Assembly: GCF_026151205.1 (NCBI RefSeq) | Contig: NC_087075.1 | Coordinates: 13,593,628 to 13,653,627, forward strand | Direction of reading: 5' to 3' | Origin: Bolinopsis microptera | Taxonomy: Eukaryota; Ctenophora; Tentaculata; Lobata; Bolinopsidae | DNA: 60,000 bases | Shown: piece after piece, positions 1 through 60,000 of the stretch | How positions within the stretch are numbered: the stretch's first letter is position 1 | How the letters are laid out: every line of letters begins with the position of its first letter | The notes under the pieces: generated by a model | What the model saw: the letters and a program-made list of their open reading frames with translations, nothing else | What the model was told of the DNA's origin: nothing | The model's database searches: none | Program-made: the position numbers and the translations under genes

Positions 1-227
1 GATCTAATAAGATCACTCAGAATAAGGACCTTGTCAGTTGTCATGTACGAGTAATCGTAGTTTTTATATATTCATGGGGATGGAAAGGAACATTCGCTTT
101 TTTTAACTTTTAAAGTATTTTTCGTAACATGTGAAGGTTTATTTGTAAAGATAAGAAATTGACCCCCAATATCTAACTAATCAGTAAAGGAAGTTTTCTT
201 ATCCAAAGAAAAAAAAACAGCATTGCA

Positions 228-2514
228 ATGGGGGAAAACTTTGTCCGAACAGGCTTGCTATGGTTTCTTCTGTTTGGGATAGTCTACTGTGCAGGTTAGT
301 GAATATTATAAAGAGAATAAATGTTACAATCGCAATCCTATTACTGATCATAAACATTTTCTTACATGAACTTTTAACGTATTACTGAATGAAGATAGTG
401 AACCGTATTTACTGCCTTGGTGAACTTATTTCAATCTCATACGTCTGCTCTCCAGAATGGACAGATGTGATACGGCATCAGTTTATCGACTATGATCTGG
501 AGGCATACCCCCTACAGATCAAGACAGATTCTGAAACAGGAAGTGGTGATATGGTTGATCTGATCGTGTATACTGAGAATGCTGGTGGTGTTGGAGATTA
601 CAATAACTTAGGTTACATATACATCACATTCTCGAGCCCCATAACTTACAAAGTGTCCTCCTGCTCCAACGGGCAACATCTAACAACTGCGCCAAACGAG
701 AAGGAGAAGATCTGGACCTTAACGAAAACATCCACTAACTTGATCATCGACTGCAATGGAGTCAAAGTCATTGATTTCAATTTTCAAACAGCAGGATGTG
801 CTACAGCATGGTCAAAAGATGTCGCTAAGATCGCATTTTGGGACGATGGTAAAAGCAATGATGATGATACAGCTTCTGATGAATACAGAAAGTTTCCGAC
901 TTGTTTCTCCCTGCCTGCTGTAGCTCATCTGGAGATTATATCAGGTACTTTGCCTGTATACCAAGGTACAGAAATGACGGTTAAGTGCAATGTGGGATTC
1001 ACACTAGAGGGAGACCATGTGATCACCTGCAACCAAGGAAATGACTTCACCGGAAGTTCATCTTGTCAAAAAGGTTCGTGCTGGTTGTATCGAGATTTTA
1101 TTAGCCCAAAGCCAACGAACCTTGATGAATAAGTAACGCAATGACTATTTTAGTGACTCTGCCGACCTTTGAGCTAGGTCATAAACTGAAGTTTTGTAAA
1201 TCTTACCCATAATTAAAATTAATTTCAGATACCTGCACACAGTTACCTGACATAGAGAATATCTTTACTGTAGCAGTATTTGCAGTTGACTATGGTGAAG
1301 AGATTTCAGTTGACTGCATGTCAGGATTCACATTAGAGGGACACAACACCATCACTTGTGTAAAAGATAATGTTTTCAATGGGACATCATTTTGCCAACG
1401 AAGTAAGAAATATTACAGTTATCAACTATAAATGTACTGGTCCAACTTAAAAATAAACTAAATGTCTTGGACCAACTAAATTTTACATACATTCAATAAA
1501 CTTCATTACTGAAATGTTAAAGATACTTTTTAAAACCGATCATTATCTAAATTTCAGAAACATGCACAGAGTTACCAGACATAGAACGTTTATTAACAAA
1601 AAGAACGTTTCCAGTGGACTACGGAACACCAGTTTCAGTGCAGTGTGATCATGATTGGTACCAGCTGATTGGAGACACTTCTATCACTTGTGACAAAGAC
1701 AACGAATACACATTCCAATCAGAGCCCAGATGTGATCTAGGTAACTAAAAACTATACTTTAAGTTGAAAGATCAGTTTACGTAACAATATGATTTGCAAA
1801 AATATTTTAATGTTAAAATCAACATATAAAGGGAAACTAATTTAAAACTACTCTCAATTTCAGGAGTAACGCTGAGTTGCAAACCTCTTTACAAAAAAGT
1901 AAAAAGATCTGTCACACTTAAAGTGCTCCTCAACAAAGCAACAACCTGGGAAGAAGTAAGCTGGAAGATAGAAGACCGGACTCTAGGGACCTGTAGGGAT
2001 GACTGTAGAAAGGAAGATTTGAAGCTCTTGTACCAGACTGAGAAGTTAACGGTTACAGGAGTGTTCAGTTACTTTGTAGAGATGGAGAAGTTAGGATCTG
2101 TAGTGATCTGCTCTAACACACTTGCTATCTTTGGTAAGTACACATGAATACAAATGTTTTAGAAGATAATTTGTATCGGTTTTTATTTTAATATACTTTG
2201 ATGGAAGACCTCAAAATAGGTTTAGGGATTTGTTTTGGGGTCTAACATTAAATCAGAATACATTATTTATTGTTAGCTATATTATTTCTTGAAAATGACT
2301 CATCTGATTTTGTTTCAATTCCTTCATGCATAATCTATTTAAAAAATTGTCCACTGCATATAGAAGCATCTGAAATGTTTTGATACTTGAAATGAATCTG
2401 TTTAACAAATTTCCTGACAATTAACTTATCCCTGTTAATGGACTGTGTATGCGGTGCTTAGCAACCTTTGTTGAATATACAACTGTTTCGAAACTGGAGG
2501 TCACTATCGCTATG
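228..2514 (+). CDS. Secreted/cell-surface sushi-Ig protein, paralogue 1 (6 exons)
   Basis: Exons by reading frame and splice sites: 228-294, 456-1073, 1229-1402, 1558-1740, 1864-2133, 2462-2514. Every junction from exon 1 to exon 5 is phase 1 and the frame stays open for 455 codons. Exon 1 is a signal peptide starting MGENFVRTGL with a hydrophobic core. Exon 2 carries an unrecognised ~150-residue ectodomain (TLTKTSTNLIIDCNGVKV is characteristic) followed by a first sushi module. Exons 3 and 4 are sushi modules with four Cys each (TCTELPD start). Exons 5 and 6 make an Ig-like module (LSCK...VSWK...C, with strand TVSKLEVTIA in exon 6). A role as secreted or surface recognition protein is inferred. 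The 3' end is uncertain: either ATG|GTAAGA at 2514 is a donor, or the frame reads on to TGA at 2530-2532 inside an inserted hAT element. Confidence 0.78.
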
Positions 2515-2631
2515 GTAAGATCTAAGATGTGAAGTTCGTACGGTACGTACCTTTAAATTAGCTGTACGGTACGTATTTGATAAAATAGGCTGAAAGGTAC
2601 AGATCTGAAGAGCGTACTCAAAATTCTAAAG

Positions 2632-2952
2632 TTGCTGTTTGCTGAGACGATTCTCCAGTTAGAGACGTACCGCGTTAACTACGACAGAGAAGGGGTTAAA
2701 CCCTACACTGATGCAGAATCAGAACCTATGAAGCTTATTAATCCGTCAATATACTGGAAATATTTTGGAGGAGAACTTTTTCTGCTTAAACAGTTGGCCC
2801 AAATAGTATTCAGTGTTTTAAGTTCTTCGTCAATTTGTGAGACCAATTTTAGAGATTACGAGTATATTATGGACAAGCGTAGATTAAGGTTGCGACCTGA
2901 GCTAGCTGAAAAGCTGGTGTTCGTATACTGCAACAAAAGGATGAAGCTTTGA
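2632..2952 (+). pseudogene. hAT transposase C-terminal dimerisation region (remnant)
   Basis: A 106-codon open frame without a convincing start. Its sequence follows the hAT family C-terminal pattern: NPSIYWKYFGG, then LAQIVFSVLSSSS, a Glu-x-Asn-Phe block, and RLRLRPELAEKLVF near the end. This is the conserved dimerisation domain of hAT transposases. The DNA-binding BED finger and the catalytic core are absent, so the copy cannot be autonomous. It lies just inside the left terminal repeat of the surrounding element, so the transposase would have been transcribed rightwards with most of its 5' part deleted. Confidence 0.75.
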
Positions 2953-3190
2953 GTTTAACGATAATTACAAGTAGTAGTAGTGTAGTACCGGTTAAGAGCG
3001 ATCCGGTACACAAATTTTCCTCTTAAATCTTTTATTGTTTTAACCACTGTGTTTATTTTTGACTTCTATCTCAAAAATTATGATGATAATACTAATCAAC
3101 AAGAATTGCGCCCGTTGTTTCGTTTTTGCGGACGCTAGATTTCCGTTCACTATAACTATAAATATAAGCTCCAATCAGCTCACTTCATAA

Positions 3191-3982
3191 TACAGGGTGG
3201 GCCAAAAGTCAGTACCCATACGTTGGCCTTTATAGCTCAGTCACTGAGTGCCCAATTTAAATACTTCCTTCTGGTATGACTTAGTACCACCACTGCTTCG
3301 AGGAATTTGTCAACTCGAAAAATATTTGCGTTCATTTTTTCAAATGGAAGTTCATTTTCACATTTATTTAATAGTTTGGATAGTCGGATCAAGCTAAATA
3401 TTATTGAATTGTGTTTGGCCATTCGAATTACGTTTGTTCTGAAAGAATTAGAACTGTAGCTTCTCAGATGACCGAGATATGAAGCATATTGCATAACGAG
3501 TTTATTCATTACGTGTGATCAGGTGATTGGTTTACCTAATCACGTGATAAGGTGACCCCGTTAACTACCCGGACCCCGTTAAACATTATGGGAATTGTTA
3601 AGGGTGCCCAATTAAGGTGTCGTGTCACGGTGTCACATAATCACCCAGTCAATTTTGTTAACGAGATACAGAAAATGCTTGATAACTTTGTCATTTCTAA
3701 TCCGTTTTGCCTCATGTTTTCAGATCATATGCAACATTTGATAATCTACCGTCTCTGAAAAAAAATTAGGCGTTCAGCATGTTCAGAGAAAACGATATAG
3801 GTGTTTTAATATTGAATGGGCGTGGTCTAAAATATTCGAATTTGCAAATTTTGACGACGGAATCCTCGAACTAGTTAGTACATAGTACAGTATGCCATCT
3901 GCAAAGCAACAGCTCTCAAATATACAACACGGCGGAGCTATTAAGGCCAACGTATGGGTACTGACTTTTGGCCCACCCTGTA
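3191..3982. mobile_element. Mariner-like non-autonomous element, copy 1 (nested in hAT)
   Basis: Element 3193-3980, flanked by TA on both sides, with inverted termini of about 36 bp beginning CAGGGTGGGCCAAAAGTCAG. It is in opposite orientation to two copies of the same family at 16.4 and 27.9 kb. TA target duplication and this terminus are typical of the Tc1/mariner (IS630) superfamily. No intact transposase frame is seen. Confidence 0.8.
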
Positions 3983-5050
3983 ATAATAATGATACACATC
4001 AGTACACTATACTACGCATGCCACGTACAAATTGGGCTTATAACCTAACTAGTGTAACCCGGCCTTCGGCCGGGATTTCACTGCCGCAGTTAAAAAGGGT
4101 AGGAGCATTTACCCGTTGAGTCAGAACCCGCATTAGGTGAGCAATTCTATTCGGAGTGCCCTCACGTATCCAATGGTATCTTAAACAATAGTAATAGTAT
4201 CTTAAACAATAATCAATAGAAATTAACCCTTAACACCACACCCGCCTATCATATTTGTGAACACGCATAACATTGTCGTATGAAAGTATGAACTCTCTCT
4301 CTGCAGTCCAAACAGTTCCCCCTCCCCTAATAAGATTATAGTATAGACAGCGAATCTTACCCGGGTAACTCAATTACACTAATTATGCAGCTACATATAT
4401 ATATGCGAGCCCCGTAACTCTTACCGTTCTGCTCAAGCCATTTTATGTAACATTTGTGGTACAAAACCATCAATTAAACCACCTACCAACGACCGATTTA
4501 AAAAACCTTTATCATTTAACTTCGTCAGAGTTTTGTCGGCACTTTACCGAAAAAATCAGTCCCGCAACTCTTACCGTTTTCTTGATTAAGCCGCTCGGAA
4601 ATTACAAACAGACAGACAGACACACATTCTGGGATTATTAGTTAGATACTATACATAGCATAGTATACATTAAAATACACTCGCGCCGCGCATTCATTGA
4701 CAGGCTAGCTGTATACATCATATCTCCGCAAGCAATACTCGCGCGCTGCACTGCGCGCTAGTTGTCATGGTAACGGACGGAAGGAATGACACCATATTTA
4801 AACCCACATACTGCTATCTCCAAAATCCACGTTTTATTTTCTGCAAAAACGTCCATTCGTAACCTTTCACTATCATGCCTTTTTACAAAAGGGTGAACGG
4901 AAAAAATTACAAATAATTCACTGAAGTTGATTCTAAAATTTGAAAAAAAATTTACCTTACAGTGCCTGTACGGTGCGTACCTTTAAAAGTAGCTGTACCG
5001 TACGTACTTAAAGCCCTGTACCGTACGTACTTGCCATCTAAGGGTAAGAT

Positions 5051-5436
5051 TCGCTAAGTATCTAATGATCGTAACCTCACACATCTTACAATATAACAAT
5101 GATCAGTTAATTCCCAACTCACCTTGAAGCAAGTCCCCTAGCTGCCATGCCTTGATAATGCTACACACGAACATCCTTAACTACTCCATTTAATCACATA
5201 ATCATCCATAAAACAATGGGTAAAACAATACCGCACTACGAGGAAGTAATATAGAAATAGCACAACAATTCGACACATCTAGTGAGCATGGCTCTCCCAT
5301 TTTATATACTTCGCTGTTCTTTAAATCGTTCGCGTTCAGTTTAATAAAGGTATAAATCCAGAATTATTTTACGATTGCCACTTGGAGGAAACCGTAAACC
5401 TCCAAATGATATCTTCCTTAAAATAGTGTTGTAAAC
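5051..5436. other. Intergenic, homologous to sequence after paralogue 2
   Basis: The first 40 bases match the sequence after exon 7 of paralogue 2 (9803-9840). Bases about 5091-5287 have no counterpart there, so they were inserted here or deleted in paralogue 2. The remainder again matches about 9840-10000. No gene is seen in it. Confidence 0.6.
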
Positions 5437-6004
5437 TTACACTGACTCAAAGGGACGTATTGACTCAGTTAAAGTTGGAGCCGGTAGATTCTTTACTCTA
5501 TTATGTTGCTGAATTGGATACGTGATCGTATAATTTCTTAAGGATCGTCCATATAATATTACGTAAGCCAGATTTGACCATGAGAGAACCCTGTGAGTGT
5601 GTAGGATAGGGTGTAAGCAAGCTGTCACTAGCTGGTGCCAACCCTCCGCCACTCTAATTGGTACAGTCGGTCAAAGGACCCAGGCTTTTGTGATCCATGT
5701 TGGGTGTTTAAACAGATCGTGTAAGAACCATGAATATTGAGTAAGGGTTAGAGTCTGAATTGTAATGACAATAAGACAACGAGACCTGGGAAACCCTGCT
5801 TTTGTACTGCGTCCTTCTAAGACCCCCTGCACCATCGATGGTAAATACGTCAAAAATCGCCTGTAAATACGCCGTATTCAAAAATTCTAAGAAATACGTG
5901 AAATACGGCAAAATTTGGCGCTTAAATTCTTTGATGGTAAAATTTTTCAAAATACGCGCGTATCTCTATGGAAATACGTGATTACAGATTAGTGATATTT
6001 GCGC

Positions 6005-6090
6005 GTGCGTCGCTGGCTCAGTGGTATATAGCAATACTGACAGTCGTTTTGGAGACTTTACGGTGCTCGAATGAAAACGCTGCAGCGACT
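6005..6090 (+). repeat. tRNA-like segment inside MITE
   Basis: Contains TGGCTCAGTGG, a good RNA polymerase III A-box, and 40-50 bp later a weaker B-box (GCTCGAAT). GTCGCTG and CAGCGAC could form a terminal stem. The anticodon arm does not fold properly, so it looks like a decayed tRNA or the head of a SINE rather than a working tRNA. Confidence 0.3.
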
Positions 6091-6494
6091 TGCTATTCTT
6101 ATGCTGAACCAACCAATCAGTCAGTCTGCTGCAAAGCAGAGCTTCTAAGGGTATAAAGCAGTTATGCCTCCCTCGAGGAATAGACTTTCAACCGAGACCC
6201 AGTTCCAGTGCATTTTTATCTATTACAATATTCGCAGACTAAGATCACAAGTCTCTCTTGCTTGACTTTTGAAACCGGTTACCGGATTAACACGGACTTC
6301 CCAGTGGCATAAATTTAAAAAGTGACTAGGAATCCAGCCTGGAAAGAAAAAACGGCTATAATAAATTTTTAAAACGGCTATAATAATTTTTTCTGCCGGA
6401 AGACGATTTCATTTCACCTTGCTAGTTATATTACAGAGGTATTTTTAGTTATTCATTAGTTATTCATAATTGCCAAAAGTATGGGAAAAAATGA

Positions 6495-6575
6495 TCCTAT
6501 CCAAGTCTCGAACTCGCTATCTGATGATATGGAGCTAGCGTATTAACCAATTAGGCCACGATTCCATATACTGTA
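6495..6575 (-). repeat. tRNA-like (SINE head) segment inside MITE
   Basis: On the minus strand TGGCCTAATTGG resembles a polymerase III A-box and GAGTTCGAGAC a B-box at tRNA-like spacing. The acceptor stem does not pair, so a functional tRNA is unlikely. Confidence 0.35.
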
Positions 6576-7061
6576 ATGTAATATTTATATATATATATCT
6601 TCGCGCGTTACTGCAACTTAATTTGAAATACGTAATTTATCATCGGGAAATACGTATGCGTAGTATCTACGCGTAGTCTCCCCAAAACGCATTTACCATC
6701 CTTGCCCTGCACTGACCCTCTTTTGAATAGTCACCAGCATATCATTGTAGCTGTAGCTGCAGTTTACAATTACCACATCATAAAAGCAAGGATGGTCCAA
6801 CCTTGAAGCCATATTGTCATTGAAATAAAGTTGCACATTAACACCGACTTGGAGGGACACTGGAGTTGTATCAGCTAGGATATTCTTCACTCTTAGGTAT
6901 AGCTGATTTGGGCATCGCAGTTCTTTCGTTTCATTGAAAACTTATCGTTTCATTTTAAGTATCTCTCAAAGTCCGAACAAATCAAATATCGAATATTCTA
7001 TCTTTACTATCATGCCTCAAAAATTGTTTATATCTTCGTTTATTATACTATTATAGTTTTT

Positions 7062-7078
7062 GTATAACCTTTTATAAC
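7062..7078 (+). promoter_or_regulatory. Conserved TATA-like stretch upstream of paralogue 2
   Basis: TATAACCTTTTATAA lies about 80 bp before the start codon and is conserved about 80 bp before the start of paralogue 3 (near 11262-11276). The following leader, with AAGGAAGTTTTCTTATCC, is shared by all three paralogues. Use as a core promoter is inferred. Confidence 0.3.
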
Positions 7079-7157
7079 AAATGTGCAAATTTGAAATTTT
7101 GAAAATCTAGCTCAGTAAAGGAAGTTTTCTTATCCAAAGAAATAACACAGCATTGCA

Positions 7158-9879
7158 ATGGGGATAAACTTTGTCCGAACAGGCTTGCTATGGTTTCTTC
7201 TGCTTGGGATAGTCTACTGTGCAGGTTAGTGAATATTATAAAGAGAATAAACGTTAGAATCACAATCCTATGACTGCCGATAAACATTTTTAATATGAAC
7301 ATTTAACGTATTACTGAATGAAGATAGTTAACCGTATTAACTGCCTTAGTGAACTTATTTTAATCTTAAACGTCTGCTCTCCAGAATGGACAGATGTGAA
7401 ACGACATCAGTTTATCGACTATGATCTGGAGGCATACCCCCTAAAGATCAAGACAGATTCTGAAACAGGAAGTGGTGATCTGGTTGACCTGATTGTGTAT
7501 ACTGAGGATGCTGATGGTGTTGGAGGTTATTTCGGTTACATATACATCAAATTCTCGAACACCATAAGTTACACAGTGTCCTCCTGCTCCACCGGACAAC
7601 ATCTAACAACGGCAACAAACCAGAAAGAAAAGATCTGGACCTTAACGAAAACAACCACTAACTTGATTATTGAGTGCAATGGAGTCAAAGTCATTGATTT
7701 CAATTTTCAAACAGCAGGATGTGCTGAAGTTTGGTCGAAAGATGTTGCTAAGATCGCATTTTGGGACGATGGTAAAGGCAATGATGATGATACCGCTTCT
7801 GATGAATACAGAAAGTTTCCGATTTGTTTCTCCCTGCCTGATGTAGCTCATCTGGAGATTATATCAGGTACTCTGCCTGTATACCAAGGTACAGAAATCA
7901 CAGTTAAGTGCAATGTGGGATTCACACTAGAGGGAGACCATGTGATCACCTGCAACCAAGGAAATGACTTCACCGGAAGTTCATCTTGTCAAAAAGGTCT
8001 GTTCAGATAGTATTGAGATGTTATTAAACCACAGCCACGGAAGCTTGTTGACTAAGTAACATAATGACTATTTCAAGATTTTAGTGACCTTTCCGATTTC
8101 TGACCGTGTTTTTCCAATAGGAACATTTTGTAAATCTTACCCATAATTAAAATTAATTTCAGATACCTGTACACAGTTACCTGACATAGAGAATCTCTTT
8201 ACTGGAGTAAAATTTCCAGTTGACTATGGTGTAGAGATTTCAATTCGGTGCATGACAGGATTTACATTAAAGGGACACAACACCATCACTTGTGTAAAAG
8301 AGAACGTTTTCACTGAAACAGCATCTTGCCAACAAAGTAAGAACTAAATGTCTTGGTTGTATCGAGATTTTATTAGTTCAAAGCCAACGAACCTTGATGA
8401 ATAAGTAACGCAATGACTATTTTAGTGACTCTGCCGACATTTGAGCTAGGTCATAGACTGAAGTTTTGTAAATCTTATCCATAATTCAAATTAATTTCAG
8501 ATACCTGTACACAGTTACCTGACATAGAGAATCTCTTTACTGAAGTAAAATTCCCAGTTGACTACGGTGAAAAGATTTCAGTTGACTGCATGGCAGGATT
8601 CACATTAGAGGGACACAACACCATCACTTGTTTAAAAGATAATGTTTTCATTGGGGCATCATTTTGCCAACGAAGTAAGAAATATTGATGTTATGAACTA
8701 TAAATGTATTGGTCCAACTTAAAAATAAACTAAATGTCTTGGACCAACTAAATTTTACATACATTCAATAAACTTCATTACTGAAATGTTAAAGATTCTT
8801 TTTAAAACCGATCATTATCTAAATTTCAGAAACGTGCACAGAATTACCGGAAATAGAACGTTTATCAACAGAAAGAACGTTGCCAGTGGACTACAGAACA
8901 CCAGTTTCAGTGGAGTGTGATCATGATTGGTACCAGCTGATTGGAGACACTTCTATCACTTGTGATAGAGACAACGAATACACATTCCAATCAGAGCCCA
9001 GATGTGATCTAGGTAACTAAAAACTATATTTTAAGTTGAAAGATCAGTTTACGTAATGATATGATTTGCAAAAATATTTTAATGTTAAAATCAACATATA
9101 AAGGGAGACTAATTTAAAACTACTTTCAATTTCAGGAATAGCGCTGAGTTGCAAACCGCTTTACAAAAAAGTAAAAAGATCTGTCACACTTACAGCGCTC
9201 CTCAACAAAGCAACATCCTGGGAAGACGTAAGCTGGAAGATAGAAGACCGGACTTTGGGGACCTGTAGTGATGACTGTAGAAAGGAAGATATGAAGCTCT
9301 TGTACCAGACTGAGAAGTTAACGGTTACAGGAGTGTTCAGTTACTTTGTAGAGATGGAGAAGTTAGGATCTGTAGTGATCTGCTCTAACACACTAGCTAT
9401 CTTTGGTAAGTACACATGAATACAAATGTTTTAGAAGATAATTTGTATCGGTTTTTATTTTAATATACTCTGATGGAAGACCTCAAAATAAGTTTAGGGA
9501 TTTGTTTTGGGGTCTAACATTAAATCAAAATACATTATTTATTGTTAACTATATTATTTCTTTGAAATGATTCATCTGATTTTGTTTCAATTCCTTCATG
9601 TATAATCTACTTTTAAGATTTCCACTTCATATAGAAGCCTTCGAAATGTTTTGATACTTGTAATGAATTGATTAAAGAAATTTCCTGATATTTTACTTAT
9701 CCCTTTTATTGGACTGTTATCTGAGGTATATGCGGTGCTTAGCAACCGTTGTTGAATATACAACTGTTTCGAAACTGGAGGTCACCATCGCTATGGTAAG
9801 ATTTGCCAAGTATCTAATGATCATAACCTCACACATCTTACAATGGCTCTCCCATTTTATAACCTTCGCTGTTCTTTAA
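7158..9879 (+). CDS. Secreted/cell-surface sushi-Ig protein, paralogue 2 (7 exons)
   Basis: Exons 7158-7224, 7385-7996, 8163-8336, 8501-8674, 8830-9012, 9136-9405, then 9743-9795 or 9743-9879. It has the architecture of paralogue 1 (signal peptide, unrecognised ectodomain plus sushi, sushi modules, Ig-like module) with one additional 174-bp phase 1-1 sushi exon (8163-8336). Introns around 8501-8674 match those around exon 3 of paralogue 1, so 8163-8336 is the extra one. The frame is open for 511 codons to ATG 9793-9795. Reading on gives a further 27 residues rich in Ile, Leu and Phe before TAA 9877-9879, which could be a short membrane-anchoring tail. Splicing at ATG|GTAAGA to an unseen exon is the alternative. 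Confidence 0.78.
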
Positions 9880-9995
9880 ATCGTTTGCTTTCAGTTTAAT
9901 AAAAGTTTAAATCCAGAATTTTTAAAGATTACCACTCTGAGGAAACCGTAAACCACCAATTAATTCATATCTTCCTTAAAATAGTGTTGTAACCT

Positions 9996-10440
9996 TATAG
10001 TTATACTGACTCAAAGGGACGTATTGACTCAGTCAAAGTTGGAGCCGGTAGATTCTTTACTCTAATATGTTGCAGAATTGGATACGTGATCATAAAATTT
10101 CTCAAGGATCGTCTATGTAATATTACGTAAGCCAGATTTGACCATGAGAGAACCCTGTGAGTGTGTAGGATAGCCGATAGAGTGTAAGCAAGCTGTGAAG
10201 CTGCCACTAGCTGGTGCCAACCCTCCGCCACTCTTATTGGTACAGTCGGTCAAAGGACCCGAAGCGCTTTAAGGCTTTTGTGATCCATGTTGGGTGCTTA
10301 GGCAGATCGTGTACCATGAATATTGAGTAAGGGTAGAGTCTAAATTATAATGACAATAAGACAACGAGACCTGGGAAACCCTGCTTTTGTACTGCGTCCT
10401 TCTAAGAACCTCTGCACTGAGCTTCTTTTGAATACCTTAT
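9996..10440 (-). pseudogene. Second copy of the minus-strand remnant (between paralogues 2 and 3)
   Basis: Matches 5437-5832 with 15 bp of in-frame insertions. The frame 10231-10001 (MAEGWHQLV start) is open over 76 codons, but the upstream part at 11040-11200 is frameshifted. Product unknown. It marks the unit of tandem duplication, which includes the receptor gene and this downstream block. Confidence 0.3.
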
Positions 10441-10570
10441 CGGACCTTATTTGGACGGACATTATGATTAATTGAACGCTGGAGGCCCTAGCGTTCATTT
10501 TAATGTCCGTTCAAATAAAGTCCGTTCATTTAACATTTAAGGTCCGTCCAAGTTAAAGTCCGTTGAATTT
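10440..10570. repeat. Hairpin-forming terminus of a CCTTATCGGAC element
   Basis: Begins CCTTATCGGAC and contains the self-complementary pair GAACGCT...AGCGTTC around GGAGGCCCT, with outer arms CGGACATTA/TAATGTCCG. The same termini occur at about 21207 and 32015. Sequence homologous to the paralogue 2 upstream region is interrupted here and resumes near 11040, so 10440-11040 is probably inserted DNA. No gene is seen in the remainder. Confidence 0.55.
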
Positions 10571-11356
10571 TTCAAAGATCTTTCCATGCGTCGAACTTTT
10601 TGTCCAGACTATGACAACTATGAGAACTTTATTGTTCCGTAACTGTAAGTTAACGACGGAAAGGTTCTCCTTGGTCTGCGGGAGGCACAGAAAAGGAAGA
10701 CACTGGCAGACATTGTAATCACGCGCCTTTAATCATGTACATTACAGATCTTAACCACGCGGTCTATTAGCGCACCCTGCCTCAGCTAATGAGTGACCTG
10801 GGGAGTGGGGACCTCAGGCTATCATGTTCATATACATAATACTAATAGAGATTCGGCGGAATGATAGGCTGAGCGCGGCCCAGTAACTTGTGAGTTTTTT
10901 CCTCATTAATTATTTACTACTATACCGGTGTCTTAGGTTATAAATAAATAAAAATAACCATGGGCAAGTGCGAGCCACAGCTAATTCGAATAATTATCAG
11001 TTTTATTCAGTACTTAAAGGTCTTAACATACGTTTTTGATAAAGTAGTCCAAACTTTGAAGCCATATTGTCATTGAAATAAGGTTGCACATTAACACTGA
11101 CTCAGAGGGACATAATTCTCTGGGATTGTATCAGCTGGGATATTATTCACTCTTAGGTAGCTGATTTAGGCATCGGAGTTGTTTCGTTTCATCGAAAACT
11201 TATTGCATTTCATTTCAAAAATTGTTTATATCTTCTTTATTATACTATTACAGTTTTTTTATAACCTTTTATAACAAATGTGCAAAGAAATGTGATCCAA
11301 AATATCCAGCTCAACAAAGGAAGTTTTCTTATCCAAAGAAATAACACAGCATTGCA

Positions 11357-12865
11357 ATGGGTGCAAACTTTTTCCGGACAGGCTTGCTACGGTTTCTTCT
11401 GTTTGGGATAGTCTACTGTGCAGGTTAGTGAATATTATAAAGAGAATAAATGTTACAATCAAAATCCTATTACTCATAAACATTTTCTTACATAAAAATT
11501 TAACGTATTACTGAATAAAGATAGTGAACCTTATTTACTGCCTTGGTGAACTTGTTTTAATCTTAAATGTCTGCTCTCCAGAATGGACAGATGTGAAACG
11601 ACATCAGTTTATCGACTATGATCTGGAGGCATACCCCCTACAGATCAAGACAGATTCTGAAACAGGAAGTGGTGATATGGTTGACTTGTGTGTGTATACA
11701 AAGAATGCTGGTCATGTGAAGAATTACAATGAGTTAGGATACATATATATCACATTTTCAAACCCCATAAAATACAAAGCGTCCTCCTGCAAAAAAGGGC
11801 AACATCTAACAACGGCACCAAACCAGAAGGAAAAGATTTGGACCTTAACGAAAACATCCACTAACTTAATCATTGACTGCAATGGAGTCAAAGTCATTGA
11901 TTTCAATTTTCAAACAGCAGGATGTGCTACAGCTTGGTCAAAAGATGTCGCTAAGATCGCATTTTGGGACGATGGTGACGATAAAGGTGCAGACGATACA
12001 GCTTCTGATGATTACAGAAAGTTTCCGCCTTGTTTCTCCCTGCCCGCTGTAGCTCATCTGGAGATTATATCAGGTACTCTGCCTGTAAACCAAGGTACAG
12101 AGGTCACAGTTAAGTGCAATGTGGGATTCACATTAGTGGGAGACGATGTCATCACCTGCAATCAAGGAAATGAATTCACCGGAAGTTCATCTTGTCAAAA
12201 AGGTTTGTTCACATAGTATTGAGATTTTATTAGCTCAAATCCACAGAACCTTGATGACTATAAGAGTTTAGATAATGTTATTGTAACACATCTGTACTGT
12301 ACTTATATAACGATTTTCCAGACTCTTTTGCCAGTTTTAACGTTATAATTTCAGAGCCGTGTAGAGAAGGAACATATCGAGATGATACTATGACAAGCTG
12401 TGAGACATGTGACAGAGGATGGACACCAAACACTGAAAAAAACCGCCTGTGGTAAGATAACTTGGAAGCTTATATTATTGTAATGTTTTAGATTTTAATC
12501 AACTGTGCTTTAGAATGGTACACAGTATTTAAGAATCGGACCCCCGAGCAAACGACGGTCTAGCTATTTTAGTAGTATAGTTATGTTACTGGTTGCTTGA
12601 AATAGCTCAGGTAGGGACAGGAAAACACAATCGTGGGAGAGAAATGCGAAAAGTGTCAAAATAACGTCATACAAATAAATTAATATGATTACAGTGATTT
12701 AATATTAATATGATATATCTGCAGTGATCTGCACTGGACTGAAAGAAGAGTGGAGAACTACTTGTTCTGACTCTGAAGCTCTTAACAAAGGAAGCAGTGA
12801 AGTGACCTGCACCTCAGGAACAGAATTTATTGTACAATTTAATGAACCCAAGTGTATAAATCCAG
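11357..12865 (+). CDS. Sushi-type secreted protein, paralogue 3, divergent 3' half (partial)
   Basis: Exons 11357-11423 (signal peptide, MGANFFRTGL) and 11582-12202 (ectodomain plus first sushi) match the other paralogues. The third exon, 12355-12451, is unrelated: CREGTYRDDTMTSCETC followed by DRGWTPN resembles the cysteine-rich GCC2/GCC3 or TNFR-like type. A further 141-bp phase 1-1 module at 12725-12865 has four Cys (VICTGL, TTC, VTC, PKC) and resembles a sushi domain. The donor of 12355-12451 leaves two bases, while 12725 needs one incoming base, so either an exon between them was missed or the gene is broken. No Ig-like exon follows. It is a shuffled relative of paralogues 1 and 2. Confidence 0.6.
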
Positions 12866-13528
12866 GTATTGAAACAATGAAACTGCTAAACAACTATAAT
12901 AGCATCACCAAAAAAGGATAACGAAACTCTTCATAACACCAGGCCAGGGTAGATAAGATCTCCTTGGAATCGACGGAAGGGGTAAAATAACAACATAAGG
13001 GGAAGAGTTGGTTACTATAGGACACTAATTTAATAAAATCTTAGAGCTGAAGGGTTATGACAAGTAGCTCAGATTATGCTACAACCTAACTTAGATATAT
13101 AAATAAGTTAATTTTCGTTCGAGTTTTAGCCGATTGGATAGGTGTGACGACAGAAGCTTGCAGTCCCCAGACACTCCTGGATGAGTTTTCAAGGTAACCT
13201 GCCCTGAGATCTCAACACAGGGAACAGTCACAACATGATTACTTTAGGTTCATTTGACAAGGAAAAATAAAATTCAAAATCAATTCAAACTCAAATATTT
13301 AACAACATTTCAATGCATTGTTATCATAACATAGTAAAACACTTTATTTCAAACCCTTGCTAAGTGGGAACGAACTTTTCAGCGGACAAGACAAAATGTG
13401 AACCCTTGGTCTTCCTTTGGTGAGCTTATGAGCAATAATAAGGTGAGATAGAAGAAGTGGAAGAATATTCTTTTCAGTGAAATCTTTAAAACAATTTTCA
13501 ATCAATATCTAATGAATATTATACATTT
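12866..13528. other. No gene recognised
   Basis: After the GTATTG donor of the last supported exon of paralogue 3, I find no further convincing exon. A 40-bp stretch near 13152-13191 with AG before it and GTAACC after it is too short to support. Confidence 0.4.
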
Positions 13529-13693
13529 ATCACATGCCTTCTCATGCGATATCAAAACTTTCGCCCACGAGGCTTGCCGAGTTAGCGAAAGTTTCGATAT
13601 TTCCCGAGGCTTGCCGAGGGCTATATCGACATTTTCAATCACGAGGCTTGCCGAGTTTTGAAAATGTTGATATCGCATGAGAAGGCATGTGAT
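13529..13693. repeat. Palindromic MITE with three internal hairpins
   Basis: Two perfect 25-bp arms (13529-13553 and 13669-13693; ATCACATGCCTTCTCATGCG...) enclose three stem-loops in a row. Each loop carries CGAGGCTTGCCGAG, while the stems differ (AAACTTTCGC, CGATAT and CATTTTCAA types). The whole can fold into a three-armed cruciform. No coding. Confidence 0.8.
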
Positions 13694-13700
13694 TAATGTT

Positions 13701-15777
13701 TTATCACACTTTCTTTGGAGCCAAATTTGGCCGGGAAAGCAGAATTTGATCAAACGTTAGTTATAAATCTCACCAAAGCAAACTAGACATGTCGAACTTA
13801 TTTATGTTTATAATGTCCAAGCTATATATAGCTCTCGATGAGTTAGTATTTCAGATATCGAAGATACAATACGTAAAATTAGGATCTCACGTTCCCACAT
13901 TTATGACACAGTGAATGCTGTACGCCGCGCCCAATTTGCTTTCTATTGGTACGTAGTGCATCGAATATCAATATATTCACGCCTATGGGTCTTGTACTTA
14001 TTGCATTCTAGAATATTCCACCACGAGCGCGTATTTTAATCATAAATTATTTCCTGCATATCAATCGATGTGAGGTGATTCTTATACTTTATTTCTATTA
14101 GATATATTTTGAGTCATTAAAACTGAAGATGTATAATGTATAGAACATCTGTTTTAGTGTTGATTACATCCTAGTCCTTATCATGTAATACTAATCTGCG
14201 ATAAGGTGATAGTATTTCCTGGTTGTTATATTTGAATTGGGCTGTGGCGCCATGATTGTCTATTCATAAGTCCAAATTTTCAACAGTTCATTTTGTACTC
14301 GTACTACACGCCCTAATTCATATATCAACAATATTATCGTCCGTCTTGATTGTCTGTTATTTCAGAATGATTTATCACTGGAACTTGTAATCATTGACTT
14401 TTATTGAATTTTATCGAGTATTATAATAGTCTGCTTATATTCATCTTGCCATTATTTGCTTCACTAGAAATTATCAGAACAGCCGTAATATAATGTATCT
14501 CTTCAATACAACTCTAGATTGTTTTAATATCAAGAGCAGACATCCGTACTCTTTAGTATTGTTTATGAAAGTAACTCTTGACTTAATAGCCCGATAATCG
14601 GCCTGGTAATACCATTTTAGAACGCACTTCACCAGCCTTTTATAACCACCCTGGTCATTGCCAGGCAGTTCACCCGTACTGTTACTAATATTGAATTGGT
14701 CTAAAGAATGGCAGCACATTAATCATCGGACCTGTTTGCCACAGTGCCCAGACTGATTTATAACCAGATTAGCTGATTAAGTTACGTCATTCGTCCCTTG
14801 ATATATTTATATAGATAATATATTTTATAGGATGTTTTTATTGCATTTATTTGCACTAACTAAAATTCAGTTAAAACTGGTCCTGGGATAGAATTTTCGC
14901 TCTTTATTGTACAGAATCTATAAGTCTCTTTATCAGTCTGTTTATAGATCAGCAACGAATTTCGCAAGCTAATCTAGGCGAAACCGGTATGGAAAAGCCA
15001 AGTATAATTTCTGCACAATTTCTATATGGAATATGGCTCAAAGAAGGGATCAGAGGGGGTTAAAATTCAGGTCTGAAATGGCTGAAATCTGGCTTTGTTT
15101 TGTGTGTTTTCTTCCTTCGAATAGATCAAACATCGTTTCTGTGTTTACTACTTTTTGTGAGGGTGACTGTAGTTTGTTCTGACACTTCCTTTTTAATTTC
15201 AAGTAAGCGATTAAGGAAATTAATGAGCCTGATTGATTGTATCGCTGACAAGTACCAAAACTTTGTGCAACGTTCAAGTCTGCTTGTAAACTTTGATCTC
15301 GTTTTCAGTAACCTTAAGTCGCTTGAAACTCGTACAAACCAGGGAGTTTTTACTTTGTTTCATCATCCGAAGCCTAATTAGGTTTTGAACTATGAAGTGC
15401 AGTAAAAAAGCAACAGCTTGAAAGAGTTTTACAACAAAAAATTGTATTTTGCTTAACACATCTCAAACGCAAGGAAATGTTTTTAAAACAAGGTATAAAT
15501 ATATATTTTTCCTGAATCTGGAAAGTTTATCTGATCATTGCATTTACGGTCATAGACTACTTCAGGTTGTTGATTTAAATCTTTATTAAAATTGCAGTAC
15601 CTCACAGTACTAGAACAGTTGTTGAGAGTGGGCTCCTTGTTCCTATGGGAATATCGGGCTCTCTCTGAGCAACTGATTGATATTTCATGCCCCCGGGTGA
15701 GAGCCAGTGCTCCCCATCGGGGCATGTAATATCAATTCTGCTTTCCTGCCAAATTTGGCTCGAAAGTGTGATAATAA
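13701..15777. repeat. Inverted repeat ends around an otherwise empty 2-kb stretch
   Basis: About 45 bp at 13701-13750 (TTATCACACTTTC...GCCAAATTTGGC) recurs inverted at 15732-15776. A small stem-loop (GATATTTCATGCCC...GGGCATGTAATATC) lies at 15679-15733. These may be ends of one element or of two relatives. Open frames inside do not resemble known proteins, and I see no gene between 13.7 and 16.4 kb. Confidence 0.45.
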
Positions 15778-16434
15778 CGTATAAGGCTTATAATTATATT
15801 AATGCTTTTCAAACAAAGTTACAACGAATTCTTCATGTAGTACATCCTGGGTTTGGACAGGATATGCCCCCTTAAGATATTTCCATCACGTTACATTACA
15901 TAATTCTCAATAAATGTAATAGAGTTGTAGTGTTGTAATTAGTTTATATGTTTTGAACTGTTGAAATTTACCCAGCCCTAATATATTCTAACAACCTTAA
16001 AGAAAAGCAAACTAGTTCTTTGTGTTTGTTTTTCATCCTACTTTCTGCATTTATCAGCAACTACAATTACAGTGAGTACACTTAATATTATTTACAGATG
16101 TGCAAAGAATCATAAATCTAGTCGAGCAAATTTTAGAAACTGACCAGAAATCTGGTGCTTTCCATTTTGAATGGCAAAATTGAGAAGATCTTAATAATGT
16201 CAAATGATTATCTACCCTACTCTAAAGTTATCAATTACTAACCCCAGGAACGAAGACGATGCTGTATAAAGACTATACGAATGTTGATAGAAGAGTGAAC
16301 AGAGATGAACAGGAAAGAAAATAAAGGATATCAGCTCCAATGAATTAATGAGAATTAGTTAAGGTTAGAAATTTTTCGTAACATGGCAATGCAATGTTGC
16401 AATCTGGGAGGGGGCTTATAAGTAACACAATAAA

Positions 16435-17205
16435 TACAGGGTGGGCCAAAAGTCAGTACCCATACGTTGGCCTTAATAGCTCCGCCGTGTTTTATATTTG
16501 AGAGCTGTTGCATTGCAAATGGCACACTGTACTTACTGGTTCGAGGATTCCGTCGTCAAAATTTGAAAATTCGAATATTTTAGACCACGCCCATTCAATA
16601 TTAAAACACCTATATTGTTTTCTCTGAACTTGCTGAACGCCTAATTTTTTCAGAGACGGTAGATTATCAAATGTTGCATATGATCTAAAGACATGAGGCA
16701 AAACAAATTAGAAATGACGAAGTTATCAAGCATTTTCTGTATCTCGTTAACAGAATTGACTGGGTGATTATGTGACACCGTGACACGACACCTTAATTGG
16801 GCACCCTCAACAATTCCCATAATGTTTAACGGGGTAGTTAACGGGGTCACCTTATCACGTGATTAGGTAAACCAATCACCTGATCACACGTAATGAATAA
16901 ACTCGTTATGCTTCATATCTCGGTCATCTGAAAAGCTACAGTTCTAATTCTTTCAGGACAAACGTAATTCGAATGGCCAAACGCAATTCAATAACATTTA
17001 GCTTGATCCGACTATCCAAACTATCAAATAAATGTGAAAATGAACCTCTATTTGAAAAAAATGAACGCGAATATTTTTCGAGTTGACAAATTCCTCGAAC
17101 CAGTGGTGGTACTAAGTCATACTAGAAAGAAGTATTTAAATTGGGCACTCAGTGACTGAGCTATAAAGACCAACGTATGGGTACTGACTTTTGGCCCACC
17201 CTGTA
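16435..17205. mobile_element. Mariner-like non-autonomous element, copy 2
   Basis: Element 16437-17203 has TA on both sides and the same CAGGGTGGGCC termini as copy 1, in the reverse orientation. Its inside shares the GTTAACGGGGT segment and aligns along its whole length with copy 1. No intact transposase. Confidence 0.8.
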
Positions 17206-17291
17206 TCTTAGTGAACCTGCCCACCTTTGACTGTGTTTATAAATCACTTATGACCTAATTTCCAATATTCATCAATTAATTTCGATTTTAA

Positions 17292-17470
17292 ATACCTGCA
17301 CGAAGTTGCCTTACATATATAAGAGAATCTTTTTACTGTAGCAGCATTCCCAATTGACTATGGTGTAGAGATTGCAGTTGACTGCATGTCAGGATTCAAA
17401 TTAGAGGGACACAGCGCCATCACTTGTGTAAAAATAAAAATGTTCACTGAAACAGCATCTTGCCAACAAA
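17292..17470 (+). pseudogene. Dead sushi exon (fourth receptor fragment)
   Basis: Clearly homologous to the 174-bp sushi exons at 1229, 8163 and 8501, including GTGTAGAGAT, the CAGGATTCAAATTAGAGGGA block and the GCCAACAAAGTAA donor region. The acceptor AG is lost (TTTTAAATACC instead of TTTCAGATACC), and extra bases early in the exon shift the frame to a stop. The signal peptide and other exons are missing. It shows the cluster once extended further right. Confidence 0.8.
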
Positions 17471-17602
17471 GTAAAAACTAAATGTCTTGGTTCAAATATA
17501 TTTTACAAAAAAAATGTCAATAAACTTCATTACTGAAATAGGCAGGGGAAAAGTGGCATTACGTTGGATTTGAATGTCCAAAAGGATTTCTCAACGGAAT
17601 AT

Positions 17603-18069
17603 GGGGCCATCTACTTAGGACGTCCGCCAAAATCTCAGATTTACAGACCACCCCCTCCCCCTGTCCGGGTGTGTCCGAATTTTTAAAACCACCCCTCCCC
17701 CGGACGTCCAGAGTTCCAGCTACTTTTAAGAGTACAAATAAAACCAAGTCAAATTCATAGTTAATAAAATGTTTAGTTACTTAAAATAGAAAATAATACA
17801 TTTAGTGCCGAACAAGTTTACTTTTAGCACAGTTCTACAGATACATTTAAGTACATTTAACTTTAAGTACCCGTTTAAAATACAGGTATCTAAACTTGCA
17901 GAGTAAATAGTGTCAAAGAGTTGAAATAAATGGGACTTTTTCGTTAATTCTACCAAAATTTCCGGACGTCCGGATTTTCAGAAACCACCCCCCTCCCCTT
18001 GTCCGGATTTGTCCGAAATTCCAAAACCACCCCCTCCCTAATTGCCGGATGTCCTAAGTAGATGGCCCT
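17603..18069. mobile_element. MITE with GGGGCCATCTACTTAGGACG termini
   Basis: Left terminus GGGGCCATCTACTTAGGACG at 17603 is matched inverted by CGGATGTCCTAAGTAGATGG ending at 18069. TAT or TATG lies on both sides as a possible target duplication. Subterminal C-rich tracts with GTCCGG motifs are mirrored at both ends. It may lie inside a further element, because CAGGGGAAAAGTGGCAT at 17535 has a partner near 18150. Confidence 0.65.
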
Positions 18070-19518
18070 TATGGTAGTTAGGACCCCTACGAACATAATC
18101 ATACTTTTCACCAATTTTGTATCTCACGGAAACACCACTTTTTCCCCACTTTTTAGTTTTACCACCTTTCTGGTTTGCCAAATAACTTTAGTTGTGAACG
18201 TCGTAGAAGGTTGCAGATATGACTGATCTTCACGACTTTTACTGATATGTTACATTCTATCCAAATATGAAAATATTTGTAATCGTGAATCTATAGTTAG
18301 ACTTAGAGTAGTACAGGAAATTAATCTGTAATCGCAATCCTAAAAATAGTGTCCCCCGGGATACTGGTTGGAGTTATTCGTTTTTAATAATATTCGCCTA
18401 AATTGCCTTATCTAGGGTTAGCACATATTACAATTGACACGTATTCTTTACTTGTTAGCCAAGTGATCCTTTTCCAAGACGTTCTTAATCTGCACACATT
18501 TTAAAAGTCTGGCTTCATAGAGCCACTTACTTGTCCTTACCAGAAATGTCAGAACCACGAGTATAATCGTTCACATATTACTTGAGCAAAATTTCGCCAT
18601 CTTAGACCCCTCCCTCACCACAATAATCTCCTGACTCTCAGCACACCACTAACTGGTAGTTATTGTGTACTGTGAAGAAGTAATTACACTAGCGCTCTAC
18701 CAAAATCCCCTCCCCTCCAGACCAGGGACAAAAGGAAATCGCGGAATCGCGATTTTTCCCATTATTTGCGAGTAGTCATAAAGCCTACCTTAATGAGACC
18801 TGGTCAATGCGCATAAGAAACCGGGTTTTGAATAAAACATTCTGCACAAAATTTTAGGGGACCTCTGGTATTTTTTCTGCCATGAGCATTTGTATCGTTT
18901 TTGTGACCGACTAATAATCTGCGTTTAAATTTAGGCACTAGGCCGTTTTAATGTAACGTAGGATTAAATTTACAGAGCCGAACTTTTGTAAAGCCTAGGA
19001 TAAGAGAATGTTCTAGAATTGCCCCGGTGCAGGGAGAAATGATAAACAATTTAGTCAGGGGAAAAGCGGCATCCAGATCCAGTCTTATCCTTAAATTGGA
19101 CATAACTCACTCAAGTAACTTCTATATGAAACACCAGAAACCTTTTTCTTGATTTAAACAAAAATGAAGGAACAATTTTAAGATTAGAATAAGATTTAAT
19201 TAGCAAAATCACAATAATTGTCAAATGCGTTAAAAATTGTTTGTATTAAAATTCGTCCTACAAATTGGAAAAAATTTAAAGCCAATTATTTAATCAGTAA
19301 TATACTGAAATCGTTAAAAAGTGAAGTTTATATGTGTCAAATTGTCAAACCCAGTCATTAGATATTTCACAGCATTTGTTATCGCATCTTTAATTAACAG
19401 TTGTCAATAAAATCTTGTGCCATTATTCAGTTATCTAGTAATCTAGGGCCATGGTTTTAGCATGTTGAATCGCAAATTTCTGATCTGTTTTCCATCTTGT
19501 ATCCTTCCCAAACCTAAA
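18070..19518. other. No gene recognised
   Basis: AT-rich sequence without a supported exon. CAGGGGAAAAGCGGCAT near 19057 repeats the motif seen at 17535 and may be the end of another degraded element. Confidence 0.4.
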
Positions 19519-19957
19519 CTAATCTGGTAGATCAGTAACAGACCCGGCTGTGGAGTAGATGGAATCCAGATGGTACATCATCATGCTGACGATATCCATC
19601 GCGCTGTTTATAGGTCTTTGAGCTCCTAGCCTCTCCTGACGTTGTTGATTATTGATAAGTAGGTTTAGTTATAAAGATTAAATTAATGAGTGTTTTTATT
19701 TTGGGGACAACTTTTTAGAGTCAACTATTTTAGGAAAGGGAAGGAAACAATCCTACCGGAGGAGAATCTTTGAAGTGCTCAAATATGTCACTTGATTCAA
19801 TTTCGCTTTTTCCAAACATTTCCCGCCATTTCTCCGCCGTTTTTGGTTCCGGTTCTTTTTCAGAACTTTTTAATTCTGAGGCCCTGAAAGGAAAATCACA
19901 ATTGATTTCAATTGATTTGTCCAAATATTGTGTCGAAAGAAGCTGATAACCAGCCAT
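19519..19957 (-). CDS. Small two-exon gene, 105-residue protein of unknown function
   Basis: Exon 1 is 19757-19957 (ATG at 19957, MAGYQLLSTQYLDK start, 67 codons) and exon 2 is 19519-19635 (38 codons plus TAG). The 121-bp intron begins GTAGGA and ends ACGTCAG, and both junctions are phase 0. The protein is hydrophilic and acidic in the middle (EKEPEPKTAEKWREMF) with a probably helical, Met-rich end (INSAMDIVSMMMYHLDS). There is no signal peptide or membrane segment. ATTAAA lies about 125 bp after the stop on the minus strand. No family is recognised. Support comes from the exact phase agreement, clean splice sites and a protein-like composition across both exons. Confidence 0.6.
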
Positions 19958-20098
19958 TGCCTAGTATAGTAAAAGTATTATGACTCTTAAAGTTAAATAA
20001 AGCTCCTAACAATGCCTTAATAATACTAAAGCAACAATTCCCTTGCTTAGAGGCAAAACAGCTAGAGCTAGCACTTAAATAACGAAATATAATTAACA

Positions 20099-20682
20099 GT
20101 AACTACTTTGAAGCAGAAGAACTAGAGCTACTTAAACCCCCTTACTTTGAAGCAGAAGAACTAGAGCTACTTAAACCCCCTTACTTTGAAGCAGAAGAAC
20201 TAGAGCTACTTAAACCCCCTTACTTTGAAGCAGAAGAACTAGAGCTACTTAAACCCCCTTACTTTGAAGCAGAAGAACTAGAGCTACTTAAACCCCCTTA
20301 CTTTGAAGCAGAAGAACTAGAGCTACTTAAACCCCCTTACTTTGAAGCAGAAGAACTAGAGCTACTTAAACCCCCTTACTTTGAAGCAGAAGAACTAGAG
20401 CTACTTAAACCCCCTTACTTTGAAGCAGAAGAACTAGAGCTACTTAAACCCCCTTACTTTGAAGCAGAAGAACTAGAGCTACTTAAACCCCCTTACTTTG
20501 AAGCAGAAGAACTAGAGCTACTTAAACCCCCTTACTTTGAAGCAGAAGAACTAGAGCTACTTTCACAATCAGAACAGTCACAGATCTCCGTCACCTCAAC
20601 CAGCTTCACCCTGGTCTCACCTTCCTCCACATTAGAGACTGATTTCTCCAGCTTTGGAGCTGGGACGTTAGTTTACAGTTAG
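20099..20682 (+). CDS. C-terminal exon of a 13-residue-repeat protein (partial model)
   Basis: Possible acceptor AACAG at 20098. From 20104 the plus strand reads twelve 39-bp units, each encoding YFEAEELELLKPP, the last one cut after ten residues. A unique Ser/Thr-rich tail (SQSEQSQISVTSTSFTLV start) follows, ending in TAG 20680-20682. ATTAAA follows at 20712. Only this one of six frames is open through the repeats. The units are nearly identical, so the expansion is recent. A degenerate ancestral unit lies just upstream near 20050. No start codon is in frame, so a 5' exon must lie upstream and is not identified. Product unknown; the repeat is acidic and could be helical. Confidence 0.5.
20104..20562 (+). 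repeat. 39-bp coding minisatellite, 12 units
   Basis: Units start every 39 bp at 20104, 20143, 20182 and so on to 20533. The first eleven are full length and virtually identical; the twelfth stops after 30 bp. The unit is a multiple of three and keeps one frame open. Confidence 0.95.
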
Positions 20683-20866
20683 GAGTTTACATTTAGGTTA
20701 CAGAATGACGAATTAAAAGATTTGCGGGATGAGAAGTTAGTAAATTTTACGACTTTTTGGCTTTTGCCATGAGCCTTATATTTAAGCATCAATATTCTGA
20801 TTTGTTCGGTGACGAACATCTTATCTGGATGGAATATCACATCTTGTTTATTAGAAACGTACAGCA

Positions 20867-20927
20867 AAACCCCGATTTACCGCGGAGTTTGCAGGGGAAA
20901 GGTAAAAGTGCGGTATATCGGGGTTTT
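20867..20927. repeat. Short palindrome
   Basis: AAAACCCCGATTTACCGC (20867-20884) pairs with GCGGTATATCGGGGTTTT (20910-20927) with one mismatch, enclosing 25 bp. It is probably the core of a small MITE. Confidence 0.7.
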
Positions 20928-20948
20928 GATTGACATAACATTTACATG

Positions 20949-20954
20949 TTTATT
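20949..20954 (-). promoter_or_regulatory. Polyadenylation signal of the CxxC gene
   Basis: AATAAA on the minus strand, 58 bp beyond the TAA stop at 21012-21014. This supports 21012-21164 as the terminal exon. Confidence 0.6.
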
Positions 20955-21011
20955 CTTAATTTGGGGGAAGGAAATAGCTGCAGTAAATCGAGGTATGTAT
21001 GACTATACCCA

Positions 21012-21164
21012 TTACCCACCCTTGTGTCCCCTATGAACTGAGCTGGGAGAATAACGCAACAAGTTTGTAGCGCTCCACTTGAAGAACTTGAACTGTTCAT
21101 GGCACTCTTTACAGGTACCGAAGTAGTGCTTGTGTCCGGCAACTCGTAACTCACTCCTTCTGAA
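21012..21164 (-). CDS. CxxC gene, terminal exon
   Basis: Acceptor CCCCAG, phase 0, 50 codons plus TAA. Contains [13 protein letters not shown], the last CxxC pair. The stretch before it ([10 protein letters not shown]) aligns with the corresponding part of the previous module ([17 protein letters not shown]). Confidence 0.75.
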   Translation of the reverse strand, partial: FRRSELRVAGHKHYFGTCKECHEQFKFFKWSATNLLRYSPSSVHRGHKGG

Positions 21165-24100
21165 CTGGGGAAATGTTCTGTTTTAATAAACTGTTTGTCA
21201 GTTCATTTTATCAGACTTTATTTGAATGGACATTGATAGGACGTTGGAGGCCCTAGCATTCATCAAGGTAGTTAAATTAAATACATTAAATGAGGCCCCT
21301 TCCAGCCATTGCCACTGCGAATTTAACCTAAAACCTGCCCAGTTAATAGCGAAGACTGCGAAATTACCACTCCTGCCTAGTAATCTAATTTACCCTGTCC
21401 AGATCAGCAGTATATTACACTAAATCCGCAGGTTTTCTCTTAATTTTTTATGTCAAAACCTGCCTAATTAACTAGTGATCCTGCATCAACAGCGCAGGTA
21501 TTTGTTATTTGGCAGGTTTTCTATTAACTTGGCAGGATTTGCTATAAAATTATCAATCCTTTCCGGATGGATTACGGCAGTGATAAAGTTAAATCGGCAG
21601 GTTTTCCATTAACTTGGCAGGATTTTTTATAAAATTATCAATCCTTGCCGGATAGATTACGGCAGTGATAAAGTTAAATCGGCAGGTTTTCCATTAACTT
21701 TGCAGGATTTGTTATAAAATTATCAATCCATGCCAAATAGATTATAATGCTATAATCTTATTATGGCAGCGTTAAATTTATAAATTGGCAGGTTTCTTTT
21801 ATCTTTCTTTTAAGTTCTTAAGTTATTTGGAATTTTGCTTATTTGGCACCAAAACTAAAAGTCAATAAAACCGAGTTGATTAGCGCAGTCAAGAAATTGG
21901 CCGGAGTTGATAAAAAGCTGACAACCATGGCACTGAATCTCCAAATGAGAGGTATAGTACGCTATATACTTATATAGTACGGTACCGCAACAATTGACCC
22001 CCTCCCCCCCCCCCCCCCCCTCCGACAAATGACCCCCTGATGCAATCTACCCCCGACAATTGACCCCCCATGTAATTACACTGGGGTCAATTCAGGGTTA
22101 GGGTCAGGGTTAGGGTCAGGGTTAGGGTCAGGGTTAGGGTCAGGGTTAGGGTCAGGGTTAGGGTCAGGGTTAGGGTCAGGGTTAGGGTCAGGGTTAGGGT
22201 CAGGGTTAGGGTCAGGGTTAGGGTCAGGGTTAGGGTCAGGGTTAGGGTCAGGGTTAGGGTCAGGGTTAGGGTCAGGGTCAGGGTTAGGGTTAGGGTTAGG
22301 GTTAGGGTTAGGGTTAGGGTCAGGGTCAGGGTTAGGGTCAGGGTTAGGGTTACTGGGTAACACGACTCCTGTCAGCGACATCTGTCCGACAGCGACATCT
22401 GTCCGACTCAGGGTACCAGAAAAACGACATTTGTCCGAAATTGTGATCTGATTTCAATACAACACATTTCCAATTAGAGACGTGATCTGAACTGTTAATT
22501 TGAATACGTTACATACATACATACATGTTACATGGTAAGGTCTCCTCCTAGTCGTTGGAGTGGCCTGCATCACACACATCGCGTTGGCGGCGTAACATAT
22601 GTCTCCACTGTACTCGGTTGGTAGCCAAAGCTTCTGTCGTGTTGTTGTCGATGTTTTCAACACCTGTAAACTTAGCAGCATCTTCGAGTACGCAGGACTT
22701 CCAGTTCTTACGGGGTCTGCCCCTTGACCTCTTTCCATAATTTGGCTTCCAGTTCAACAGAAACCTCGGTAGTCTAGAGTCTGGCATTCTAACTACATGT
22801 CCATACCAACGTAGCCTGGCAGCACTGATGAAAGTCTCGACTGACTTGATGCCAGCCCTCCTAAGAACTTCTTCGTTGGTCACATGAAAGAACCATTTAA
22901 TCCTAAGGATCCTTCTCAAGGAGGTTTGATGGAAAACCTCGAAGCGTTTCATCTGCTTTTTGGTGGTGTTCCAGACTTCAGCTCCATACAACAAGATGGT
23001 GAGGACAGCAGCCCTATAGATCCTGATCTTGGTTGGAGTCTTTATAGTTCTGCTATTCCAAATGTTCCAGAGCTGATGAAAGGCGCCATTAGCCTTCTGG
23101 ATACGGACATCCAGGTCTCTGTTGATTGTCCCATCCCCACTGATAGTTGCACCCAGGTAGACAAAGTTGCTAACCTGCTCGACGGGTTCACCCTCAACCG
23201 ACAGCTCAATACAATCATCCTTGATGAAAGGTCGCTGGGAGGCGCACTTGCTTACAGCCATGCATTGGGTCTTCTTTGCATTTATTCTGAGCCCAGCGTA
23301 GGAGCTGTAATGAACTAATAGATCAGTTGACTCCTGTAGGCCTTCCCCTGAGTTGTCCATAATAGCCATGTCATCAGCATAATCGGTGTCCAAAATGACC
23401 TTTTCCTCGACCGTCTTCGTCTCTTTCTGCAGCACTGCGCCTTGACTGATGATCTTGTTGGTCTCAGCCAGAAATGCAGAAAAGTTTAGGCAGAAATTAA
23501 AGACAGGAGGTGCTTGAATGTCACCCTGACCTGTGCCTGAGTTAACATCAAACCAGTCTGTCAGCTCCCCATTAACCCTCACGGCACTCATGGTACCCCC
23601 AAAAAATGACTGAAATATTCTGACATATTTTTCAGGCAGCCCATAGTGTCTCATACTGCACCAAATAAAGTCCCTTCTGATAGAATCGAACGCTGCCTTG
23701 AAATCGACAAAATTAATGTAAAGAGGAATGTTAAACTCAAGACATTTATGAATAATAGTTCGGAGAGAATAAATCTGATCAATACATGAGCGGTTCTGTC
23801 TAAATCCGCACTGATTCTCCCTGAGAAGACACTCCATACCAGCATGTAACCGCTTAAGAAGAATCATCTGAAAAAGCTTAGATGCTGTAGACCTTAAGGT
23901 GATCCCTCTGTTGTTCCCGCAGACTGAAGTGTCTCCTTTCTTCCCAATAACAATGATTACACCCTTTAACCAATCTTCAGGAACAGTCTCTTCTTCCCAG
24001 ACTTTCTTGAATAGACACTCTAGTTGATCAACTAGAGCACTCGCACCATACTTCAGTTGCTCGTTAGTTATCCCGTCCACTCCTGGGCTTTTGTTGTTCT

Positions 24101-27100
24101 TAAGCTTTGTCAGGGAATAACTAATCTCGTCTCTGGTGGGTGGTCCATCCGAACAAGAGAGAGAATTAAAGTGGGGTTGGGGTGGTACTGTATCAAGGTC
24201 GGCAAGGTCGACACTTGATAATGGAGGGTTCAGAAGTTCAGTAAAGTGCTCCTTCCACCTATCCCTCTGCTGTTGGGGATCCGTGATCTTCCTACCGTCC
24301 TTGTCCCGGACACAAGATGCTTGAGGCTTCTTGTTCTTACCAGAGATCTTCTTGATCTTTGCCCATACCTCACGCTGCTGACCTTTGCTCGCTGCTTCCT
24401 CAAGATCAGTAGCTACTCTAACTGCCCAGTTATTGTCGTCTAGCTTGCTGCTTTTCTTGACTAACTTATTAAGTTTAGAATACTCTGACCTGTTAGCGTC
24501 CGAGTTTGGGTCTTTGCGCTTAAACTGTGCCCGCTGAATCAATAAATCCTTGGTATTCCGTGACAGGTGTTGCTCCTTTGACTTCCGGGGTCTTTTGCCT
24601 AGTACCTCCAGTGAGACATCAGTGACGGTCTGACTGAGATTGCGCCACATATCCTCGAGGTTGACCTCACTATCCAGACTTGCAAATCGGTTTTGAAGAG
24701 CCACATTGTACTCTGTAACCGTAGTACTATCCCTCAGGCGCTCAATGGCAGGCACATTGGGCCTGTTGGCGTTGATCTTTGTCACTGACTGAAGTTTGAT
24801 TTTCAGCAGTCCTAGAACCAGATAATGATCGGAGCCGATGTCTGCCCCGCGACATACCCTAACATCAAAAAGTGACTGACGAAACCGCTTTCCAATGCAG
24901 ATATGATCTATCTGATTGACGGTGAGCCCGTTGGGGGACCGCCATGTTCCCTTGTGAATTTTCTTGTGCTCGAAGAGAGTTCCCCCGATGACAAGCTGGT
25001 TCGTCGCACAGAAATCCACAAGTCTTGTCCCGTTGTCATTTGATGAGCTATGGAGTGATTCCCCACCGATGACCGCTTCACTTCCATATCTGCCTGATGT
25101 TACTTTTGCATTAAAATCGCCGAGCAGTAACTTGATATCGTGACGAGGTAGCCCATCAAATGTATCTGTGAGTGTCCTATAAAACTTATCTTTCTCACTC
25201 TCCTCTGCACCCTCAGTTGGAGCATAGGCCACAACAACAGAGATGTTGATTTGCTTACTATGCAGCCTAGCAGTTAAAACCCGCTCCGATGTGGGAGTGA
25301 ACGATATCAGGGAGTTTCTGATTCGTTTTGAAAGACTGAGACCGACTCCCTGTCTCTTGATCCCGTCGATTCTACCGGAATGGATGAGTAGACTGCCATT
25401 GTCCAGTAGAGTGGTGCCAGATCCAGGCATGTGAGTCTCGGTGATCCCCAAAAGATCCAATCTGTACTGATCAATGTTTTGACTAAGTTGGTAGAGCTGT
25501 GTAGATGAGCTGACAAGAGATAGAACGTTCCATGTTCCAAAACGTAAAAACTGTTTGCAATAATTTACTGGATTGGATTTGTTGGAAGCAGGGTCAACAT
25601 GGATGATCTGTTGACTAATAAATCTGGTCGGATGACGAGTACCCCCTCTTCTCATCAGGCGACTGGGGTCCCGTAGGCTTTGCCCAGCCTCCGTCATGCT
25701 GGAACCATCCGTCCTTGAATTGGAAGTAGCACTCCGTCCATTTGATGTGTGTGTTGTTTCAGAAGCGTTGTTATTTGAGGTGGAAGGGATGCTGGCCCTT
25801 CGCACCCGATGAACTGCATGCAGTCCTAACGAGACAGATGTCCCGGTTATATTTTTCGACCTGTACTGGTCTAGAGCCGCAGTGTTCTGTTACCGTTCAC
25901 CTGTTTTAACTGGAATCACCCAGAACAGGCTACTAAGCTTAACAGTGGCACCTCGAGAAGGGTGTGGCTCTTCACCACGCACTACGGATCTTGGGCTCGG
26001 AGAGGTTGTGTAAGACACTTCACGAGCCCCTGGAGTTTTGGAAAACCCCTTAACCACTAGTTTTGGAAAACCCCTTAACCACTAATAAGAATACGTAACA
26101 TTGCCAATTTGAGATATGATCTGAGCCATAGTGTACTACTAGTTTATTTTCGACCTAGGCAGGCAGGCATGAAGCAACTGCGTTGTGAATGGCGAGCTCG
26201 TAGTCCATGAGAATGTATTGTGGTTGGTAGCCCCAAGGCCTCAGAAGCCCAGGTGTCTATCTCCTCGAACATGTTGCGGTAGAGGGTCGTCGATTTTCCA
26301 GGAATGAGTCCTTAGAAGAGGGGGAGGTGCCAGCCGTCAGGGAAGAGTCCGTGGACTGTGAAGAGCTGATGGAAGAGATTAGGTGCGGATTTGAAGGTAC
26401 CGTTGGGCGTTGACTACGCAATGCTCCGCGTCCACCATATGATCTGCGTTCTTAGGAGTCCCCCAAAGGAATGATCGACGAGTCTGTTCGTCCCATCCAG
26501 AGTCCCAGAGCATCATTGGACTGTTGTCGGTAGAGAGGATTTAGTTTGCAGGAATGGATAGCGTTTCCAGATCTCTCGGGTCTGTTTGCTGCAGATCTGG
26601 GTCTGTTTACTGAAGATTGGTTGCCATTGTGGATTGCGATAACTGATCTCCATACGGCTGCTATCCTATATGTACTCATGTAGGCTGTGTCCTGTGATGT
26701 GATCGACAGCTTGTTAGTGTACGGCTAGCACAATCCTGTCCTTAAATAGTCAATCACGTATCGATGGATCAGATCTCAATGGATCAAATCAGCATTCGAA
26801 CAATGGGAGCAACGTCACGAAATTACCCGTGAGTTTGTGAAATACGAATGTGAACCGAAATTACAATATGATCCGAAATTCGGACAGATGTCGCCAAAAA
26901 CGACTCCTGTCCGACAGCGAAATCTGTCCGAAATCCCCAATTCGGCTGTCGGACAGATGTCGCTGTCGGACAGATGTCGCCCAATCGGGTTACTGTTAGG
27001 GTTAGTATAATAAATATATTTGTTTGGTCAATTGTCGGGGGGGGGGGGGTCAATTTTCAAGTATTATATCACTTGCACCGTTTAGCTCCACGTGGTTTCT

Positions 27101-30100
27101 TAAGCTTAAATACTTAACTGTCCTGTCAAGATAAAGTAAATCACTATCACCTCTCATTCTTAATAAGTTAGTAAGCAAGCATCTGATCATTTTAAAACAG
27201 TCACCTCCCAATTTAGCAAGTTCTTACATCTATATTACAGTCTACACCCTTCAATAATGAGATAATATGTTTGGCCGGTAGAGGGTCCGCAGTAGTCCCA
27301 TTACAGCATTACCTCATTACCTTAGCATTGCTGTACAGTGTACAACTACTATAAGAGTATAAGATATACATCCTTCACCAAAACTGGTTTGTCCGCTTTC
27401 TATTACTAATTTTCCGCTGAAAGTGCCACATCAGTGATCAATTAATATTGGTAAATAGCAATAATTTGAGTTATAGGTTGACCTCCCACTTAGAGCATAT
27501 GTGGGAGGTCAACCTATAAATTATAGTACGAGCTATTTCCAATTCGTGAATACGAATTTCGATTAAGGTCCAACTTATTAAGTGTCACTTTAACGTGTGA
27601 CAAATTTCCGATCAAATATCTCATAATCTGAAAATAACTGCATATTTAGAACTATTATATTAATTGTAATTGAAGATTCTTTCAGAATCACTTCATTCAC
27701 TAAATCTTACAATGTGAACAATGAACAGGTAGAGGCACTGCAACTGAAAAAGTGCTGTCCTCACTACTTAAGAACATAGCAATCTAATCTAAAAATGGCA
27801 ACCTAAGAACTGAAGTTAAGCAAACAGTTATTTTCCAATAATCGGTTTTTATACAGGGTGGGCCAAAAGTCAGTGTGCAAACGTTGGGTCTTATACCTCC
27901 GCTGAGTTTTATATTTGAGAGCTGTTGCTTTGCAGATGGCATACTGTACTTACTGGTTCGAGGATTCCGTCGTCAAAATTTGAAAATTCGAATATTTTAG
28001 ACCACGCCCATTCAATATTAAAACACCTATATTGTTTTCTCTGAAAATCCTGAACGCCTAATTTTTTTAGAGACGGTAGATTATCAAATGTTGCATATGA
28101 TCTGAAAAAATGAGGCAAAACGGATTAGAAATGACGAAGTTAACAAGCATTTTGTGTATCTCGTTAACAAATTGACTGGGTGATTATGTGACACCGTGAC
28201 ACGACACCTTAATTGGGCACCCTTAACAATTCCCATAATGTTTAACGGGGTAGTTAACGGGGTCACCTTATCACGTGATTAGGTAAACCAATCACCTGAT
28301 CACACGTAATGAACAAGCTTGTTATGCTTCATATCTCGGTCATCTGAGAAGCTATAGAACTCTCATTCTTTCAGGGCAAACGTAATTCGAATGGCCAAAC
28401 ACAATTCAATAACATTTAGCTTGATCCGATTATCCAAACTATCAAAAAAATGTGAAAATGAACCTCCATTTGAAAAAAATGAACGCGAATATTTTTCGAG
28501 TTGACAAATTCCTCGAACCAGTGGTGGTACTAAGTCATACCAGAAGGAAGTATTTCAATTGGGCACTCAGTGACTGAGCTATTAAGGCCAACGTTTGCAC
28601 ACTGACTTTTGGCCCACCCTGTACTTTTATACTCAAACTTATCATAGACCCCGTGTTGGTAACAGTGGATAATATGCAGTGGCGAAACGTACCTAAGAGG
28701 CCGCAGCTGCACCCCCCCCCATCCCCTTCCGCATAGCAGGGGTTGCCGGAGTGTCGGGCGGTCGTTTCGCCACTGACTAGTGACTGCATGTATAAAAGTA
28801 TAAACTATAGAGCCATGTAGGCATGTAGCATTCTGTACTTCTGTAGCTTTGCACAAACCAAGTCTCAGTCCTACACCCTACCTAGTAATAAGGTTATACG
28901 ATCATTACAGTATTCCACATTGTACACTCAAATTATCCAAAACCCCTGCCAATATAGGTTTAATCACGCCACAAGTTGATTCAAATTATCTCAACTTACG
29001 CAGGATTTGCGTTAAATCTGCAGCAGTCGACTTTATATTTAACGGAAAACCTGCCAAAATAGAGCAAACCTGCCGAGAGTAGGTGAAAGGTGAGGCAGGT
29101 TTTGTGTTAATTTTGCAGGCTTTTCTATAAATCAACAACTCGATTAAATAATTACGTGAGATAAATCTCTGCACGAATACGATAAATAGGCAGGTTTTCG
29201 GTTAATTTTGCAGGAATCATTTTAAGACTTCAAATTGATTATCAGTCTTAACCCATTAGGGACGATAGGGTCGTTTACGACCCACCTTTTCTAGAGGCTA
29301 TAGAGGACAAACCATAATACTAAACGCAACGAATCTTTCGCACATATGCTCAAAATTTATTGGGCTACATTATTGACTTTCCAGTCGAGACCCAATTAAT
29401 TACTAACAACTAAATAATTAGGCTAATTAGTCGTCATAATTGGAAAATATTTCACTTTACTTCTTGCCTTGATTGGGACATTAAAACTTTATGTAGGCTT
29501 ATTTTGTTGAGGACAAAATAGTTGCGGGCAACGATTTCCTTGAGACATATGAAAAGCCCGTGATAATCAGATGTTCACAAACAGAGCTAGACGCTGTTTA
29601 CTAACTGCGGTCGCATACGACCCACTCGTCCGGGTCGCAAACGACCCATCACAGTTTTTCGGCTTTAACTTCTGAAACAAAGACGTTAGGATAAAATAAA
29701 AACTGTAGCATAAGTTAAAAACATATGGTCAATACTGTGTAACTCTAACCTTTTAAAAATAAAGAATGTGGGTCATTAACGACCCACTCGGCTCACTTGC
29801 TTATTACTACATATGTCCATGTAACTTCTTGAATTCAGCCTAAAGCATGACATCATAAGTTCAAAATCGCCTCTCAGCAAGTGATAATCATCATAAACTG
29901 CGAAAAATCGGTTAAATGGATCATTAGCGACCCACTAGGACCACAAAATTGATTAATTAAATATAATGTTGTCAAACTTTTACAAATATTAGTATAAAAA
30001 CATGTTATATCTTGGTCATTACTCCTGTACGTTGATTTAACTTTTAAAATCGATCAACTGGGTCAATAACGACCCACTCGGAAGTTGAACCACCTCATCA

Positions 30101-33100
30101 ATTATTATCAGTATCATGCTGTTCCACCATCAAGAAAGACACTCGTAGGTCTTAATTCCACGCAAACCACGGGTGGCTGACTACTAGCCCTTCTGAGATC
30201 CAGGGCCAACTGAAGGGCCGTCATCACTCATCAAAGAGCTGCGAGAATAACACTACTGCATATGCCTGGAGTTGCATCCTGACTATAATACTATGGTGCG
30301 TGGAAATCTGTACCGAAAGGACCGTGGCCGTGCCGCAAAAGAAAAGGAATCGGCCCTCGTTCCTAACTTGCTAGGTAATAGCCATGCTGTTGTTGTTGCT
30401 TATTAGATTCTGTTACCTTTTTCGTCAATTTCGAATCTTGGTAAACGACCTGCTACAACCCACCGCTTGAGACCCAGGGTCCCACGGTGATCAGATCATG
30501 TCACTCAAGAAAAATCCCCTGAACGAAGTATACGAGATATCATGTAACCTTGCGTAAATACTGAAAGACGAGTGGTCAAATTGCATATTCTAATCCAACA
30601 TGCCAATATGTTTTTTTCATTCCTAGAAAGTACGAGAATAACTAAACAACTGCTGCATTCAGATGGCTACATCTACAGCTCTGTGAAGAAGGACAAGGAA
30701 AAAGCCCCCCCCCCCCCCATTTGGCTGGCGGTGCTGCAACCTGCAATCTCTCAGACAACTACCTCGTTTTGGGTAACAAACCCCGCAACAACGAGGCAGC
30801 TTTCAAAACGAAAACAAGTATTACGTAATCGGCCGAGAGGGAGGGGAGTTTCCAAATGATTAAGCTTGTGTAATTTTGACATAATAGCTATGTGGTGGGG
30901 GGGGGGGGGGGGGCGTAAAAATTGTCCAATAAGTGATTACGTAATATATGAACGGCCACTAAGAAGTAAAGAAAGGGAGCTGCGAAGAGAGTAGATGCAG
31001 CTATCTGAAATCTGAATCCAGCAGTTGTATAGTTCTTCTTGGACGTTCTAGGAATCGGGAAAAGATAGGCATGTTGTTTGCTGTCTCACGACATTACGGT
31101 CGTGTACTAACAGCTGATAAACTCACCTACCTATCAATCCAATTCTGCCCATTATTCGTCAGTCATTGGGTGACGTGATCTGCAGATTACCGTGAGACTC
31201 CAGATCTCAGAAGGGCTAGTAGTCAGCCACCCGTGGTTTGCGTGGAATTAAGACTTACGAGTGTCTTTCTTGATGGTAGAACAACATGATACTGCAGATA
31301 ATTAATGTCGTGGTTCAACTTCCGAGTGGGTCGTTATTGACCCAGTTGATCGATTTTAAAATTTAAATCAACGTACAGGAGTAATGACCAAGATATAACA
31401 TGTTTTATACTAATATTTGTAAAAGTTTGACAACATTATATTTAATTAATCAATTTTGTGGTCTTAGTGGGTCGCTAATGACCCATTTAACCGATTTTTC
31501 GCAGTTTATGATGATTATCACTTGCTGAGAGGCGATTTTGAACTTATGATGTCATGCTTTAGGCTGAATTCAAGAAGTTACATGGACATATGTAGTAATA
31601 AGCAAGTGAGCCGAGTGGGTCGTTAATGACCCAAATTCTTTATTTTTTTAAAGTTAGAGTTACACAGTATTGACCATAAGTTTTTAACTTATGCTTTTTA
31701 TTTTATTTTATCCTAACGTCTTTGTTTCAGAAGTTAAAGCCGAAAAACCGTGATGGGTCGTTTGCGACCCGGACGAGTGGGTCGTATGCGACCATAGCTG
31801 TATCTTTTAAAGTAAACGAGATACAGATTAGCTTTTTTGGATATCTCATTTTTGCTGTAAAGTGACCTAGTGTGTTAAACGGCATCAAAATCGGCAAACT
31901 TTAAAACTCGTCGTCCCTAATGGGTTAATGTAAAACCTGCCAAATTAGGTGGCAGGTGGCAATGGCTGGAAGGGGCCTTAAATGAATGCCTTCGAACGTC
32001 CGATAAGGTATTCAAACAATATCAATAAATTTGAACATCAGTACACAATACCGCACCCCATATTTTTTATATTTTAACCACACATATACCACACCCCTTA
32101 CCTCGTTTGAGTCACCACAGAGGTAACAGCTACAGAGATAACGCCTGTCGACCCCCTTCGTACTCTGCTCCAATGACACAGCAGCTGAACACTTGTCACA
32201 GTATGTGTTACCAGTCTTCTTTCCCGACATTCCTACCTCCATCTGATCCAGCTGGGATTAAAATTTAAAAGTTAATAAAAATAAAAATTTGAAAAAAGAA
32301 GATTTCATGCTATTTCGTGATACTTATATTACGGTAACAGTTGGTTAAACTATCATGGTGTAAATTTTATTTGACCTCCGTAGTTGCGATCTCGACCATT
32401 GAAACAAAGAGTTTGCAGAGGAGAAATACAATGTACATACAATGTATAATGTACAAATGTACAATGTACAAGATACAATGTAAAATGTATCATGATTACA
32501 TACTCATGTATTATTATTTTGTTATTTTGAAATGTTAAGTCAGCATCATGATCGTATAGTCGATGCCCGATGGTATACCCAATGAATACCACGATAGAGG
32601 AGCTATCAATTTCAGACGTATTAAAAGCTATTATAGAAATAGCAGCAAACAACATCATAACTTTGAAAAAAATGACGAAATGTATTTTTAAGAAGATCAT
32701 GATGGCAGATTTATAAATTAAAATTAGAATTCTCAAGCTTTTGACGGAAATAAGTCAGAAACATAAATACAGTATACGTTGTTTCAACAGCAATGCAACT
32801 AACTACTAGTAATTCAAGAGTACTTTAAGCCTTAAGGTGGGAGAATTATTTAAACTAGGTGCTTACACTTTTCACAGACGTTTATAAACATAATTATATA
32901 CAATTATGATTAAAGGAAATAACATAAAGTGTAAGCGCATCTTGGTTTTTTTCTATATGCTTTATATTAAACAATGATAAATAAATATATTGCCTTTTTG
33001 AACTGATTATTCAATTTTAACCTACAAATGAACATTTCAACATTAAAAAGACAAACAAATACCTCATTCAGCTGGGAACAGTTCGGGCATGCAAAGGAGT

Positions 33101-36100
33101 GAAGAACTGATTTTCTGGATATCAGCTCAATAGACAGATTACTGCACAGCGGTCCAAACGTTAATAACATGCTGAAAAATAATAAATAATAATTTAATTT
33201 AATAATATAAATTATTAGTTTACATATATAAATTAAAAGTTAGTTTGATTGTAAAACTTTATTTAATAACGTGCCGATCTATTACAAAAAACAAATTTTT
33301 GATTACCTAGCGAGCCTCAATGATTTACTATATTGAGTTGAACAACTTCTGCAGGTCATGTTAAGCTAGTAACCTAGTAACCTAGTAACCTAGTAACCTA
33401 GTAACCTAGTAACCTAGTAACCTAGTAACTTAGTAACCTAGTAACCTAGTAACCTAGTAGTATTACCTGGCGAGTCTCAATGATTTACTATATTGAGTTG
33501 AACAACTTCTGCAGGTCATGTTAAGCTAGTAACCTAGTAACCCAGTAACCTAGTAACCTAGTAACCTAGTAACCTAGTAACTTAGTAACTTAGTAACCTA
33601 GTAGTAGTAGTATTACCTGGCGAGTCTCAATGATTTACTATATTGAGTTGAACAACTTCTACAGGTCATGTTAAGCTAGTAACCTAGTAACCTAGTAACC
33701 TAGTAACCTAGTAACCTAGTAACCTAGTAACTTAGTAACCTAGTAACCTAGTAACCTAGTAACCTAGTAACCTAGTAACCTAGTAACCTAGTAACCTAGT
33801 AACCTAGTAACCTAGTAACCTAGTAACCTAGTAACCTAGTAACCTAGTAACCTAGTAACCTAGTAACCTAGTAACCTAGTAACTTAGTAACCTAGTAACC
33901 TAGTAGTAGTAGTATTACCTGGCGAGTCTCAATGATTTACTATATTGAGTTGAACAACTTCTACAGGTCATGTTAAGCTAGTAACCTAGTAACCTAGTAA
34001 CCTAGTAGTAGTAGTATTACCTGGCGAGTCTCAATGATTTACTATATTGAGTTGAACAACTTCTACAGGTCATGTTAAGCTAGTAACCTAGTAACCTAGT
34101 AACCTAGTAACCTAGTAACCTAGTAACCTAGTAACTTAGTAACTTAGTAACCTAGTAACCTAGTAACCTAGTAACCTAGTAACCTAGTAACCTAGTAACC
34201 TAGTAACCTAGTAGTAGTAGTATTACCTGGCGAGCCTCAATGATTTACTATATTGAGTTAAACAACTTCTACAGGTCATGTTAAGCTAGTAACCTAGTAA
34301 CCTAGTAACCTAGTAACCTAGTAACCTAGTAACCTAGTAACCTAGTAACCTAGTAACCTAGTAGTAGTAGTATTACCTGGCGAGCCTCAATGATTTACTA
34401 TATTGAGTTGAACAACTTCTACAGGTCATGTTAAGCTAGTAACCTAGTAACCTAGTAACCTAGTAACCTAGTAACCTAGTAACCTAGTAACTTAGTAACT
34501 TAGTAACCTAGTAACCTAGTAACCTAGTAACCTAGTAACCTAGTAACCTAGTAACTTAGTAACCTAGTAACCTAGTAACCTAGTAACCTAGTAACCTAGT
34601 AACCTAGTAACCTAGTAACCTAGTAACCTAGTAACCTAGTAACCTAGTTACCAAGTAACCTAGTAACCTAGTAACCTAATAACCTAGTAACCTAGTAACC
34701 TAGTAACCTAGTAACTTAGTAACCTAGTAACTTAGTAACCTAGTAACCTAGTAACCTAGTAACCTAGTAACTTAGTTACCTAGTAACCTAGTAACCTAGT
34801 AACCTAGTAACCTAGTAACCTAGTAACCTAGTAACCTAGTAACCTAGTAACCTAGTAACCTAGTAACCTAGTAACTTAGTAACCTAGTAACCTAGTAACC
34901 TAGTAACCTAGTAACCTAGTAACCTAGTAACCTAGTAACCTAGTAAGCTAGTAACCTAGTAACCTAGTAACTTAGTAACCTAGTAACCTAGTAACCTAGT
35001 AACTTAGTAACCTAGTAACCTAGTAACCTAGTAACCTAGTAGTAGTAGTATTACCTGGCGAGCCTCAATGATTTACTATATTGAGTTGAACAACTTCTAC
35101 AGGTCATGTTAAGCTAGTAACCTAGTAACCTAGTAACCTAGTAACCTAGTAACCTAGTAACCTAATAACCTAGTAACCTAGTAACCTAGTAACCTAGTAA
35201 CTTAGTAACCTAGTAACCTAGTAACCTAGTAGTAGTAGTATTACCTGGCGAGCCTCAATGATTTACTATATTGAGTTGAACAACTTCTACAGGTCATGTT
35301 AAGCTAGTAACCTAGTAACCTAGTAACTTAGTAACCTAGTAACCTAGTAACCTAGTAACCCAGTAACCTAGTAGTAGTAGTATTACCTGGCGAGTCTCAA
35401 TGATTTACTATATTGAGTTGAACAACTTCTACAGGTCATGTTAAGCTAGTAACCTAGTAACCTAGTAACCTAGTAACCTAGTAACCTAGTAACCTAGTAA
35501 CCTAGTAACCTAGTAACCTAGTAACTTAGTAACCTAGTAACCTAGTAACCTAGTAACCTAGTAGTAGTAGTATTACCTGGCGAGTCTCAATGATTTACTA
35601 TATTGAGTTGAACAACTTCTACAGGTCATGTTAAGCTAGTAACCTAGAAACCTAGTAACTTAGTAACCTAGTAACCTAGTAACCTAGTAACCTAGTAACT
35701 TAGTAACCTAGTAACCTAGTAACCTAGTAACTTAGTAACCTAGTAACCTAGTAACCTAGTAACCTAGTAACCTAGTTACCTAGTAACCTAGTAACCTAGT
35801 AACCTAGTAACCTAGTAACCTAGTAACCTAGTAACTTAGTAACCTAGTAACCTAGTAACTTAGTAACCTAGTAACCTAGTAACCTAGTAACCTAGTAACC
35901 TAGTAACCTAGTAACCTAGTAACCTAGTAGTAGTAGTATTACCTGGCGAGCCTCAATGATTTACTATATTGAGTTGAACAACTTCTACAGGTCATGTTAA
36001 GCTAGTAACCTAGTAACCTAGTAACCTAGTAACCTAGTAACCTAGAAAGCTAGTAACCTAGTAACCTAGTAACCTAGTAACCTAGTAACCTAGTAACCTA

Positions 36101-39100
36101 GTAACCTAGTAACCTAGTAACCTAGTAACCTAGTAACCTAGTAACCTAGTAACCTAGTAACCTAGTAACCTAGTAACCTAGTAACCTAGTAACCTAGTAA
36201 CCTAGTAACCTAGTAACCTAGTAACCTAGTAACCTAGTAATCTAGTAACCTAGTAACCTAGTAATCTAGTAACCTAGTAACCTAGTAACCTAGTAACCTA
36301 GTAACCTAGTAGCCTAGTAACCTAGTAACCTAGTAACCTAGTAACCTAGTAACCTAGTAACCTAGTAACCTAGTAACCTAGTAACCTAGTAACCTAGTAA
36401 CTTAGTAACCTAGTAGTAGTAGTATTACCTGGCGAGCCTCAATGATTTACTGTATTGAGTTGAACAACTTCTACAGGTCATGTTAAGCTAGTAACCTAGT
36501 AACCTAGTAACCTAGTAACCTAGTAACCTAGTAACCTAGTAGTAGTAGTATTACCTAGCGAGCCTCAATGATTTACTATATTGAGTTGAACAACTTCTAC
36601 AGGTCATGTTAAGCTATTAACCTAGTAACCTAGTAACCTAGTAACCTAGTAACCTAGTAACCTAGTAACCTAGTAACCTAGTAACCTAGTAACCTAGTAA
36701 CCTAGTAACTTAGCAACCTAGTAACCTAGTAACCTAGTAACCTAGTAGTAGTAGTATTACCTGGCGAGCCTCAATGATTTACTATATTGAGTTGAACAAC
36801 TTCTACAGGTCATGTTAAGCTAGTAACCTAGTAACCTAGTAACCTAGTAACCTAGTAACCTAGTAAGCTAGTAACCTAGTAACCTAGTAACCTAGTAACC
36901 TAGTAACCTAGTAACCTAGTAACCTAGTAACCTAGTAACCTAGTAACCTAGTAACCTAGTAACCTAGTAACCTAGTAACCTAGTAACCTAGTAACCTAGT
37001 AACCTAGTAACTTAGTAACCTAGTAACCTAGTAACCTAGTAACCTAGTAGTAGTAGTATTACCTGGCGAGCCTCAATGATTTACTATATTGAGTTGAACA
37101 ACTTCTACAGGTCATGTTAAGCTAGTAACCTAGTAACCTAGTAACCTAGTAACCTAGTAACCTAGTAACCTAGTAACCTAGTAACCTAGTAACCTAGTAA
37201 CCTAGTAACCTAGTAACCTAGTAACCTAGTAACCTAGTAGTAGTAGTATTACCTGGCGAGCCTCAATGATTTACTGTATTGAGTTGAACAACTTCTACAG
37301 GTCATGTTAAGCTAGTAACCTAGTAACCTAGTAACCTAGTAACCTAGTAACCTAGTAACCTAGTAACCTAATAACCTAGTAACCTAGTAACCTAGTAACT
37401 TAGTAACCTAGTAACCTAGTAACCTAGTAACCTAGTAACCTAGTAGTAGTAGTATTACCTAGCGAGCCTCAATGATTTACTATATTGAGTTGAACAACTT
37501 CTACAGGTCATGTTAAGCTAGTAACCTAGTAACCTAGTAACCTAGTTACCTAGTAACTTAGTAACCTAGTAACCTAGTAACCTAGTAACCTAGTAACCTA
37601 GTAACCTAGTAACCTAGTAACCTAGTAACCTAGTAACCTAGTAACCTAGTAACCTAGTAACCTAGTAACCTAGTAACCTAGTAACCTAGTAACCTAGTAA
37701 CCTAGTAACCTAGTAACCTAGTAACCTAGTAACCTAGTAACCTAGTAACCTAGTAACCTAGTAACCTAGTAACCTAGTAACCTAGTAACCTAGTAACCTA
37801 GTAACCTAGTAACCTAGTAACCTAGTAACCTAGTAACCTAGTAACCTAGTAACCTAGTAACCTAGTAACTTAGTAACCTAGTAACTTAGTAACCTAGTAA
37901 CCTAGTAACCTAGTAACCTAGTAACCTAGTAACCTAGTAACCTAGTAACCTAGTAACCTAGTAACCTAGTAACCTAGTAACCTAGTACCCTAGTAACCTA
38001 GTAACCTAGTAACCTAGTAACCTAGTAACCTAGTAACCTAGTAACCTAGTAACCTAGTAACCTAGTAACCTAGTAACCTAGTAACCTAGTAACCTAGTAA
38101 CCTAGTAACCTAGTAACCTAGTAACCTAGTAACCTAGTAACCTAGTAACCTAGTAACCTAGTAACCTAGTAACCTAGTAACCTAGTAACCTAGTAACCTA
38201 GTAACCTAGTAACCTAGTAACCTAGTAACCTAGTAACCTAGTAACCTAGTAACCTAGTAACTTAGTAACCTAGTAACCTAGTAACCTAGTAACCTAGTAA
38301 CCTAGTAACCTAGTAACCTAGTAACCTAGTAACCTAGTAACCTAGTAACCTAGTAACCTAGTAACCTAGTAACCTAGTAACCTAGTAACCTAGTAACCTA
38401 GTAACCTAGTAACCTAGTAACCTAGTAACCTAGTAACCTAGTAACCTAGTAACCTAGTAACCTAGTAACCTAGTAACCTAGTAACCTAGTAACCTAGTAA
38501 CCTAGTAACCTAGTAACCTAGTAACCTAGTAACCTAGTAACCTAGTAACCTAGTAACCTAGTAACCTAGTAACCTAGTAACCTAGTAACCTAGTAACCTA
38601 GTAACCTAGTAACCTAGTAACCTAGTAACCTAGTAACCTAGTAACCTAGTAACCTAGTAACCTAGTAACCTAGTAACCTAGTAACCTAGTAACCTAGTAA
38701 CCTAGTAACCTAGTAACCTAGTAACCTAGTAACCTAGTAACCTAGTAACCTAGTAACCTAGTAACCTAGTAACCTAGTAACCTAGTAACCTAGTAACCTA
38801 GTAACTTAATAACCTAGTAACCTAGTAACCTAGTAACCTAGTAACCTAGTAACCTAGTAACCTAGTAACCTAGTAACCTAGTAACCTAGTAACCTAGTAA
38901 CCTAGTAACTTAGTAACCTAGTAACTTAGTAACCTAGTAACCTAGTAACCTAGTAGTAGTAGTATTACCTAGCGAGCCTCAATGATTTACTGTATTGAGT
39001 TGAACAACTTCTACAGGTCATGTTAAGCTAGTAACCTAGTAACCTAGTAACTTAGTAACCTAGTAACCTAGTAACCTAGTAACCTAGTAACCTAGTAACC

Positions 39101-42100
39101 TAGTAACCTAGTAACCTAGTAACCTAGTAACCTAGTAACCTAGTAACCTAGTAACCTAGTAACCTAGTAACCTAGTAACCTAGTAACCTAGTAACCTAGT
39201 AGTAGTAGTATTACCTGGCGAGCCTCAATGATTTACTATATTGAGTTGAACAACTTCTACAGGTCATGTTAAGCTAGTAACCTAGTAACCTAGTAACTTA
39301 GTAACCTAGTAACCTAGTAACTTAGTAACCTAGTAACCTAGTAACTTAGTAACCTAGTAACTTAGTAACCTAGTAACCTAGTAACCTAGTAACCTAGTAA
39401 CCTAGTAACCTAGTAGTAGTAGTATTACCTGGCGAGCCTCAATGATTTACTATATTGAGTTGAACAACTTCTACAGGTCATGTTAAGCTAGTAACCTAGT
39501 AACCTAGTAACCTAGTAACCTAGTAACCTAGTAACCTAGTAACTTAGTAACCTAGTAGTAGTAGTATTACCTGGCGAGCCTCAATGATTTACTATATTGA
39601 GTTGAACAACTTCTACAGGTCATGTTAAGCTAGTAACCTAGTAACCTAGTAACCTAGTAACCTAGTAACCTAGTAACCTAGTAACTTAGTAACTTAGTAA
39701 CCTAGTAACCTAGTAACCTAGTAACCTAGTAACCTAGTAACCTAGTAACCTAGTAACCTAGTAACCTAGTAACCTAGTAACCTAGTAACCTAGTAACCTA
39801 GTAACCTAGTAACCTAGTAACCTAGTAACCTAGTAACCTAGTAACCTAGTAACCTAGTAACCTAGTAACCTAGTAACCTAGTAGTAGTAGTATTACCTGG
39901 CGAGCCTCAATGATTTACTGTATTGAGTTGAACAACTTCTACAGGTCATGTTAAGCTAGTAACCTAGTAACCTAGTAACCTAGTAACCTAGTAACCTAGT
40001 AACCTAGTAACCTAGTAACCTAGTAACCTAGTAACCTAGTAACCTAGTAACCTAGTAACCTAGTAACCTAGTAACCTAGTAACCTAGTAACCTAGTAACC
40101 TAGTAACCTAGTAACCTAGTAACCTAGTAACCTAGTAACCTAGTAACCTAGTAACCTAGTAACCTAGTAACCTAGTAACCTAGTAACCTAGTAACCTAGT
40201 AACCTAGTAGTAGTAGTATTACCTAGCGAGCCTCAATGATTTACTGTATTGAGTTGAACAACTTCTACAGGTCATGTTAAGCTAGTAACCTAGTAACCTA
40301 GTAACCCAGTAACCTAGTAACCTAGTAACCTAGTAACCTAGTAACCTAGTAACCTAGTAACCTAGTAACCTAGTAACCTAGTAACCTAGTAACCTAGTAA
40401 CCTAGTAACCTAGTAAGCTAGTAACCTAGTAACCTAGTAACCTAGTAACCTAGTAAGCTAGTAACCTAGTAACCTAGTTACCTAGTAACCTAGTAACCTA
40501 GTAACCTAGTAACCTAGTAACCTAGTTACCTAGTAAGCTAGTAACCTAGTAACCTAGTAACCTAGTAACCTAGTAACCTAGTAGTAGTAGTATTACCTGG
40601 CGAGCCTCAATGATTTACTATATTGAGTTGAACAACTTCTACAGGTCATGTTAACCTAGTAACCTAGTAACTTAGTAACCTAGTAACCTAGTAACCTAGT
40701 AACCTAGTAACTTAGTAACCTAGTAACCTAGTAACCTAGTAACCTAGTAACCTAGTAACCTAGTAGTAGTAGTATTACCTGGCGAGCCTCAATGATTTAC
40801 TATATTGAGTTGAACAACTTCTACAGGTCATGTTAAGCTAGTAACCTAGTAACCTAGTAACCTAGTAACCTAGTAACCTAGTAACCTAGTTACCTAGTAA
40901 CCTAGTAACCTAGTAACCTAGTAACCTAGTAACCTAGTAACCTAGTAACCTAGTTACCTAGTAACCTAGTAACCTAGTAACCTAGTAACCTAGTAACCTA
41001 GTAACCTAGTAACCTAGTAACCTAGTAACCTAGTTACCTAGTAACCTAGTAACCTAGTAACCTAGTAACTTAGTAACCTAGTAGTAGTAGTATTACCTGG
41101 CGAGTCTCAATGATTTACTGTATTGAGTTGAACAACTTCTACAGGTCATGTTAAGCTAGTAACCTAGTAACCTAGTAACCTAGTAACCTAGTAACCTAGT
41201 AACCTAGTAACCTAGTAACCTAGTAACCTAGTAACCTAGTAACCTAGTAACCTAGTAACCTAGTAACCTAGTAACTTAGTAACCTAGTAACCTAGTAACC
41301 TAGTAACCTAGTAACTTAGTAACCTAGTAACCTAGTAACTTAGTAACCTAGTAACCTAGTAACCTAGTAGTAGTATTACCTGGCGAGCCTCAATGATTTA
41401 CTATATTGAGTTGAACAACTTCTACAGGTCATGTTAAGCTAGTAACCTAGTAACCTAGTAACCTAGTAACCTAGTAACCTAGTAACCTAGTAACCTAGTA
41501 ACCTAGTAACCTAGTAACCTAGTAACCTAGTAACCTAGTAACCTAGTAACCTAGTAACCTAGTAACCTAGTAACCTAGTAACCTAGTAACCTAGTAACCT
41601 AGTAACCAAGTAACCTAGTAACCTAGTAACTTAGTAACCTAGTAACCTAGTAACCTAGTAACCTAGTAACCTAGTAACCTAGTAACCTAGTAACCTAGTA
41701 ACCTAGTAACTTAGTAACCTAGTAACCTAGTAACCTAGTAACCTAGTAACTTAGTAACCTAGTAACCTAGTAACCTAGTAACCTAGTAACCTAGTAAGCT
41801 AGTAACCTAGTAACCTAGTAACCTAGTAACCTAGTAACCTAGTAGTAGTAGTATTACCTGGCGAGCCTCAATGATTTACTATATTGAGTTGAACAACTTC
41901 TACAGGTCATGTTAAGCTAGTAACCTAGTAACCTAGTAACCTAGTAACCTAGTAAACTAGTAACTTAGTAACCTAGTAACTTAGTAACCTAGTAACCTAG
42001 TAACCTAGTAACCTAGTAACCTAGTAACCTAGTAACCTAGTAACCTAGTAACCTAGTAACCTAGTAGTAGTAGTATTACCTAGCTAGCCTCAATGATTTA

Positions 42101-45100
42101 CTATATTGAGTTGAACAACTTCTACAGGTCATGTTAAGCTAGTAACCTAGTAACCTAGTAACCTAGTAAGCTAGTAACCTAGTAACCTAGTAACCTAGTA
42201 ACCTAGTAACCAGTAGCCTAGTAACCTAGTAACCTAGTAACCTAGTAACTTAGTAACCTAGTAACTTAGTAACCTAGTAGTAGTAGTATTACCTGGCGAG
42301 CCTCAATGATTTACTGTATTGAGTTGAACAACTTCTACAGGTCATGTTAAGCTAGTAACCTAGTAACCTAGTAACCTAGTAACCTAGTAACCTAGTAACC
42401 TAGTAACCTAGTAACCTAGTAACCTAGTAACCTAGTAACCTAGTAACCTAGTAACCTAGTAACCTAGTAACCTAGTTACCTAGTAACCTAGTAACCTAGT
42501 AACCTAGTAAGCTAGTAACCTAGTAACCTAGTAAGCTAGTAACCTAGTAACCTAGTAACCTAGTAACCTAGTAACCTAGTTACCTAGTAACCTAGTAACC
42601 TAGTAACCTAGTTACCTAGTAACCTAGTAACTTAGTAACCTAGTAGTAGTAGTATTACCTGGCGAGTCTCAATGATTTACTATATTGAGTTGAACAACTT
42701 CTACAGGTCATGTTAAGCTAGTAACCTAGTAACCTAGTAACCTAGTAACCTAGTAACCTAGTAACCTAGTAACCTAGTAACCTAGTAACCTAGTAACCTA
42801 GTAACCTAGTAACCTAGTTACCTAGTAACCTAGTAACCTAGTAACCTAGTAACCTAGTAACCTAGTAACCTAGTAACCTAGTAACCTAGTAACCTAGTAA
42901 CCTAGTAACCTAGTAACCTAGTAACCTAGTTACCTAGTAACCTAGTAACCTAGTAAGCTAGTAACCTAGTAACCTAGTAACCTAGTAACCTAGTAACCTA
43001 GTAACCTAGTAACCTAGTAACCTAGTAAGCTAGTAACCTAGTAACCTAGTTACCTAGTAACCTAGTTACCTAGTAACCTAGTAACCTAGTAACCTAGTAA
43101 CCTAGTAACCTAGTAACCTAGTAACCTAGTAACCTAGTAACCTAGTAACCTAGTAACCTAGTAACCTAGTAACCTAGTAACCTAGTAACCTAGTAACCTA
43201 GTAACCTAGTAACCTAGTTACCTAGTTACCTAGTAACCTAGTTACCTAGTAACCTAGTAACCTAGTAACCTAGTAACCTAGTAACCTAGTAACCTAGTAA
43301 CCTAGTAACCTAGTAACCTAGTAACCTAGTAACCTAGTAACCTATTAACCTAGTAACCTAGTAACCTAGTAACCTAGTAACCTAGTAACCTAGTAACCTA
43401 GTAACCTAGTAACCTAGTAACCTAGTAACCTAGTAACCTAGTAACCTAGTAACCTAGTAAGCTAGTAACCTAGTAACCTAGTAACCTAGTAACCTAGTAA
43501 CCTAGTAACCTAGTAACCTAGTAACCTAGTAACCTAGTAACCTAGTAACCTAGTAACCTAGTAACCTAGTAACCTAGTAACCTAGTAACCTAGTTACCTA
43601 GTAACCTAGTAACCTAGTAACCTAGTTACCTAGTAACCTAGTAACTTAGTAACTTAGTAACCTAGTAGTAGTAGTATTACCTGGCGAGCCTCAATGATTT
43701 ACTGTATTGAGTTGAACAACTTCTACAGGTCATGTTAAGCTAGTAACCTAGTAACCTAGTAACCTAGTAACCTAGTAACCTAGTAACCTAGTAACCTAGT
43801 AACCTAGTAACCTAGTAACCTAGTAACCTAGTAACCTAGTAACCTAGTAACCTAGTAACCTAGTAACCTAGTAACCTAGTAACCTAGTAACCTAGTAAGC
43901 TAGTAACCTAGTAACCTAGTTACCTAGTAACCTAGTTACCTAGTAACCTAGTAACCTAGTAACCTAGTAACCTAGTAACCTAGTAACCTAGTAACCTAGT
44001 AACCTAGTAACCTAGTAACCTAGTAACCTATTAACCTAGTAACCTAGTAACCTAGTAACCTAGTAACCTAGTAACCTAGTAACCTAGTAACCTAGTAACC
44101 TAGTAACCTAGTAACCTAGTAACCTAGTAACCTAGTAACCTAGTAACCTAGTAACCTAGTAACCTAGTAACCTAGTAACCTAGTAACCTAGTAACCTAGT
44201 AACCTAGTAACCTAGTAACCTAGTAACCTAGTAACCTAGTAACCTAGTAAGCTAGTAACCTAGTAACCTAGTTACCTAGTAACCTAGTAACCTAGTAACC
44301 TAGTAACCTAGTAACCTAGTTACCTAGTAACCTAGTAACCTAGTAACCTAGTAAGCTAGTAACCTAGTAACCTAGTAACCTAGTAACCTAGTAACCTAGT
44401 AAGCTAGTAACCTAGTAACCTAGTAACCTAGTAACCTAGTAACCTAGTAACCTAGTAACCTAGTAACCTAGTAAGCTAGTAACCTAGTAACCTAGTTACC
44501 TAGTAACCTAGTTACCTAGTAACCTAGTAACCTAGTAACCTAGTAACCTAGTAACCTAGTAACCTAGTAACCTAGTAACCTAGTAACCTAGTAACCTAGT
44601 AACCTATTAACCTAGTAACCTAGTAACCTAGTAACCTAGTAACCTAGTAACCTAGTAACCTAGTAACCTAGTAACCTAGTAACCTAGTAACCTAGTAACC
44701 TAGTAAGCTAGTAACCTAGTAACCTAGTAACCTAGTAACCTAGTAACCTAGTAACCTAGTAACCTAGTAACCTAGTAACCTAGTAACCTAGTAACCTAGT
44801 AACCTAGTAACCTAGTAACCTAGTTACCTAGTAACCTAGTAACCTAGTAACCTAGTTACCTAGTAACCTAGTAACTTAGTAACTTAGTAACCTAGTAGTA
44901 GTAGTATTACCTGGCGAGCCTCAATGATTTACTGTATTGAGTTGAACAACTTCTACAGGTCATGTTAAGCTAGTAACCTAGTAACCTAGTAACCTAGTAA
45001 CCTAGTAACCTAGTAACCTAGTAACCTAGTAACCTAGTAACTTAGTAACCTAGTAACCTAGTAACCTAGTAACCTAGTAACCTAGTAACCTAGTAACCTA

Positions 45101-48100
45101 GTAACCTAGTAACTTAGTAACCTAGTAACCTAGTAACCTAGTAACCTAGTAACCTAGTAACCTAGTAACCTAGTAACCTAGTAACCTAGTAGTAGTAGTA
45201 TTACCTGGCGAGCCTCAATGATTTACTGTATTGAGTTGAACAACTTCTACAGGTCATGTTAACCTAGTAACCTAGTAACCTAGTAACCTAGTAACCTAGT
45301 AACCTAGTAACCTAGTAACCTAGTAACCTAGTAATTTAGTAACCTAGTAACCTAGTAACCTAGTAACCTAGTAACCTAGTAACCAGTAGCCTAGTAACCT
45401 AGTAACCTAGTAACCTAGTAACCTAGTAACCTAGTAACCTAGTAACCTAGTAACTTAGTAACCTAGTAACCTAGTAACCTAGTAACCTAGTAACCTAGTA
45501 ACATAGTAGTAGTAGTATTACCTGGCGAGCCTCAATGATTTACTATATTGAGTTGAACAACTTCTACAGGTCATGTTAAGCTAGTAACCTAGTAACCTAG
45601 TAACCTAGTAAGCTAGTAACCTAGTAACCTAGTAACCTAGTAACCTAGTAACTTAGTAACCTAGTAACTTAGTAACCTAGTAACCTAGTAACCTAGTAAC
45701 CTAGTAACCTAGTAACCTAGTAACCTAGTAACCTAGTAACCTAGTAGCCTAGTAACCTAGTAACCTAGTAACCTAGTAACCTAGTAACCTAGTAACCTAG
45801 TAACCTAGTAACTTAGTAACCTAGTAACTTAGTAACCTAGTAACTTAGTAACCTAGTAACCTAGTAACCTAGTAACCTAGTAACCTAATAACCTAGTAAC
45901 TTAGTAACCTAGTAACTTAGTAACCTAGTAGAAGTAGTATTACCTGGCGAGCCTCAATGATTTACTATATTGAGTTGAACAACTTCTACAGGTCATGTTA
46001 AGCTAGTAACCTAGTAACCTAGTAACCTAGTAACCTAGTAACCTAGTAACCTAGTAACCTAGTAACCTAGTAACCTAGTAACCTAGTAGTAGTAGTATTA
46101 CCTGGCGAGTCTCAATGATTTACTATATTGAGTTGAACAACTTCTACAGGTCATGTTAAGCTAGTAACCTAGTAACCTAGTAACCTAGTAACCTAGTAAC
46201 CTAGTAACCTAGTAACCTAGTAACCTAGTAACCAGTAGCCTAGTAACCTAGTAACCTAGTAACCTAGTAACCTAGTAACCTAGTAACCTAGTAACCTAGT
46301 AACCTAGTAACCTAGTAGTAGTAGTAGTATTACCTGGCGAGCCTCAATGATTTACTGTATTGAGTTGAACAACTTCTACAGGTCATGTTAAGCTAGTAAC
46401 CTAGTAACCTAGTAACCTAGTAACCTAGTAACCTAGTAACCTAGTAACCTAGTAACCTAGTAACCTAGTAACCTAGTAACCTAGTAGTAGTAGTATTACC
46501 TGGCGAGCCTCAATGATTTACTATATTGAGTTGAACAACTTCTACAGGTCATGTTAAGCTAGTAACCTAGTAACCTAGTAACCTAGTAACCTAGTAACCT
46601 AGTAACCTAGTAACCTAGTAACCTAGTAACCTAGTAACCTAGTAACCTAGTAGTAGTAGTATTACCTGGCGAGCCTCAATGATTTACTATATTGAGTTGA
46701 ACAACTTCTACAGGTCATGTTAAGCTAGTAACCTAGTAACCTAGTAACCTAGTAACCTAGTAACCTAGTAACCTAGTAACCTAGTAACCTAGTAACCTAG
46801 TAACCTAGTAGTAGTAGTATTACCTGGCGAGCCTCAATGATTTACTATATTGAGTTGAACAACTTCTACAGGTCATGTTAAGCTAGTAACCTAGTAACCT
46901 AGTAACCTAGTAAGCTAGTAACCTAGTAACCTAGTAACCTAGTAACCTAGTAACTTAGTAACCTAGTAACTTAGTAACCTAGTAACCTAGTAACCTAGTA
47001 ACCTAGTAACCTAGTAACCTAGTAACCTAGTAACCTAGTAACCTAGTAACCTAGTAACCTAGTAACCTAGTAACCTAGTAACCTAGTAACCTAGTAACCT
47101 AGTAACCTAGTAACCTAGTAACCTAGTAACCTAGTAACCTAGTAACCTAGTAACCTAGTAACTTAGTAACCTAGTAGTAGTAGTATTACCTGGCGAGTCT
47201 CAATGATTTACTATATTGAGTTGAACAACTTCTACAGGTCATGTTAAGCTAGTAACCTAGTAACCTAGTAACCTAGTAACCTAGTAACTTAGTAACCTAG
47301 TAACCTAGTAACCTAGTAACCTAGTAACCTATTAACCTAGTAACCTAGTAACCTAGTAACCTAGTAACCTAGTAACCTAGTAACCTAGTAACTTAGTAAC
47401 CTAGTAGTAGTAGTATTACCTGGCGAGTCTCAATGATTTACTATATTGAGTTGAACAACTTCTACAGGTCATGTTAAGCTAGTAACCTAGTAACCTAGTA
47501 ACCTAGTAACCTAGTAACTTAGTAACCTAGTAACCTAGTAACCTAGTAACCTAGTAACCTAGTAACCTAGTAACCTAGTAGTAGTAGTATTACCTAGCGA
47601 GCCTCAATGATTTACTATATTGAGTTGAACAACTTCTACAGGTCATGTTAACCTAGTAACCTAGTAACCTAGTAACCTAGTAACCTAGTAACCTAGTAAC
47701 CTAGTAACCTAGTAACCTAGTAACCTAGTAACCTAGTAACCTAGTAACCTAGTAACCTAATAACCTAGTAACCTAGTAACCTAGTAACTTAGTAACCTAG
47801 TAACCTAGTAACCTAGTAACCTAGTAACCTAGTAACCTAGTAACCTAGTAACCTAGTAACCTAGTAACCTAGTAACCTAGTAACCTAGTAACCTAGTAAC
47901 CTAGTAACCTAGTAACTTAGTAACCTAGTAACTTAGTAACCTAGTAACCTAGTAACCTAGTAACCTAGTAACCTAGTAACCTAGTAACCTAGTAACCTAG
48001 TAACCTAGTAACCTAGTAACCTAGTAACCTAGTAACCTAGTAACCTAGTAACCTAGTAACTTAGTAACCTAGTAGTAGTAGTATTACCTGGCGAGTCTCA

Positions 48101-51100
48101 ATGATTTACTATATTGAGTTGAACAACTTCTACAGGTCATGTTAAGCTAGTAACCTAGTAACCTAGTAACCTAGTAACCTAGTAACTTAGTAACCTAGTA
48201 ACCTAGTAACCTAGTAACCTAGTAACCTATTAACCTAGTAACCTAGTAACCTAGTAACCTAGTAACCTAGTAACCTAGTAACCTAGTAACTTAGTAACCT
48301 AGTAGTAGTAGTATTACCTGGCGAGTCTCAATGATTTACTATATTGAGTTGAACAACTTCTACAGGTCATGTTAAGCTAGTAACCTAGTAACCTAGTAAC
48401 CTAGTAACCTAGTAACTTAGTAACCTAGTAACCTAGTAACCTAGTAACCTAGTAACCTAGTAACCTAGTAACCTAGTAGTAGTAGTATTACCTAGCGAGC
48501 CTCAATGATTTACTATATTGAGTTGAACAACTTCTACAGGTCATGTTAACCTAGTAACCTAGTAACCTAGTAACCTAGTAACCTAGTAACCTAGTAACCT
48601 AGTAACCTAGTAACCTAGTAACCTAGTAACCTAGTAACCTAGTAACCTAGTAACCTAGTAACCTAGTAACCTAGTAACCTAGTAACCTAGTAACTTAGTA
48701 ACCTAGTAACCTAGTAACCTAGTAACCTAGTAACATAGTAACTTAATAACCTAGTAACCTAGTAACCTAGTAACCTAGTAACCTAGTAACCTAGTAACCT
48801 AGTAACCTAGTAACCTAGTAACCTAGTAACTTAGTAACCTAGTAACCTAGTAACTTAGTAACCTAGTAACCTAGTAACCTAGTAACTTAGTAACCTAGTA
48901 ACCTAGTAACTTAGTAACCTAGTAACCTAGTAACCTAGTAACCTAGTAACTTAGTAACTTAGTAACCTTGTAACCTAGTAGTATTACCTGGCGAGCCTCA
49001 ATGATTTACTGTATTGAGTTGAACAACTTCTACAGGTCATGTTAAGCTAGTAACCTAGTAACCTAGTAACCTAGTAAGCTAGTAACCTAGTAACCTAGTA
49101 ACCTAGTAACCTAGTAACCTAGTAGTAGTAGTATTACCTGGCGAGCCTCAATGATTTACTATATTGAGTTGAACAACTTCTACAGGTCGTGTTAAGCTAG
49201 TAACCTAGTAACTTAGTAACCTAGTAACCTAGTAACCTAGTAACCTAGTAACCTAGTAACCTAGTAACCTAGTAGTAGTAGTATTACCTGGCGAGTCTCA
49301 ATGATTTACTGTATTGAGTTGAACAACTTCTACAGGTCATGTTAAGCTAGTAACCTAGTAACCTAGTAACCTAGTAACCTAGTAACCTAGTAACCTAGTA
49401 ACCTAGTAACCTAGTAACCTAGTAACCTAGTAACCTAGTAACCTAGTAACCTAGTAACCTAGTAACCTAGTAACCTAGTAACCTAGTAACCTAGTAACCT
49501 AGTAACCTAGTAACCTAGTAACCTAGTAACCTAGTAACCTAGTAACCTAGTAACCTAGTAACCTAGTAACCTAGTAACCTAGTAACCTAGTAACCTAGTA
49601 ACCTAGTAACCTAGTAACCTAGTAACCTAGTAACCTAGTAACCTAGTAACCTAGTAACCTAGTAACCTAGTAACCTAGTAACCTAGTAACCTAGTAACCT
49701 AGTAACCTAGTAACCTAGTAACCTAGTAACCTAGTAACCTAGTAACCTAGTAACCTAGTAACCTAGTAACCTAGTAACCTAGTAACCTAGTAACCTAGTA
49801 ACCTAGTAAACTAGTAACCTAGTAACCTAGTAACCTAGTAACCTAGTAACCTAGTAACCTAGTAACCTAGTAACCTAGTAACCTAGTAACCTAGTAACCT
49901 AGTAACCTTGTAACCTAGTAGTATTACCTGGCGAGCCTCAATGATTTACTGTATTGAGTTGAACAACTTCTACAGGTCATGTTAAGCTAGTAACCTAGTA
50001 ACCTAGTAACCTAGTAAGCTAGTAACCTAGTAACCTAGTAACCTAGTAACCTAGTAACCTAGTAGTAGTAGTATTACCTGGCGAGCCTCAATGATTTACT
50101 ATATTGAGTTGAACAACTTCTACAGGTCGTGTTAAGCTAGTAACCTAGTAACTTAGTAACCTAGTAACCTAGTAACCTAGTAACCTAGTAACCTAGTAAC
50201 CTAGTAACCTAGTAGTAGTAGTATTACCTGGCGAGTCTCAATGATTTACTGTATTGAGTTGAACAACTTCTACAGGTCATGTTAAGCTAGTAACCTAGTA
50301 ACCTAGTAACCTAGTAACCTAGTAACCTAGTAACCTAGTAACCTAGTAACCTAGTAACCTAGTAACCTAGTAACCTAGTAACCTAGTAACCTAGTAACCT
50401 AGTAACCTAGTAACCTAGTAACCTAGTAACCTAGTAACCTAGTAACCTAGTAACCTAGTAACCTAGTAACCTAGTAACCTAGTAACCTAGTAACCTAGTA
50501 ACCTAGTAACCTAGTAACCTAGTAACCTAGTAACCTAGTAACCTAGTAACCTAGTAACCTAGTAACCTAGTAACCTAGTAACCTAGTAACCTAGTAACCT
50601 AGTAACCTAGTAACCTAGTAACCTAGTAACCTAGTAACCTAGTAACCTAGTTACCTAGTAACCTAGTAACCTAGTAACCTAGTAACCTAGTAACCTAGTA
50701 ACCTAGTAACCTAGTAACCTAGTAACCTAGTAACCTAGTAAACTAGTAACCTAGTAACCTAGTAACCTAGTAACCTAGTAACCTAGTAACCTAGTAACCT
50801 AGTAACCTAGTAACCTAGTAACCTAGTAACCTAGTAACCTAGTAACCTAGTAACCTAGTAACCTAGTAACTTAGTAACCTAGTAACCTAGTAGTAGTAGT
50901 ATTACCTGGCGAGCCTCACTGATTTACAATATTGAGTTGAACAACTTCTACAGGTCATGTTAAGCTAGTAACCTAGTAACCTAGTAACCTAGTAACCTAG
51001 TAACCTAGTAACTTAGTAACCTAGTAACCTAGTAACCTAGTAACCTAGTAACCTAGTAACCTAGTAACTTAGTAACCTAGTAATCTAGTAACCTAGTAAC

Positions 51101-54100
51101 CTAGTAACCTAGTAACCTAGTAACCTAGTAACCTAGTAACCTAGTAACTTAGTAACCTAGTAACCTAGTAACCTAGTAACCTAGTAACCTAGTAACCTAG
51201 TAACCTAGTAACCTAGTAACCTAGTAACCTAGTAACCTAGTAACCTAGTAACCTAGTAACCTAGTAACTTAGTAACCTAGTAGTAGTAGTATTACCTGGC
51301 GAGTCTCAATGATTTACAATATTGAGTTGAACAACTTCTACAGGTCATGTTAAGCTAGTAACCTAGTAACCTAGTAACCTAGTAACCTAGTAACCTAGTA
51401 ACCTAGTAACCTAGTAACCTAGTAACCTAGTAACCTAGTAACCTAGTAACCTAGTAACCTAGTAACCTAGTAACCTAGTAACCTAGTAACCTAGTAACCT
51501 AGTAACCTAGTAACCTAGTAACCTAGTAACCTAGTAACCTAGTAACCTAGTAACCTAGTAACCTAGTAACCTAGTAACCTAGTAGTAGTAGTATTACCTG
51601 GCGAGTCTCAATGATTTACTGTATTGAGTTGAACTACTTCTACAGGTCATGTTAAGCTAGTAACCTAGTAACCTAGTAACCTAGTAACCTAGTAACCTAG
51701 TAACCTAGTAACCTAGTAACCTAGTAGTAGTAGTATTACCTGGCGAGTCTCAATGATTTACTGTATTGAGTTGAACAACTTCTACAGGTCATGTTAAGCT
51801 AGTAACCTAGTAACCTAGTAACCTAGTAACCTAGTAACCTAGTAACCTAGTAACCTAGTAACCTAGTAACCTAGTAACCTAGTAACTTAGTAACCTAGTA
51901 ACCTAGTAACCTAGTAACCTAGTAGTATTACCTGGCGAGTCTCGATGATTTACTGTATTGAGTTGAACAACTTCTACAGGTCATGTTAAGCTGTGTCATC
52001 TTCAGTAGGTCCGTTTTGTAATCCAAAGTGTTAACTTCATGACACCTGGAAAGATGGAGAATCTAAGTAAACTATAGGTAAAAATATAATATTAATCATA
52101 AGCTAAAATGTACTAATCTTTGTATTCTAAATGGGGAAAAAGAGGAAACATTGTCAGTCAGTCGAGAAAATTGTCAGTCAGGCTATATGGCAGCTTTGTA
52201 GATGTTGTGACTATGCTAGTAGTGGTCCCAGGCTTGCGACTGGAATTGCGGTGTTAAATCGATTTAATGGTACCAACGATCCACCTCCCACTTGTTGTTT
52301 GGTACTTAGCATTAATAGTGTTAGCTGTAGCCATTTATAGCAAGAATCTTAAAACTAAAGGGGATGACAAGGAAAAGAGGAAGGAAAAAGAATAACGGGA
52401 CAAACAATTAATTAAAGTATTTATAGGAGCATTAGATATTGTAATTACAAGCTTCAATAATAAATCACTGACTAAAACTTCTAATTAAAATGACACTTGG
52501 TACGCTCGCCCATTTTCACTGGTCAGTCTGAACTTCGGTTTAGCACGTTGTACACTTATTCACCTAAGTTTCAGAATTTGTTCAGTTTAGCAGAGTTAGT
52601 ACCCGTGTTTCAATAAATCAAAAGATATCAGGGGAGTTCTTTAATAATGTTACGGTCATCTAGAATACCGAACTTCCTGAAAACGTTATCATATTTCCTC
52701 AGACAACGTTTAATGCCTTTAATCAGTCTATCACGGCTATATCCTCTATCAATTAGAATTTTGAATATTTTGTGAAGATGGGAGGTAAAGATATCCAATC
52801 TAGTGCAAACATTACCATATCTAAGAACTTGACTTGAAAAAACGTTGTAGCCAACCTCGGTTGGGATGTTACTGTGAGGAAATGTAAGGGATACAACATG
52901 AAAATTAAAATCATCAGTTTTGTTATACACTGATATTTCTAGTCCTTCTGTGGAAATATTAATATTTAAATCAAGGTAGTTAATGATTTTATTATTGGAA
53001 CCAGCTCGCTCCATCTCCAATGAATTAGGATAAATATCTTTAATCAATTTATGAAAGTAAAGGTAGTTAATAATAGATAAATCGTCAACATATCGTTTAT
53101 TATTGGATAATATCTTTGCTAATCCCATTTTCTTTTCCTGAAGTAAACGTTTCATATAATTAAATTCCTTTTTGCCAACAGTGAGATCAGCTATAGGGGA
53201 ACTTGAATTTCCACCCATAGGAATACCCTTGGTTTGTATGAATACAATCCCACCGAAGACGACATAAGTGTTATAAATAATAAATTTAACAGCCTCTTTT
53301 AGGTCATCTTGACTAAAGCAGGCATGACAATCATATGTTTTATTGGAAAAGAAGCATGTATTACTGTCTCTTTTAGAAATACAAATATATCTATTACGGT
53401 CTGAAAATATTAAATCAACAACTTCATTAATCATATCCTCTACTTCAATCAAGTCTAATCTGGTATAAAGAGTAGTAAAATCATATACTTGTATATTATA
53501 AACATCGCTATTTTTGATAGCTTCAAGGAATTCACTTGAGGAATCTATGCTCCAAAACATGTTTATACCGCTGTTGTTGTAGATTGCCTCGCAGTATTTC
53601 TTGAAGTATTTCATCAAAAGTTTTAGACAACAGTTAACTTGGACGTTAAGTTGTTTCGTAACGCAAAAACGGGCACCTGCAATGAACCTCGCCTTGTAAG
53701 GGTTCTTGTGAAGCTTAGGGTTCCAGAAGATGCGTGCTAGTCGCAAGTTTTTATCTTCAACTTGTACATTAAATCTCTCCTTTAGACTCTCAGATATTTT
53801 ATTGACATAATGAGTCTCGTCTTCGCTACAGGGTTTATATGTATCATTACCTATACATTCTAGAGTATTAGGATCAAAACCCATTTCATTGACAAGAGTT
53901 TTTACATAAAACTTTTTACAAATAAATGAAAAATTACCAGAAGCTTTGTCGATACTACAAATAATGTATTTACTTTTCAGCAATTTAAGACTTCTTTTAA
54001 CATCCTCTTTTTCCAGTGTGTTTTCTTTTATTTCAAATGTTTCAGGAAAGTTTTTCTTGTAATATTCAATACGATTGGAAACTATTGATAACACTTTTTC

Positions 54101-57100
54101 CTTCCAATCGCTGAACTTTACTTCTTTTTGACAGTACTTTCTACTTTTTGATTTTATAAATTTATCGACAGCTTCGGTAACTGACATATATATCTCATCT
54201 GGAGATTTAAATGTGGGAATTCTGTATTTACAACCGTAGGAAAGTACTTCCCTTAGTTCAACATTATCAACAATATCTAAATTACCAGTAACTACATGTC
54301 CATGAGGAGGATAATTGAAAGGGGAGGAGTGACAATCGCATGGACTACCTAAAATAGATTTAATATCAGAAATAGAAAGTTTCTTTAAGAATGAAGCATA
54401 GTTACAAATAGAAAGACTTATAGGATCATTATACTCATAATAAATCTGTAATGGTGTAAAAGACTGAATCAAAATGGGAAGCAAATCAATGACTGAAGTG
54501 TCAGAGAAAATAGATTTTAGGTTAAGATTATCAATGAATTTGCAATTAAATGGAACAATTATAAATTCTCTATTACTGGATTCAGATTTGTTCTGATGGT
54601 ATTTGGGGGAAAAAAGTTAGTCTTCCGGTAACACAGGAGGATGGTACATATTGGGTGAGTTGAAAATAATGTGTGGATTGTAAAAAATTATTAACATTTT
54701 TATGAAAGAGTAAATGTATTAGGACAATTTATGTTTTTATTTTGGCAATGATGATATTCATAATTTATAACCTGTAAGTGTAATACTATTCTGTATATAT
54801 CTAATTTCAACAAAAAAAGTTAGGAAACAAATTTGCGGAATGTGTCACAAAATAAAAATCTTAAAAACTCACAGTGGACAGGTAGTAAGAAGATATCGAG
54901 CTGTAAAAGCTGATATATCAACGTGATTGTCGGTGGCACAGGTTCCACAGGATTGAACCACCAAGTTATCCTCGTCCGGAAGCAGACTTCTTGATTTCAC
55001 CACGGAGTAGGTAGCACATGTTCCGCATTTTATTTGGACGTATTCTGTTAGGCTTACCTCACCTGATGGTTACTGAGTGTTACTGTAGGTTGCTAGCTTA
55101 CTTAGGGTTTGCAACCGATATTATCGGCGATAGAATTATCGGCGATAATTTGTGAAAAATTCATTATCGGTTATCGGCGATAATTTCTAACCGATAAACC
55201 GATAATATCAATATTTTTTTCTTCAAAAATTATTTCCAAAAAGTTCGAAATTCCGTAAAATCATCGATCAAATTTAGTGTTATTGGACCTCTACAGCTAA
55301 CTAGCTAATTCTCACCGCCTACTTTAAATCTTGATAATATAGTAAACTGTATTAGCATGGATATTTATTAACCGAATTTTCTACTAAAATCAGTGTCATC
55401 CTCTCATTGTTAAATCAAAATATGTTAAGTTATTCACATTCCATTGTCATGTCTTATTGCTTATTTGTCCTGCACTTGATGATCAATCATTTTAACAGCA
55501 TATGTTTCACAATGGCCAATTCCTCCCATAAGTATCCCAAACTCCAAAGTCTCGCCCCCCCCCCCCCCCCCCCCCCCCATTATATATAAGTTGTTCTAGC
55601 TATGTATTCGTGTGGTGCGATGATAATAAGTGATCTCTACGTCGGTTGATCAGATGCTATACTTAAATTGAAATTTCTCCCTATTAAAGTCATCTGATAC
55701 ATTTTATGACTGATGACGTCATAATTAGTTTCAAAACAACACACGCTCCACGCCCCGCGTTTATATTTGATTGCTCATTTGCTTAAATTGTTAATTGATA
55801 ACGTGCTTGGTTGTTCCCTGTCGTGTCCTGTGAAAACTGTTTTATTTGATATGGCAACCAACGAGATCTGAAAACATTTCAAAAAAGAGGGGGACAACGT
55901 GACCTGCATACATTGTGAGAAGTCTTTCCAAGGTACAACTGCCAAGATAAAAGGTCTTACACTAGTTTGTGGTATCACTTGCGGGTAAAGCACGCTATTG
56001 AAAATACAGCCACTAAAAGTACTACTTGTACTTGTACTGCTAACTCGTCCACATCCCCCCAGGCCAAACCACCAAAAAGTAAACCCCTGATCGTACCGTA
56101 CATAGAAAAGAAGACTCAAGCTGAAATGTTTAGTCGTCTAGCAAATGCTTTGTAAATAAATTTACGATGCCGTTCTGGAATTTCAAATTACGTGTTTAGA
56201 ATTCGTGTAACAGTACCTCAGGACTTCCGTAATACTAATCCTCGTACGCAAAGGTGACGAAAGTGTAATTGATTATGTCAGTCAATTATAGTCATACAAA
56301 TTAACAGAAACTTAGCTCATTGTTATGACCCAATTTTATCGCCGATAATTATCGTTATCGCCGATAATTTCAAAATTGTTATCGGTTATCCGTTATCGGC
56401 GATAAAAATTATTGGACCGATAATGCAAACCCTAAGCTTACTGTGTGCTACTGTGGGTTACCTAAGTTACTAGCATGTAGGTTACTGGGATACTGCGGAT
56501 TACTGTGGGTAACTAGGATACTGGGGGGTTGCTAGGTTACTGTGGTTAATTAGGTTACTAAGTAACTGCGGGTAACTAGGATACTGTGGGGTTGCTAGGT
56601 TACTGTGGTTAATTAGGTTACTAAGTAACTGTGGATAACTAGGATACTGCGGGGTTGCTAGGTTACTGTGGTTAATTAGGTTACTAAGTAACTGTGGGTA
56701 ACTAGGATACTACGGGGTTGCTAGGTTACTGTGGTTAATTAGGTTACTAAGTAACTGTGGGGTTGCTAGGTCATTGTGATTAATTAGGTTACTAAGTAAC
56801 TGTGGATAACTAGGATACTGCGGGGTTGCTAGGTTACTGTGGTTAATTAGGTTACTAAGTAACTGCGGGTAACTAGGATACTGTGGGGTTGCTAGGTTAC
56901 TGTGGTTAATTAGGTTACTAAGTAACTGTGGATAACTAGGATACTGCGGGGTTGCTAGGTTACTGTGGTTAATTAGGTTACTAAGTAACTGTGGGTAACT
57001 AGGATACTACGGGGTTGCTAGGTTACTGTGGTTAATTAGGTTACTAAGTAACTGTGGGGTTGCTAGGTTACTGTGGTTAATTAGGTTACTAAGTAACTGT

Positions 57101-60000
57101 GGATAACTAGGATACTGCGGGGTTGCTAGGTTACTGTGGTTAATTAGGTTACTAAGTAACTGCGGGTAACTAGGATACTGTGGGGTTGCTAGGTTACTGT
57201 GGTTAATTAGGTTACTAAGTAACTGTGGATAACTAGGATACTGCGGGGTTGCTAGGTTACTGTGGTTAATTAGGTTACTAAGTAACTGTGGGTAACTAGG
57301 ATACTACGGGGTTGCTAGGTTACTGTGGTTAATTAGGTTACTTAGTAAATGTGGGTTACATACTGTTGTTTTAATAGCGGAATTAACTAGAGCATGATCG
57401 GTACATATAACTTAACGATGGCAAGGAATAATTCAAAGTAAATTTTATAAGAAACATTAAAAATGTTCTAGATTAAATACTCACCAGATCCAGCGAACAG
57501 CCGAACCAGAACACATTCCCGACACCTAGCCACCAGAAGACCCCGACTGTTACCCTCGAACAGAACCTCCTCCGTCTGCTGGACAAGCCCGCAGCTCACA
57601 CAACAAACCTGAAATAAAAATATTAGATATCCTGTACTGTATTATAATGTGACTCGGTATTATTTCAACTACATGTTACCCGTTACATCATAACAGTCAT
57701 CGACATGAATATTATGATAGATATTATTACAGTTTATTTCAAGATTATTGTTACATGATAGACATTAATTTAGAAGCCTGGAGTGGTTTTTCACACAACA
57801 AACCTCAAAGTCCACCCTGGTGTGCTGTTCAGTTCCACAAACACTACAGTCACTGCTGGTGCTGGATGTGCCACATTGGGTGCAGAAGTGCTTTTGTGAT
57901 ACGCTGAGACCCGATATTAACACTGCTGCACAGAAGCCACACTTGGCAGCAAAATCTCCAGTTTCAGTTGTTCTCACTGTTTCCAGATCTATACGATTGT
58001 GTTTTTTACAGGATAGACAAGTGTGATTTTCCCACTTTGACTGGGTTGTTTGAGCAGCTTGCATCTTTTGGATACGGAGTGTAGTTCGTGTTCTGTTGAT
58101 CCAGATTGAAGTGCCTCTAGCAACTCTGAAGCCTAATAATGTTGCTGATTCTTTAGATGGCTTATTTCTTTCAACTGAAAATGTATGATGTAAAAAGTAG
58201 GATTTAAGTGGAATCAAAAAAATAAAAACAAAATTCATGAGATACCAATGCGGATTGAATTTATTTTTCCAATAAAACAAAAAACCAACAATAAAGTGTA
58301 ATTCACCTCTCACAAGACTGATCTGAATGCAACTATCACACTTGGCGACTAAAAGACCTTTAGCATTTATCCTCGCCTGGTTCTGCTCGATCTGTTCAAC
58401 AGACGCACAACCACTACAAGTTATCTCAAATATTGTCTTCATACGCAGACCCCCACACCCACTACAACACGCTCCCTCTTCGTAGATTTCCTCGCATGCA
58501 GTACAGGATAACTTTTGTACCACACGCAGAGAGGATGTGAGTCCTTGTCCACATTGATCACAAGTTGCAGCCATCTCACCTGACAAATCTAAATCCACCA
58601 GGTTGATGTCTATTTGCTGGATATTTCCGCATGATAAGCACTGATGTTTTTCCAAATTAGCTGCTACCGCAGCACCAACTCCAATTCCAGCCCCAACTCC
58701 AGCACCAACTTTAGCCCCAACTCCTGCCCCAACTCCAATTCCAGCACCAACTCCAACACCAACTTTAGCCCCAACTCCAACTCCAGCACCAACTCCAGAA
58801 CCAACTTTAGCCCCAACTCCTGCACCAACTCCAATTCCAGCACCAACTCCAGCACCAACTTTAGCCCCAACTCCAACTACAGCACCAACTTTAGCCCCAA
58901 CTCCAACTCCAGCACCAACTCCAGCACCAACTTTAGCCCCAACTCCAGCACCAACTCCAACTCCAGCACCAACTTTAGCCCCAACTCCAGCACCAACTCC
59001 AAATCCAGCACCAACTTTAGCCCCAACTCGAATTCCAGCACCAACTCCAGCTCCAATTTCAGTTCCAACTCCAGAAAATCCTTGTGTCGCACCCTGAGTA
59101 CCATCTGCAATTTACGAAGTTAATGATAAAACTATAATTACAGCCACATGTAAAAGACAAAAGTGAAGTCATCATGACATGATGCTGACATTAATTTTCA
59201 AAAATAACGCGCACTAGTAGAAAATGTTATTTAAGTTGAAACATGTGGGACAAACCAGCGACAATCCCCAATTTAGCAGAGATCACAGAGGTCCTGCTTC
59301 TCCCTGCCCACGCTGATAATCCCAAAGCAGCTTTAAATCCGAGTAGTTTAACCGCTGTTCGACGGACTGTTTTGTTGTGGATCAGACTCAGATTTACTGA
59401 AGGTTCTACCTCCTCCCCGCTTAGTTTCGTGGTGGTTGTCATAATCTTTGAGAGCGCTCTGGCTTTTAACAAATCACGAGATCTTGACGGTTCTTTGACA
59501 GGCGTTTGGGCCTGAATGGAATAGCACGCGAAATATCAGTATCCATCATGTATACGGTCGTTTATGGTTTTAGACCTTGATAGTGATAATATAAGACACA
59601 AATATGTACAATTGAATTCATGGTAAGAAAGTAATAACACAAATACCGAAAATCCTTTAAGACTTTGAAAAGCTTCTGCGATAGCGTTCTGAAAAAAGAA
59701 CCTTTAAATAACGTTGTAAAAGCTCTAAATCATGATGGTGACTCAGATCAAAAGATTTCACTGTAAAAGGACTTCATATTGTCACTGTAAGTGTGTCAAA
59801 ACGTAATATTACATCTATAATAACACTTTAAATCATCATATTCATAGTGAAAATATTGAAAATCATTATGAACAATAGTGGAAAAACTCCAAATTCTCCT
59901 AGAACTCTAAAGTCTTCTAGAACCTACCTTTTTAGAAGCCTGTCTAGCCTGATGAGTGCTTCTCTTCCACTGCTTTTCAATAGTCTTAGTTTCCGGTACC
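21012..60000 (-). CDS. Large gene for a CxxC zinc-ribbon repeat protein (11 exons in window, 5' partial)
   Basis: Exons in transcript order: 59928-60000 (partial), 59647-59688, 59256-59511, 58307-59104, 57804-58174, 57485-57608, 54873-55044, 51932-52045, 33063-33171, 32102-32251, 21012-21164. All ten junctions agree in phase (0,0,1,1,0,1,2,2,0,0) and give 786 codons and a stop. The protein has about 20 Cys-x-x-Cys pairs arranged as repeated ribbon-like modules: CLSC-21-CDQC, then CTAC and CSGC, and again. One pair, C-P-L-C, is built only by splicing 54873 to 52045. An LLGF-[KR]-x-A-x-G-x-S spacer occurs twice, and a Val-Gly-Ala-Lys segment separates it from the first Cys module. Zinc binding is inferred from the CxxC pairs. 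I do not recognise the family, and cellular location is unknown. Introns make up 94% of the span. Confidence 0.82.
21511..21765. repeat. Tandem ~85-bp repeats with GGCAGGTTTT
   Basis: Three units of about 85 bp, each with GGCAGGTTTTCCATTAACTT, then GGCAGGATTT, then ATTACGGCAGTGATAAAG. The same GGCAGGTTTT motif recurs inverted near 29.0-29.2 kb and 31.9 kb, as subterminal repeats of the composite element. Confidence 0.75.
22093..22351 (+). repeat. Interstitial telomere-like array (TTAGGG/TCAGGG)
   Basis: Alternating TTAGGG and TCAGGG hexamers, about 20 twelve-base periods, with a short run of pure TTAGGG near 22280-22318. TTAGGG is the usual animal telomere repeat. The regular alternation shows it was amplified locally as a 12-mer. 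Confidence 0.95.
22548..25805 (-). CDS. RTE-like non-LTR retrotransposon ORF (APE endonuclease-reverse transcriptase)
   Basis: The uninterrupted frame is 1085 codons long. An apurinic-type endonuclease occupies about residues 88-335: TWNV 91-94, ITETH 121-125, GDFNAK 229-234, QIDHICIG around 300, GSDHYLV 324-330. The reverse transcriptase covers about 560-870: FVDFKAAFD 699-707, GTGQGD 757-762, catalytic YADD 809-812. A C-terminal block with [19 protein letters not shown] and [12 protein letters not shown] is typical of RTE/BovB-type and related animal elements. The first codon is GTG and no ATG precedes it in frame; the first in-frame ATG is at SSMTEAGQ near residue 37. The frame is intact, so the copy is young. 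The minus-strand 3' end has a short ATGT-repeat tail near 22515-22530. It lies in, and in the same direction as, the last intron of the CxxC gene. Confidence 0.93.
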   Translation of the reverse strand: MRRASIPSTSNNNASETTHTSNGRSATSNSRTDGSSMTEAGQSLRDPSRLMRRGGTRHPTRFISQQIIHVDPASNKSNPVNYCKQFLRFGTWNVLSLVSSSTQLYQLSQNIDQYRLDLLGITETHMPGSGTTLLDNGSLLIHSGRIDGIKRQGVGLSLSKRIRNSLISFTPTSERVLTARLHSKQINISVVVAYAPTEGAEESEKDKFYRTLTDTFDGLPRHDIKLLLGDFNAKVTSGRYGSEAVIGGESLHSSSNDNGTRLVDFCATNQLVIGGTLFEHKKIHKGTWRSPNGLTVNQIDHICIGKRFRQSLFDVRVCRGADIGSDHYLVLGLLKIKLQSVTKINANRPNVPAIERLRDSTTVTEYNVALQNRFASLDSEVNLEDMWRNLSQTVTDVSLEVLGKRPRKSKEQHLSRNTKDLLIQRAQFKRKDPNSDANRSEYSKLNKLVKKSSKLDDNNWAVRVATDLEEAASKGQQREVWAKIKKISGKNKKPQASCVRDKDGRKITDPQQQRDRWKEHFTELLNPPLSSVDLADLDTVPPQPHFNSLSCSDGPPTRDEISYSLTKLKNNKSPGVDGITNEQLKYGASALVDQLECLFKKVWEEETVPEDWLKGVIIVIGKKGDTSVCGNNRGITLRSTASKLFQMILLKRLHAGMECLLRENQCGFRQNRSCIDQIYSLRTIIHKCLEFNIPLYINFVDFKAAFDSIRRDFIWCSMRHYGLPEKYVRIFQSFFGGTMSAVRVNGELTDWFDVNSGTGQGDIQAPPVFNFCLNFSAFLAETNKIISQGAVLQKETKTVEEKVILDTDYADDMAIMDNSGEGLQESTDLLVHYSSYAGLRINAKKTQCMAVSKCASQRPFIKDDCIELSVEGEPVEQVSNFVYLGATISGDGTINRDLDVRIQKANGAFHQLWNIWNSRTIKTPTKIRIYRAAVLTILLYGAEVWNTTKKQMKRFEVFHQTSLRRILRIKWFFHVTNEEVLRRAGIKSVETFISAARLRWYGHVVRMPDSRLPRFLLNWKPNYGKRSRGRPRKNWKSCVLEDAAKFTGVENIDNNTTEALATNRVQWRHMLRRQRDVCDAGHSND
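25806..26750 (-). other. Probable 5' region of the RTE-like element; no intact gene
   Basis: The frame continues upstream of 25805 to a TAG near 25873. The next 0.9 kb is richer in G+C than the surroundings, like the RTE body. A GTTTTGGAAAACCCCTTAACC sequence is tandemly repeated near 26035-26083. No recognisable protein. Confidence 0.35.
27471..27519. repeat. Perfect 19-bp hairpin
   Basis: TTATAGGTTGACCTCCCAC (27471-27489) and its exact complement (27501-27519) enclose an 11-base loop. The surrounding 27.06-27.85 kb shows no gene. Confidence 0.85.
27852..28623. mobile_element. Mariner-like non-autonomous element, copy 3
   Basis: Element 27854-28621 with TA on both sides and CAGGGTGGGCCAAAAGTCAG termini. 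It has the same orientation as copy 2. The outermost ~35 bp differ slightly from the other copies (GTGTGCAAACGTTGG), but identically at both ends. Confidence 0.8.
28677..28775. mobile_element. 99-bp MITE with CAGTGGCGAAAC termini
   Basis: CAGTGGCGAAAC at 28677 and GTTTCGCCACTG ending at 28775. CAGTGGCG termini are common in hAT-type elements. I could not find a matching target duplication. Confidence 0.6.
29248..31928. mobile_element. piggyBac-type foldback element, 2.67 kb
   Basis: Element 29252-31924 is flanked by TTAA on both sides (29248-29251, 31925-31928). Termini are CCCATTAGGGACGA and its exact complement. TTAA duplication and a CCC start are hallmarks of the piggyBac superfamily. 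Long inverted arms of about 600 bp (about 29605-30205 and 31200-31795) carry several GGGTCG-N3-ACGACCC palindromes. The 1-kb centre (30.2-31.2 kb) has poly-C and poly-G tracts and no transposase. It is nested in the GGCAGGTTTT-bearing element. Confidence 0.85.
32102..32251 (-). CDS. CxxC gene exon, phase 0-0
   Basis: Acceptor ATCCCAG, donor GAG|GTAAGG, 50 codons. Contains [11 protein letters not shown] and [13 protein letters not shown], two CxxC pairs. Confidence 0.85.
32252..33062. other. Intron of the CxxC gene; AT-rich, no gene
   Basis: 811 bp with a run of imperfect ACAATGTACA repeats near 32430-32490. No exon seen. Confidence 0.6.
33063..33171 (-). CDS. CxxC gene exon after the satellite intron
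   Basis: Acceptor TTTTTCAG after a T-rich tract, donor GAG|GTATTT. The first base completes a codon with AG from exon 51932-52045 (Ser). Contains [12 protein letters not shown]. Confidence 0.85.
33301..51931 (-). repeat. Exon-derived satellite array filling an 18.8-kb intron
   Basis: Read on the minus strand, the array is GGTTACTA octamers, from a few to more than a hundred in a run. They are interrupted 58 times (counted by eye) by a ~70-bp unit. That unit is the last 59 bases of exon 51932-52045 (CTTAACATGACCTGTAGAAG...CTCGCCAG) plus its donor GTAATA and the next bases (CTACTACTA). The first 54 bases of the exon are absent from every copy. Unit lengths run from about 100 to 1500 bp. The array abuts the parental donor at 51931 and ends about 130 bp before the acceptor at 33172. 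Confidence 0.95.
51932..52045 (-). CDS. CxxC gene exon, parent of the satellite unit
   Basis: Acceptor TTTCCAG, donor GCCAG|GTAATA, phases 2-2, 37 whole codons. Starts by completing CPLC with the previous exon (CHEVNTLD) and contains [18 protein letters not shown]. Its 3' 59 bases are the source of the repeats in the following intron. It differs from the array consensus by TCG for TTG (Ser for Leu). Confidence 0.88.
52267..52395 (+). CDS. Possible 42-residue single-pass membrane peptide
   Basis: ATG 52267 to TAA 52393-52395. A hydrophobic stretch ([18 protein letters not shown]) is followed by a strongly charged Lys/Glu/Asp tail ([11 protein letters not shown]). It looks like a transmembrane segment with a cytosolic tail, either a microprotein or the last exon of a longer plus-strand gene. 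It lies in an intron of the CxxC gene on the opposite strand. No other exon was found, so it may be chance. Confidence 0.25.
   Translation: MVPTIHLPLVVWYLALIVLAVAIYSKNLKTKGDDKEKRKEKE
52628..54614 (-). CDS. Penelope-like reverse transcriptase, 5'-truncated
   Basis: The frame is open from about 54614 to the stop at 52628. The listed 618-codon part begins at a TTG, and no ATG occurs in its first ~100 codons. Reverse transcriptase motifs, numbered from that [15 protein letters not shown] 258-269, YDFTTLYT 334-341 (catalytic Asp 335), [11 protein letters not shown] 420-430, KRYVDDL 463-469 (catalytic DD 467-468), YLDLNI 503-508. The KLHK and LYT motifs and the overall order fit Penelope-like elements. 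No GIY-YIG endonuclease is seen after the reverse transcriptase, which ends about 110 residues past the YLD motif. The absence of an N-terminal ATG suggests 5' truncation on insertion. It lies in the CxxC gene intron (52046-54872), in the same direction. Confidence 0.8.
54873..55044 (-). CDS. CxxC gene exon, phase 1 in, 2 out
   Basis: Acceptor CCTAACAG, donor CCACT|GTGAGT. 56 whole codons with [10 protein letters not shown] and SCGTCATDN, ending TTCP with two bases of the next codon. Confidence 0.87.
55095..56442 (+). mobile_element. Decayed hAT transposon with BED zinc finger
   Basis: Element 55103-56434 is flanked by the 8-bp duplication AGCTTACT (55095-55102 and 56435-56442). Its termini are TAGGGTTTGCA and the exact complement, followed by ATCGGCGATAA repeats at both ends. 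On the plus strand, 55850-56155 encodes a BED-type finger ([10 protein letters not shown], then YHLRVKH after a frameshift), and a stop interrupts the frame before it. It is the N-terminal part of a dead hAT transposase in the intron before exon 54873-55044. A poly-C tract lies at 55554-55578. Confidence 0.85.
56450..57360 (+). repeat. Second satellite, 63-bp units in higher-order pattern
   Basis: About fourteen units, mostly 63 bp, of the form GGTTGCTAGGTTACTGTGGT + TAATTAGGTTACTAAGTAAC + TGTGGATAACTAGGATACTG. A shorter ~45-bp variant recurs about every 300 bp (near 56755 and 57055), giving a five-unit higher-order repeat. The GGTTACTA core is that of the large array, but on the opposite strand. 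It lies in the CxxC gene intron 55045-57484. Confidence 0.88.
57485..57608 (-). CDS. CxxC gene exon, phase 0 in, 1 out
   Basis: Acceptor TTTCAG, donor ATCTG|GTGAGT. Encodes [10 protein letters not shown] ... [13 protein letters not shown], which aligns with [10 protein letters not shown] ... [13 protein letters not shown] of exon 58307-59104. Confidence 0.87.
57804..58174 (-). CDS. CxxC gene exon, phase 1 in, 0 out
   Basis: Acceptor ATTTTCAG, donor GAG|GTTTGT. Begins with the spacer [17 protein letters not shown], then CLSC, CGFC, CTQC and CSVC pairs. Ends RVDFE, at the position where its sister module continues without an intron. Confidence 0.85.
58307..59104 (-). CDS. CxxC gene exon with Val-Gly-Ala-Lys segment
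   Basis: Acceptor ATTGCAG, donor AGAG|GTGAAT, phases 1-1. The first ~150 residues are low complexity ([14 protein letters not shown] pattern), elastin-like in composition. They run straight into the Cys module: HQCLSC, CDQC, CTAC, CSGC, CSGC, CDSC. Other frames of the repeat also stay open, but only this one continues into the CxxC part. Confidence 0.85.
58664..59090 (-). repeat. Coding tandem repeat (GTTGGTGCTGGA type)
   Basis: Variants of GTTGGTGCTGGA and GTTGGGGCTAAA, multiples of six bases, coding Val-Gly-Ala-Gly and Val-Gly-Ala-Lys on the minus strand. Confidence 0.9.
59256..59511 (-). CDS. CxxC gene exon, phase 0 in, 1 out
   Basis: Acceptor CATTCAG, donor GCTG|GTTTGT. Encodes [15 protein letters not shown] and the first LLGF spacer ([15 protein letters not shown]). 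Contains no Cys pair. Confidence 0.78.
59647..59688 (-). CDS. CxxC gene microexon, 42 bp
   Basis: Acceptor TTTTTTCAG, donor TCG|GTATTT, phases 0-0, [14 protein letters not shown]. It is supported by splice sites and phase agreement with both neighbours. Confidence 0.6.
59928..60000 (-). CDS. CxxC gene exon, cut by window edge
   Basis: Donor AAAAAG|GTAGGT, phase 0 out. Encodes a basic stretch ([20 protein letters not shown]). The 5' part of the gene lies beyond the window. Confidence 0.6.

Follow-up and report, generated by a model that had tools for sequence, protein, structure and literature searches.

A giant mirage-type intronic satellite in the ctenophore Bolinopsis microptera that may have begun as an octamer-array insertion

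How does one intron come to hold dozens of copies of the end of its neighbouring exon? The window analysed here, a 60,000-nucleotide stretch of the genome of Bolinopsis microptera, a ctenophore close to Mnemiopsis, raises this question through an intron in which GGTTACTA octamers alternate with a sequence termed H, the last 59 nt of the adjoining exon followed by GTAAT. The array was delimited with Tandem Repeats Finder and pattern searches. The relevant features, listed in the direction of transcription of the gene, are these:

56502 to 57356, plus strand: degenerate octamer-like array (higher unit 63 nt) in opposite orientation, within an upstream intron of the gene.
54873 to 55062, minus strand: upstream coding exon with an open frame, ending ...TGTCCACT/GTGAGT; its 5' limit is uncertain, and its CPLC knuckle is completed by the next exon.
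52060 to 54613, minus strand (the strand of the gene): retroelement-like repeat overlapping a 662-aa open reading frame (52628-54616) and ending ~14 nt upstream of the 3' splice site of the source exon.
51932 to 52045, minus strand: source exon (phase 2-2; 114 nt), of which the final 59 nt, with GTAAT, make up the H part of the unit.
33302 to 51931, minus strand: the array, in which GGTTACTA octamers surround 58 copies of H (59 nt plus GTAAT).
33302 to 33365, minus strand: right-hand terminal copy of H, running without octamers directly into non-repeat intron, GTAATCAAAAATTTG.
33172 to 33301, minus strand: R, the ordinary rest of the intron, ending in the acceptor TTATTATTTTTCAG.
33063 to 33171, minus strand: next coding exon, joining 51932-52045 in phase 2.
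32103 to 32251, minus strand: the coding exon after 33063-33171.

From its sequence, the source exon is credible. Its acceptor and donor score 13.5 and 7.0 bits, respectively, using weight matrices; joining its 5' end to the upstream exon restores a CPLC zinc knuckle, and the predicted frame continues open into the next exon. Joining the upstream exon (end at 54873) to 51932-52045 and 33063-33171 gives the open frame ...TTCPLCHEVN...TCRSCS...LASMLLTF..., in agreement with the original prediction that the exons on either side of the intron splice in phase (2-2). The gene has sub-threshold Pfam matches only, the best being IBR_1 (0.0045). The repeat at 52060-54613, which is putatively reverse-transcriptase-like, judging from its motifs, has at least 31 other full-length copies with 99-100% identity among the matches listed. 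Judging from its degeneracy, the array at 56502-57356 is presumably older than the main array.

A search with the 64-nt unit, allowing up to 16 mismatches, returned 59 minus-strand copies, of which 58 lie in the array and the remaining one, at 51990, is the end of the exon. AG followed by GTAAT closes the exon part in 59 of the 59. These counts reproduce the predicted 58 copies of the exon's last 59 bases, with the same donor, set in octamers. Identity of the array copies to the last 59 nt of the exon ranges from 54 to 58 of the 59 positions (mean 56.2). With a stricter expression tied to two motifs, 55 unit starts were located in the array, and Tandem Repeats Finder reported a single array (33362-51924) within the intron of 18,760 nt (33172-51931). 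Perfect GGTTACTA octamers occur 1,576 times within 18,566 nt. The 58 spacers measure 43-1451 nt (median 167) and 50 of them have a length of 3 modulo 8, as expected from whole octamers and a fixed 3-nt remainder. Additionally, the spacers include a higher-order repeat, 91, 91, 581 and then 91, 91, 611. Among the matches listed, the first part of the exon is not repeated, in line with the prediction that its first 54 bases never appear: of at least 75 exon matches in the genome, one is full length and is the exon itself, while the 74 partial matches all start at query position 54.

The array had been described as an exon-intron boundary amplified inside its own gene. This holds for the 59-nt half of the unit, which derives from the exon boundary and, among the matches listed, lies only at the window gene and next to a second copy of that gene. 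That the neighbouring exon alone supplied the array is not supported; the octamer half is dispersed. A four-octamer pattern of GGTTACTA has 1,962 overlapping matches in the genome, of which the window holds 1,008 and the second copy 406; the other 548 are elsewhere, in many places within local duplications.

The second copy, at C4:16.12 Mb, is an array of 17 units, and the gene region around it is an inverted copy of that in the window. It adjoins a copy of the next exon of the gene; its own source exon and the 5' part of the gene were not found there. Both arrays have subunit variants at positions 1, 8, 36, 51 and 57 in common, and the second also carries a higher-order repeat (spacers 411, 251, 88, 987 then 419, 243, 88, 1027). 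Copy number is 58 versus 17 at the two copies of the gene region, which may or may not be alleles. We rejected an array-free paralogue of the window gene, as the 60 matches listed all fall in the two C4 regions. The sequence just upstream of the second array is repetitive, noisy and rich in homopolymers, and has the look of poor consensus. This repeat and the missing 5' part are what a collapsed or mis-joined satellite might leave; the window array, in contrast, is clean, with ordinary substitutions distinguishing its copies, and its anatomy recurs at loci with unique flanks. We therefore consider an assembly artefact very improbable. The exact copy number in the window may still be wrong.

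The original prediction knew of no standard satellite class described in this way. Such a class has been named in amphioxus, where minisatellites over exon-intron boundaries, or 'mirages', are reported from the Adh3, globin, troponin C and PGBD5 genes (PMC3087553, PMC3902484). According to the available text of these papers, mirages, like the window array, are tandem minisatellites over an exon-intron boundary beside their own exon, with many AG/GT units, and they sit at 5' or 3' splice sites. In the window, the unit spans the exon-intron boundary (59 nt of exon plus GTAAT, 59/59) and tandem copies stand beside the authentic exon of the same gene. The differences are in scale and composition. 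The window has 58 units over 18.6 kb compared with 6 and 3 in the amphioxus BflGb6 haplotypes; half of its unit is a dispersed octamer satellite recurring elsewhere, the host is a ctenophore and not amphioxus, and splicing here is predicted. Thus, the boundary-repeat class is already known; the novelty lies in the octamers, a dispersed repeat that forms the other half of the unit. Exon-intron boundaries in human segmental duplications also carry internal tandem repeats, from which new introns have been proposed to arise; their units average 30 bp and are repeated four times, with no shared octamer filler mentioned in the available text (PMC2812944). In the literature searched, nothing relevant on ctenophore boundary repeats turned up. 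Turri et al. are said to have described, in 1995, a minisatellite at an exon end of human IFI6 (6-16) that supplies several splice donors. Its unit is reportedly much shorter than that of the window and lacks a shared filler, and its downstream donors are reported to be used in mRNA, whereas the 58 window donors are candidates only.

A plain mirage, as in amphioxus, would have the exon-donor boundary duplicate first and the octamers arise or expand later at H/H junctions, with no insertion. The accounts available for amphioxus involve both 5' and 3' boundaries and no octamer core (PMC3087553), and the first bases after H in the window, GTAATACTACTA, are near a slippage product. Inspection by eye of locus L028 (C1:777-780 kb) found a tandem repeat that carries a 3' splice site and has no octamers, so that an octamer-free boundary repeat exists in this genome. 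What weighs against duplication first is the presence of one octamer between differing H at many loci, which independent slippage would not yield, and we regard this history as rather unlikely.

The evidence for that wider pattern comes from a flank test of 43 octamer arrays, in which a duplicated H was sought in the two flanks at a score of 15 or more. The order L-H-octamers-H-R was found at 19 of the 43, H being local sequence of 15-87 nt, and 24 failed; no empty site was seen. Among 1806 cross-locus control pairs, one scored at least 15 (L015/L026, a paralogous pair). At 16 of the 19 loci, no more than 6 nt separates either copy of H from the octamers; at the other three the gap is wider on one side (9 nt at L028, 14 nt at L026 and 29 nt at L029). 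Included in the 19 are L029, whose left flank falls within its own array because the sequence analysed ends there, and L042, whose 24-nt H is partly octamer-like. The window locus is the largest case seen of a wider pattern and not a one-off.

A mobile element with an octamer-array body and long target-site duplications, made for example by a retroelement reverse transcriptase, would also leave octamers bordered by direct repeats at loci that are not linked (19/43); near-identical retroelement-like copies are abundant, one of them 14 nt from the source exon. Left-hand octamer starts fall in five phases, with 11 of 13 usable starts in phases 0, 3 and 4, a clustering in three of eight phases that suits an element. 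However, right-hand ends occupy all eight phases (16 usable), unlike two fixed termini, although the less dispersed left-hand starts argue less clearly. Additionally, an H of 15-87 nt has no characteristic duplication length, and inserts inspected by eye had no shared non-octamer body that we could see. A mobile element is thus distinctly unlikely. Telomerase might instead have added the octamers at breaks, as with interstitial telomeric sequences, since they are a short fixed-unit repeat at break-like sites. Yet neither octamers nor TTAGGG occur in the outermost 200 bases of 8 contig ends, indicating that telomeres are not assembled there, and TTAGGG arrays, abundant in the genome (4,273 overlapping matches), had an adjoining duplication in 0 of 17 cases on the part of C1 covered, several of which share flanks and are not independent. 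With no support from contig ends or TTAGGG arrays, a telomeric origin is extremely improbable and was rejected.

For junction structure, we used 34 junctions from 17 of the 19 loci, leaving out L029, L042, the sub-threshold L014, L036 and L043, and the second array of L028. Microhomology of at least 2 nt was present at 9 junctions (about 6 expected) and of at least 3 nt at 6 (about 1.9 expected), and 15 of the 34 carried filler. Because these counts are mixed, strong microhomology was rejected. In mammalian cells, local tandem duplications arise at staggered breaks with complementary overhangs through fill-in by CST-Pol alpha-primase (PMC8355091). These cover tens of bases between two nicks, with overhangs down to 43 bp, compared with 15-87 nt for H, and are described as plain tandem duplications, whereas the copies here enclose a satellite array.

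By our reading, H would span a splice boundary at 13 of the 19 loci, with protein support at five. A Pfam search of 20 peptides had no match for 13. In the exon adjoining or within H, the sole match above Pfam's cut-off is Helicase_C at L044 (1.3e-7); AA_permease_2 at L028 (3.6e-6), Biotin_carb_C at L042 (7.3e-5) and Acyltransferase at L013 (0.019) lie below it. A donor-like site among the local top three falls within H at 11 of the 19 loci, against a mean of 4.3 under random placement (P 0.0008). Five of the 11 are at the boundary as read (the window, L029, L039, L042 and L052), which alone is no excess; the rest lie within the exon or at the other edge, are on the strand opposite to that required, or have no assignment. 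With just 5 of 11 sites at the read boundary, we rejected donor enrichment as proof of targeting. Acceptor-like sites in H, at 5 of 19 loci against 4.0 expected, showed no enrichment; by reading, H spans acceptors at L016, L028, L032, L053 and L054. At L009, each flank falls in an open frame on either strand, too weak a basis for claiming a new intron. The weakened donor test lowers the probability that a dispersed ctenophore octamer satellite has repeatedly been captured at splice junctions, with the boundary duplicated and the insert always spliced out, and we offer this idea tentatively, as a possibility.

Because the window array ends as other octamer arrays do, its most likely origin is the insertion of octamers with duplication of the exon-donor boundary, followed by unequal exchange; the array is probably a giant mirage-type satellite begun as an octamer-array insertion. 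The ends of this and other arrays suggest that a GGTTACTA run was joined into a staggered break straddling the junction of the intron with exon 51932-52045. Copying the 64 nt between the break ends twice would have given exon-H-octamers-H-intron, by a repair mechanism that we infer, with the filler presumably copied from an existing array. With the donor inside H, the outermost copy could go on acting as a donor, leaving the insert entirely intronic and the coding sequence unharmed. Unequal exchange or slippage would then multiply the unit of H and octamers, to 58 copies here and 17 at the second copy of the gene region, a step supported by the multi-unit higher-order repeats. The array starts with H and ends with the terminal H running into R, the end expected of insertion with duplication and not one left by tandem duplication of H and octamers alone. 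The array itself is probably without function and would be carried because splicing, as predicted from the gene, removes it. Many other loci of this ctenophore seem to have undergone the same kind of insertion, by our reading often at splice junctions.

With 58 decoy donors in one intron, each having the same AG/GTAAT core as the real one, the locus is a natural test of splice-site choice. Many cases with near-identical flanking copies and shared filler make the seeding event reconstructable and testable in living animals. Boundary minisatellites in amphioxus are proposed as a source of new introns, and their origin is called unclear (PMC3087553). Capture at splice junctions, if true, would supply such an origin, and would let satellites seed mirage arrays, lengthen introns and perhaps create new ones.

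The exon at 51932-52045 (hereafter the source exon) has the boundary CTCGCCAG/GTAATA at its downstream end, beyond which come GGTTACTA octamers. The surrounding features are:

Exon upstream of the source exon, ending at 54873
52060-54613, retroelement-like repeat, ending ~14 nt upstream of the source exon acceptor
51932-52045, minus strand, source exon (candidate)
33063-33171, next exon

When the three exons are joined, the frame is open throughout, a CPLC knuckle is divided over the source exon's upstream junction and CRSC lies within the source exon, which scores 13.5 bits at its acceptor and 7.0 bits at its donor (weight matrices). The open frame and split knuckle are consistent with the original prediction that the source exon, a candidate exon with predicted splicing, joins the next exon in phase. 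The adjacent repeat has at least 31 other full-length copies at 99-100% identity among the matches listed. Because its end lies so near the acceptor, it may have displaced the original branch point, and the intron before the source exon must take its branch point inside or beside the repeat.

A scan with the 64-nt unit H, the last 59 exon nt plus GTAAT, found 59 copies, of which one is the source exon's own end and 58 are intronic, with AG and GTAAT in every one, confirming the predicted 58 copies with the same donor; a stricter expression gave 55 starts. The array copies agree with the final 59 nt of the source exon at 54-58 of the 59 positions, and their spacers span 43-1451 nt, with a length of 3 modulo 8 in 50 of 58. 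Among 75 genome matches listed for the source exon, one is full length and 74 begin at exon position 54, bearing out the claim that the first part of the exon is absent from the array.

Searching the genome (264.65 Mb in 232 contigs) with (GGTTACTA)4 gave 1,962 overlapping matches: 1,008 in the window, 406 in a second copy and 548 elsewhere. Thus, the reading of the array as an amplified exon boundary stands for the H half of the unit but not for the octamer half, which is dispersed. The second array holds 17 more copies on the opposite strand of contig C4 (C4:16,119,922-16,126,438), and higher-order duplications occur inside both arrays. Downstream of it, the tail of the intron, the exon that follows and the start of the intron after that match the window (98.2% identity over 1,050 aligned bases), within a copy of the region that is inverted and rearranged. 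Other matching pieces show 75-100% identity (longest 91.9% over 1,599 and 97.6% over 1,046 aligned bases). The match to a CUB/sushi-like gene is at 90-91%. Three similar tandem ORFs, CUB/sushi-like as named by eye (389-1132, 7318-8010 and 11515-12216), also have related sequences at C4:16.14 Mb, within the inverted copy. Because subunit variants are common to both arrays, the array is probably older than the region duplication or has been exchanged between copies since. Neither genome matches nor region comparison found the source exon upstream of the second array, where the sequence becomes a 45-nt array and a noisy ~34-nt array. One stretch there (L005 1-4900, C4:16112001-16116900) is a ~5 kb noisy homopolymer-rich repeat; its period is ~34 nt, it resembles GGGTTACTAGGGGGTTACCTGCCTCCTCTTACTA, and it looks like another satellite in poor consensus.

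Elsewhere in the window, a 39-nt unit is repeated 11.8 times at 100% identity (20104-20562, and L007) and is found again in the inverted copy on C4. It appears, from its sequence, to comprise the last coding bases and stop codon TAA of the same gene's seeming final exon, so that a second boundary of this gene would also be amplified. An insert at 55090-56390, with ends GGGTTTGCA...TGCAAACCC and flanks AGTAAGCT, adjoins a degenerate octamer-like array; judged by its motifs, it is perhaps a hAT-type element. A glutamate-receptor ORF in another stretch, L078, has as its best PDB match ML032222a (E 2.8e-122), a Mnemiopsis leidyi receptor, as would suit a lobate ctenophore host, perhaps Bolinopsis.

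As a test for duplications bordering the octamers, we aligned 130 nt left against 130 nt right of the octamers at 43 loci, with 1806 mismatched pairs as control. The loci are a sample: 100 of the places matching (GGTTACTA)4, plus those from boundary-pattern searches, with every distinct place among them examined. The 43 stretches with an octamer cluster include the window, omit the second copy as a duplicate and lie on C1-C4, C6, C7, C9, C11 and C13 (16.3-26.2 Mb each); at L028, which has two clusters, only the larger was scored. A flank score of at least 15 was reached at 19/43 loci against 1/1806 controls, the latter a paralogous pair (L015/L026), with the next control at 14.6.

Loci with a flank score of at least 15
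H read as spanning or touching an exon-intron boundary (13 of 19): window, L013 (boundary just beyond H's aligned end), L016, L026, L028, L029, L032, L042, L044, L052, L053, L054, L057
Other passing loci: L009, L012, L033, L038, L039, L048

In 16 of the 19, no more than 6 nt separate H from the octamers on either side; the distance is greater at L028 (9 nt), L026 (14 nt) and L029 (29 nt). The case is weaker for L029, whose left flank is inside its own array, and for L042, whose H is partly octamer-like. The remaining 24/43 scored below 15, among them three that are duplicated by eye: L014 (14.5), L043 (11.5, a paralogue of L044) and L036 (9.0). For TTAGGG arrays, an adjoining duplication was found at 0/17 places among those listed, all on C1; several share flanks, leaving fewer than 17 independent sites. 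Three of these scored 15.0-15.5, but 69-80 nt off the array and no better than cross controls.

The boundary reading is independently supported at five loci: the window, by its knuckle, and L028, L042, L044 (exceeding the curated cut-off) and, more faintly, L013, by Pfam matches; 7 of 20 peptides scanned had any Pfam match at 0.05 or better. A local top-three donor-like site falls inside H at 11/19 loci, where random placement gives 4.3 on average (P 0.0008, donor weight matrix). We dropped this enrichment as proof of boundary targeting because only 5 of the 11 sites are at the boundary as read (window, L029, L039, L042, L052). Acceptor-like sites in H were not enriched (5/19, 4.0 expected). 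Since exonic insertions would be purged, any boundary excess requires an annotated, length-matched control.

In a second array at L028 (C1:777 kb), ~88 nt of a transporter exon is repeated by eye with GTGAGTT, the last copy entering GTGAGTTGTTTAC. The amino-acid-permease-like gene there (C1:777200-780900) has, also by eye, octamer arrays at one intron 3' end and one donor, and an octamer-free tandem repeat including the 3' splice site CTCCCCCAG/GACTGACA. At L009 (C2:11121400-11123200), an octamer array within sequence open in frame on both strands is either a C-terminus that has been disrupted or a putative new intron.

The original prediction knew of no standard satellite class of this kind; work on amphioxus already describes tandem repeats across exon-intron boundaries, called mirages following Adh3 work, at both boundary types, apparently without disturbing splicing and by an unclear mechanism (PMC3087553). 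A further paper adds PGBD5 as a case and mentions troponin C (PMC3902484). In its anatomy as read from sequence, the window array fits the description of a mirage. A human IFI6 minisatellite is reportedly a further precedent. No arrays of this kind are reported for ctenophores in the literature covered (minisatellites, tandem repeats and introns in ctenophores, and mirages more widely), which takes in few subscription papers.

H copies stand at both array ends, H itself varies among loci, and one octamer is common to many of them. Right-hand ends fall in all 8 octamer phases and left-hand starts in 5, mostly three. Junction microhomology reaches at least 3 nt in 6/34 (~1.9 expected) and at least 2 nt in 9/34 (~6 expected), and filler occurs at 15/34 junctions; this pattern does not single out one repair route. 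Fill-in at staggered breaks, giving tandem duplication, is established in mammalian cells (PMC8355091). We propose that a staggered break would duplicate H, with octamers copied or captured between its two copies. The outer splice site would go on working after insertion, and later unequal exchange may have multiplied the unit of H and octamers.
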